Of a DNA stretch of 64,000 bases, positions 1 to 64,000 are shown piece after piece. The notes below the pieces were generated by a model. That model saw nothing but the letters and a program-made list of their open reading frames with translations. It searched no databases and was not told the origin of the DNA. Origin of the DNA: Rugalucina vietnamica (taxonomy: Eukaryota; Mollusca; Bivalvia; Lucinida; Lucinidae); contig OZ024872.1 in the NCBI GenBank assembly GCA_964017185.1, forward strand, positions 44,974,188 through 45,038,187, read 5' to 3'. A program made the position numbers and the translations under genes. Every line of letters starts with the position of its first letter. Positions within the stretch are counted from its first letter, which is position 1.

Positions 1-394
1 TTACTTGCTAAATGAGATACGGAAAGATACTGGATGTCCTCAAGCATAAAAGGCTGTCCCGTTGCTTGAAAGATACAAATAAATAGAGCTGAGAGACTCA
101 TCGATGGCATGCGTTAGCATACTGTCTGGCTGGGTGGTTTCCCTACCTAGGTCGTTGAAACTAACAACTTATATAGTAGGTCGTCTATCATACGTTTCTA
201 ACAAAACAAATAATCACAAATAATTGCAAAATCATTGTTAAAATGACTAAATATGAATAAAACTCGCACTCAAGATAGTTTCCTACACGGTATATTATAG
301 TAATTAAGTAATGCAAGTAATTTGTTTCTTTAATCATCATGCCTGGAGAAATAGATGGGCTGCTTGTGCCTCCAGGCAAAGCTTGTTCACTGCT
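1..394. other. unresolved AT-rich sequence
   Basis: I see no coding exon, RNA gene or recognisable repeat end here. Short open frames on the minus strand have no family resemblance. Confidence 0.4.
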
Positions 395-640
395 GACTGA
401 CTATCTGATTACTGGTTAACTGCTCAGGCCTGAGCTTGCCCAGGAAAAGTGGTTTCAAGTCAAACCATCTGCACTTATAAGCCTTTTTGACTTGGTTGGA
501 TGGTTGTTTTATTTCAAGCACTTGTTGGATGTCATGACGTCCTCATTTTGGGTAAAAGTCCCATAAAGTGGAGGCAGCGTCCCGACATGACCTTGGCTGT
601 TGACTGGGACGTAAAGCATCAACTCAAACAAACAAACAAA
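395..640 (+). repeat. SINE-like 3' tail, dispersed family
   Basis: The stretch ends in TTGACTGGGACGTAAAGC followed by an (AAAC)n tail. The same ending follows the tRNA-headed SINE near 5,625-5,645. A longer relative lies at 18,050-18,330, sharing the GACT...CTGATTAC...GCCCAG...AAGTGGTT blocks, and related blocks occur at 13,380-13,450 and 20,085-20,165. I see tail homology only; no tRNA head is visible at this copy. Confidence 0.5.
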
Positions 641-763
641 TCTTTAATCATCATATCATAATAGATATATACCGTTGGCTTTTCATATGGCATATGCAGT
701 CTGTAGTTTAAAAAAAAAACTAAAAATTATTTCATTTATATAGAGGAAAGAAAATACGTATAC

Positions 764-800
764 GAGGTATAGTCGGAAAGTTCCCGGACTGGTTCATTTC
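764..800 (+). repeat. possible mariner-type terminal sequence, solo
   Basis: TACGAGGTATAGTCGGAAAG followed by TTCCCGGACT resembles the terminal repeats of mariner-like elements. The similarly structured end at 61,645 reads TACGAGGTTCGTCCCAAAAG. I did not find an opposing end nearby or any transposase remnant, so this is a tentative solo end. Confidence 0.25.
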
Positions 801-916
801 ACAAGATGCTTATGAAATTTCTGAAATAAAAAATCCCACCCATTTCCTTTATTTTCGGATAAATTAAGAAAAGAATGTGCAAGAATTGTTTCAAAATGTC
901 TCGTAGTTGCATTTTT

Positions 917-2913
917 AGCTCACCTGAGCCGAAGGCTCACAGGTGAGCTTATAGGATAGGCAGGCATCCGTCGTCGTCCGTCCGTCCGTCCGTCGTCCGT
1001 CCACAATTTCAAAGAAGAATATTTCTGAAGCTAGTAGGCCGATCTTGATCAAATTTAATGTGAACCATAATTGGGTTGGGGGATTGATGGCATTAGGTTT
1101 TGGAGCAGATTGTATCAAAATTGTGGTTTCCATGGCAACAGATAGGTCCCATAGACTTACAATGGGAAAAACTAAAAAAAATCTTCTTCTCTGAAACCAC
1201 TAGGCCCACAGCTTTGATATTTGGTATGTAGCAATGGCTAATGGTCCTCTACATAAATTGTGCCATTCATGCCCCTGGGGTCAAATTTGGCCACGCCCCG
1301 GGGGTCGATAGTCTCCATAGACTTACTATGGGAAAAAAAATTCAAAAATCTTCTTCTCTGAAACCACAGCGCCCACAGCTTTGATATTTGGTATGTGGCA
1401 ATGGCTAATGGTCCTCTACATAAATTGTGCCAGCCATGCCCCTGGGGTCAAATTTGGCCACGCCCCGGGGGTCGATAGTCGGCATAGACTTACAATTGGA
1501 AAAACTAAAAAAATCTTCTTCTCTGAAACCACTAGGCCCACAGCTTTGATATTTGGTATGTAGCAATGGCTAATGGTCCTCTACATAAATTGTGCCATTC
1601 ATGCCCCTGGGGTCAAATTTGGCCACGCCCCGGGGGTCGATAGTCTCCATAGACTTACTATGGGAAAAAAATAAAAAATCTTCTTCTCTGAAAACACAGG
1701 GCCCACAGCTTTGATATTTTGTAGGTGGCAATGGCTAATGGTCCTCTACATAAATTGTGCCAATCATGCCCCTGGGGTCAAATTTGGCCACGCCCCGAGG
1801 GTCGATAGTCTCCATAGACCTACAATAGGAAAAAAAAAACTAAAAAAATCTTCTTCTCTGAAACCACTAGGCAAACAGCTTTGATATTTGGTATGTAGCA
1901 ATGGCTAATAGTCCTCTACATAAATTGTGCCATTCATGCCCCTGGGGTCAAATTTGTCCACGCCCCGGGGGTCGATAGTCTCTGGCATAGACTTACTATG
2001 GGAAAAAAATTTAAAAATCTTCTTCTCTGAAACCACAGGGCCCACAGCTTTGATATTTGGTATGTGGCAATGGCTAATGGTCCTCTACATAAATTGTGCC
2101 AGCCATGCCCCTGGGGTCAAATTTGGCCACGCCCCGGTGGTCGATAGTCTCCATAGACTTACAATTGGAAAAACTAAAAAAGTCTTCTTCTCTGAAACCA
2201 CTAGGCCCACAGCTTTGATATTTGGTATGTAGCAATTGCTAATGGTCCTCTACATAAATTGTGCCATTCATGCCCCTGGGGTCAAATTTGGCCACGCCCC
2301 GGGGGTTGATAGTCTCCATAGACTTACTATGGGAAAAAATTAAAAAATCTTCTTCTCTGAAACCACTAGGCCCACAGCTTTGATATTTGGTATGTAGCAA
2401 TGGCTAATGGTCCTCTACATAAATTGTGCCATTCATGCCCCTGGGGTCAAATTTGGCCAGGCCCCGGAGGTTGATAATCTCAATAGACTTGCTATGGGAA
2501 AAAAATTCAAAAATCATCTTCTCTGAAACCACAGGGCACACAGCTTTGATATTTTGTATGTGGCAATGGCTAATGGTACTCTACATAAATTGTGCCAGCC
2601 ATGCCCCTGGGGTCAAATTTGGCCACGCCCCGGGGGTAGATAGTCTCCATAGACTTACAATGGGAAAAACTAACAAAAATCTTCTTCTCTGAAACCAAAA
2701 GGCCCGGAGCTTCTATATTTTGTATGTAGGAATGTTTGGTAGTCCCCATTATAAATTGTGCCAGTCATGCCCCTGGGTCAAATTTGGCCATGCCTCGGGG
2801 GTCAATAGTGTCCATGCATAGACTTTCATTGGTCGATTCTCAATTAATTTAAATCTCATGAGCTTACAATGTGATAATCTCTCAGGTGAGCTACAGGACC
2901 AATGGTCCTCTAG
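917..2913 (+). mobile_element. Helitron-like (pearl-type) non-autonomous element
   Basis: The 5' end carries a hairpin at 917-949 (AGCTCACCTGAGCC / GGCTCACAGGTGAGCT). The 3' end carries AGGACCAATGGTCCT (2895-2909), a perfect-stem hairpin followed directly by CTAG (2910-2913). A short hairpin just before CTRR is the 3' signature of Helitrons. The interior is an array of ~166-bp tandem units, which resembles the pearl elements of bivalves, later regarded as non-autonomous Helitrons. No Rep/helicase coding is visible. A related element lies at 7453-8944 and partial inverted copies at 2914-3295 and 55,915-57,005. Assignment to Helitrons is inference; the repeat family itself is certain. Confidence 0.6.
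1150..2750 (+). repeat. ~166-bp tandem array with AB dimer order
   Basis: CAGCTTTGATATT recurs at 1209, 1376, 1541, 1706, 1876, 2045, 2210, 2375 and 2541, with a decayed copy near 2707 (spacing 165-170 bp). Two monomer types alternate. A has GCCATTCATGCC with TTACTATGGG; B has GCCAGCCATGCC (or AATCATGCC) with TTACAATTGG. The order is A-B-A-B-A-B-A-A-B, with one break at the seventh and eighth units, so the amplified unit is probably the ~331-bp dimer. Confidence 0.85.
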
Positions 2914-3295
2914 TTTCCCATTCAAATGCATTGGCGACCTAAGTTGACCTTGCCGTAAAATAGGTCAAGGTCATCCTAGGGTCATGATTTATATAAACTA
3001 TGATGGGCCCGTGTCCCCGATGCTACATACCAAGTTTCGTGGAAATCGGCCCACTGGTTCTGGAGAAGAAGATTTTTAAAGGTTTTTGCTATTTATAGCC
3101 ATGGCGGCCATCTTGGTCATGTGACCTGGACCATTTATATAAACTTTCGTTCCCCCTTCCTAAGGATGCTCCACATGAAGTTTGGCTTTGATTGGCCAAG
3201 CGGTTTCAGAGGAGAAGATCTTTGAAATTGTGGACGACGGACGACGGACGGACGCCGGAGCATGGGCATACTATAAGCTCACTCCAGATGAGCTA
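2914..3295 (-). mobile_element. inverted terminal fragment of the AGCTCACC element family
   Basis: This is the reverse complement of the left part of the 7453-8944 element. In minus orientation it holds a hairpin-like AGCTCATCTGGAGTGAGCTT end, a CCGTCC-rich stretch, and the GGCCGCCATGGCTATAAATAG block. It abuts the CTAG end of the preceding element, so 917-3295 is framed by the same 5'-end sequence in opposite orientations. Confidence 0.7.
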
Positions 3296-3593
3296 AAAAA
3301 CATATATATCTCAACAACCAAATGTCTTAAAGAGCTGAAATTGGTATCGAATGATTGCGATGACAATATTCTATAACCATGTAAAGAGTTTATAAACAAG
3401 CTGACTTTCTTGTTGCTCATATATTAAAGAGAACTTCAGATATTATAGAAAAATCACTGGAAAATGAAGGGGTATACCAATTAAACTGCTGATATCTCAG
3501 TCACCAAAAGCTCTAGAGAGCTTAAATTGGTATCAAATGATTGCTAGAATAATTTTCTATAATCATATGATAAGAATCATAAATAAAAAGGTA

Positions 3594-3790
3594 CAAGTAG
3601 GCAAAGATCAGGAAAAGGCGCAATCAGAATAAGATTCCCACCCCAAAAACCGAGGTGGGGAAAAAACCCAAACTAACAATCAGGTACTTATACCATGAAA
3701 ACATATCGTAAGCCGAATGAGCAGCTATTTTCCCAATAGGTGGCCCACTCAGTTACCTTTTTAAAATATGAAAACATACATAAGGCGCCA
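3594..3790 (+). repeat. dispersed repeat family: GATCAGGAAAAGGCGCAATC block
   Basis: The block runs AAGATCAGGAAAAGGCGCAA, then a TTCCCAC...GAGGTGGG pair, then GCAGCTATTTTCCCAATAGG and CACTCAGTTACC. Related copies lie at 5090-5270, 19,596-19,700, 48,520-48,660, 52,465-52,630, 53,590-53,750 and 57,460-57,625 (plus) and 13,880-13,960 and 47,005-47,200 (minus). At least nine copies in 64 kb in both orientations mark a dispersed element. I cannot assign its superfamily. Confidence 0.75.
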
Positions 3791-5459
3791 ACAGCACAAA
3801 ACTTTTAAACACCCCTTAACTTAATTAAAAATATGAAAACATACATAAGGCGCCAACAGCACAAAAATTTTAAACACCACAGAAGTATCGCCTTGGAACG
3901 ATCAGTAAGACAAAGTTACTGGCGGGCTTAAACCGATTTTACATGGCCATAACCTCACCCTCAGCTTCTGCAGTGGTTCATAACATTTAGTTAGTTCTTC
4001 GGTCCTCGTGGTGAATCTGTAACTAGTCAATGAATCATCAAGAACAAACAAACAAATAAATAAATAAATCATGGTTTACATCCTGATGAATCAAAAACCA
4101 GGACTCACAGATTGAGTAAGCTGGCCGACGATGGAGATCCCTGGGACTAACTCCGGAGCAAAAGAAAAACACCAGTTGGACCCCGGTGGACCAAGCAACA
4201 GACAAGAAGCTCCGGCCCCAACCAGCTAAAATGAATGGCTTTAAGTCGGGGCCATCATAGAGTTTGACGCCCGACCCACCGGCGTGCAATTAAAGAAGGC
4301 AGCATAGTTATCAACCATGATTGGGTTAAAAACTAAGCATGCAGACTGTCGCATACCATTCAATTTGTGGCTATTAAATGCAACCTGGGTATTAATCGTA
4401 GCATAGTTGATTATTGCTAAATGTTTTAATTCGACTTAGAGTTTTGACTGGTTAGACGCTCTGATCATGCTAAGACATTGAAATACATTCAGAAGAGCAC
4501 ACAGTGAGCAGTGGCAAGACTGACAACTTCAACTTATGGAAATGAACTGCAGGGACAGGTACATAAAGTCCATACAGTTCAGGGATTAAAATTCTAGAGT
4601 TATGTTTGATACATGAGCCGTTCAATTAACATTAGAATGAGAATCTGTTTTTAAACAAGTCTAAATAATTTGTGAATGTTATTATGCATTGAAAATGAAC
4701 CACCAATATTTATGTTGGATATTTATTTCACCCTTTTAGCAGACCATTTTGCAGAGCAAACAATAGAAATCGCAATGGTCTCAAACTCTATACATGTACA
4801 TGTAGCTACAATAATGGGAATAGTTAACTTGACAAAACCCAGGATTTCGAATAGCACACATAGATACACTGTTATCATGCTGGTAACCGGTGTGTTTGTC
4901 ATGAGTATCTGACTATATACAATACAACAAAACAATAGACCTGATTTGAAACGCCAAGACCGATTTTCTATCGAAACAGCTTATATATTTCCTAAATGTA
5001 TGATTCATATTTTTCTTCATAAATACATTTGAATACAACTTTTACTTTAGATGGTTCAAAAGCAAAGAAAAACAACAACAGGAAAAAAAGAAGTACAAGT
5101 TGGCAATGAGCTGGAAAATGTGCAATCAGAAAGAAATTCCCACCCTTAAAACATGAGGTGGGAAAAACTAAATTGAAAATTAGGCATTATGCATGTAGTT
5201 AGAAAACATATCGTAAGCTGAGTGAGCAGCTGTTTCCACATAGGCAGCCACCCAGTTACCCGAACTTAAATAAAAATTTGAAAATATACACAAGGCCCAA
5301 ACAGCACAAAAATTTGACTCCAAAACATAAAACAAATGGAACGACAACTGAAGTATCGCATTGGAGCGATCAGTAATATAAAATTACTGGGGGCTGAAAT
5401 CGATTTTACGGGCACCTAACCTCACCCCCATCTTCTGCAGTGGTTCACCACATTTAGTT

Positions 5460-5645
5460 CTAGGGAGCGCGGTGGCGTGATAGAGCGTCGGACTCCAAAT
5501 CGAGAGGTTCTGGGTTCGATCCCCACAAACGCCACCGTGTTGTGTCCTTGAGCAAGGCATATTAACTCCCTACAGTACAGGTTATTCCCAGGAAGGGTTG
5601 ACTCTGTCCCAACATGAATGAACAATTGTTGACTGGGACGTTAAG
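5460..5645 (+). repeat. tRNA-derived SINE (tRNA-Trp-like head)
   Basis: It contains a pol III B-box match, GGTTCGATCCC (5513-5523), and an A-box-like GGCGTGATAGAG. CGGTGGCGT pairs with ACGCCACCG as an extended acceptor-like stem. The anticodon-loop-like CTCCAAA within GGACTCCAAATC suggests derivation from tRNA-Trp(CCA). GTGTCCTTGAGCAAGGC and the TTGACTGGGACGTTAAGC tail follow, as in other molluscan SINEs. It is not a tRNA gene: extra bases separate the T arm from the 3' acceptor strand and the body continues. Confidence 0.7.
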
Positions 5646-5714
5646 CCTCAATACAAACTAAAATGTGTTTATGAAACACTATGCCCACAACTGGTACCTC
5701 ACTTTCAAAATTTG

Positions 5715-6200
5715 AAAATGTCCGAAAAATGACTAAGTTTAAATTGCAAAAAGTGACAAAAATTAATCTGAGGAGTATATCTCAACCACATGCATATCTT
5801 CAAAGCATGGCCACAATGTCTGTATAGTTTCAAAAGTATCGGTATTAAAATGTAGGAGTTGCGCATACAAGGTACCCTCTATCCATTCACTAAAATGCCC
5901 GAAAAATGACTAACATTAAATTGTGAAAAATGACAAAGAATAAATCCGAGGATTAAATCCAAATTACATGCAGACCATGCCCAAAACACATGTAAAGTTT
6001 CAAAGCAATTGGCATGAAATTGTAGGAGAAGTTGCGCATACAAGGTACCCACAGTCCATTCACTTTTGTTATCTAAAATGCCCAAAAAATGGCTAAGTCC
6101 AAACTAATTGCGAAAAACCCAATAAAAATTAATCTGAGGATTATGTCCAAACCACATGCAAATCTTCAAAGCATGGTCACAACATCTGCAAAGTTTCAAG
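5715..6200 (+). repeat. ~180-bp tandem units inside the SINE-headed element
   Basis: AAAATGYCC-initiated units start at 5715, 5892 and 6075 (177 and 183 bp apart). They share the AAAAATG(A/G)CTAA, ATCTGAGGA and TTGCGCATACAAGGTACCC blocks. The third unit is truncated. Confidence 0.75.
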
Positions 6201-6640
6201 CGAAAACAAAAACAAACAAAAAAACCTCTCACAGAACGAGCCCCTAGCCCATTTAATTTACCTGAAAGAAAATACGGATCCTCTTAATTTTCATATACAA
6301 AGCACATACCAAATTTCAGTATCCTAGTTTTAACGGTTCCTGACAGAGTGCTAAGCGTAACTCGCGCACTCTACTCACTCGACGGACAGACCAAAACCAA
6401 TATGCCCCTTCAACTTCTTTAACAAACAACATTTAGTTAGTTGTTCCTCCTATAAGGTTATTCCGTTTGTCACGGATGATTTCTTCTCTGAAACAAATTC
6501 CAACTGTTCATGACTGTAAAGTGTGACATATGACTTGTATTCATCTAGTGCTAATGATGCCTCTTGGACATGTCTTTCGATCCGATTGTCAAGTCAAATA
6601 GGCTTATGGCCCTTCAACTTGAAATCGAAGTCGCCATTTA

Positions 6641-7243
6641 AAGGGTGTTAAGAAAGTTCGTTCCGCGCAAAATTTGCTTTCCTGACAGCTCGATTTTCAT
6701 GCTTCAAAAGTAAATAATGGCATAACCAGACTTTAATTTGGAAGTATATAAAAAGATAAAAGCAAAGATGTTTTAAATCAGATACCTGATCATGAACAAA
6801 ATGGCCACCAAATACTAGCACCTGTTTACTAACCCTCGAACTTTTACACAAAAATGGGGGTGTACTAGAAAATATCTTTGTCATGCCAAGAAAAATGCGT
6901 AAAAGTCCTCTATAATTTAATGAATAAAGCCTAGATGGACTACTAATTCGCCATTTATAATAGTTTTGTGATGTCCTTAAGTATGAACCTGTAAAGAAAA
7001 ATCAAATGTCAAATATTTTACAATTTTTAGAGAAAAATCGAATTATTCCGAAATTTTCGGAATATAGTATCCTTAGAAAATATCCATCTTAGAAGCAACT
7101 CGGCGTTCAACAGCGTTTCAACTGCTATTTTGTATCTGATAACATAATCGAGTCATGAAAAATGCAACATTTTATTAGTTTTTGCCTATAAAATGCTTTC
7201 AAACCATGTGGTAAACTGCGGAACGAACTTTCTTAACACCCTT
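6641..7243. mobile_element. 603-bp MITE with perfect 26-bp TIRs, TA target site
   Basis: The terminal inverted repeats at 6641-6666 and 7218-7243 are perfect over 26 bp (they begin AAGGGTGTTAAGAAAG). TA flanks both ends (6639-6640, 7244-7245). The paralogous segment near 54,838 lacks the insert. There is no transposase frame. TA duplication suggests the Tc1/mariner superfamily; this is inference. Confidence 0.75.
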
Positions 7244-7452
7244 TATATGTACATAATTATGTACTATATCTTATATGCTTTTTAATGAACGCTTGTCGTT
7301 ATGAATTCTGTTTGGCTCTTTGGTTTATGCCTTCGGTGTCCAGGTCGCTATTAAATTGTCAAATTGTAGTATTTTTCAGCGTATTTATGGATAGAAAGCA
7401 TCGTAGCTAATGAACAGCTCAGTAAAGATCTATTTGTTTTTGTTTCTTTTTC

Positions 7453-8944
7453 AGCTCACCTGAGCCGAAGGCTCACAGGTGAGCTTATAGTATACCCATG
7501 CTCCGGCGTCCGTCCGTCGTCGTCCGTCGTCGTCCGTCCGTCGTCCACAATTTCAAATATCTTCTCCTCTGAAACCGCTTGGCCAACCAAAGCCAAACTT
7601 CATGTGGAGCATCCTTAGAAAGGGCGAACGAAATTTTATATAAATGGTCCAGGTGACATGACCAAGATGGCCGCCATGGCTATAAATAGCAATATTTTTT
7701 TAAAAATCTTCTTTTCCAGAACCAGTGGGCCGATTTCCACGAAACTCGGAGACGCGGGCCTATCAAAGTTTATATAAATCATAACCCTATGATGACCTTG
7801 ACCTATTTACGGCAAGGTCAAGTTAGGTCGCCAATGCATTTGAATGGGAAAAAATGGTAAAATGCTATTTAATGGGTAAAACTTACTGGGAATAGGCAAA
7901 CTGACAGAAGTTTAGTGTTAATGGAAATTTTTTGCAGCTGGGGGGTTGTCTGCCCCTGCCCCGGGGCTATATACATGTATATTACCATAATATTCAAACA
8001 TCTTCTTCTCTGAAACCGCTAGGCCAATCAAAGGCAAACTTCATGTGGAGCATCCTTGGGAAGGGGGTATGAAAGTTTATATAAATGGTCAAGGTCACAT
8101 GACCAAGATGGCCGCCATGGCTATAAATAGCAAAAACGTTTAACAATCTTCTTCTTTAGAACCAGAAGGCCTATGATTTTGACACTTGGTGTGAAGCATC
8201 TGGGAATGGAGCTCTACAAAGTTTATATAAATCATGATCCTGGGATGACCTTGACCTATTTAACGGCAAGGTCAACTTAGATGTCCCATGCATTGGAATG
8301 GGAAAAAAATAGGAAAGTGTATTTAAATGGCAGAAAACTTGCTAGGAATGAGCAAATGGACAGAAGATTAATGCTTATGAAAATATTTTAGGCCCAGGGG
8401 TTGTCTGCCCCTGCCCCGGAGCTATATACATGTAGATGACCATTAGCCTTTTTAAGCCAAAATTTATGTGGAGCATCCTTAGGAAGAGGAAATGAAAGTT
8501 TATATAAATGGTCAAGGTCACATGACCAAGATGGCCGCCATGGCTATAAATAGCAAAACATTTAAAAAATCTTCTTCTTCAGAACCAGAAGGCCTATGAT
8601 TTTGAAACCTGACATGAAGCATTAAGGAACGGAGGTCTACAAAATTTGTATAAATCATGACACTGGGATGACCTTGACCTATTTCACGGCAAGGTCAACT
8701 TAGATCGCCCATGCATTTGAATGGAGAAAATTGTTAAAATGTCATTTGACGGACAAAACTTGCAGTTAATTGGCAAATGGACTGAATTTTTATGATTTGA
8801 AAAAGACATTGACTCCAGGAGTTATTCTGACCCTGCCTAGGGTTGTATACATGCATTGTACCATTCTAGTCTAACAAGTTTATTGGTACATGTATATATA
8901 TCTCTGGTCTCAGGTGAGCATTTACAGGACCATTGGTCCTCTGG
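7453..8944 (+). mobile_element. Helitron-like element with ~430-bp internal repeats
   Basis: A 5' hairpin at 7453-7485 matches the one at 917. The 3' hairpin AGGACCATTGGTCCT is followed by CTGG (8941-8944), fitting CTRR. The empty site is visible in the duplicate at 55,035-55,050 (a T-run followed by AATTTGTAAAC), with no clear target duplication beyond the T-run, as expected for Helitrons. Inside, GATGGCCGCCATGGCTATAA recurs at ~7667, ~8108 and ~8530 (spacing ~441 and ~422 bp). No coding frame. Confidence 0.65.
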
Positions 8945-9074
8945 TTTAATTTGTAAACATAGAAATTTCAAATACTTTTCATACATAAGGTTCATTCAGC
9001 AGTATTAACAACAGTAGAAAAAAAAACATTTCCTCAGTTATATAAAGAATTCAAACATAATTAAACACAACGTT

Positions 9075-9350
9075 ACGAAAACTCGCCCATGCAATATACA
9101 GAGATTATTTTTAGCTGTAAATATTGAAAAATTTCATCGAAACAATTTCTTTATTTTAAATAGTTTTGCTTAAAACATTGATTGTGGTTACACATTAAAA
9201 CTGCTTCGCCGAGGCGGTTCTAATGGGTACCCACAATCTATGTTTTGGATCAAAAATAAGAAAAATCGGTATACCCTGCAAACCCCAGTTTTTTTCTATA
9301 TAAGAATAGGGTTTAAGGGGGTATAAATTTCATGGACATGTTTTCCTGAT
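9075..9350 (+). repeat. palindromic MITE-like family (GCCGAGGCGGTTCTAA)
   Basis: The central hairpin ATTGTGGTTACACATTAAAA ... CTAATGGGTACCCACAATC is centred on CGCCGAGGCG near 9213. Sister copies lie at 48,170-48,440 and 52,180-52,440, sharing the flanks GCCCATGCAATATA and GGTATACCCCTGCA. No coding capacity. Confidence 0.65.
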
Positions 9351-9458
9351 GAAGAAGCAAATATGGATGTGGATAAATTATTCAAACAACATACAATGGA
9401 AACATCACAATATACGTGGACAGACTCTTCAATTTAATAGCAACTTCAATCAAATTAA

Positions 9459-9466
9459 AATTATCC

Positions 9467-9516
<50 letters not shown>

Positions 9517-9556
9517 GTATCAGTTCCACGGAAAAACTCAGTTAATGTGTCTTAAG

Positions 9557-9616
<60 letters not shown>

Positions 9617-9789
9617 ACTAATCTTGTTATAATATACGAATAATAAGCTTACAATACAGCCACAAATACTGAACAAAGGTGTAACATTTGCAGCTCTATG
9701 ATGGAAATATAAAATTATCCAATAATAATAATAATAATAAAAATAAATAGTATCAGTTCCACGGAAAAACTCAGTTAATGTGTCTTAAG

Positions 9790-9835
<46 letters not shown>

Positions 9836-9935
9836 AATCTTGTTATAATATACGAATAATAAGCTTACAATACAGCCACAAATACTGAACAAAGGTGTAA
9901 CATTTGCAGCTCTATGATGGAAATATTTTGTTCTT
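9459..9935 (+). repeat. tandem duplication carrying (AAT)n and long poly(A) tracts
   Basis: Two consecutive ~225-250-bp copies each have CCAATAATAAT..., AGTATCAGTTCCACGGAAAA, a poly(A) tract (~9559-9615 and ~9792-9831) and AATCTTGTTATAATATACG. The right-hand segmental duplicate (55,405-55,590) has one copy without the long poly(A), so the tandem event and the A-tract growth are specific to this side. Confidence 0.8.
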
Positions 9936-9955
9936 ATAAGGATTAAGTTATAGCC

Positions 9956-10412
9956 CAATTTATATACGACGTACAAAATATAAGGTCATGATCCAAAACT
10001 AGGATGACAAAAAGCAGAATATTTGTTTTGCTACTATATCAGTTTGACTACATTTTAATCATAGACCCAGTTATTTTCATCAGGTTATATGAAGATCTTC
10101 TTAAGTCTTCAATTTACATTGCCTCTGATACTGGGTTTTCGAAGAAAACTTTTGTACTGTCCACATGAGTTAGTCATGAAAAAGAAAACAAGTGTTTCTT
10201 TTTTTTTTTTTTTCTTCTTCTTCTTCTTTTTTTAAATGTCAATTTCGATTCTACGATATTAGCGTACGTATCAAATAAAATGTCGTATTATGACGTTATA
10301 TTTACATTTTTATTGCAATCGCCCTAGATGAAAGTATCTTTCTTGATGTTCTTCATTTCCCAATGAAAAACATTAAGTCACGTGGTCTAGAGGCCACACC
10401 TATGGGCGGGCT
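9956..10412. other. intervening sequence, no feature recognised
   Basis: I see only a T-rich/(CTT)n stretch at 10,198-10,236. No gene. Confidence 0.4.
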
Positions 10413-10426
10413 GACGTCTGTAGGGG

Positions 10427-11690
10427 ACCGGAATGTCCGCGGCCCGGAATGTCCGCAAAAAAAATAAGTTGTTTTAAATATGTATAAAAACATCAATAAT
10501 CGTTAAATAAGTCTATTAAATGCAAAAATTCGGGGAAATAATTTTCATAAATACGAAAAAAGAACTTAGAAAAAAATCCTTGCGGACATTCCGGGACGCC
10601 CCAAAGGGACCGAAATGTCCGCAGGCCCGAAATGTCCGTAAATGTTTTTTTTTCTCTTTAAACCGATAAAAATACCCATCGATTATGCTTTATTAATGTT
10701 TGAAACAAATAAATTATAAATATAATGACTATATGACCCAAAAACCACGAATGTCTGATTATACTACAACATGTTTGACCGTTTGGTCACAATTTCTTCC
10801 ATGTTTACACAATTGTAATTCTGTCGTTCAAATTATTGCATTTCAACTGTAAACTTTAACTCTTGAGTGAGTTTACATGACATTATTCATCGTAATTAAC
10901 AGTTTTAATAGCTATAGTTTCAATAAAAAACCTTGCGGACATCCCGGGCCATTTAGACCGCCCCGCAATGTCCGCAACATTTAAAATTTATACTAAATGA
11001 TGAAAACGGTTAATGATTAAAAAGCATGGCATATTATTGCGAAAGTTGAAGCAATTAATCATAAACTAATTGTAAATTATGGTCCACAGTGCCTATTATA
11101 CAACAGATCCGATCACTTTTGTCGCCACTGATTTCTATTATTGATAACAAATACATTATCTTTAAGATATGCTTTGTGCAGGTTATATTTTCCTTTTGGT
11201 CTTTTGAGGTCAGCGAGGATATTCTGAGAAATCAGAAATTTATTATCGGTTAAGTTCATTTTTATCCAATGTTTAATATATTTGGTCTCATTTAGATAAT
11301 ACTAGTCTTTGTATCGACTACCTTGTTGAAAGTTGCAAAATTTCAGTTCTTCTCTTTGGCTCCATGTTGCCAAATTCCAAAGGGTCACTGACGAGACTTT
11401 AATAGTCGAAACCGCGGTATGGCCCATCCCCTTTTTCATTAATATGTTCGCTGCTCTTGAAGGATCTCAGTTTTAATTTTATTTGCTTGTGTTTCAACGA
11501 ACAGTCGGAACCCTTTTTAGTTTACATCCTTGTAATTCTTACGTAACAAATGCATTTCAACCGGACATCTTCAATGAATTAACATGACAATATTTATAGT
11601 TTTTAACAGATATAATAGGGATAGTTTCAATAAAAATGTTGCGGACATTCCGGTCCATTTTGGACGCCCAGCAATGTCCGCAAAATTTAA
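10427..11690. repeat. paired GCGGACATT / AATGTCCGC hairpin motifs
   Basis: Inverted pairs of GCGGACATTCCGG-type sequence occur at ~10,427-10,456 (two direct), ~10,580-10,640, ~10,933-10,973 and ~11,641-11,683, each with a short spacer that can fold. The last two pairs sit inside ~707-bp direct repeats (shared TAGTTTCAATAAAAA leader). The mirror set lies at 21,369-21,415, 21,766-21,811, 22,100-22,160 and 22,286-22,316. Such subterminal motif arrays often bind transposase; that role is inference. Confidence 0.7.
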
Positions 11691-12536
11691 AGTTTATCAC
11701 AGATCTGGTCACTTTGTTGTTATGTTATGTTATTTGAATACATCATCTTTAAGATATACATTTCTTGTGTTTCAATAGACAGTCGGGCCTTTTATATGTT
11801 TACATGTCTTAATTAGTCTTAATTAATAGTTATAAACGGTTTTAAATAGTATTTACCAATATAAAATAGTGATGACATTCCGGGTCACGGGTTATAAATA
11901 CTCATAAATTTTCAGAGAATTCCATTCTTGTAACTTTTATTACGTTTGTTCGAGGCCATTCCAATATTAGTTTCTGTATATTAAAAAACAACGTAATTAG
12001 GGGGGAAAACGGAGGCATTACATGAAGACTGTTTGAAACACTTTTAAGTGTTTAAACTAAATCATATACGGTTAACTGACAATGTCCCATATTCACATAC
12101 ATGGACTTTGGGTATCGAAAACGTTTCATTGGAAATAAGGAAAATTTAAAATGCTGAGTGGCTGCAAAACCAGTGTTTTATTTGTGTATTGAAAAGGTAA
12201 GCGGAATAGTTCTTAGTCGGTGCAATATCCGATTCTGTGTATTCGTAACAGGGGAATACCTGTTATTATCACCCCTAATAAACAATCCAGGTACAATATC
12301 CCATATCAAATGCGTATCTATTCTAGGTGATTATGAGCTCATATGGTTCAAACAACCCGAGGCTATTTACAATTGAAGCCTTGCAATACGGAACATAGAC
12401 ATAATGCATGTAAAGCGTTCGATGTAAATTAATTCACTTGTGAAATTTCATGAAAGGCACAAAATTGGCATTTTCGCACCAAGTTAGTCGGACGATTTGT
12501 AGCTCCATCACGGCATGACTAAAATTGATGATAAGC

Positions 12537-12970
12537 CGCCCCCCCCCCCCCCCCCCCCGCCACACACACACAAACTGGTGCGGTATTGTTTCACCAGTAA
12601 ACTATTCTGATTCTGAACCATTATGCCGAGGAATCATATAACATGGGCACGGCAACATTATAGCGACGCAGTATCTTTAGCACGGCATGACAGAGAATAG
12701 TTGACTTGGACGTTAACCAATAAGCTAAGTTTGTTTTATATATTTCATGAAAGGCATATGAAACAAACATGCATGGCATAATACGTCCAAATGTCAATTA
12801 ACCATTAAACATGTGCATAGCGACGATAGCGAAGCATTATCGTCATCACGACATGACTGAAAATAGTTAACTGACAATAAGTTAAGTATATTTTATATAC
12901 TGATGCTTATTTGTTTTAATGGAATTGTCTTAAAGGGGCACCTGGACTATAAAAAATTGATGATTAGGCG

Positions 12971-13022
<52 letters not shown>
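12537..13022 (+). repeat. poly(C) and (CA)n microsatellites within 448-bp duplicated unit
   Basis: A poly(C) run at ~12,539-12,558 precedes (CA)n in the first copy and a longer (CA)n (12,971-13,022) in the second. Both precede ACTGGTGCGGTATTG and CCAGTAAACTATTCT. Further copies of this flank lie at 14,528 (plus) and, inverted, at 20,505 and 16,105-16,165. Confidence 0.8.
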
Positions 13023-13024
<2 letters not shown>

Positions 13025-14019
13025 GTGCGGTATTGTTTCACCAGTAAACTATTCTTATTCTGAACCATTATGCCGAGGATTCATATAACATGGGCACGGC
13101 ATCGTTATAGCGACGCAGTATCTTCATCACGGCATGACTGAAAATAGTTGACTTAGACGTTAACCAATATGCTAAGTTTATTTTATATATTTCGTGAAAG
13201 GCATATGAAACAAACATGCATGGCATAATACGTCCAAATGTCAATTAACCATTAAACATGTGCATAGCGACGATAGCGAAGCATTATCGTCATCACGACA
13301 TGACTGAAAATAGTTGACTGACAATAAGTTAAGTATATTTTATTTCTGATGCTTATATGTTTTAATGGAATGGCCTTAACCACTTTTCCTGGGTAGGCTC
13401 AGACATTCTTGGTAGTTAACCCGTAATCATATGGTCAGCCTAGCAATTTCTCACAGCCGGAACGGGCCAAAATTTCCGTCAGAATATTTCATTTGTCCAT
13501 ATGTGATAAAATTCATTGCTTCTTGAAAGATTTGCTTTAAAAGCGGACAGTTTCATATTATGACAAAAACAATGCAGATAAAACTGAAAAGATATATCAG
13601 TTTCTGTGTGGTTTTGAAAGCTGCAGAATTGCTAAACACATTGTTCTAGCATTCTAGGACATGATAGTTCGTGCAAGTACATGTACTTCTCTCTAAGTAA
13701 AGGTTTCTACTTGTAAAATGATAGTGTTATTAACCTAATCTTCTAGGTGTGAACATAGGTATTTGTTTGTGATAAATACGAGGTGTGAACACACGTATTT
13801 GTTTTCTGAATGACGATTTTCCTATCACTCAATCTTACTCAAAGTGTCATTTTACTTAGCTGTTAATCTAATTTTTCTTCATCTCTGTTTTTGGAGTGGG
13901 CATTTCTTTCTGGTTGCGCCATTTCCTGATCATAACCTACTTTTATCTTTATAAATCTTGATTAATGATAATACTACGAATGCGATCCGGCTGAGAGAAT
14001 GTGCTGGTCGTGTTTATGG

Positions 14020-14492
14020 AACCTTTCCCATATTCACATACATGGAATTTGGGTATCGAAAACGTTACATGGGAAATAAGGGGAATTTAAAGCTTCGTGG
14101 CTGCAAAACCAGTGCCACCTTCGCGAGTGTATGTGTGTATTGAAAAGGTACGCGGAATAGTTCTTAGTCGGTGCAATATCCGACTCTGTGTATCCGTAAC
14201 AGGGGAATACCTGTCATTATCACCCCTAATAAACAATCCAGGTACAATATCCCATATCAACTGCGTATCGTATCTAGGTGATTATGAGCTCATATGGTTC
14301 AAACGACCCAGGGTTATTTACAATTGAAGCCTGTGCAATACGCAACATAGACATAATGCGTGTAAAGCGGTCGATGTAAATAAATTCACTTGTGAAATTT
14401 AATTTAAAGCACAAAATTGGTATTTTCGCACCAAGTTAGTCGGAAGATTTGTAGCTCCATCACGGCATGACTAAAAATTGATGATAAGCCGC

Positions 14493-14530
<38 letters not shown>

Positions 14531-14765
14531 GGTGCGGTATTGTTTCACCAGTAAACTATTCTGATTCTGAACCATTATGCCTAGGAATCATTAAACATGG
14601 GCATGGCAACGTTATAGCGACACAGAAACTTCATCACAGCATGAGTGAAAATTGTTGACTTGGACGTTAACCAATAAGTCATGTTTATTTTATATATTTC
14701 GTGAAAGGCATATGAAACAAACATGCGTCGCATAAGACAAACATAATGTCAAGTAACCACTAAAC
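14020..14765 (+). repeat. direct duplicate of 12,085-12,790
   Basis: It repeats CCCATATTCACATACATGGA, the GGTGCAATATCCGA block, the (CA)n tract and the CATATGAAACAAACATGC block of the left arm in the same orientation. It lies just inside the left-arm limit, so the foldback core began by re-copying arm sequence. Confidence 0.75.
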
Positions 14766-16100
14766 ATACGCGACCAATACGTCTGCGCGAAGGCTTTTGC
14801 GCGACTTTTGTATGTATACGTTTGAGCGAATGTTTTACCACTTTCACTCTACGTTTGCGCGATTATACATTCTTATCTAGGTGATTATGAGCTTATATGT
14901 TTCAAACGACCCGGGGCTAAATTTACAATTGAAGCCTGTGCAATACGTAACATGGACTGTCCATGTATGTAAAGCGGTCGATGTAAATTAATTCACGTAT
15001 GAAACTTCATTAAGTACAAGATTGCCATTTTCACACGATTTGAACAGGCTGTGCCAAAGACCACTTATTGTCCGTCAAAAGTACTATCTGCTCCGACATT
15101 CTGTTAGGTTTTTGCAAAGTTGCTGCGAGTGGAGTGATGGAGTGATGTTTTCAGGCCCGACATTAACAAATTGGTTACAATGGAAAATCACATTACAAAT
15201 TGTTTGCCATTTTTCTTTCGAATCGATGAGATTTTAAGCAGCCAATGTTGCCACACATTTCAATCGAAGCCCCAAACGATTCACAATGAAAAACGTTCGA
15301 TACGGGAGGAAAAGCTTTAATGAATGGTTAAAGTTTACTTTTTGTTTATTTTTTTTTTATTTCAAAGGGGGATAATGTCAATGCGCAGCAACTTTGCTTT
15401 AAACTTGTTAATTCATAAAACTTTAGTAACACATCAAAAATGATGTGATTTGTACGTATAAAGCGTTATTTTGACCCCGTGCATTTTTAAAAGGACGTGT
15501 GACAGCATTTCTTAATAATTCACACCTATACCTGAAAAAAAATACCATGTTGCAGTTTGCTGTTGTTGACAAAAATAATAAATAAATAAACCTTTTATTT
15601 CTTTATTGACATGACTGGTGAAATTGGTTTATTTGCATATGCAGATATACAGGTATACGTCCCGCCCACAATTCATTGATTGTTTATATAAGGTGGGTTA
15701 GGGTATAAAACATCTGTAAATGGATTGGTTGAGAGAATAAAGGCGGCGCAAAGTGCAATGTGTGAAATTACCATAGGCGATTACTGTAGGCCATTATTCA
15801 AAAGTGTGTCATAACTGATTGCACGAAACACCTCCGTTGCGATAAGCGACTACCTTTGAGGACATAAACGCTACCTTTTTCTAAAAAAAATAAATTCTAT
15901 GAAATCTTACTATGTGTTTCCGAAAAAGAGAGAAAAGTAGACTTAACAATAAGAGAACTTCCCACTTCATTCATTCATTTGAAAAGAAAACGCTACATGT
16001 TTGTATGCTTGAAACAATCGTATCCGTTCGTTCGTTCGTTCGTTCATTTCTTTCTTTCTTTCTTTCTTTTTTTCTTTCTTTCTGTGTTAAATGATCACTC
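14766..16100. other. foldback core, no gene seen
   Basis: Contains CGCGAA/GCGCGA-rich sequence near 14,770-14,880 and a further partial copy of the GAAGCCTGTGCAATACG block near 14,930. A 15,850-16,085 segment ends in (TTCG)n and (TTTC)n and recurs diverged at 17,750-17,998. No coding exon or RNA gene recognised. Confidence 0.4.
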
Positions 16101-16159
16101 GACATAATGGTTCAGAAACAGAATCGGAAACAGAATAGTTTACTAGTAAAAAAAAATAC

Positions 16160-16163
16160 CGCA

Positions 16164-16222
<59 letters not shown>

Positions 16223-17310
16223 GGGGTCCAAGCCAACATTTTTCTGTTGTTACTGCTTAAAGTTGCAATGTACATGTATCATGGTTCGACAAAACATTAA
16301 ACTAATCATTACTTGTTGTGTAGCGCCTAATCACCATTTTATTCACAAATGCGAGTATGCGCGTGTGTGCTTACGTGCACGCATGCGTCCATGCTGGGGC
16401 GTGCATGTGCATTGACAAGTGTAACAGACCAGGTTATTCCTTTATTTAACTTCTTACTTCTTATTTCTAACTTCTTACTTCTATGAATGCGCATATGTTC
16501 GTGCGAGTGTACGAGTGTGAGTATGCATGGGCGCGCGCGATCATGTATGTATGTGTTTGGCATCGGCAAATGCATGCGCAAATGCACATGTGTGTGCATG
16601 CGAACTGGCGCGCGCGTGCCTTCACGCGTGCCTGCGCCCGTGCTCGGGAGGTTATTCCGTATCTCTAACTTATAACTTCTTATTTCTAACTGTTAAGTTC
16701 TTACTTTTAACTTCCATGTTTGTATGTTGACATAGATGCTTGAGCCTGTATATATGTTCGCGTGTGCAGACACCATACCGTCCGTCCGTACGTCTGTCTA
16801 TGCTTGGGTCTGTACTGCACAAGGATGTTTCTGTATATATGTATGTATAAATAAATGCATATGTTCGATATATGCATCACGCATGCTCGTATGTTCGGGC
16901 GAGTGCACGAGTGTGTGCATGCGTGCATGTCCGCATGTGTGTGTGTGTGCGTGTGTGTGTGCGCGCAAATGCACATGTCCGTACATTCGAACGGGCGTTC
17001 GTGTGTGCGCTTGCATGCATGCATGTTTGCGTATATTCATGCATGTATGCACACATATATGCGAGTGTGTGTGCTTGGGCGTGCATGGGTTATGGCACGT
17101 GTGTCAGAGCAGATTATTCCTTATTTCTAACTTCTTACTTCTTATTTCAAACCTTCATGTTTGTATGTTGACATAGATGCTTGAGCCTGTGTATGCATAC
17201 CGTCCGGCCGTACGTCTGTCTCAGCTTGGTTCTGTACTGCACAAAGGTTCTTCTGTATAATGTGTATTCATATGTGTGCGTTTATTTGCATGCTTGCATG
17301 TACATGTGTG
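16160..17310. repeat. long alternating purine/pyrimidine (Z-DNA-prone) region
   Basis: (TG)n at ~16,165-16,220 is followed by about 1.1 kb of imperfect TG/CG/CA/GC alternation. Three breaks share the pyrimidine-rich motif TAACTTCTTACTTCTTATTT (~16,446, ~16,665 and ~17,127). TTTGTATGTTGACATAGATG recurs at ~16,718 and ~17,160, 442 bp apart, so the block itself is a tandem repeat. The open frames here on both strands are low-complexity Cys/Val or His/Thr strings and not genes. Confidence 0.75.
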
Positions 17311-17315
17311 TGTAT

Positions 17316-17800
17316 GGGACAGACTAAAACGTTGAATTTTTTGCTGAATTCAGCAACTGACTGATCAGCAGAAATATACTAAAACGCTGAAATACTGAAC
17401 TGCTGATTTTTGTTCGTTGTCAATTTTAGACGTTTTTTTGCATATTATACAATGATCTTGATACAAAATATTAATTATAAATGAATGTATGTGTAAATTT
17501 TCACGGTAGCCATTGAATGGCACGCTGTACATGTATATTGCAGTATTGCAGCAATGCAATTACCAAATGTTTTGATAGTACGAGAGCACCTTTAATTTTC
17601 ACGGTAGCCATTGCATGTCACGCGTGTACATGTATATTGCTTGAATGTGACACCAAAGTTATTTAGCTAATATTATCCTTACATAAAGTTAATTCAATTA
17701 AAATATCTGAAGGTGCATGGAGGTCTCTGCTTAATACCTGAGATGAACATCTACCTTTCTTCTAAGAAATTCTAAGTCTATGACAATCTTCAATGTTTTC

Positions 17801-17859
<59 letters not shown>

Positions 17860-18953
17860 GTAGAATTAAGAGAAAAAGAACTTCCCCACTTCATTCATTC
17901 ATTTGAATATTAAGCGCTACACGTTTGTATGTTTGAATCAATCGGAAAGAATTGAAAACAATCGTATTCATTCATTCCTTCATTCATTCATTTTCTGGTA
18001 AAATTTCTGGTGGAAATATGAGCCCGCACCAATTCCAGCCGTGAGAAATTGATAGGCTGTGACTGACGATCTGATTACGGGTAAACCGCCCAGAAGTCAG
18101 ATTTCTGGGCTGTCTGAGCCTGCCCAGAAAACGTGGTTCGGGCCAATCCATCTATACATATACATGTAAGTATCAGCTGTGTACTCGGGTCGTTATAGTT
18201 TCAAGCTAATTATGATTGCCATGACATTCTTATAGTGAGTAAAAGTTCCATACAACGGAGGCAACATTCCCACATGGCCATATATAGCTGTTGACTGGGA
18301 CGCTAAACCACAAATCAATGAAACTAACTCCCGCACCCATTTCTTGTTTCTATTTTTTTTAAATTGTTTAGAACTGACATATCTGGAAGGCCCGTCTTGC
18401 ACTTATTCAATTTCTTAAATTGGTAAATGTTACATGCATTTCTAATCGAACTCAGACCGGACTGCACATTCTACGATAAACACTTTTCTGTGTGAATTCT
18501 GACCAAGTAGAGCACAACACATCATATGAAACCATAGCCACTGTGGAAAGTTTTGATTTCTTTCTAAGATAAGCTAAATGTAATTATCTTGAATTACGGT
18601 GATTTGATCAGACTGTGCGATAACGTATCAAACTGTCCACATGCATACATATATGAAACTGCAGGAACTATACCGAAAACATAACAGTTTGAATACTTTT
18701 GACGTATTTCAATACATCATAGCTAATTTACTTCAAATCAGCACATCAGCAAACGACTGTCAAGTTTCTAAATGGTATGGTCGCACACGGACAAAGACTG
18801 ACAAATGTTATCAAATACATAAAATTACAATTTGCATTTGCTTAACCTGTAACAACGATCAAAAGTGGTTTACAACAAAAAATCAGCAGTTCAGTATTTC
18901 AGCGTTTTAGTATAGTCATTTGCTGAGTTCAGCAGAAAGTTTTATTCTGTCCC
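17316..18953. mobile_element. 1.64-kb element with ~95-bp imperfect TIRs
   Basis: The left end (17,316-17,410) and right end (~18,878-18,953) are reverse complements. Both contain GGGACAG, TAAAAC, GCTGAA-TCAGCAA, and CTGAAATACTGAACTGCTGA. The interior has two ~90-bp direct repeats (TTTTCACGGTAGCCATTG at ~17,499 and ~17,597), a ~57-bp poly(A) at 17,801-17,857 and the 17,750-17,998 relative of 15,850-16,085. I see no transposase and no convincing target duplication. Confidence 0.6.
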
Positions 18954-19504
18954 TGTTTGTACAATTGTGCGCGTATAAATTAGACTTTTTATTCAGAATA
19001 AAATCCAAAATTGGAATGGTACATATGTTGGAATAGTTTTCATTGCTTGTTCCTAGAATATGAAAAGTAATTTTTGGATGTCCAAATCTAATAAATAAGT
19101 AGATGTCTATTGAAACCAATTACGACATACAAATATGGTCAGTTTTATGACCCCTAAAGGTAGCCAGCTACCTGCGTCTTTTAAAGCCCTGCCCACTTTG
19201 CAACCCTTTGTATAGCGTGTGTACCTGTGTGTGAGCTCCGCCCACTTTGCAACCCCTTGTGTAGCATTCATATGAAGCGAAATTTTGTCCATATAAACCA
19301 CACCCATAAGTTTTCAAAGGTGACGTTCTATTGAAATAAATGAATAAATAATGTTATAAGCTTCATTGATGTAACCCCCCCCCCCCCCTTGTAAATAACT
19401 AAGACAAATACATACTGAACAAAAAAAGAAACGCAACATCACGTCACCTAAACTTTTTTTAATTTGCGCATTCGCCATTTTTATACTTTGATTGAAACAG
19501 AAAC
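18954..19504. other. foldback core, no gene seen
   Basis: Contains two diverged direct copies of CGCCCACTTTGCAACCC-type sequence (~19,190 and ~19,240) and a poly(C) run at ~19,375-19,388. No feature with coding or RNA support. Confidence 0.4.
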
Positions 19505-22330
19505 CATAAACACGACCAGCACACTCACTAAGCCGGATCGCATTTGTAGCAGTATCATTAATCCGTTCCCGGAACCAGAATTAGAGAAGCTTTATAAAGG
19601 TAAAATTAGGTAATGATCAGGAAATGGCGCAACCAGAAAAAATTGTCCGCTTCAAAAACAGAGATGAGGAAAAATTAAATTAACAGTTTGGTATCTATAC
19701 TAAGTAAAATAACACTTTGAGTAAGATTGAGTGATAGGAAAATCGTCTTTTAGAAAACAAATACGTGTGTTCACACCTCGTGTTTATCCCAAACAAATAC
19801 CTATGTTGACACCTAGAAGATTAGGTTAATAACACTATCATTTTACAAGTAGAAACCTTTACTTAGAGAGAAGTACATGTACTTGCACGAACTATCATGT
19901 CCTAGAAACCACACAGAAATTGATATATCTTTACAGTTTTATCTGCATTGTTTTTGTCCTAATATGAAACTGTCCGCTTTTAAAACAAAAACTTTCAAGA
20001 AGCAATGAATTATATCACATATAGACAAATTAAATATTCTGATGGAAATATGGGCCCGCGCCAATTCCGGTCGTGAGAAATTGCTAGGCTGACCATATGA
20101 TTACGGGTTAACTACCAAGAATGTCTGAGCCTACCCAGGAAAAGTGGTTAAGGCCATTCCATTAAAACATATAAGCATCAGAAATAAAACATACTTAACT
20201 TATTGTCAGTCAACTATTTTCAGTCATGTCGTGATGACGATAGTGGATCGCTATCGTCGCTATGCACATGTTTAATGGTTAATTGACATTTGGACGTATT
20301 ATGCCATGCATGTTTGTTTCATATGCCTTTCACGAAATATATAAAACAAGCTTAGCTTATTGGTTAACGTCCAAGTCAACTATTTTCAGTCATGCCGTGA
20401 TGAAGATACTGCGTCGCTATAGCGTTGCCGTGCCCATGTTATGAATCCTCGGCATAATGGTTCAGAATAAGAATAGTTTACTGGTGAAACAATACCGCAC
20501 CAGTTTGTGTGTGTGTGTGTGTGTGTTTGTGGCAACTAATCATCAATTTTTAGTCATGCCGTGATGGAGCTACAAATCTTCCGACTAACTTGGTGCGAAA
20601 ATACCAATTTTGTGCTTTTAATGAAATTTCACAAGTGAATTTATTTACATCCACCTTTTACATGCATAATGTCTATGTTCCGTATTGCACATGCTTCAAT
20701 TGTAAATAGCCTCGGGTCGTTTGAACCATATGAGCTCATTATCACCTAGAATAGATACGCATTTGATATGGGATATTGTACCTGGATTGTTTATTAGGGG
20801 TGATTCCCCTGTTACGAATACACAGAGTCGGATATTGCACCGACTAAGAACTATTCCGCTTACCTTTTCAATACACAAATAAAACACTGGTTTTGCAGCC
20901 ACTCAGCATTTAATTTCCCTTATTTCCCATGTAACGTTTTCGATACCCAAATTTCATGTATGTGAATATGGGAACATTGTCAGTAAACTGTATATGATTT
21001 AGTTTAAACACTTAAAAGTGTTTCAAACAGTCTTCAAGTAATGCTAACGCCCCCCCCCCCCCCTAATTACGTTGTTTTTAATATACAGAAAGTAATATTG
21101 GATTGGCCTCGAACAAATGTAATAAAAGTTACAAGGATGGAATTCTCTGAAAATTTATGAGTATTTATAACCCCTGACCCGAAATGTCATCAACATTTTA
21201 TATTGGTAAATAAAATTTAAAACCGTTTATAACTATCAATTAAGACATGTGAACATATAAAAGGCCCGACTGTCTATTGAAACACATGAAAAGTATATCT
21301 TAAAGATGATGTATTCAAATAACATAACATAACAACAAAGTGATCAGATCTGTGATAAACTTTAAATTTTGCGGACATTGTTGGGCGTCCAAAATGGACC
21401 GGAATGTCCGCAACATTTTTATTGAAACTATCCCTATTATATCTGTTAAAAACTATAAATATTGTCATGTAAACTCATTGAAGATGTCTGGTTGAAATGC
21501 ATTTGTTACGTAAGAATTACAAGGATGTAAACTAAAAAGGGTTCCGACTGTTCGTTGAAACACAAGCAAAGCATATCTTAAAGATAATGTATTTGTTATC
21601 AATAATAGAAATCAGTGGGGACAAAAGTGATCGGATCTGTTGTATAATAGGCACTGTGGACCATAATTTACAATTAGTTTATGATTAATTGCTTCAACTT
21701 TCGCAATAATATGCCATGCTTTTTAATCATTAACCGTTTTCATCATTTAGTATAAATTTTAAATGTTGCGGACATTGCGGGGCGGTCTAAATGGCCCGGG
21801 ATGTCCGCAAGATTTTTTATTGAAACTATAGCTATTAAAACTGTTAATTACGATGAATAATGTCATGTAAACTCACTCAAGAGTTAAAGTTTACAGTTGA
21901 AATGCAATAATTTGAACGACAGAATTACAATTGTGTAAACATGGAAGAAATTGTGACCAAACGGTCAAACATGTTTTAGTATAATCAGACATTCGTGGTT
22001 TGTGGGTCATATGGTCATTATATTTATAATTTATTTGTTTCAAACATTAATAAAGCATAATCGATGGGTATTTTTATCGGTTTAAAGAGAAAAAAAAACA
22101 TTTACGGACATTTCGGGCCTGCGGACATTTCGGTCCCTTTGGGGCGTCCCGGAATGTCCGCAAGGATTTTTTTCTAAGTTCTTTTTTCGTATTTATGAAA
22201 ATTATTTCCCCGAATTTTTGCATTTAATAGACTTATTTAACGATTATTGATGTTTTTATACATATTTAAAGCAACTTAATTTTTTTGCGGACATTCCGGG
22301 CCGCGGACATTCCGGTCCCCTACAGACGTC
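19505..22330 (-). repeat. right arm of the foldback
   Basis: Reverse-complement match to 10,413-14,010, ending at GACGTC. It has only one copy of the microsatellite segment that is duplicated on the left and lacks the ~309-bp left-arm insertion, so it is nearer the ancestral arm. Confidence 0.75.
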
Positions 22331-22538
22331 AAAACTCATCCAGTGACGTTGTTTGTATACTCTTGTTGACGTGACGTTGGCCGCGTATCGCCATGACGTT
22401 AGGCGCGAAAATTTGACGTTTTGGCTGTTCCAAAATTACGTTAAGTCGGATTTAATGTCAAATAACATGAAAATGAACGATGATATGCGCAATTAAAAAT
22501 CTGATACTTGACTGATAATATAAAATGTAAATATAAGT

Positions 22539-22683
22539 ATTGAAATTCAGATTTTAGCTTTCACTGGATGATGAAAAACATTAGCTGTTTTAATGTCTCC
22601 GAGAAGCCCTTCGGGCTTCACAGACATTAAAACAGCCTAATGTTTTTCATCATCCAGTGAAAGCTAAAAATCTGAATTTCAAT
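22539..22683. repeat. 145-bp near-perfect hairpin (MITE-like)
   Basis: Each arm is ~70 bp (left arm starts ATTGAAATTCAGATTTTAGC; right arm ends GCTAAAAATCTGAATTTCAA plus T), with apex AAGCCCTTCGGGCTT. Only a few mismatches separate the arms. A recent palindromic MITE is most likely. It lies 210 bp outside the foldback. Confidence 0.7.
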
Positions 22684-23376
22684 CCTTAAGTGTTTTACAT
22701 TTAAATTTGTTCGAAAGTGCTACTAGCTGCCATGATGCAAGAAAAAATTAAGTCAAAAATGTTGCTGCAATAAGAATCTTCGTTTCCGTTTTGTACATGC
22801 AAGAAGACATCTACATGAATAACAGGAATTCAGCTTTTTACATGTAATTTGCATACAAACTTTGTTCTTCTCCGGTTGCGTTATAATCAGCAGCATGTCA
22901 TTGCAATTTTCAGCGATTATTTATGTTTAACACTAGACTCTGATAAACTTTGTCAATTTAAAAAAATCATCTACAAATTTTGTTTTGTTCTTTAAAATTG
23001 GCATTGAAACCGGATGTGTGAGGCAGCCCTGACCTGTTTGTCTTCGAAAATCTTCTGATACAGCTGATTTGAGTTATATCTTGGCCTCATCAAGTGAATT
23101 TGACAGTGATTAACATGTTTAAGAGGCGCATAGTTGAATTTTTCAAAAATCTCGAAAATAGCGATTTTTTTTAAATGCGTAAAAAATCTACCAGTAGTTT
23201 GATGTTTTTCCAAACCAGAAGGACCCCTTTGATGACAATCGTTTCTAATTACAATAAATGTTGCTTTTTAACCTTTTTCTATTAAAAAAACATTCAATTT
23301 GATTTTTGCACTTTTACTCCAAAAACGCGTTTAGTGAAATTTTATTTCTGAACACTTGGCTACTTTACACCGGTAG
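22684..23376. other. unresolved spacer
   Basis: AT-rich, with no gene, RNA or repeat boundary recognised. Confidence 0.4.
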
Positions 23377-23468
23377 GAAGTCAGCAGTAACAGTAGCAGT
23401 AGGCAGTATACTGCTGTACTGCTAGCAGTTGGCAGTATACTGCTGTACTGCTAGCAGTTGGCAGTATG
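23377..23468 (+). repeat. 29-bp repeat cluster, left bracket of the satellite block
   Basis: AGCAGTAACAGTAGCAGTA leads into two 29-bp units starting GGCAGTATACTGCTG at 23,402 and 23,431 and a third start at 23,460. Each unit contains the palindromes GCAGTATACTGC and CTGCTAGCAG. The same arrangement occurs in reverse orientation at 47,275-47,394. Confidence 0.85.
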
Positions 23469-23557
23469 AATACCCACGCATACACACCATATGCAGATAC
23501 AATCAATCGTACAGTATCAGGATCTTGATTGGGAAAAATCTAATTACAAATAAGAGA

Positions 23558-26500
23558 GTTTTCGAGATAGTCGGCCCTATACCCAATATGGACAGTATGG
23601 GCCGTTTTCAAGTTAGCAGTACGTATAGTCAGAGAGTTTTGAAACTAATGATATTTCGGTCAAACTTAGGACTGGTCAGGACCTTGAAACTGGGCGAGTT
23701 TAAAGAAAATCGTTCGCTCAGTTTTTGAGATATCGGTGTTCGAGATAGCCGACGCCATACCCAATATGGACAGTATGGGCCATTTTCAAGTTAGCAGTAC
23801 GTATAGTCAGAGAGTTTTGAAACTAATGAAATTTTGGTCAAGCTTAGGACTGGTCAGGACCTTGAAACTGGGCGAGTTTAAAGAAAATCGTTCGCTCAGT
23901 TTTTGAGATATCGGTGTTCGAGATAGCCGACGCCATACCCAATATGGGCAGTATGGGCCATTTTCAAGTTAGCAGTACGTATAGTCAAAGAGTTTTGAAA
24001 CTAATGAAATTTTGGTCAAACTTAGGACTGGTCAGGACCTTGAAACTGGGCGAGTTTAAAGAAAATCGTTCGCTCAGTTTTTGAGATATCGGTGTTCGAG
24101 ATAGCCGACGCCATACCCAATATGGACAGTATGGGCCATTTTCAAGTTAGCAGTACGTATAGTCAGAGAGTTTTGAAACTAATGATATTTCGGTTAAACT
24201 TAGGACTGGTCAGGACCTTGAAACTGGGCGAGTTTAAAGAAAATCGTTCGCTCAGTTTTCGAGATATCGGCGTTCGAGATAGCCGACCCAATACCCAATA
24301 TGGGCAGTATGGGCCATTTTCAAGTTAGCAGTACGTATAGTCAGAGAGTTTTGAAACTAAAGAAATTTTGGTCAAACTTAGGACTGGTCAGGACCTTGAA
24401 ACTGGGCGAGTTTAAAGAAAATCGTTCGCTCAGTTTTTGAGATATCGGTGTTCGAGATAGCCGACGCCATACCCAATATGGGCAGTATGGGCCATTTTCA
24501 AGTTAGCAGTACGTATAGTCAGAGAGTTTTGAAACTAATGAAATTTTGGTCAAACTTAGGACTGGTCAGGACCTTGAAACTGGGCGAGTTTAAAGAAAAT
24601 CGTTCGTTCAGTTTTTGAGATATCCGTGTTCGAGATAGCCGACGCCATACCCAATATGGACAGTATGGGCCATTTTCAAGTTAGCAGTACGTATAGTCAG
24701 AGAGTTTTGAAACTAATGAAATTTTGGTCAAACTTAGGACTGGTCAAGACCTTAAAACTGAGCGAGTTTAAAGAAAATCGTTTGCTTACTGTTCTAGATA
24801 TCCGTGTTCGAGATAGCCGACGCCATACCCAATATGGGCAGTATGGGTCATTTTCAAGTTAGCAGTACGTATAGTCAGAGAGTTTTGAAACTAATGAAAT
24901 TTTGGTCAAACTTAGGACTGGCCAGGACCTTGAAACTTGGCGAGTTTAAAGAAAATCGTTCGCTCAGTTTTTGAGATATCGGTGTTCGAGATAGCCGACG
25001 CCATACCCAATATGGGCAGTATGGGCCATTTTCAAGTTAGCAGTACGTATAGTCAGAGAGTTTTGAAACTAATGAAATTTTGGTCAAACTTAGGACTGGT
25101 CAGGACCTTAAAACTGAGCGAGTCTAAAGAAAATCGTTCGCTCAGTTTTTGAGATATCGGTGTTCGAGATAGCCGACCCCATACCCAATATCGACAGTAT
25201 GGGCCATTTTCAAGTTAGCAGTACGTATAGTCAGAGAGTTTTGAAACTAATGAAATTTTGGTCAAACTTAGGACTGGTCAGGACCTTGAAACTGGGCGAG
25301 TTTAAAGAAAATCGTTCGCTCAGTTTTCGAGATATCGGTGTTCGAGATAGCCGACACCATACCCAATATGGGCAGTATGGGCCATTTTCAAGTTAGCAGT
25401 ACGTATAGTCAGAGAGTTTTGAAACTAATGAAATTTTGGTCAAACTTAAGACTAGTCAGGACCTTGAAACTGGGCGAGTGTAAAGAAAATCGTTCGCTCA
25501 GTTTTTGAGATATCGGTGTTCGAGATAGCCGACCCCATACCCAATATGGACAGTATGGGCCATTTTCAAGTTAGCAGTACGTATAGTCAGAGAGTTTTGA
25601 AACTAATGAAATTTTGGTCAAACTTAGGACTGGTCAGGATCTTGAAACTGGGCGAGTTTAAAGAAAATCGTTCGCTCAGTTTTTGAGATATCGGTGTTCG
25701 AGATAGCCGACGCCATACCCAATATGGACAGTATGGGCCATTTTCAAGTTAGCAGTACGTATAGTCAGAGAGTTTTGAAACTAATGAAATTTTGGTCAAA
25801 CTTAGGACTGGTCAGGACCTTAAAACTGGGCGCGTTTAAAGAAAATCGTTCGCTCAGTTTTCGAGATATCCGTGTTCGAGATAGCCGACGCCATACCCAA
25901 TATGGGCAGTATGGGCCATTTTCAAGTTAGCAGTACGTATAGTCAGAGAGTTTTGAAACTAATGAAATTTTGGTCAAATTTAGGACTGGTCAGGACCTTG
26001 AAACTGGGCGAGTTTAAAGAAAATCGTTCGCTCAGTTTTTGAGATATCAGTGTTCGAGATAGCCGACGCCATACCCAATATGGGCAGTATGGGCCATTTT
26101 CAAGTTAGCAGTACGTATAGTCAGAGAGTTTTGAAACTAATGCAATTTTTGTCAAACTTAGGACTGGTCAGGAACTTGAAACTGGGCGAGTTTAAAGAAA
26201 ATCGTTCGCTCAGTTTTTGAGATATCGGTGTTCGAGATAGCCGACCCCATACCCAATATGGACAGTATGGGCCATTTTCAAGTTAGCAGTACGTATAGTC
26301 AGAGAGTTTTGAAACTAATGAAATTTTGGTCAAACTTAGGACTGGTCAGGACCTTGAAACTGGGCGAGTTTAATGAAAAGTTCGCTCAGTTTTTGAGATA
26401 TCAGTGTTCGAGATAGCCGACGCCATACCCAATATGGGCAGTAAGGGCCATTTTCAAGTTAGCAGTACGTATAGTCAGAGAGTTTTGAAACTAATGAAAT

Positions 26501-29500
26501 TTTGGTCAAACTTAGGACTGGTCAGGACCTTGAAACTGGGCGAGTTTAAAGAAAATCGTTCGCTCAGTTTTTGAGATATCCGTGTTCGAGATAGCCGACG
26601 CCATACCCAATATGGGCAGTATGGGCCATTTTCAAGTTATCAGTACGTATAGTCAGAGAGTTTTGAAACTAATGAAATTTTGGTCAAACTTAGGACTGGT
26701 CAGGACCTTGAAACTGGGCGAGTTTAAAGAAAATCGTTCGCTCATTTTTGAGATATCAGTGTTCGAGATAGCCGACGCCATACCCAATATGGGCAGTATG
26801 GGCCATTTTTAAGTTAGCAGTACGTATAGTCAGAAAGTTTTGAAACTAATGAAATTTTGGTCAAACTTAGGAATGGTCAGGAACTTGAAACTGGGCGAGT
26901 TTAAAGAAAATCGTTCGCTCAGTTTTTGAGATATCGGTGTTCGAGATAGCCGACCCCATACCCAATATGGACAGTATGGGCCATTTTCAAGTTAGCAGTA
27001 CGTACATGTATAGTCAGAGAGTTTTGAAACTAATGAAATTTGGGTCAAACTAAGGACTGGTCAGGACCTTGAAACTGGGCGAGTTTAAAGAAAATCGTTC
27101 GCTCCGTTTTTGAGATATCCGTGTTCGAGATAGCCGACGCCATACCCAATATGGGCAGTATGGGCCATTTTCAAGTTAGCAGTACGTATAGTCAGAGAGT
27201 TTTGAAACTAATGAAATTTTGGTCAAACTTAGGACTGGTCAGGACCTTGAAACTGGGCGAGTTTAAAGAAAATCGTTCGCTCAGTTTTTGAGATATCCGT
27301 GTTCGAGATAGCCGACCCCATACCCAATATGGACAGTATGGGCCATTTTCAAGTTAGCAGTACGTATAGTCAGAGAGTTTTGAAACTAATGAAATTTTGG
27401 TCAAACTTAGGACTGGTCAGGACCTTGAAACTGAGCGAGTTTAAAGAAAATTGTTCGCTCAGTTTTTGAGATATCAGTGTTCGAGATAGCCGACCCCATA
27501 CCCAATATGGACAGTATGGGCCATTTTCAAGTTAGCAGTACGTATAGTCAGAGAGTTTTGAAACTAATGAAATTTTGGTCAAACTTAGGACTGGTCAGGA
27601 CCTTGAAACTTGGCGAGTTTAAAGAAAATCGTTCGCTCAGTTTTCGAGATATCGGTGTTCGAGATAGCCGACACCATACACAATATGGGCAGTATGGGCC
27701 ATTTTCAAGTTAGCAGTACGTATAGTCAGAGAGTTTTGAAACTAATGAAATTTTGGTCAAACTTAGGACTGGTCAGGACCTTGAAACTGGGCGAGTTTAA
27801 AGAAAATCGTTCGCTCAGTTTTTGAGATATCGGTGTTCGAGATAGCCGACACCATACCCAATATGGACAGTATGGGCCATTTTCAAGTTAGCAGTACGTA
27901 TAGTCAGAGAGTTTTGAAACTAATGAAATTTTGGTCAAACTTAGGACTGGTCAGGATCTTGAAACTGGGCGAGTTTAAATAAAATCGATCGCTCAGTTTT
28001 CGAGATATTGGTGTTCGAGATAGCCGACGCCATACCCAATATGGACAGTATGGGCCATTTTCAAGTTAGCAGTACGTATAGTCAGAGAGTTTTGAAACTA
28101 ATGAAATTTTGGTCAAACTTAGGACTGGTCAAGACCTTAAAACTGAGCGAGTTTAAAGAAAATCGTTTGCTTACTTTTCTAGATATCCGTGTTCGAGATA
28201 GCCGACGCCATACCCAATATGGGCAGTATGGGCCATTTTCAAGTTAGCAGTACGTATAGTCAGAGAGTTTTGAAACTAATGAAATTTTGGTCAAACTTAG
28301 GACTGGTCAGGACCTTGAAACTTGGCGAGTTTAAAGAAAATCGTTCGCTCAGTTTTTGAGATATCGGTGTTCGAGATAGCCGACACCATACCCAATATGG
28401 GCAGTATGGGCCATTTTCAAGTTAGCAGTACGTATAGTCAGAGAGTTTTGAAACTAATGAAATTTTGGTCAAACTTAGGAATGGTCAGGACCTTGAAACT
28501 GGGCGAGTTTAAAGAAAATCGTTCGCTCAGTTTTTGAGATATCGGTGTTCGAGATAGCCGACCGCATACCCAATATGGACAGTATGGGCCATTTTCAAGT
28601 TAGCAGTACGTATAGTCAGAGAGTTTTGAAACTAATGAAATTTTTGTCAAACTTAGGACTGGTCAGGAACTTGAAACTGATGGAGTTTAAAGAAAATCGT
28701 TCGCTCAGTTTTCGAGATATCGGTGTTCGAGATAGCCGACGCCATACCCAATATGGACAGTTTGGGCCATTTTCAAGTTAGCAGTACGTATAGTCAGAGA
28801 GTTTTGAAACTAATGAAATTTTGGTCAAACTTAGGACAGGTCAGGACCTTAAAACTGGGCGAGTTTAAAGAAAATCGTTCGCTCAGTTTTCGAGATATCC
28901 GTGTTCGAGATAGCCGACGCCATACCCAATATGGGCAGTATGGGCCATTTTCAAGTTAGCAGTACGGATAGTCAGAGAGTTTTGAAACCAGTATGGGCCA
29001 TTTTCAAGTTAGCAGTACGTATAGTCAAAGAGTTTTGAAACTAATGAAATTTTGGTCAAACTTAGGACTGGTCAGGACCTTGAAACTGGGCGAGTTTAAA
29101 GAAAATCGTTCGCTCAGTTTTTGCGATATCAGTGTTCGAGTTAGCCGACGCCATACCCAATATGGACAGTATGGGCCATTTTTAAGTTAGCAGTACGTAT
29201 AGTCAGAAAGTTTTGAAACTAATGAAATTTTGGCCAAACTTAGGACTGGTCAGGTTCTTGAAACTGGGCGAGTTTAAAGAAAATCGTTCTCTCAGTTTTC
29301 GAGATATCCGTGTTCGAGATAGCCGACGCCATACCCGATATGGGCAGTATGGGCCATTTTCAAGTTAGCAGTACGTATAGTCAGAGAGTTTTGAAACTAA
29401 TGAAATTTTGGTCAAACTTAGGACTGGTCAGGACCTTGAAACTGGGCGAGTTTAAAGAAAATCGTTCGCTCAGTTTTTGCGATATCAGTGTTCGAGTTAG

Positions 29501-32500
29501 CCGACGCCATACCCAATATGGGCAGTATGGGCCATTTTTAAGTTAGCAGTACGTATAGTCAGAAAGTTTTGAAACTAATGAAATTTTGGCCAAACTTAGG
29601 ACTGGTCAGGTCCTTGAAACTGGGCGAGTTTAAAGAAAATCGTTCGCTCAGTTTTTGAGATATCTGTGTTCGAGATAGCCGACCCCATACCCAATATGGA
29701 CAGTATGGGCTATTTTCAAGTTAGCAGTACGTATAGTCAGAGAATTTTGAAACTAATGAAATTTTGGTCAAACTTAGGACTGGTCAGGAACTTGAAACTG
29801 GGCGAGTTTAAAGAAAATCGTTTTGCTCAGTTTTCGAGATATCCGTGTTCGAGATAGCCGACGCCATACCCAATATGGGCAGCATGGGCCATTTTCAAGT
29901 TAGCAGTACGTATAGTCAGAGACTATTGAAACTAATGAAATTTTGGTCAAACTTAGGACTGGTCAGGACCTTGAAACTGGGCGAGTTTAAAGAAAATCGT
30001 TCGCTCAGTTTTCGAGATATCGGTGTTCGAGATAGCCGACGCCATACCCAATATGGGCAGTATGGGCCATTTTCAAGTTAGCAGTACGTATAGTCAAAGT
30101 GTTTTGAAACTAATGAAATTTTGGACAAACTTAGGACTGGTCAGGACCTTGAAACTGGGCGAGTTTAAAGAGAATCGTTCGCTCAGTTTTTGAGATATCC
30201 GTGTTCGAGATAGCCGACGCCATACCCAATATGGGCAGTATGGGCCATTTTCAAGTTAGCAGTACGTATAGTCAGAGAGTTTTGAAACTAATGAAATTTT
30301 GGTCAAACTTAGTACTGGTCAGGACCTTGAAACTGGGCGAGTTTAAAGAAAATCGTCCGCTCAGTTTTTGAGATATCAGTGTTCGAGTTAGCCGACGCCA
30401 TACCCAATATGGGCAGTATGGGCCATTTTTAAGTTAGCAGTACGTATAGTCAGAAAGTTTTGAAACTAATGAAATTTTGGTCAAACTTAGGACTGGTCAG
30501 GAACTTGAAACTGGGCGAGTTTAAAGAAAATCGTTCGCTCAGTTTTTGAGATATCTGTGTTCGAGATAGCCGACCCCATACCCAATATGGATAGTATGGG
30601 CCATTTTCAAGTTAGCAGTACGTATAGTCAGAGAGTTATGAAACTAATGAAATTTTGGTCAAACTTAGGACTGGTCAGGATCTTGAAACTGGGCGAGTTT
30701 AAATAAAATCGATTGCTCAGTTTACGAGATATCGGTATTCGAGATAGCCGACGCCATACTTAATATGAGCAGTATGGGCCATTTTCAAGTTAGCAGTACG
30801 TATAGTCAGAGAGTTTTGAAACTAATGAAATTTTGGTCAAACTTAGGACTGGTCAGGAACTTGAAACTGGGCGAGATTAAAGAAAATCGTTCGCTCAGTT
30901 TTCGAGATATCCGTGTTCGAGATAACCGACGCCATACCCAATATGGGCAGTATGGGCCATTTTCAAGTTAGCAGTACATATAGTCGGAGACTTTTGAAAC
31001 TAATGAAATTTTGGTCAAACTTAGGACTGGTCAGGACCTTGAAACTGGACGAGTTTAAAGAAAATCGTTCGCTCAGTTTTCGAGATATCGGTGTTCGAGA
31101 TAGCCGACGCCATACCCAATATGGGCAGTATGGGCCATTTTCAAGTTAGCAGTACGTATAGTCAGAGAGTTTTGAAACTAATGAAATTTTGGTCAAACTT
31201 AGGACTGGTCAGGACCTTGACAGTAGGCGACTTTTAAGAAAATCGTTCGCTCAGTTTTTGAGATATCGGTGTTCGAGATAGCCGACCCCATACCCAATAT
31301 GGACAGTATGGGTCATTTTCAAATTAGCAGTACGTATAGTCAGAGAGTTTTGAAACTAATGAAATTTTTGTCAAACTTAGGAATGGTCAGGACCTTGAAA
31401 CTGGGCGAGTTTAAAGAAAATCGTTCGCTCTGTTTTCGAGATATCGGTGTTCGAGATAGCCGACGCCATACCCAATATGGGCAGTATGGGCCATTTTCAA
31501 GTTAGCAGTACGTATAGTCAGAGAGTTTTGAAACTAATGAAATTCTGGTCAAACTTAGGACTGGTCAGGACCTTGAAACTGAACGAGTGTAAAGAAAATC
31601 GTTCGCTCATCTTTCGAGATATCCTTGTTCGAGATAGCCGACGCCATACCTAATATGGACAGTATGGGCCATTTTCAAGTTAGCAGTACGCCTATAGTCA
31701 GAGAGTTTTGAAACTAATGAAATTTTGGTCAAACTTAGGACTGGTCAGGACCTTGAAACTGGTCGAGTTTAAAGAAAATCGTTCGCTCAGTTTTCGAGAT
31801 ATCCGTGTTCGAGATAGCCGACGCCATACCCAATATGGGCAGTATGGTCCATTTTCAAGTTAGCAGTACGTATAGTCAGATAGTTTTGAAACTAATGAAA
31901 TTTTGGTCAAACTTAGTACTGGTCAGGACCTTGAAACTGGGCGAGCTTAAAGAAAATCGTTCGCTCAGTTTTTGAGATATCGGTGTTCGAGATAGCCGAC
32001 CCCATACCCAATATGGACAGTATGGGCCATATTCAAGTTAGCAGTACGTATAGTCAGAGAGTTTTGAAACTAATGAAATTTTGGTCAAACTTAGGACTGG
32101 TCAGGACCTTGAAACTGGGCAAGTTTAAAGAAAATCGTTCGCTCAGTTTTTGAGATATCCGTGTTCGAGATAGCCGACGCCATACCCAATATGGGCAGTA
32201 TGGGCCATTTTCAAGTTAGCAGTACGTATAGTCAGAGAGTTTTAAAACTAATGAAATTTTGGTCAAACTTAGGACTGGTCAGGACCTTGACACTTGGCGA
32301 ATTTAAAGTAAATCGTTCGCTCAGTTTTTGAGATATCGGTGTTCGGGATAGCCGACGCCATACCCAATATGGGCAGTATAGGCCATTTTCAAGTTAGCAG
32401 TACGTATAATCAGAGAGTTTTGAAACTAATGAAATTTTGGTAAAACTTAGGACTTTTCAGGACCTTGAAACTGGGCGAGATTAAAGAAAATCGTTCGCTC

Positions 32501-32505
32501 AGGTC
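23558..32505 (+). repeat. 178-bp satellite, left arm, subfamily 1 (~50 monomers)
   Basis: Monomers repeat at 178 bp. Signature: AAGTTAGCAGTACGTATAGT, TTGGTCAAACTTAGGACTGG, ATCGTTCGCTCAGTTTTTGA and TGTTCGAGATAGCCGAC. Neighbouring monomers vary (CGACCCC/CGACGCC, ATGGACAG/ATGGGCAG), so homogenisation is weak. Phase-breaking events serve as markers: a 4-bp deletion near 26,372, a CATGTA insertion near 27,003 and a truncated monomer near 28,990. Open frames of 60-99 aa that recur every 178 or 356 bp are by-products of the repeat; 178 is not a multiple of three, so they shift frame at each monomer. Confidence 0.95.
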
Positions 32506-35500
32506 CGGACCAGTCCTAAGTTTGACCCAAATTTCATTAGTTTCAAAACTCTCTGACTATACGTACTGCTAACTTGAAAATGGCCCATTCTGCCCATATT
32601 GGGTATGGGGTCGGCTATTTCGAACTTCGATATCTAAAAAACTGAGCGAACGATTTTCTTTAAACTTGCCCAGTTTCAAGGTCCTGACCAGTCCTAAGTT
32701 TGACCCAAATTTCATTAGTTTCAAAACTCTCTGACTATACGTACTGCTAACTTGAAAATGGCCCATACTGCCCATATTGGGTATGGGCTCGGCTATTTCG
32801 AACTTCGATATCTCAAAAACTGAGCGAACGATTTTCTTTAAACTTGCCCACTTTCAAGGTCCTGACCAGTCCTAATTTTGACCCAAATTTCATTAGTTTC
32901 AAAACTTTCTGACTATACGTACTGCTAACTTGAAAATGGCCCATACTGCCCATATTGGGTATGGGGTCGGCTATTTCGTACTTCGATATCTCAAAAACTG
33001 AGCTAACGATTTTCTTTAAACTTGCCCAGTTTCAAGGTCCTGACCAGTCCTAAGTTTGACCCAAATTTCATTAGTTTCAAAACTCTCTGACTATACCTAC
33101 TGCTAACTTGAAAATGGCCCATACTGCCCATATTGTGTATGGGGTCGGCTATTTCGAACTTCGATATCTCGAAAACTGAGCGAACGATTTTCTTTAAACT
33201 TGCCCAGTTTCAAGGTCCTGACCAGTCCTAAGTTTGACCCAAATTTCATTAGTTTCAAAACTCTCTGACTATACGTACTGCTAACTTGAAAATGGCCCAT
33301 ACTGCCCATATTGGGTATGGGCTCGGCTATTTCGAACTTCGATATCTCGAAAACTGAGTGAACGATTTTCTTTAAACTTTCCCAGTTTCAAGGTCCTGAC
33401 CAGTCCTAAGTTTGACCTAAATTTCATTAGTTTCAAAACTCTCTGACTATACGTACTGCTAACTTGAAAATGGCCCATACTGCCCATATTGGGTATGGGG
33501 TCGGCTATTTCGAACTTCGATATCTCGAAAACTGAGCGAACGATTTTCTTTAAACTTGCCCAGTTTCAAGGTCCCGACCAGTCCTAAGTTTGACCAAAAT
33601 TTCATTAGTTTCAAAACTCTCTGACTATACGTACTGCTAACTTGAAAATGGCCCATACTGCCCATATTGGGTATGGGCTCGGCTATTTCGAACTTCGATA
33701 TCTCGAAAACTGAGCGAACGATTTTCTTTAAACTTGCCCAGTTTCAAGGTCCTGACCAGTCCTAAGTTTGACCCAAATTTCATTAGTTTCAAAACTCTCT
33801 GACTATACGTACTGCTAACTTGAATATGGCCCATACTGCCCATATTGGGTATGGGCTCGGCTATTTCGAACTTCGATATCTCGAAAACTGAGCTAACGAT
33901 TTTCTTTAAACTTGCCCAGTTTCAAGGTCCGGACCAGTCCTAAGTTTGACCAAAATTTCATTAGTTTCAAAACTCTCTGACAATTCCTACTGCTAACTTG
34001 AAAATGGCCCATACTGCCCATATTGGGTATGGGCTCGGCTATTTCGAACTTCGATATCTCAAAAACTGAGCGAACGATTTTCTTTCTCAAAAACTGAGCG
34101 AACGATTTTCTTTAAACTTGCCCAGTTTCAAGGTCCGGACCAGTCCTAAGTTTGACCCAAATTTCATTAGTTTCAAAACTCTCTGACTATACGTACTGCT
34201 AACTTGAAAATGGCCCATACTGCCCATATTGGGTATGGGCTTGGCTATTTCGAACTTCGATATCTCGAAAACTGAGCGAACGATTTTGTTTAAACTTGCC
34301 CAGTTTCAAGGTCCGGACCAGTCCTAAGTTTGACCCAAATTTCATTAGTTTCAAAACTCTCTGACTATACGTACTGCTAACTTGAAAATGGCCCATACTG
34401 CCCATATTGGGTATGGGCTCGGCTATTTCGAACTTCGATATCTCAAAAACTGAGCGAACGATTTTCTTTAAACTTGCCCAGTTTCAAGGTCCTGACCAGT
34501 CCTAAGTTTGACCCAAATTTCATTAGTTTCAAAAGTCTCTGACTATACGTACTGCTAACTTGAAAATGGCCCATACTGCCCATATTGGGTATGGGGTCGG
34601 CTATTTCGAACTTCGATATCTCGAAAACTGAGCGAACGATTTTCTTTAGACTTGCCCAGTTTCAAGGTCCTGACCAGTCCTAAGTTTGACCCAAATTTCA
34701 TTAGTTTCAAAACTCTCTGACTATACGTACTGCTAACTTGAAAATGGCCCAAACTGCCCATATTGGGTATGGGCTCGGCTATTTCGAACTTCGATATCTC
34801 AAAAACTGAGCGAACGATTTTCTTTAAACTTGTCCAGTTTCAAGGTCCGGACCAGTCCTAAGTTTGACCCAAATTTCATTAGTTTCAAAACTCTCTGACT
34901 ATACGTACTGCTAACTTGAAAATGGCCCATACTGCCCATATTGGGTATGGGCTTGGCTATTTCGAACTTCGATATCTCGAAAACTGAGCGAACGATTTTG
35001 TTTAAACTTGCCCAGTTTCAAGGTCCTGACCAGTCCTAAGTTTGACCCAAATTTCATTAGTTTCAAAACTCTCTGACTATACGTACTGCTAACTTGAAAA
35101 TGGCCCATACTGCCCATATTGGGTATGGGCTCGGCTATTTCGAACTTCGATATCTCAAAAACTGAGCGAACGATTTTCTTTAAACTTGCCCAGTTTCAAG
35201 GTCCTGACCAGTCCTAAGTTTGACCCAAATTTCATTAGTTTAAAAACTCTCTGACTATACGTACTGCTAACTTGAAAATGGCCCATACTGCCCATATTGG
35301 GTATGGGCTCGGCTATTTCGAACTTCGATATCTCGAAAACTGAGCGAACGATTTTCTTTAAACTTGCCCAGTTTCAAGGTCCTGACCAGTCCTAAGTTTG
35401 ACCCAAATTTCATTAGTTTCAAAACTCTATGACTATACGTACTGCTAACTTGAAAATGGCCCAAACTGCCCATATTGGGTATGGGCTCGGCTATTTCGAA

Positions 35501-38500
35501 CTTAGATATCTCGAAAACTGAGCGAACGATTTTCTTTAAACTTGCCCAGTTTCAAGGTCCTGACCAGTCCTAAGTTTGACTCAAATTTCATTAGTTTCAA
35601 ATCTCTCTGACTATACGTACTGCTAACTTGAAAATGGCCCATACTGCCCATATTGGGTATGGGCTCGGCTATTTCGAACTTAGATATCTCGAAAACTGAG
35701 CGAACGATTTTCTTTAAACTTGCCCAGTTTCAAGGTCCGGACAAGTCCTAAGTCTGACCCAAATTTCATTAATTTCAAAACTCTCTGACTATACCTACTG
35801 CTAACTTGAAAATGGCCCATACTGCCCATATTGGGTATGGGCTCGGCTATTTCGAACTTCGATATCTCGAGAACTGAGCGAACGATTTTCTTTAAACTTG
35901 CCCAGTTGCAAGGTCCTGACCAGTCCTAAGCTTGATCCAAATTTCATTAGTTTCAAAACTCTCTGACTATACGTACTGCTAACTTGAAAATGGCCCATAC
36001 TGCCCATATTGGGTATGGGCTCGGCTATTTCGAACTTCGATATCTCAAAAACTGAGCGAACGATTTTCTTTAAACTTGCCCAGTTTCAAGGTCCTGACCA
36101 GTCCTAAGTTTGACCCAAATTTCATTAGTTTCAAAACTCTCTGACTATACGTACTGCTGACTTGAAAATGGCCCATACTGCCCATATTGGGTATGGGGTC
36201 GGCTATTTCGAACTTCGATATCTCGACAACTGAGCGAACGATTTTCTTTAAACTTGCCCAGTTTCAAGGTCCGGACCAGTCCTAAGTTTGACCCAAATTT
36301 CATTAGTTTCAAAACTCTCTGACTATACGTACTGCTAACTTGAAAATGGCCCATACTGCCCATATTGGGTATGGGCTCGGCTATTTCGAACTTCGATATC
36401 TCGAAAACTGAGCGAACGATTTTCTTTAAACTTGCCCAGTTTCAAGGTCCTGACCAGTCCTAAGTTTGACCCAAATTTCATTAGTTTCAAAACTCTCTGA
36501 CTATACGTACTGCTAACTTGAAAATGGCCCATACTGCCCATATTGGGTATGGGCTCGGCTATTTCGAACTTCGATATCTCGAAAACTGAGCGAACGATTT
36601 TCTTTAAACTTGCCCAGTTTCAAGGTCCTGACCAGTCCTAAGTTTGACCCAAATTTCATTAGTTTCAAAACTCTCTGACTATACGTACTGCTAACTTGAA
36701 AATGGCCCATACTGCCCATATTGGGTATGGGGTCGGCTATTTCGAACTTCGATATCTCAAAAACTGAGCGAACGATTTTCTTTAAACTTGCCCAGTTTCA
36801 AGGTCCTGACCAGTCCTAAGTTTGACTCAAATTTCATTAGTTTCAAAACTCTCTGACTATACGTACTGCTAACTTGAAAATGGCCCATACTGCCCATATT
36901 GGGTATGGGCTCGGCTATTTCGAACTTCGATATCTCAAAAACTGAGCGAACGATTTTCTTTAAACTTGCCCAGTTTCAAGGTCCTGACCAGTCCTAAGTT
37001 TGACCCAAATCTTATTAGTTTCAAAACTCTCTGACTATACCTACTGCTAACTTGAAAATGGCCCATACTGCCCATATTGGGTATGGGCTCGGCTATTTCG
37101 AACTTCGATATCTCGAAAACTGAGCGAACGATTTTCTTTAAACTTGCCCAGTTTCAAGGTCCTGACCAGTCCTAAGTTTGACCCAAATTTCATTAGTTTC
37201 AAAACTCTCTGACTATACGTACTGCTAACTTGAAAATGGCCCATACTGCCCATATTGGGTATGGGGTCGGCTATTTCGAACTTCGATATCTCAAAAACTG
37301 AGCGAACGATTTTCTTTAAACTTGCCCAGTTTCAAGGTCCTGACCAGTCCTAAGTTTGACCCAAATTTCATTAGTTTCAAAACTCTCTGACTATACGTAC
37401 TGCTAACTTGAAAATGGCCCATACTGCCCATATTGGGTATGGGCTCGGCTATTTCGAACTTCGATATCTCAAAAACTGAGCGAACGATTTTCTTTAAACT
37501 TGCCCAGTTTCAAGGTCCTGACCAGTCCTAAGTTTGACCCAAATTTCATTAGTTTCAAAACTCTCTGACTATACGTACTGCTAACTTGAAAATGGCCCAT
37601 ACTGCCCATATTGGGTATGGGCTCGGCTATTTCGAACTTCGATATCTCGAAAACTGAGCTAACGATTTTCTTTAAACTTGCCCAGTTGCAAGGTCCGGAC
37701 CAGTCCTAAGTTTGACCCAAATTTCATTAGTTTCAAAACTCTCTGACTATACGTACTGCTAACTTGAAAATGGCCCATACTGCCCATATTGGGTATGGGC
37801 TCGGCTATTTCGAACTTCGATATCTCAAAAACTGAGCGAACGATTTTCTTTAAACTTGCCCACTTTCAAGGTCCTGACCAGTCCTAAGTTTGACCCAAAT
37901 TTCATTAGTTTCAAAACTCTCTGACTATACGTACTGCTAACTTGAAAATGGCCCATACTGCCCATATTGGGTATGGGGTCGGCTATTTCGAACTTTGATA
38001 TCTCAAAAACTGAGAGAGCGATTTTCTTTAAATTTGCCCAGTTTCAAGGTCCTGACCAGTCCTAAGTTTGATCCAAATTTCATTAGTTTCAAAACTCTCT
38101 GACTATACCTACTGCTAACTTGAAAATGGCCCATACTGCCCATATTGGGTATGGGGTCGGCTATTTCGAACTTCGATATCTCGAAAACTGAGCGAACGAT
38201 TTTCTTTAAACTTGCCCAGTTTCAAGGTCCTGACCAGTCCTAAGTTTGACCCAAATTTCATTAGTTTCAAAACTCTCTGACTATACGTACTGCTAACTTG
38301 AAAATGGCCCATACTGCCCATATTGGGTATGGGCTCGGCTATTTCGAACTTCGATATCTCGAAAACTGAGCGAACGGTTTTCTTTAAACTTGCCCAGTTT
38401 CAGGGTCCTGACCAGCCCTAAGTTTGACCCAAATTTCATTAGTTTCAAAACTCTCTGACTATACGTACTGCTAACTTGAAAATGGCCCATACTGCCCATA

Positions 38501-41500
38501 TTGGGTATGGGGTCGGCTATTTCGAACTTCGATATCTCGAAAACTGAGCAAACGATTTTCTTTAGACTTGCCCAGTTTCAAGGTCCGGACCAGTCCTAAG
38601 TTTGACCCAAATTTCATTAGTTTCAAAACTCTCTGACTATACGTACTGCTAACTTGAAAATGGCCCATACTGCCCATATTGGGTATGGGCTCGGCTATTT
38701 CGAACTTCGATATCTCGAAAACTGAGCGAACGATTTTCTTTAAACTTGCCCAGTTTCAAGGTCCTGACCAGTCCTAAGTTTGACCCAAATTTCATTAGTT
38801 TCAAAACTCTCTGACTATACGTACTGCTAACTTGAAAATGGCCCATACTGCCCATATTGGGTATGGGCTCGGCTATTTCGAACTTCGATATCTCGAAAAC
38901 TGAGCGAACGATTTTCTTTAAACTTGCCCAGTTTCAAGGTCCTGACCAGTCCTAAGTTTGATCCAAATTTCATTAGTTTCAAAACTCTCTGACTATACGT
39001 ACTGCTAACTTGAAAATGGCCCATACTGCCCATATTGGGTATGGGCTCGGCTATTTCGAACTTCGATATCTCAAAAACTGAGCGAACGATTTTCTTTAAA
39101 CTTGCCCAGTTTCAAGGTCCTGACCAGTCCTAAGTTTGACCCAAATTTCATTAGTTTCAAAACTCTCTGACTATACGTACTGCTAACTTGAAAATGGCCC
39201 ATACTGCCCATATTGGGTATGGGGTCGGCTATTTCGAACTTCGATATCTCGAAAACTGAGCGAACGATTTTCTTTAGACTTGCCCAGTTTCAAGGTCCTG
39301 ACCAGTCCTAAGTTTGACCCAAATTTCATTAGTTTCAAAACTCTCTGACTATACGTACTGCTAACTTGAAAATGGCCCAAACTGCCCATATTGGGTATGG
39401 GCTCGGCTATTTCGAACTTCGATATCTCAAAAACTGAGCGAACGATTTTCTTTAAACTTGCCCAGTTTCAAGGTCCGGACCAGTCCTAAGTTTGACCCAA
39501 ATTTCATTAGTTTCAAAACTCTCTGACTATACGTACTGCTAACTTGAAAATGGCCCATACTGCCCATATTGGGTATGGGCTCGGCTATTTCGAACTTCGA
39601 TATCTCGAAAACTGAGCGAACGATTTTCTTTAAACTTGCCCAGTTTCAAGGTCCTGACCAGTCCTAAGTTTGACCCAAATTTCATTAGTTTCAAAACTCT
39701 CTGACTATACGTACTGCTAACTTGAAAATGGCCCAAACTGCCCATATTGGGTATGGGCTCGGCTATTTCGAACTTCGATATCTCAAAAACTGAGCGAACG
39801 ATTTTCTTTAAACTTGCCCAGTTTCAAGGTCCTGACCAGTCCTAAGTTTGACCCAAATCTTATTAGTTTCAAAACTCTCTGACTATACCTACTGCTAACT
39901 TGAAAATGGCCCATACTGCCCATATTGGGTATGGGCTCGGCTATTTCGAACTTCGATATCTCGAAAACTGAGCGAACGATTTTCTTTAAACTTGCCCAGT
40001 TTCAAGGTCCTGACCAGTCCTAAGTTTGACCCAAATTTCATTAGTTTCAAAACTCTCTGACTATACGTACTGCTAACTTGAAAATGGCCCATACTGCCCA
40101 TATTGGGTATGGGGTCGGCTATTTCGAACTTCGATATCTCAAAAACTGAGCGAACGATTTTCTTTAAACTTGCCCAGTTTCAAGGTCCTGACCAGTCCTA
40201 AGTTTGACCCAAATTTCATTAGTTTCAAAACTCTCTGACTATACGTACTGCTAACTTGAAAATGGCCCATACTGCCCATATTGGGTATGGGCTCGGCTAT
40301 TTCGAACTTCGATATCTCAAAAACTGAGCGAACGATTTTCTTTAAACTTGCCCAGTTTCAAGGTCCTGACCAGTCCTAAGTTTGACCCAAATTTCATTAG
40401 TTTCAAAACTCTCTGACTATACGTACTGCTAACTTGAAAATGGCCCATACTGCCCATATTGGGTATGGGCTCGGCTATTTCGAACTTCGATATCTCGAAA
40501 ACTGAGCTAACGATTTTCTTTAAACTTGCCCAGTTGCAAGGTCCGGACCAGTCCTAAGTTTGACCCAAATTTCATTAGTTTCAAAACTCTCTGACTATAC
40601 GTACTGCTAACTTGAAAATGGCCCATACTGCCCATATTGGGTATGGGCTCGGCTATTTCGAACTTCGATATCTCAAAAACTGAGCGAACGATTTTCTTTA
40701 AACTTGCCCACTTTCAAGGTCCTGACCAGTCCTAAGTTTGACCCAAATTTCATTAGTTTCAAAACTCTCTGACTATACGTACTGCTAACTTGAAAATGGC
40801 CCATACTGCCCATATTGGGTATGGGGTCGGCTATTTCGAACTTTGATATCTCAAAAACTGAGAGAGCGATTTTCTTTAAATTTGCCCAGTTTCAAGGTCC
40901 TGACCAGTCCTAAGTTTGATCCAAATTTCATTAGTTTCAAAACTCTCTGACTATACCTACTGCTAACTTGAAAATGGCCCATACTGCCCATATTGGGTAT
41001 GGGGTCGGCTATTTCGAACTTCGATATCTCGAAAACTGAGCGAACGATTTTCTTTAAACTTGCCCAGTTTCAAGGTCCTGACCAGTCCTAAGTTTGACCC
41101 AAATTTCATTAGTTTCAAAACTCTCTGACTATACGTACTGCTAACTTGAAAATGGCCCATACTGCCCATATTGGGTATGGGCTCGGCTATTTCGAACTTC
41201 GATATCTCGAAAACTGAGCGAACGGTTTTCTTTAAACTTGCCCAGTTTCAGGGTCCTGACCAGCCCTAAGTTTGACCCAAATTTCATTAGTTTCAAAACT
41301 CTCTGACTATACGTACTGCTAACTTGAAAATGGCCCATACTGCCCATATTGGGTATGGGGTCGGCTATTTCGAACTTCGATATCTCGAAAACTGAGCAAA
41401 CGATTTTCTTTAGACTTGCCCAGTTTCAAGGTCCGGACCAGTCCTAAGTTTGACCCAAATTTCATTAGTTTCAAAACTCTCTGACTATACGTACTGCTAA

Positions 41501-44500
41501 CTTGAAAATGGCCCATACTGCCCATATTGGGTATGGGCTCGGCTATTTCGAACTTCGATATCTCGAAAACTGAGCGAACGATTTTCTTTAAACTTGCCCA
41601 GTTTCAAGGTCCTGACCAGTCCTAAGTTTGACCCAAATTTCATTAGTTTCAAAACTCTCTGACTATACGTACTGCTAACTTGAAAATGGCCCATACTGCC
41701 CATATTGGGTATGGGCTCGGCTATTTCGAACTTCGATATCTCGAAAACTGAGCGAACGATTTTCTTTAAACTTGCCCAGTTTCAAGGTCCTGACCAGTCC
41801 TAAGTTTGATCCAAATTTCATTAGTTTCAAAACTCTCTGACTATACGTACTGCTAACTTGAAAATGGCCCATACTGCCCATATTGGGTATGGGCTCGGCT
41901 ATTTCGAACTTCGATATCTCAAAAACTGAGCGAACGATTTTCTTTAAACTTGCCCAGTTTCAAGGTCCTGACCAGTCCTAAGTTTGACCCAAATTTCATT
42001 AGTTTCAAAACTCTCTGACTATACGTACTGCTAACTTGAAAATGGCCCATACTGCCCATATTGGGTATGGGGTCGGCTATTTCGAACTTCGATATCTCGA
42101 AAACTGAGCGAACGATTTTCTTTAGACTTGCCCAGTTTCAAGGTCCTGACCAGTCCTAAGTTTGACCCAAATTTCATTAGTTTCAAAACTCTCTGACTAT
42201 ACGTACTGCTAACTTGAAAATGGCCCAAACTGCCCATATTGGGTATGGGCTCGGCTATTTCGAACTTCGATATCTCAAAAACTGAGCGAACGATTTTCTT
42301 TAAACTTGCCCAGTTTCAAGGTCCGGACCAGTCCTAAGTTTGACCCAAATTTCATTAGTTTCAAAACTCTCTGACTATACGTACTGCTAACTTGAAAATG
42401 GCCCATACTGCCCATATTGGGTATGGGCTCGGCTATTTCGAACTTCGATATCTCGAAAACTGAGCGAACGATTTTCTTTAAACTTGCCCAGTTTCAAGGT
42501 CCTGACCAGTCCTAAGTTTGACCCAAATTTCATTAGTTTCAAAACTCTCTGACTATACGTACTGCTAACTTGAAAATGGCCCAAACTGCCCATATTGGGT
42601 ATGGGCTCGGCTATTTCGAACTTCGATATCTCAAAAACTGAGCGAACGATTTTCTTTAAACTTGCCCAGTTTCAAGGTCCTGACCAGTCCTAAGTTTGAC
42701 CCAAATCTTATTAGTTTCAAAACTCTCTGACTATACCTACTGCTAACTTGAAAATGGCCCATACTGCCCATATTGGGTATGGGCTCGGCTATTTCGAACT
42801 TCGATATCTCGAAAACTGAGCGAACGATTTTCTTTAAACTTGCCCAGTTTCAAGGTCCTGACCAGTCCTAAGTTTGACCCAAATTTCATTAGTTTCAAAA
42901 CTCTCTGACTATACGTACTGCTAACTTGAAAATGGCCCATACTGCCCATATTGGGTATGGGGTCGGCTATTTCGAACTTCGATATCTCAAAAACTGAGCG
43001 AACGATTTTCTTTAAACTTGCCCAGTTTCAAGGTCCTGACCAGTCCTAAGTTTGACCCAAATTTCATTAGTTTCAAAACTCTCTGACTATACGTACTGCT
43101 AACTTGAAAATGGCCCATACTGCCCATATTGGGTATGGGCTCGGCTATTTCGAACTTCGATATCTCAAAAACTGAGCGAACGATTTTCTTTAAACTTGCC
43201 CAGTTTCAAGGTCCTGACCAGTCCTAAGTTTGACCCAAATTTCATTAGTTTCAAAACTCTCTGACTATACGTACTGCTAACTTGAAAATGGCCCATACTG
43301 CCCATATTGGGTATGGGCTCGGCTATTTCGAACTTCGATATCTCGAAAACTGAGCTAACGATTTTCTTTAAACTTGCCCAGTTGCAAGGTCCGGACCAGT
43401 CCTAAGTTTGACCCAAATTTCATTAGTTTCAAAACTCTCTGACTATACGTACTGCTAACTTGAAAATGGCCCATACTGCCCATATTGGGTATGGGCTCGG
43501 CTATTTCGAACTTCGATATCTCAAAAACTGAGCGAACGATTTTCTTTAAACTTGCCCACTTTCAAGGTCCTGACCAGTCCTAAGTTTGACCCAAATTTCA
43601 TTAGTTTCAAAACTCTCTGACTATACGTACTGCTAACTTGAAAATGGCCCATACTGCCCATATTGGGTATGGGGTCGGCTATTTCGAACTTTGATATCTC
43701 AAAAACTGAGAGAGCGATTTTCTTTAAATTTGCCCAGTTTCAAGGTCCTGACCAGTCCTAAGTTTGATCCAAATTTCATTAGTTTCAAAACTCTCTGACT
43801 ATACCTACTGCTAACTTGAAAATGGCCCATACTGCCCATATTGGGTATGGGGTCGGCTATTTCGAACTTCGATATCTCGAAAACTGAGCGAACGATTTTC
43901 TTTAAACTTGCCCAGTTTCAAGGTCCTGACCAGTCCTAAGTTTGACCCAAATTTCATTAGTTTCAAAACTCTCTGACTATACGTACTGCTAACTTGAAAA
44001 TGGCCCATACTGCCCATATTGGGTATGGGCTCGGCTATTTCGAACTTCGATATCTCGAAAACTGAGCGAACGGTTTTCTTTAAACTTGCCCAGTTTCAGG
44101 GTCCTGACCAGCCCTAAGTTTGACCCAAATTTCATTAGTTTCAAAACTCTCTGACTATACGTACTGCTAACTTGAAAATGGCCCATACTGCCCATATTGG
44201 GTATGGGGTCGGCTATTTCGAACTTCGATATCTCGAAAACTGAGCAAACGATTTTCTTTAGACTTGCCCAGTTTCAAGGTCCGGACCAGTCCTAAGTTTG
44301 ACCCAAATTTCATTAGTTTCAAAACTCTCTGACTATACGTACTGCTAACTTGAAAATGGCCCATACTGCCCATATTGGGTATGGGCTCGGCTATTTCGAA
44401 CTTCGATATCTCGAAAACTGAGCGAACGATTTTCTTTAAACTTGCCCAGTTTCAAGGTCCTGACCAGTCCTAAGTTTGACCCAAATTTCATTAGTTTCAA

Positions 44501-44990
44501 AACTCTCTGACTATACGTACTGCTAACTTGAAAATGGCCCATACTGCCCATATTGGGTATGGGCTCGGCTATTTCGAACTTCGATATCTCGAAAACTGAG
44601 CGAACGATTTTCTTTAAACTTGCCCAGTTTCAAGGTCCTGACCAGTCCTAAGTTTGATCCAAATTTCATTAGTTTCAAAACTCTCTGACTATACGTACTG
44701 CTAACTTGAAAATGGCCCATACTGCCCATATTGGGTATGGGCTCGGCTATTTCGAACTTCGATATCTCAAAAACTGAGCGAACGATTTTCTTTAAACTTG
44801 CCCAGTTTCAAGGTCCTGACCAGTCCTAAGTTTGACCCAAATTTCATTAGTTTCAAAACTCTCTGACTATACGTACTGCTAACTTGAAAATGGCCCATAC
44901 TGCCCATATTGGGTATGGGCTCGGCTATTTCGAACTTCGATATCTCGAAAACTGAGCGAACGATTTTCTTTATTCAAGGTCCTGACCAGT
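32506..44990 (-). repeat. 178-bp satellite, right arm, subfamily 2 (~70 monomers)
   Basis: Same monomer in the opposite orientation, but a different subfamily. In minus orientation it has AAGTTCGAAATAGCCGA(G/C)CCC in place of TGTTCGAGATAGCCGACGCC, TTTGGGTCAAACTTAGG in place of TTTTGGTCAAAC, and GGGCAAGTTTAAAG in place of GGGCGAGTTTAAAG. The orientation switch is abrupt at GCTCAG/GTCCGGACCAGTCC. A 31-bp internal duplication lies at ~34,078-34,110. The array decays at 44,971-45,075 with a 25-bp micro-repeat. Confidence 0.95.
36892..44971 (-). repeat. 2,848-bp higher-order repeat (16 monomers), ~2.84 copies
   Basis: Private variants recur at exactly 2,848 bp. TGAGAGAGCGATTTTC occurs at 38,011, 40,859 and 43,707. 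AAATCTTATTAGTTTC occurs near 37,009, 39,857 and 42,705. The GCGAACGGTTTTC plus CAGCCCTAAG pair occurs at ~38,370, ~41,218 and ~44,066. 2,848 equals 16 x 178. The period fails upstream of ~36,892, where GCCCATACTG on one side faces GCCCAAACTG in the next copy. I saw no difference between copies at the positions checked. Confidence 0.92.
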
Positions 44991-45289
44991 CCTAAGTTTG
45001 ACCCAAATTTTATTAGTTTCAAAACTCATCTGGCCCATAGTTTCAAAACTCATCTGGCCCATAGTTTCAAAGCTATCTGAAAATGGCCTTTTTTTGTTTT
45101 TGTATCAAAAGTTTGTAAAATAAACGTTCCCCTGTTGAGTGCAGTATGTATTTATATTTGAGTTTTCGAATTTGTACAATCGAGGATGGCCACTTCGAAG
45201 AAAACGCTGCCCTTTATTTGACAACGCTATATTTTACTTTGTTCAACGATACATGTTTTATATTTCTATCTAAATCGAACCATTGATGA

Positions 45290-45607
45290 CTACTTGAGAC
45301 CTACCAGGACATATTTTAGTTCCTGCTGCCTGATAGGAGAAATGACCCTTTTCATCGGCTCCTTAAAATAGTCCTGAGCTTTCTGGTCCCTGCTCCGTAT
45401 AATCCAAAACGTTATGCTCATTCTCCAGCACAAATGAAATAAGTTATCATTCTCCTCAGCTCCCTGGAAATAAACGGTCCTTCTCTCCGAAACCCTTGGT
45501 GAGACTACATGTATATATTTAGGCTCATTCTTTGCAAAATAAACGGTCCTTCTCTCCGAAACCCTTGGTGGGACTACATGTAAATATTCAAGGCGCATTC
45601 TTTGCAT
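45290..45607 (-). other. 105-codon frame with 23-aa internal repeat, status unclear
   Basis: The frame contains two copies of a 69-bp repeat (TAAACGGTCC at 45,471 and 45,540), read as a 23-aa unit with PRVSERRTVYF. I recognise no domain. It could be the remnant of an exon or chance, since a 69-bp tandem duplication keeps any frame open. Confidence 0.2.
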
Positions 45608-47004
45608 GTGGAAATGACATTAGAATGGATAGTTACAAAAACGAAGGTTTTTGCTATGATTTATAGCATGTTTTCTTTTTATTGTATCTAGCTCTCTTTT
45701 GTGCACGTCATATTTTGGCTTTAGTTGTTGTAAGGGCTAGGTCACATTAATAATTCAGGGATATATTCGGGTAAAGTCTTTTAGTATTTTGGGGCGGGGC
45801 TCAAATAATTTGACGAATTGCATGACGAATAACATGACTGAGAGCAAATGCTTTTCAAATGTCCTTACGGCGAGAGTCCTTAAGGGTCGCTGGACCGAAA
45901 CGACTCGTTCTGTTGAGCAGAGCCTTTGATCTGAACACGCCTATATTTAATGGAGAAAATCCAAACGCATCATATCTACGATGGCCTGCATGGATCATAA
46001 AATTTCAAAATCCGCAGATTTTAAATATTATTTTTTCTTTGCAAAAGCTTTCGTCACACAAAAAGCGATTAAAATGAATAACAATAAGGACCAATGATGG
46101 CTTGTATAAAAAAGCATAATCTTAAAGTACTTTTTAAAGAGATGCTGTTTGTTGCCTTTTTCATCTCCCATATGGGAAAAACCCGGATGCAGGTAAAAAT
46201 GATCTGGGATGTCTTCGACAAATAAAGCAACACAATGCCGTATGTTTTCGAAAAAAGGGTCAATTAATGTTAGAAAATTAGTTTTCATTAAAAATTGTAG
46301 ACCAACTTTTCTAACACCCAAATACACTAAAAAAAAGTCAACCCATGGGGTACAGGTGCGCCGGGTCACATGAAGTGACGTCATGACGCTGTCTCGTGAA
46401 TGAACGTCTCACGTCATTGTTTTAAAATGACAATGGCATTTTTAAAATTACAAACGATCAATGTTTATTCGGACAAATTTTCATATCAATCGGTTGACGC
46501 AAACTTATTTTACAGCATTTTTATAAACGTAAGTTATCCGTAACTGTCCCTATCATGCAAACACAAATAAATCTATCAAGGCGTGTCCATATTTATTTTG
46601 CATTCATTCGTTATTTAAGCCCCGCCCCTAAAGGCTAAAAAAGTTAATCCGAAACTATTATTGCACAGGGGGTGACTGTCCGTGCACAGGGGACTTCCAG
46701 TTAACATCCCGATCCGAAGGACGGCACACTGTAGCATGTCATTCCTGCAAATGACACGAAGGGAAGCGTGTTCGGACGGACAAATTTTCCTCGCCGCCGG
46801 CTACCTCGCTTCCTCGATTAAAACTAGTAGACGGAAAGCTACATTGTTGAAAAACAATGGGTTGTACTGTTATGCGCTGCCCTTACTGGTGTCTGCGTGT
46901 ATGCTGGGATTTATGGAAATTCCTCATCTCTCTATTCCTATTTGTACTTATTTTTTGTGTTGTTTTAGCCTGACATGTATGTAGGTTTTCATATTTTAGT
47001 TCAG

Positions 47005-47200
47005 CTCAGGTAACTGAGTGGCCGCCTATTAGGGAATAGCTGCTCACTTGACTTACTATATGTTTTGTTGGTATTGGTATAAGTACATAAGCACCTAAAT
47101 GCCATTTTGTTTTTCCACCCCTCGGTTTATGGAGTGGGAATTTCTTTCTGATTGTGTCATTTCCTGATCATTGCCTATATACTTGTACTTTTTTTTATTT
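47005..47200 (-). repeat. dispersed GATCAGGAAAAGGCGCAATC family, minus copy
   Basis: Reverse-complement blocks GTAACTGAGTGGCCGCCTAT, TGGAGTGGGAATTTCTTTCT and TCATTTCCTGATCATTGCC match the family described at 3594-3790. Confidence 0.75.
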
Positions 47201-47274
47201 GTAATAATAAAACGTTAATTTCAGTCGACATCCTAATCGTGTACTGGTGATTATGTGCTCATGCGCATGTGTGC

Positions 47275-47394
47275 GTACTGCCAACTGCTAGCAGTAGAGA
47301 CAGCAGTATACTGCCAACTGCTAGCAGTGCAGCAGTATACTGCCAACTGCTAGCAGTACAGCAGTATACTGCCTACTGCTACTGCTACTGCTTA
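47275..47394 (-). repeat. 29-bp repeat cluster, right bracket of the satellite block
   Basis: TACTGCCAACTGCTAGCAGT starts near 47,277, 47,310 and 47,339 (33 and 29 bp apart), then TGCCTACTGCTACTGCTACT leads out. This is the reverse complement of 23,377-23,468, including the irregular AGTAGCAGTAGGCAGT leader. Confidence 0.85.
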
Positions 47395-48169
47395 CTTCAC
47401 ATACATCTACTTTACCTACTTGAAAGACACGCCTCTAGGCGAAAAATCATGCAATTTTGATCATGGCTTAGAAAACAAAAACGAATTTGAAAAGTGGCCT
47501 CATAACTTTTTTTCAACGTATATTCTGAATTTCTAGGAAGGTAGGCCATGGCCAGGAAACAGGGCGACCAGTTAATCAAGATTGTCTGATCAATCCAAGC
47601 TATAATTTAACAAAGACAACATACAGATAGACAAGTCAGATACTTGGAAGGCTTGAAAATTCCTGATTGGAAACTTATTACTCCACTTTGAAGTCACGTT
47701 GTCATTGTCAAACGCCTGATAGCCTTACATAATCTGGCGTATTGTTGTCCGTCTTTGGCACCGTCAGTCTGAAAAACAATAAACATGGTTTAAGGATGCT
47801 TAAATTTAACCCACGTCTAGTGTTCGCACATTTAAAATCCTAATCTTTGGTTTGCGCTGGGTAACCCATCAGGTCAGGACGGCGTTCTAAAATGTTATTT
47901 CGGATTTTTTTTTTTTCATGAATAAACGAAAATAAATGATGACATGCACTGCACACGTGCTTTGCATTATTTTTATACGTATCGTAGCAAACCGTGGACG
48001 TAAAAGATTAAACTTGTGATTTTGATAATAATAATGGTTGAAAACAATGATTAACTTATTTCTCATAGTGCAACATGTATTTGTAGTTTTCTCATGAAAG
48101 GTTTGCTCGATGACAATTTAACGTATTCAATACTACAAGTCACATTTCTTCTCCTTCCTGATATGCATT
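47395..48169. other. unresolved sequence upstream of the Mab-21-like gene
   Basis: No exon or repeat boundary recognised apart from a T-rich tract at ~47,908-47,919. Any promoter or 5' UTR exon of the downstream gene could lie here, but I see no clear TATA or initiator. Confidence 0.35.
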
Positions 48170-48440
48170 ACGAAAACTTGCCCATGCAATATATAGAGAT
48201 TTTTGAAGTTGTAAAAAGTGAAAATTTTCGGTAAAAAATTGTAACTATTTTTCTTATTTTTGCTCAAAACATAGATTGTGGGTACACGTTAGAACCGCCT
48301 CGCCGAGGCGGTTCTAACGAGTACCCACAATCTATGTTTTGGAGCAAAAATAAGAAAAATAGGTATACCCCTGCAAACCCCAGTTTTTCGATATAAAAGT
48401 GGGGTATAAGGGGGTATACATTTCACGGACATGTTTTCAT
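48170..48440 (+). repeat. palindromic MITE-like family copy (GCCGAGGCGGTTCTAA)
   Basis: The best-preserved copy of the family. The hairpin arms CATAGATTGTGGGTACACGT and GAGTACCCACAATCTATG are centred on CCGCCTCGCCGAGGCGG (~48,304). It lies ~290 bp 5' of the Mab-21-like start codon. Confidence 0.75.
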
Positions 48441-48519
48441 GATGAATGAAAAAACAGACAACAAAAAAGGAAAGCAACTGTAATTTAAAGAAAACATTTT
48501 CATTGAGTTAAAAGGTAAA

Positions 48520-48660
48520 AGTATGCAATGATCAGGAAACGGCGCAATCAAAAAGAAATTCCCACTCGAAAACCCGAGATTGGAAAAATTTAAACTTTCA
48601 TGATGACAATTAGGTTCTTATACTAAGAAAACATATCTTAAGCCAAAGGAGCATTTTCTT
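48520..48660 (+). repeat. dispersed GATCAGGAAAAGGCGCAATC family, plus copy
   Basis: ATGATCAGGAAACGGCGCAA, a TTCCCACTC...CCGAGATTGG pair and AAGAAAACATATCTTAAGCC match the family described at 3594-3790. It is truncated just before the candidate first exon of the Mab-21-like gene. Confidence 0.7.
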
Positions 48661-48727
48661 ATTCTTTGTTTCAGGATGTGACCCTATAGTTGCATTCTTC
48701 CTGTCAAAGAGACTTTCGCCTGTCAGT

Positions 48728-51495
48728 ATGGCTGCTGGGGGATTTTGTAAGTATTGAATAAGATTTTATCTCATGACGTTCGTGTATTTTGTATCGATTA
48801 AGCATTATACCGACAACGTGACATGGCAAATAACTTTTGATTCAGCTGATTATATACTATACCTCGGATCCAAAATATTATTTGATCCGAGATTATACAG
48901 AATGATGACCAGATGATAAGAGGCCACATGGGTCGCATTTTGAGAAAACGGTCAAGTCATCGGCCTGGAAGGACACAAATATTTTAAACATATTTTATTG
49001 AACATCTCACAAATTACAGCGATACATACATGTACATATAAATAGGTAAATTACGAAAAGGATTAGAACGGAAGCAAAGCTTATAGAGTTCGTCTCAGCT
49101 CAAATAGGACAATGCATGCATCGAACAATTAGAAGCTTGAATGTTTGATGTAAAGTAAATATGTATTGTCTAGATAGCGGAAACAAATTTAATAATGCAC
49201 TTAATCGTGTATTTTGTTTTCGTATATGCACGACAGTTCTCTTAAAATGAATCTCATAATTATTCTCTAGATTTTTCCTCTCATTCAGGTTCCAGTGTTA
49301 TACCATCAAGTGAGGAATTGCAATTGGGCCGGTATAATACAATATCGCTACAGTTGTATGAAGTGTTGGAAAATGTTGGTTTGTCTAATGAGATGAGAAG
49401 AATTGGAGCCGAACTTGCAAGCGCACGAGAAATACTTTCGACGTTAGATCTGGGACTACATGTATCTGTTCATAACTTCGGTAGTCGTAGTGAATGTTCA
49501 ACAATACCAGGAACTGAGTCCGATATCGACTGTGTGGCAATCCCTCCAGACATGCGATTGGTAACAAATGTAGCTGATTGTCACGATTCCGACGGATTCC
49601 TACTGGTACCAGATAGACATCCTGGTTATGCTAGGTTACAGGTCATAGTGAAAGGCCAACCTGTAACAAAACATAATGTTGATTTAATGCAGAAGATGCA
49701 AAATATACCAAAATTATATCAGTTTCAAAATGACAAAGTAAACAGAATTTGTCTAACAAGTGATTGGCTTCAATGCAACTATGCTGTTATTCACAGACAA
49801 GGACCGGCAATGAACATCCAAGGTACTGATACCAGAACATCGCGAGATATTGTATTTGCACTGAAGTGTGACACCTGGCCAGACTGTGCAAGAGAATGGC
49901 TGACAAGAGAAAGACAACACGGTTGGCCGTCAGATGAAGTCATTGACAAATGTAGATCAATGGGTTTCTTAGTGGTGCAAGTCGGGCATCCAGACAGTGA
50001 TGAACCAGACATACAATGGAGAGTCTCGCTTTCTCACCAAGAGCTACTCCTAGTGAGAGGCTTCAATTCGGTACAAATGAAGTGTTATGTTCTTCTGAAA
50101 TGTATAAAGAAGGATTACATTCAGCTCCATATAAAGGAGGAAACGCTGTCATCGTACCATTGTAAAACTTGCATGTTCTACTGTATAGAGAATACACCGG
50201 CTCAGCTCTGGGTACCAGAGAATCTTGCAGGTTGTCTCCTTATGTGTCTGAGACAGCTTATGGTGTGGGTATCTAACGACAATTGTCCTAATTACTTCAT
50301 CCCTGATGAGAATATGTTCGACAGGATACGAGATGACAAACTGAAAAAACAACTGTTGGTCGTTTTGCACATTCTGTTATTCTGTTATGACATTCTATTG
50401 AACAATCTGCATCAAAGAATGATCACTGTTTCCGATCAGCTGCGTGAAAAGTGTAAATCAAAACAATTTTTAGATTATGATTTAAAAGAAGTCTCTACAT
50501 GTAAAATAATTGATTCTGAGGAAGCACGTTTGAAACAGTATGTGAACGATTTAATTGCCACTATTAGAATGACTGAATTACTTATGCCACTTATGCGAGA
50601 TAGGATCATGTTTTTTGCCCGATGTCTCGACAGCCACAAACAGTTTATAGACGTTGACAAACTACAAGCCGAAATATCGCGGCTGGAACAGACAACTGTA
50701 GTAACAAATCACACAGAGAAACAATCCAAGGAGGCGATAACACTAATACTTCCTTTCCTTCAACTAAGTGTGTTATCGCTCAGTGTTGTGGACGTTTATG
50801 AAAAAGGAAAAGACGAACTTCATAAGATTCTGGAAACTTCGAAATGGGCTGAACTGGATATTATGACTGGAATTGCAAAACTGAAACAAGCTTGTGCATT
50901 GTTCATGTTAGGGAGCGCTGCCAAGTCTTTGGAGATATTGAGGCATGTTGTACAGAGGCAATACCCGATCTGTGGTTGTTATGATAATCTCCTAGGCCTA
51001 CCAGACTCCCCGTTTACAATTACTGGTGTACCATATCAAGGATTGAATAGAATGGTTAAAAAGCTGTTGGCTACAGTTTATCAGCCTTGTGTGATTTTCT
51101 TACCAAATGAATATCGCATTTCTCCTGTGGCTTTAAATTATGAAATGATACGAGCATACGGTAGAGCACCGCTCCATGCAGATAACTGGGTGTTCAAAGA
51201 CTGGTGTAACTGGGGAGTTGTTGAGGGATTTTTTCTGACTCATTTCCTAATATACATGAATGCAAAAGCTTTAAGACAGTCGTCTTTGGCTAGGGAAGCT
51301 CTCAAGAACATGATCAGTCATTGTAACAACAAGATCCCTTACCACTTAGACACCAGTTACAACCTGCTAGGCTGGGTATTCAAAGAAAGAGGCGATGTAG
51401 CTAGAGCAGTGGAATGTTTCCAGAAGTCATTGAGAGTGGAGCCAGTGTTTAATGCAGCATATTGGCATTTATGCTTCTTAATTTGTCGCTATTAA
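48728..51495 (+). CDS. Mab-21 domain / cGAS-like receptor with C-terminal TPR
   Basis: Two coding exons: 48,728-48,746 (MAAGGF plus one base) and 49,289-51,495, giving 741 aa. The donor TTTT|GTAAGT and acceptor TCTCATTCAG|GT restore a Cys codon in frame (MAAGGFCSSVIPSS...). Reading from the exon-2 frame alone would need a TTG start, so I prefer the spliced ATG. A second acceptor (TTTGTTTCAG, 48,674) before the ATG suggests an upstream 5' UTR exon. The Mab-21/cGAS nucleotidyltransferase motif is visible: GS at residues 71-72, E83-S-D85-I-D87, and a third Asp at 193 in RDIVFALKCDTWP, aligning with VDITLALE...WP of cGAS. All three metal-binding acids are present. Later conserved blocks are SSYHCKT (~294-300) and NYFIP (341-345). 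A TPR-like hairpin (LLGWVFKERGDVARAVECFQ) sits near 699-718. The cGAS zinc-thumb pattern is not evident. By family, cGLRs bind nucleic acid and make cyclic dinucleotides for STING; activity here is inference. It is alone and convergent with the dynein gene. Confidence 0.85.
48747..49288 (+). other. intron 1 of the Mab-21-like gene
   Basis: It begins GTAAGTATTG and ends with the pyrimidine-rich TTTTTCCTCTCATTCAG. The length is 542 bp. No repeat or second exon is recognised inside. Confidence 0.7.
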
Positions 51496-51834
51496 ATGAG
51501 CCACATCGTGAGAAAACCGGATTTTTGCCTATGCGAAAACAAAGGTGCAGATCAGCTTCGCAGTAACTCTCAAGAAGATGATCCGCATTTGTAACAACAA
51601 GATCCCTTACCACTTAGACACCAGTTACAACCTGCTAGGCTGGGTATTCAAAGACAGAGGCGATATAGCTAGAGCAGTGGAATGTTTCCAGAAGTCATTG
51701 AGAGTGGAGCCAGTGTTTAATGCAGCATATTGGCATTTATGCTTCTTAATTTGTGGCTATTAAATGAGCCGCATCGTGAGAAAACCGGATTTTTGCCTAT
51801 GCGAAAACAAAGGTGTAGATCAGCTTCGCAGTAG
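51299..51834 (+). repeat. 268-bp tandem duplication spanning the gene's 3' end
   Basis: CTCTCAAGAA starts at 51,299 and 51,567. Each copy runs from the last coding stretch through the stop codon and the left half of a downstream palindromic MITE. Copies differ mainly at their first 25 bp (CATGATCAGTCATTG versus GATGATCCGCATTTG) and at a few sites later. Confidence 0.9.
51567..51763 (+). pseudogene. duplicated C-terminal fragment of the Mab-21-like gene
   Basis: It encodes the TPR-containing last ~60 residues (NNKIPYHLDTSYNLLGWVFK...), ending CFLICGY instead of CFLICRY, with its own TAA. Near-identity to 51,299-51,495 shows recent duplication. There is no upstream NTase domain and no acceptor site that would obviously make it an alternative last exon, so I call it a fragment. 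Confidence 0.75.
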
Positions 51835-52020
51835 CTTCGCAGTAACTGCGAAGCTGATCAGCGCCTTTGTTTTCGCTTCATGGATAATGCAATTCCTCTT
51901 CTTTCTAAATCCAAAATTTCCAGCCTCTAGCCATCTTCTGTGCTTGTACAGGCCGATTTGTGTCAGACCTGGTCCGAAACCCCGAACACCAGTTGTCTCG
52001 CATCGCGACTCAAATGCAAC
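51770..52020 (+). repeat. palindromic MITE downstream of the Mab-21-like gene
   Basis: The hairpin arms GCGAAAACAAAGGTGTAGAT (51,801 on) and GCTGATCAGCGCCTTTGTTT (to 51,876) flank an apex with an 11-bp duplication GCTTCGCAGTA. The flank GAGCCGCATCGTGAGAAAAC starts two bases after the stop codon. A diverged copy lies in a dynein intron (60,120-60,350), sharing GCTGATCTGCGCCTCTGTTT and the following AATGTCTCTTCCTCCTAAAT block. Confidence 0.75.
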
Positions 52021-52079
52021 CTGGGTATTAATTGTAACAAAGTTGATTATTGCTAAATGTTTTAATTCAACATGCGACG

Positions 52080-55000
52080 ACTGACTTAAAGTCTGTGACA
52101 GGCTGGAAGCTTGAAATACACTCAAAAGAGCACACAGTGAGCAGTATCAAGACTGACAATTTCAACCAGTGGAACTCATTTCGAAAATATGCCCATGCAA
52201 TATACAGAGATTTTTTAAGCTGTAAAAATTGAAAATGTCATTAGAAAAGGTTTGATATTTTTAATGTTTTTGTTAAAACCATTGATTGCTGAGGCGGTTC
52301 TAACGAGTACCAACAATCTATCATTTAGAGCAATGGTAAGAAAAATAGGTATACCCCTGCATACCCCAGTTTTGCTATATAAAAGTGTGATATAAGGGGT
52401 ATATATAACCAGATAACACGGACATGTTACCCTGATGATGAACTGCGGGGACAGGTACATAAAAAAATACAAGTAGACAAAGATCAGGAAAAGGCGCAAT
52501 CAGAAAAAGATTCCCACTCCAAAAACCGAGGTGGGAAAAAACCAAACTGACAATCAGGTACTTATACCAAGAAAACATATCCTTAGCCGAATGAGCAGCT
52601 ATTTTCCCAATAGGTGGCCACTCAGTTACCTTAACTTAATTAAAAATATGAAACGTACATAAGGCGCCTACAGCACAAAAAAATTTTAAACACCAAGACA
52701 TAAAACAAAAAGAACCACCACAGAAGTATCGCCTTGGAACGATCAGTAACACAAAGTAACTGGCGGGCTTAAACCGGTTTTACAGGATTTTAACCTCACC
52801 CTCAGCTTCTGCAGTGGTTCATAACATTTGGTAAGTTCTTCGGTCCTCGTGGTGAATCTCTAACTAGTCAATGAATCATCAAGAACAAACAAATAAATCA
52901 TGATAAACATCCTGATGAATCAAAAACAAGGACTCACAGATTGAGTAAGCTGCCCGACGATGGAGATCCCTGGGCGCCGAATAACCTACTAACTCCGGAG
53001 CAAAAGAAAAACACCAGTTGGACCCCGGTGGGCCAAGCAACAGACAAGAAGCTCCGGCCCCAACCAACTAAAATGAATAGCTTTAAGTCTGTGCCATCAT
53101 AGAGTCTGACGCCCGACCCACCGGGGTGCAATTAAAGAAGGCAGCATAGTTATCAACCATGATTGGGTTAAAAACTAAGCATGCAGACTGTCGCATAACA
53201 TTCAAGATATAACCTATACGTCTGTAACGTGTTATGATTTTTCTGAACTGAAAAGAAAAATCATTAATTCCTATAAGTTTCTTAAATTTGTAAACTAAGT
53301 CACCATAAAATTCAGGTTCCGAAAGGCCCTCACTTACTTAACCCAACATTATATTTGGAAATCAATTCATAGTGTCTACGATAAAATTTAGAAAAGGTTT
53401 TTCGAAGTTTATGAAACCGATAGCCCTGTTGGAGAAGTTTTGCCGTTAAACATTTATTTCGAGCGTTGAAGTCTGTAACATGATTGCAGACTCTAGCAAA
53501 CCTAATAAGTTGCGAAATGTAAACACCATAAGAAGCACGACGAGGAACGTCACCATCCAAAAAAGGAAAATTTACTATATCAAAATCAAAGCAAGTAGAC
53601 AAAGATCAGGAAAAGGCGCAATCAGAAAAAGATTCCCACTCCAAAAACCGAGGTTGGAAAAAACCAAACTGACAATCAGGTACTTATACCAAGAAAACAT
53701 ATCGTAAGCCGAATGAGCAGCTATTTTCCCAATAGGTGGCCACTCAGTACTAAAAATATGATAACATACATAAGGCGCCAACAGCACAAAAATTGTAAAC
53801 ACCAAGACATAAAACAAAAAGAACCACCACAGAAGTATCGCCTTGGAACGATCAGTAACACATAGTTAGTGGCAGGCTTAAACCGGTTTTACATGGCCAT
53901 AGCCTCACCCTCAGCTTCTGCAGTGGTTCATAACATTTAGTTAGTTCTTCGATTCTTGTCGTGAATCTCTTACTAGTAAATGAATCATCAAGAACAAACA
54001 AATAAATCACGATAAACATTCTGATGAATCAAAAACCAGGACTCACAGATACATTCAGTCCAGGGGTTGTACTTCTCGAGTTATGTTTGATGCATGTACA
54101 ATTAATATCAGAATTAGTATCTATTTTAAACAAGTCTGAATAATATGCATTGGCACTAGAAAGATGACAAACACACTGATACATAATCATCTGATCATCT
54201 ATACAAACAAAACTATAGATCTGGTTTGAAACGCCAATACCGCTTTTCTATCGAAACAGCTTATATATTTCCTCTTTGCATGTCCACTCCAAAAAGGTGG
54301 GAAAACTAAATTGACACGTAGGCACTTAGAACACGTATCGTAAGCCGTGTGAGCAGCTATTTCCCAATAGGCAGCCACCCATTCACCCACACTTAACTAA
54401 ACATACACGAGCCTCAAACAGCACAAAAATTCGACTCCAAACCATAAAACAAATGGAACCACAAGAGAAGTATCAGCTCGGAACGATCAGTAACATAAAA
54501 TTACTGAGGCGCTTAAATCGATTTTACAGGGCCTAACCTCACCCTCATCTACTGCAGTGGTTCACAACATTTAGCTAGTTGTTCCTCATATAAGGTTATT
54601 CAGTTTGTCAGGGTAATTTTCTCTCTGAAACAAATTCCAACTGTTCAAGGCAGGGAAGTGCAACATATGACTTCAACCTGTATTCATCTAGATTTTTGTA
54701 CTTTTAACATGCTAATGATGCTGCCTCTTGTACATGTCTGACTTTCAATCCAATTGAAGTCAGAATTGGAGACAATACCTGGATGTTGATGTTTCCGGCC
54801 CTATGGACCTATCACATGAAATCAAAGTTGACTTTGATATGTATATAGAATTTTTAATGAACAATAGTTATTATTTATTTGGTTGTGCTTTTTGTTGTTT
54901 TGCCTTCTTTTTTCTCTGCTGCCCTGTCACTATGATTGGCCAAATGATAAATTGTAGTATTTTTCAGCGTATTAATGGATAGAAAGCATCGTAGATAATG

Positions 55001-55700
55001 AATGAAAACAACTCAGTAGAAATCTAATTGTTTTTGTTTCTTTTTTAATTTGTAAACATAGAAATTTCAAATACGTTTAATACAGAGGGTTCATTCAGCA
55101 GTATTGTATTGAAAAACAACAGAAAAATTTTCACTCCACTATCTCTCGCTGACGAAACCTCCCATATGTTTCTTGGTGTCAGGATCTTGATGGAGGATAC
55201 AAACGAGAGCCCAGCCACTACTTATGTCTTATTAGAAAAATAAATCATGTTATCAGTTATATAAAGAATTCAAACACAATAACACAGACAAGCAAAGCAA
55301 ATCATCATGTTTGGATGTAATTTTCAAACACTATACCATGGAATCATATTGAAGCATATATCACAATATGTATGGACGGAATATTCAATGCAATTTCAAT
55401 AAAATCAAAATTATCCAATGATAATAATAATACTAATAATAAAATAAATAGTATCATTTCCATTGAAATGCTCAGTTCCTGTGCCCTAACATAAATAAAC
55501 ACTAAACTAGCATAACTAATAAGCTTACAATACAGTCACAAATGTTAACATCTGCAGCACAATGCAGATTAATACTGATGGCAATATTTACCCACCACCA
55601 TTTGTTCTAATATAGGGATCAGCCATGGTTTACAATGTTCGAACATTCGATGGATCACAAGGAAGGTGTTTGAACACAAGGCCACAGCAATTTGCCTACT
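52080..55700 (+). repeat. segmental duplication, right copy (pair of 3590-9955)
   Basis: Colinear with the left copy but without its three insertions, so it supplies empty target sites. It also contains a second, internally repeated copy of the 52,465-52,900 blocks at 53,590-54,050. The frames here are shadows of repeat sequence. Confidence 0.75.
52180..52440 (+). repeat. palindromic MITE-like family copy, decayed
   Basis: It shares TGCCCATGCAATATACAGAG, GAGGCGGTTCTAACGAGTAC and GGTATACCCCTGCATACCCC with 48,170-48,440, but the left hairpin arm has been lost (TTGATTGCTGAGGCGG). Confidence 0.7.
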
Positions 55701-55914
55701 TTTTAATCCAAGACTCCAATTCATTTACCTCAGGTTATATGGATGTCTTATAACTACATCACACCTCGTTGCAAATCTTGAATTTTATGTTTAAGTTTTG
55801 CAAGGCCACTATTAGAATCATTTAGTTCATATTAAACTCAGCAGTAAAACATACATGAAGGAACCTCAGCAAGATAACACTGCATACTGGGATATACCAA
55901 TGAACTTGTTTGAC

Positions 55915-57005
55915 TATTATGATCATGGACCACCTATATTGACCTTGCTGTAAAACAGGTCAAGGTCATCACAGTGTCATAATTTATGTATACATTGTAG
56001 TACTCTAGTCCACAATGCTACATGTACATGCCAAGTTTTGTTGAAATTGGTCCACCTATTCCAGAGAAGATTTTTGAAGGGTTTTTACCATATATGCACA
56101 TGACGGTCATCTTGGTCATGTGACCTGGATTATGTAAGTATACTATGGTTCGCCCTTCCTACAGACGCTTCATATCAAATTTGGCTTTGATTGGCCAAGT
56201 GGTTTCAGAGAAGGGTCATGATTTGTATAAACTTTGTAGATCTAGAGCTTCTCCCCTGATGCTTCTTGCCAAGTTTCAAAATCATAGGCCCTCTGATTCT
56301 GGAGAAGATTTTTTAAATGTTTTTGCTATTTATAGCCATGGTGGCCATCTTGGTCATGTGACATGGACCATTTATATAAACTATCGTTCCCTTTTCCTAA
56401 GGATGCTCTACATGAAATTTGGCTTTGATTCGCCGACTGGTTTCAGAGAAGAAGACCTTTGAATATTATAGTATCATACATGTATATTGCCCCGGGGTGG
56501 GAGCAGACCAGTACCTAGTGTCCAAATTGTTTTAGAATCATAAGTCTTCAGTCCATTTGCCCATTTCCTTTAAGTTTTTCCCTTCAAATTACATTTTGAC
56601 AATTTCCCCATTCAAATGCATGGGCGACCTATGTTGACTTTGCCGTAAAATAGGTCAAGGTCATACCATGGTCATGTTTTATATAAACTTTGTAGAGCTC
56701 CTCTCTCTGATGCTTCATGCCAAGTTTCAAAATCATAGGCCGTCTTGTTATGGAGAAGAAGCTTTTTTTAAAGGTATTTGCTATTTATAACCATGGCGGC
56801 CATCTTGGTCATGTGACTTGGACCATCTACATTAACTTTCATTCCCCCTTCCTAAGGATGCTCCACATGAAGTTTGGCTTTGATTGACCAAGCTCTTTCA
56901 TAGGAGAAGATCTTTGACATTGTGGACAAGACGACGGACGGACGGATGACGGAGCATGGCTATTCTATAAGCTCAACCTGTGACCCATTGGCTCAGGTGA
57001 GCAAA
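55915..57005 (-). mobile_element. AGCTCACC-family element, minus orientation, decayed
   Basis: CCATGGCGGCCATCTTGGTC-type blocks recur at ~56,096, ~56,335 and ~56,791, with GGTCAAGGTCAT blocks between. It ends in a CCGTC-rich stretch and the degraded hairpin ATTGGCTCAGGTGAGC near 57,000. It lies 3' of the dynein stop codon. A frame at 56,145-56,462 is repeat-derived. Confidence 0.65.
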
Positions 57006-57156
57006 AATATGATAGAGAAAACATATAAACTTTTATGGGCCACTAATGTGTTTAAAGCAATATTTGTTGTTAAAAATTACAATTTTCATTGTTTTTAACA
57101 AGCAACACAGTCAATTTTTAACAAAGGAACCCTGATGATGAAGTATCACAGAAAGC

Positions 57157-57162
57157 TTTAAT
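57157..57162 (-). promoter_or_regulatory. candidate poly(A) signal for the dynein gene
   Basis: Minus-strand ATTAAA lies ~50 bp after the dynein TGA. It is the closest canonical variant downstream of the stop. Confidence 0.35.
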
Positions 57163-57210
57163 AAATGTCTTCTCAAATAAACCGCTGTAATTAATCCAAG
57201 AATAAACCAA

Positions 57211-57441
57211 TCACTCATCAGGCTGGCATAGCAAAGCCACACCTCTCATTACCCAGAAATCTGGGTCACATTCCGAGGGCAGATCGACTGCAGTAACAAA
57301 GTTTGTGGAATGTCCTGTTGATGACAGGGTACCGGCTCTTTCCGATGTCCTGTATAGTGGGCACTCGTAGATATGCTGTGAACCAGAAGAACTTGTTTGT
57401 TGCTCTGTTGATACATCTGAGTTGGTTGGAGAGATAACAGT
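57211..57441 (-). CDS. dynein exon e (terminal)
   Basis: Acceptor TTTAAATTTTAG|ACTGTT. It encodes 76 residues beginning [12 protein letters not shown], a Ser/Thr/Gln-rich linker, then [20 protein letters not shown] and [15 protein letters not shown] before TGA. Phase 0 matches exon d. Confidence 0.93.
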
Positions 57442-60400
57442 CTAAAATTTAAAAGTAAGCAATGATCAGAAACTGGTGCAGTCAAAAACATGACCCAATC
57501 TAATGACTTGGATGGGGAAACAAATAAAAAGTTTACTGACTAAACTACTGATACAAAGTGTACATATGAAAAGGCCAATATAGCAGCTATTTCCTCCAAA
57601 GGCAGCCTCTCAGTTACCTGAACTTAGTATGTATATGACTAGGTATGTATATGACTAGTCTGACGGGTCAGCCATCAAAATACGTTTTTGATACCAGAGT
57701 GTTTATCATTTCAACGTCTGACTTCCATTGAAGAAATCCCAAGTCACTGATGATTACAGTGCAAGCTGTTTTTTAGACATTGATTTTATTCTTATTGGTC
57801 CATGGCTGGTTGATGAGGACATTTTAGAGTCAATCACAAGTTTTCAGTTAGATTTATCTCCCCTCTTGAGGTGACATTTTTGAAGAGATTTCCTTTTAAA
57901 AAAACAACAACAAAAAAAAACATCAAAATAAACAGAATTTGGATATATTTTATGAATTTTCAAACGGAGGTGTGTTTATTATTTTGTTTTACAGTGTAGT
58001 GTATGACAAGACTTGCTTTATATAAAACTTATTATTCTGTAAATAATGGCTGTCAACCATAAATGGTTGACAGCTTGTTTATGGTTGACAGCTTGTTCTT
58101 TTGTAAATGTCCTGGAGTCAGACAGCAAAATGAACCAGTGGGTATAATACTTTCATTTTGACGGCTGACTAGAACATATGAATAACCACATAAAAGGCAC
58201 AAGCAACCCCAAAATAGACACAAAAACAAACAAAACTGCAACAGAGTACCACCTTGGAACAGTCAGAAATATGAAACCACAGGTTGGGCTTTAACCAACT
58301 TTACAGACGGCTAACCTAGCCATTTAACAGCATCTGCAGTGGTTGGCAACATTTAGTAGTTTGTTCACCATGATGAATCTTTAGACTAGTCAATGAATCG
58401 TCATGGGGGAACACAAATTATGATACGCAGACATAACATACCACATGGCAACTGGTGAGCAAGCCTGTACTAGATCACAGATTATTTATTTACACCTATT
58501 TTAATGGTGATTTAACTTCTTAATTGAAGCTTATCTGTATTGGTTTGAAGCTTACCTATATTTGGTTTGAAGCTTACCTGTGTTGGTTTCAAGCCTATCT
58601 GTACTGGTTTAAAGCTTACCTGCACTGGTTTAAAGCTTATCTGTACTGGTTTGAAGCTTACCTGCACTGGTTTGAAGTGTATTTCAGGCAGTTTCGAGAA
58701 CCTCTGACCTGACAGTGAGTCACTAAGACAACCAGCAGTGGGTTCCCATCTGGCCCCATCTAGGTAAAGGCCAAATATCATGACTCCATCTTCTGGGGGC
58801 TTCTGACGCTGTTATAGGAGAAAGATAAAATAGGATTTCATTGATTATTATTGAATAAATACCTGTGTCACACAATATTTGCAAGCATATATTAATGAAG
58901 TCAAAAGCTGTGTATTAATGAGGTAATTCACATAAGCATGTGCTATTAATACTCATCTTTTATTTATGCTCGGTAGCCGGCGCCACGCAAAACACATGCT
59001 AACATTAACAATCGCAATGTCCCTTGGGTAGTGTTGAAACTCTCTGGCTGCACTCTCAGTTTTCACCACTTCCCTCGGGACCTAGCAAAAGTTACTGAAC
59101 AGAAAATCATGTTTGATTCCTCTATTGGTACAGGTATTTGGGCAAAAAAATGCCCTTACTTTTTTGGTTATACAAACAGAATTGACTAAGATCATTACAT
59201 TTGCACAATTCAAACTTTATATATCCTATTTAAGAACAAATTGAAGCATTAAAACCATTTATTATATGGCAAGTGATGAAATATAGAGAAATATGTATTT
59301 AATATAACCAGTATTTGAAAAAGTTATATTTTCACATGTGAAAATATAAAAAATAATATATTTTCACATGTGAAAATATAAGATTTGGGAATACGCAAAT
59401 TACGATTCCACCGTTTCATTTCTAATTTATACATAACTAAATTTATAATCTATGCTATTGTTGACGCAATGAACGTTCACACACAATAGCGACGTAATGA
59501 CGTGACGTCATGACGTCATTTAAGATTTTGACGTCATAAGCTTTAGCGCGCAACGTTACAATGACTACATGCAATATAATAAAAAGAAAATTCAAGTTTT
59601 TGTCGTGAATATGACTTTTATTTCATCTCGTGAAGTGAAAAATTATATATTTCATTCGTGCCTTCGGCACTCATGAAATATAAAAAGTTTTCACTTCACT
59701 CAATGAAATAAAACTCATATTCACTCCAAAAACTTGAATATCCTCTATTTATCTCACCTTAAATGCAGCTTCTTTTATGACAATTTTCTGTTTGAGATCA
59801 CTAAGAGATTCCACAGTATCTGCAGGACTGCTGACAATTTCAAACTTGAAGTGTAAGGAGTCCACTGAGATACCCATCTTTCTGGCATGACTCTGTAGTA
59901 CTCCTGTCAGGAAACCTGTGGACAGAAAAAAAATAAAGAAAGGTTTACATTTTAATACAACGAAACAATCTTTCAATGTAAAACGAGATATACGTTTTAT
60001 CTCTAACCAGATCAAACACAATTAGACAAAATTATGGACACAATGTAAAATTTACATTTTTCAGATATATCTGTGCGAAAGAATATAAAGTTCAGTCAAT
60101 AAAAAAAAAAGAAAAGAAATGAGCCCCTGCATCAGAAAACCAACAATCTGCATTTAGAAAACAAAGACACAGATCGGCCTTACTGCAGGGCTGATCTGCG
60201 CCTCTGTTTTTGCTCCTAAGATAGTACAATGTCTCTTCCTCCTAAATCTGAAATTTCAAGCTTCTAGCTTCTATGGATGTTCAGCCTGGTTTGTGAATGA
60301 CCTTGTCGAAAACTTAGATTGTTTTTGGTTTTTTCATGTGATGGCTCAAATGGTGTGTGCTCCATATGAAGCTTGAATGTTAATCAAACTGAACTGAATA

Positions 60401-63400
60401 GTTACCTTGCGGGAAGAAGAATCCTGACAGCCAGTAACTATTGGGTGTGCTCCTGGGCTCATCATCCGTTTCCGCAACCTCGATCAGTGATGCCTTTATC
60501 GCCATGACAGGCTTCATGAGTTTCTCTACACTACTGACAATCAGCTCGCCCCACTGGGCAAAGAAGTCCACTCGCATAAACAAGTTGTTTACCCAGGAAC
60601 CAAGGGACTTCCGAGATTCATAGGCAGCACTCTGAAAATGGTGGTTTGATTTCTTTGATTCATTTTACTGATTTATGGCTATGGTCAATAGTTCATGTTG
60701 AAACTGTCAATTATCCTAACCACAATCTTCCCGGAAATTTAGGCATTAAAGAGGAAGATTACCAGTACTTAGTGTATATTTTATTGATCACTAACTGACA
60801 AATGCACATTTAGAATCACATCAGATGAAAAATGGCCATAGAACTTTTATGCCCAAATCATGCGCGGATCCAGAGGGGGGGGACCGGGGGTCCGGACCCC
60901 CCCTTGAATTTGAAAATTTTACCTAAAAAAAGGTAATTTCGGGATTTTTTGAGGGTTGGACCCCCCCCTCGTCTGTGACCAAAAATTACCATTTTCGTTG
61001 GACCCCCTCTCATGAAAATTTCTGGATCCGCGCATGCAAATCTTCATGAAAGACATATCAGACAGTCTGTTAATGGTTTTAGATAATAATTATTAACTGA
61101 GCATTGAAAACAGATGCAGTAGGCTAGATAATGGTATTTTATGATAATTGACAATTTCTACTATATATAGACAAGGTCTTATAGAATAATCCATCTCACA
61201 GATGCAGTATAAAGATCATGATTCTATGTAAAGTATCGTTTACTGGCATATCTAACAGATCCATTCTTTTACCAAAACCAGATGTTACACAGGTTATCAC
61301 CACATCTGAATATGTTAAGTTGAGTGATGACACGCCAAATGACAATATTTCACTGGGGGGTGGGGGGGGAGAAATCATTCCCTAGAGCGCACAAGCAAAG
61401 CAAACTTGGACACACAATCATCTGAAATTTCAGCTGTGGAAAAAAGAGTCAAGGAGGTCGATCCAGTGTCTGATAGTCTTAAAGAAGTAGTCTGACCAGA
61501 ATGCACACTCAAACAATAGCTTAACCATAAAGATGAATAGTTACATTTTAAAACTTTTAAATACCAAGAAATCTGAGTTTTGCCATGTGGCCATCAGTAA
61601 AGCAGCAGTTGTGAGATAACTGCAAAGCTCATAACATTAATATGTACGAGGTTCGTCCCAAAAGTTCCATTACACTCACTGTTTTGCCAAATTTACAGCA
61701 TGTGACAGCTTACAACATTTATGGTCACCAAATACCATATCTTAGGGCTTTGGGGGCAAATTTTCGTACAGCTATGTGTATTTGTTAAAACGCAGTGGAG
61801 GTTTGAGCCATTGAGAAATTTAAAGTTACTTTCCTGATGAAGGCCTAGTGCCGAAAATTTGAAATAGAGTGAAAAATTACCCTAGTATAAAAACGCAGTG
61901 GAGGTTGTTATGTATGACAGTTACTTGTTGAAAGATGTGCATTCAGGACTGGTAAACTTCCCAAGGGAGTATGCCCAGGAAAGTATGATGTTATACATAT
62001 GATGTTTACTTGTTGTCCTTAGCAATTATTTACTTTTAGTGTCCCAGATATTGGACATAAACAGGTTGTTTACTTCAGAATTTTCTAGAAATTTCAAATT
62101 GTTCTTTGACGGAAAAGTCCGGAAAAATCTGGAAGAACCAAAGATGTAGAATCTTCTAGAAAAAATTTTTTTTATGTCAAAAGAATATTGTGGAATTTTC
62201 TGGAAGGATAATGGCCTCTCTAGAATATTCCAAAACATTAAATTTTGGTAAACAACTTGTTATTTTTAGTATATGATATCATAGAATTTGCTGGAAGAAT
62301 CCTGAATGTTCCTCAGTGCTATATAAGGGCTACAAATTTTCATAAGGACAATCTTTGGGTACTGTTACTATTAAGAAGTCAAAATCTATCTTACTGGAAT
62401 TTAAACTTATTCTTGGATTACTTTGTGATATTCGATTCTGGATTGGGACATAGTGCTATTTTGAAACAAACTTTAATTCTTGGGATCAGAAACTGATACA
62501 GACTTGTGTTAAAAAATTCTGAGGGACATTCAGACATTCTTTAAGGGAATTAACATCTTGAAAGGTATTGTACATTCATTTTTGTTTGATTGTATATATG
62601 CTTTTGATTGTTTCACATGTAATTACTGGTTAAATCACTTCTAAATAGATTTGTTAAATTTTAAACAAAGCTTGTTGCTGGCTAACCAACTTGTTGGTTT
62701 CCTTAATCTTCTAGTTACGCCTGGCACGTAACAAGGTTTGAACCATTGTATCCCTACTGCACAGGAGCAGGTCTAATGACGTCGTTAATTGTGATTTTTT
62801 TTCTTAATATTTTGCAATTTGGATAAATACACAACAATCAAAACATCTATTTGAAAATTAGATTTATGTAAAGCTAAATGATTCTGTAGTATATATTTGG
62901 AAATCAAAGTAAAACATTTATAAGCAAAACGTCAAAATAATACTTGCGAATTAAGAATAATTAACTAAATGCTATCAACTGTTAACCACTTTCCATGTTT
63001 AAGTAATATTTCTGTTAGCTGAAATATCTTTTTAAAAATAGGTGTTGTGTAATAGTATTGAGGGAAGCTAAACAGTTGTTTGGTTTCCATCAAAGAACAC
63101 ATTTTAGACATTTAAATATAACAACCCTGTATTTTTGCTCCGCACATTTTCGCTGACGTCGTAATTTTGTCGATGATTTTTATAGGTATGCTTCTTTATC
63201 TGTCTCCCAAACTATCGAATCATTCCCAAATTTTTATAATATTATCACTAAAAGGTGCTGATAGAATGGTTGTTAGGCTGGTATATTTTCTAAATGATCA
63301 CATTATACCAATGTTGATTTAGCAGATTGCGAAAAATAGAAGTTCTGAAAACATTTTGCATAGTATGACCTGCTCCGGTCATGCCTGCTCATGGTTACTT

Positions 63401-63938
63401 AGGTAACTATAGCAGTTAGGCTATTGAAGTGAGTATAATGTTGTACAGTTAAATAAGTTCCAATATGGTCAATTATTCGGCATGAGTAACTTTGGTTAGT
63501 TCCTTCTATGCATTCAGAATAAAATGCATGTGTAACGGGACTTTTGGGACAAGCCACATACTTTCACATTTTATACATTTTTTTTGTTTACAACCGCTCT
63601 GCAATGTAAAATTTATGCTTCTACCCATTTTCTGGGACTGCACAGCTCCATTTGCATCTGATATGGTCAAATGGTCAGAAACCTAGTAGACATACAATGT
63701 ATAGTGGTTAGCTAAAAGAATCTAACCTTCCATTTCTGTGGGACTTTCTGGTTCAATATGGCATTATATGCCTCTTCTAGCGGTTCTGACATGATAACTT
63801 CCCCTTTGATGGCCAAGATAAGTTCCTTCAGTGACATCTCAATGACCGATAGAAGGTTATTGTAGCGATCTATTTCTTGTCTCAGAACTGTGATGAGGGC
63901 CGAGTCGCTCATGACGCTGTCTACTGCAGCTTGTAGTA
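57211..63938 (-). CDS. axonemal dynein heavy chain, C-terminal five exons (5' partial)
   Basis: Five minus-strand exons splice in one frame: 63,727-63,938; 60,406-60,631; 59,758-59,915; 58,662-58,808; 57,211-57,441 (stop TGA at 57,211-57,213). All junctions are GT-AG. Together they encode ~323 residues of the dynein C-terminal domain. Family signatures appear in order: [114 protein letters not shown] and [12 protein letters not shown], the usual dynein ending. FFFPQGFLTG and the CPLYRT block fit axonemal rather than cytoplasmic chains. I cannot fix the DNAH paralogue. The product is the ATP-driven motor of ciliary/flagellar inner or outer arms. An extra ~35-40 residues sit between FFAQW and YWLSG where most dyneins have ~10. 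The motor head and everything N-terminal lie beyond the right edge. Confidence 0.93.
57442..58661 (-). other. dynein intron between exons d and e
   Basis: It holds a copy of the dispersed GATCAG family (57,460-57,625), a short palindrome GGCTGTCAACCATAAATGGT (~58,047) followed by a direct repeat of TTTATGGTTGACAGC, sequence related to the 3971-4070 block at 58,330-58,400, and the donor minisatellite at its 5' end. Confidence 0.6.
58524..58682 (-). repeat. 21-bp minisatellite covering the exon d donor
   Basis: In minus orientation the unit is GTAAGCTTTAAACCAGTGCA plus G, repeated about six times from the exon end into the intron. CAG|GTAAGC-type donors occur with exon ends at 58,662, 58,620 and 58,578, plus a TATAG|GTAAGC at 58,556. 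Alternating units carry ATAAGC or ATAGGC in place of GTAAGC and so lack the GT. Spacing between intact donors is 42, 42 and 22 bp. The first two steps preserve frame and would each add 14 residues ([14 protein letters not shown] for the first). Confidence 0.88.
58662..58808 (-). CDS. dynein exon d, with multiplied splice donor
   Basis: Acceptor CTCCTATAACAG|CGTCAG; the first donor is GTGCAG|GTAAGC. It encodes [20 protein letters not shown] to PEIHFKPVQ (49 codons, both ends in phase 0). The exon's last 18 bp and its donor are repeated downstream (58,524-58,661), so the frame runs on uninterrupted if a later donor is used. Confidence 0.9.
59325..59380. repeat. two identical 24-bp perfect palindromes
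   Basis: The palindrome centred on TTTTCACATGTGAAAA occupies 59,325-59,348 and again 59,357-59,380, joined by an AT spacer. It may form part of one palindromic MITE with the 59,591-59,738 hairpin. Confidence 0.75.
59503..59536. promoter_or_regulatory. three perfect CRE-type octamers TGACGTCA
   Basis: TGACGTCA occurs at 59,503-59,510, 59,511-59,518 and 59,529-59,536, with GACGTAATGACG just before. CREB/ATF family factors bind this octamer. It lies in an intron and in probable MITE sequence, so function is inference. Confidence 0.5.
59591..59738. repeat. 148-bp hairpin 19 nt inside the dynein intron
   Basis: The arms TTCAAGTTTTTGTCGTGAAT ... ATTCACTCCAAAAACTTGAA are centred on GTGCCTTCGGCAC (~59,665). 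On the transcript it starts 19 nt after the exon c donor, close enough to affect U1 access. Confidence 0.7.
59758..59915 (-). CDS. dynein exon c
   Basis: Acceptor TTCTGTCCACAG|GTTTCC; donor TTTAAG|GTGAGA. It completes a Gly codon and encodes [20 protein letters not shown] and the following segment to EAAFK, ending in phase 0. Confidence 0.92.
60120..60350 (+). repeat. palindromic MITE, diverged copy (intron between exons b and c)
   Basis: GAAAACAAAGACACAGATCG and GCTGATCTGCGCCTCTGTTT form the hairpin. The following block matches 51,877-52,000. Confidence 0.65.
60406..60631 (-). CDS. dynein exon b
   Basis: Acceptor CCATTTTCAG|AGTGCT; donor CCGCAAG|GTAACT. It encodes [20 protein letters not shown] through [11 protein letters not shown] plus one base. 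It includes the family-atypical insert containing [20 protein letters not shown]. Confidence 0.9.
60860..61036. mobile_element. 177-bp MITE with GGATCCGCGC termini and CAAATC target duplication
   Basis: The terminal inverted repeats ATGCGCGGATCCAGA (60,860-60,874) and TCTGGATCCGCGCAT are perfect, apart from a terminal G that precedes the right duplication. CAAATC flanks both sides (60,854-60,859; 61,037-61,042). The interior has long G and C runs (GGGGGGGGACC ... GGACCCCCCCC) that are themselves complementary. Confidence 0.75.
62078..62311 (+). promoter_or_regulatory. heat-shock element (HSF-binding) cluster
   Basis: Inverted GAA/TTC pentamers at strict 5-bp pitch occur in six arrays. 62,078-62,095 is a perfect four-unit site, GAAttTTCtaGAAatTTC. 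62,112-62,134 has GAA-gtc-GAA-atc-GAA. 62,149-62,161 is a perfect three-unit site. 62,183-62,205 has five units with one mismatch. 62,223-62,230 has GAAtaTTC. 62,284-62,311 has six units, four of them perfect. The HSF consensus is three or more alternating nGAAn units. By chance, the perfect four-unit site alone is expected about 0.01 times in this window. Confidence 0.65.
62320..62327 (+). promoter_or_regulatory. TATA box downstream of the HSE cluster
   Basis: CTATATAAGGGC contains TATATAAG, nine bases past the last HSE unit and in the orientation expected for a plus-strand transcript starting near 62,350. An 83-codon frame at 62,245-62,496 overlaps it but begins upstream of the TATA and has no recognisable domain. 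Confidence 0.5.
62350..63529 (+). other. region downstream of the putative heat-shock promoter, no gene recognised
   Basis: AT-rich with no conserved frame, splice-like exon or RNA fold that I recognise. If the promoter is real, the transcript would be noncoding and antisense to the dynein intron. Confidence 0.3.
63727..63938 (-). CDS. dynein exon a (first visible)
   Basis: Acceptor TTTTATTTCCAG|TACTAC; donor TGGAAG|GTTAGA. It starts with two bases of a split codon, then [20 protein letters not shown] and onward, and ends in phase 0 after KVPQKWK. An internal Met at codon 9 is not a start; the frame is open through the acceptor. Confidence 0.9.
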
Positions 63939-64000
63939 CTGGAAATAAAACTAAGTCTTGTAACTTTATAACTTTAAAGGAGATGGCAGAATTTCTGACC

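Follow-up and report, generated by a model that had tools for sequence, protein, structure and literature searches.

Six GAA/TTC arrays lie within about 235 bp (positions 62,078-62,311) of the 64-kb window, that is, of the whole stretch of 64,000 nucleotides analysed, within an intron of a gene for a cilia motor protein. They come from a mechanical count of units, their clustering is far beyond chance, and a TATA box stands downstream of them at promoter distance. Judging from the letters of the DNA, we think that the cluster is most likely a working or recently working HSF-driven promoter. Our leading reading, tentative and given slightly less than an even chance, is that of an HSF-responsive promoter module, which would most likely be part of an hsp-type promoter that came to lie in an old non-autonomous TIR element and would give a short noncoding RNA at most.

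HSE arrays and promoter layout

Across the six arrays 20 of the 25 units are exact, in register at a 5-bp pitch. One array is a perfect four-unit, one a perfect three-unit, and a five-unit array contains a perfect three-unit run, while the remaining ones are a perfect two-unit array and two arrays with broken units. Taking an HSE as at least three contiguous alternating nGAAn/nTTCn units, the cluster has one perfect series of four units and two perfect series of three; GAAnnTCCnnGGA, a stricter form in the literature, has no match in the 64-kb window. All six arrays begin with GAA. The arrays and the features that follow them are:

62078-62095, no strand: HSE array 1, GAA-TTC-GAA-TTC, 4/4 units exact
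62112-62134, no strand: HSE array 2, GAA-gTC-GAA-aTC-GAA, 3/5 exact, with GAA at 10-bp pitch
62149-62161, no strand: HSE array 3, GAA-TTC-GAA, 3/3 exact
62183-62205, no strand: HSE array 4, GAA-TTg-GAA-TTC-GAA, 4/5 exact, with the perfect three-unit run at 62193-62205
62223-62230, no strand: HSE array 5, GAA-TTC, 2/2 exact
62284-62311, no strand: HSE array 6, GAA-TgC-GAA-aTC-GAA-TTC, 4/6 exact, adjoining the TATA box
62320-62327, plus strand: TATATAAG, a TATA-type core promoter motif, 8 bp past the last TTC of array 6
62350, plus strand: predicted start of transcription, placed from the position of the TATA box at about 30 bp beyond it
62350-63540, plus strand: putative noncoding transcript region, with no recognisable coding content
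63518-63523, plus strand: AATAAA, a possible polyadenylation signal that may be chance, the only plus-strand AATAAA in 61601-63620

Low-complexity sequence or mere chance would be the simplest way to explain such a cluster, and the 70% A+T of the region speaks for it, but the spacing of the units makes this scarcely credible. Perfect runs of at least three units number five in the 64 kb, and three of these, at 62078, 62149 and 62193, belong to the cluster. Between 62073 and 62322 there are nine pairs of opposite units at pitch 5, where the other pitches in the range 3-15 give 0 to 3 each, and nine pairs of the same unit at pitch 10, against 0 to 4 at other pitches; the enrichment falls on pitch 5 and on multiples of it. 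In 5,000 dinucleotide shuffles of this segment the count never rose to nine pairs (the maximum was 5) or to three runs, and none of the 32 rows given by Tandem Repeats Finder falls in the HSE stretch. When up to one mismatch is allowed, 13 of the 40 three-unit sites in the 64 kb start within the 250 bp of the cluster, and when the window is divided into 2,550 overlapping segments of 250 bp, the starts of the 15 densest all fall between 61851 and 62201.

The base that precedes GAA played no part in finding the arrays and therefore offers a second test. It is a purine in 18 of the 20 exact units, against 36% of the 2,676 units that the window has overall (P 9e-7), 49% of 1,573 units outside tandem arrays (P 1.6e-4) and 57% of 108 units in the same intron (P 1.8e-3); the test relies on the last two backgrounds and not on the whole-window one. 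A stands there in 10 of the 20 units, which is not significant (P 0.06 outside tandem arrays, 0.17 in the same intron), and G, which is counted as a favoured base before GAA, in eight (P 0.02 and 0.04, respectively). The flanking bias favours purines, A and G jointly, and not A, which is unenriched when taken alone, so that HSF sites are supported only in part by this test. The available portion of a Drosophila study (PMC2871787) cites AGAAN as the revised HSE unit and gives TTC as the first unit in 236 of 393 HSEs and GAA in 157. The lack of enrichment of A alone, together with the GAA-first order of all six arrays, takes some weight from an HSF promoter and adds it to a dead promoter fragment, which is discussed below.

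Around arrays 1-5 there are also three 7-mers that we take to be forkhead/FOXO-type sites, TGTTTAC at 62003 and 62067 and GTAAACA at 62248 (span 62003-62254, 252 bp). The trio was spotted post hoc, and 14 such 7-mers are present in the 64 kb when both strands are counted. Those at 62067 and 62248 are part of an inverted repeat of 14 bp on either side of arrays 1-5.

A TATA-type motif by itself is not rare, as TATATAAG occurs three times on each strand of the 64 kb and TATAWAR sites number 51 on the plus strand and 55 on the minus strand; hence, it is the position after array 6 that counts. Downstream, eight chosen translations of the element, rather than all six frames, gave no Pfam match above cut-off (three were sub-threshold, with E 0.03 to 0.21). 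The longest plus-strand ATG ORF in 62350-63540 has 49 aa, and 211 of 500 shuffles have one at least as long. Neither these translations nor the plus-strand ORFs contain a recognisable heat-shock coding sequence, and any product would consequently be noncoding on these tests. The predicted fold of the 62350-63340 RNA is no better than that of its shuffles (z -0.46, with 6 of 20 at least as stable), and no Rfam family reaches its gathering score in the 64-kb window. The first-pass annotation had proposed six HSE arrays at an exact 5-bp pitch, arranged with a TATA box as in an inducible hsp promoter and followed by no heat-shock gene, and the three parts of this description hold up: the cluster is real, with broken units in three of its six arrays, TATATAAG comes 8 bp after it, and what follows is devoid of Pfam matches above cut-off in the chosen translations and has ORFs of shuffle-like length.

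Under heat stress, HSF1 trimers would bind the six arrays cooperatively and, once bound, would recruit polymerase to the TATA box. A plus-strand transcript without recognisable coding content would then start near 62,350, and it could end near the AATAAA at 63,518. Action in the opposite direction is also possible, since HSEs are symmetric. The presumed transcript includes two copies of TGACGTCGT, at 62777 and 63154, as well as an inverted 13-bp pair, ACAGGAGCAGGTC/GACCTGCTCCGGT (92% complementary), at 62761 and 63367.

Host intron and candidate TIR element

The surroundings of the cluster can be described by the following features:

63727-63945, minus strand: DNAH6-like dynein heavy chain exon, identified by PDB match, its 5' part not delimited
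60632-63726, minus strand: dynein intron of 3.1 kb that encloses the whole 61645-63560 stretch, boundaries by eye
60406-60631, minus strand: next DNAH6-like exon, boundaries by eye, identified as the following part of the same protein
61645-61675, plus strand: putative left TIR, a TA target dinucleotide and then a 29-bp end
63530-63560, minus strand: putative right TIR with TA, pairing with the left end

The minus-strand translation of 63735-63945 has dynein axonemal heavy chain 6 as its best PDB match (E 4.2e-11). The exon at 60406-60631 is weak on its own (best E 0.028), and motif matches place further minus-strand dynein exons near 58.7 and 57.3 kb. The TATA box, being on the plus strand, is oriented against the DNAH6-like gene, which agrees with the earlier placement of the promoter inside a dynein intron and antisense to that gene. 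A 21-bp tandem repeat (7.3 copies, 58524-58677) lies beside or within a DNAH6-like exon and corresponds to in-frame protein repeats of 14 residues. Elsewhere in the window, a 178-bp satellite occupies 23561-45032 as two head-on arrays, with about 50 copies pointing one way (23561-32502) followed by about 70 pointing the other way (32501-45032); the two arrays are about 92% alike across the inversion. An open frame of 749 codons at 49246-51495 encodes two domains, Mab-21 nucleotidyltransferase and Mab-21_C, and its 3' end overlaps a 268-bp tandem duplication (51299-51833, 96% matching). Matches to TPR below the threshold lie nearby, a combination that would fit a bivalve host.

The two putative TIR ends are alike at 23 of 29 bp (79%) and have TA outside both, a result that one of 200 shuffles ties; among TA-flanked 29-bp inverted pairs in 61001-64000, the one at 61645/63560 is the best. 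From the ends plus TA, a TIR-bounded element of about 1.9 kb is moderately supported. We take the end sequence to be mariner-like, a label that is drawn from the 61645/63560 ends and from no other part of the element. A literature search gave no paper in which the core end motif occurs alongside "mariner" and "transposase", and Pfam and PDB searches of chosen pieces of the element gave no transposase; nor is there a Rep-helicase match among the eight chosen translations. A mariner N-terminus near 61,795-61,870 was considered and dropped, because the match VEV*AIEKF, obtained with a mariner N-terminal query that Pfam recognises, has an ordinary alignment score of 24, which 394 of 596 window segments reach or surpass, as do 68 of 320 with frameshifts allowed. 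Thus, what stands of the TIR element first proposed is the pair of ends with TA, and not a mariner ancestry by way of a transposase remnant, for which nothing rose above chance. Given ends and TA of the expected kind and no transposase, membership in Tc1/mariner is not established.

Within the 64-kb window the element has no second copy. Phage and plasmid collections gave no match at E 1e-5, and two end patterns gave none in viral contigs, collections that are not informative on dispersed copies. Fifteen pattern matches in viral contigs yielded no confirmed mariner relative for comparison, and one end-pattern match, on a Prevotellaceae contig among genome contigs equally uninformative on dispersed copies, was judged to be chance. 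The left part of the element also contains an exact 17-bp direct repeat (61787-61803 and 61890-61906, starts 103 bp apart).

Origin and competing readings

The simplest source of an HSF-responsive module at this place would be an hsp-type promoter that was copied into a non-autonomous TIR element. It is the promoter layout that suggests this capture step, since no similarity to hsp genes is found downstream. A closely related possibility is that of a dead promoter fragment, an hsp 5' region copied here and now inactive, in which the arrays survive through the short time elapsed. We consider this unlikely, but it deserves the most serious attention among the alternatives: no recognisable coding sequence comes after the promoter, five of the 25 units are broken and the putative TIR ends differ at six of 29 positions, all of which speak for it, against the 20 units that are still exact. 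The quality of the arrays does not decide between a dead promoter and a working one, because imperfect units are also present in working hsp promoters. Alternatively, the cluster might belong to the host, either as a nested heat-inducible noncoding RNA gene or as an HSF-bound intronic enhancer, in which case the TIR pair would be a coincidence or an unrelated relic. This seems to us rather improbable. It would agree with the moderate evidence for the TIRs, the undetected transposase and the single copy in the 64-kb window, and HSF1 drives enhancer RNAs and lncRNAs in mammals according to the available part of PMC9032817; against it, the ends are TA-flanked and rank first among pairs of this kind in the 3 kb.

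The HSE stretch could also be another mobile element nested in the TIR element, for example a solo LTR with ONSEN-like HSF sites, and HSE plus TATA is indeed the layout of a heat-responsive LTR. Some TG...CA spans with flanking repeats of 4-6 bp are present, but their numbers (9, 1 and 3 for 4-, 5- and 6-bp repeats) are about those expected by chance in our own estimate, made without shuffles, and in none of seven candidate pairs for a nested TIR element does the flanking repeat exceed 3 bp, so we give this origin very little credence. Returning to the hsp-type promoter piece in an old TIR element, a bolder version would be that the element carries a complete captured promoter and has spread genome-wide as a mobile heat-inducible cassette, through which genes like this axonemal dynein would gain alternative starts or heat-responsive noncoding transcripts. 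We regard this version as distinctly doubtful. If it were true, another animal lineage would provide an independent case, that of a TIR DNA transposon bearing an entire hsp-type promoter, and heat-driven rewiring of gene expression could be tested by copy counts; if the element were a single intronic relic, it would be a curiosity.

Comparison with known systems

The cluster resembles inducible hsp70-type promoters of Drosophila, scallop and abalone, in the available parts of the respective papers, in having several HSEs upstream of a TATA box, and it is AT-rich as that of scallop. HSEs in Drosophila usually stand no more than 400 bp from the start site (PMC2871787), the scallop hsp70 promoter has 67% A+T and seven HSEs over about 1 kb, one of them aGAAttTTCc (PMC4100766), and in abalone hsp70 the TATA box lies at -27 to -32 and five HSEs are predicted (PMC6337134). 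Unlike these promoters, the cluster is followed by no recognisable hsp coding sequence and lies on the opposite strand within the intron of an unrelated gene. It is also packed into 235 bp, in contrast to the spread of the scallop HSEs given in the excerpt of PMC4100766, and every array is GAA-first, which is the rarer order in Drosophila as far as the accessible text of PMC2871787 goes.

HSF sites borne by transposable elements are of a kind already known, of which the dynein-intron case would be a further member. ONSEN is a copia retrotransposon of Arabidopsis with a heat-responsive promoter; the present proposal also puts such a promoter in a mobile element, but LTR structure and retrotransposon coding sequence were not found here. 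Tc1/mariner elements and their non-autonomous derivatives have a TA target site and TIRs of about 29 bp. The candidate element shares the TA target site and ends of about 29 bp, and it differs in its noncoding interior of about 1.9 kb, in which no transposase was detected. A literature search restricted to titles and the beginnings of abstracts, among the matches listed and with most subscription papers outside, gave no molluscan transposon with HSEs. In a follow-up to PMC6927752, transposable elements of C. elegans, Tc1/mariner included, hold binding motifs for many factors (PMC8896005, available in part), and mammals have noncoding RNAs whose transcription from repeats is driven by HSF1, as stated in the accessible section of PMC9032817. 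The closest parallel in kind is offered by Caenorhabditis Helitrons, beside which ONSEN is named in the available text of PMC6927752; they bear clusters of HSEs, and genes whose HSEs come from a Helitron join the heat-shock response. According to the same text, HSE enrichment in Helitrons is found in only three Caenorhabditis species among the compared UCSC genomes (PMC6927752). The candidate element differs from these Helitrons in its TA-flanked TIR ends and in being known as one copy, from its sequence alone, and it shares with them the HSE clusters, whose carriage by a transposable element is here a proposal.
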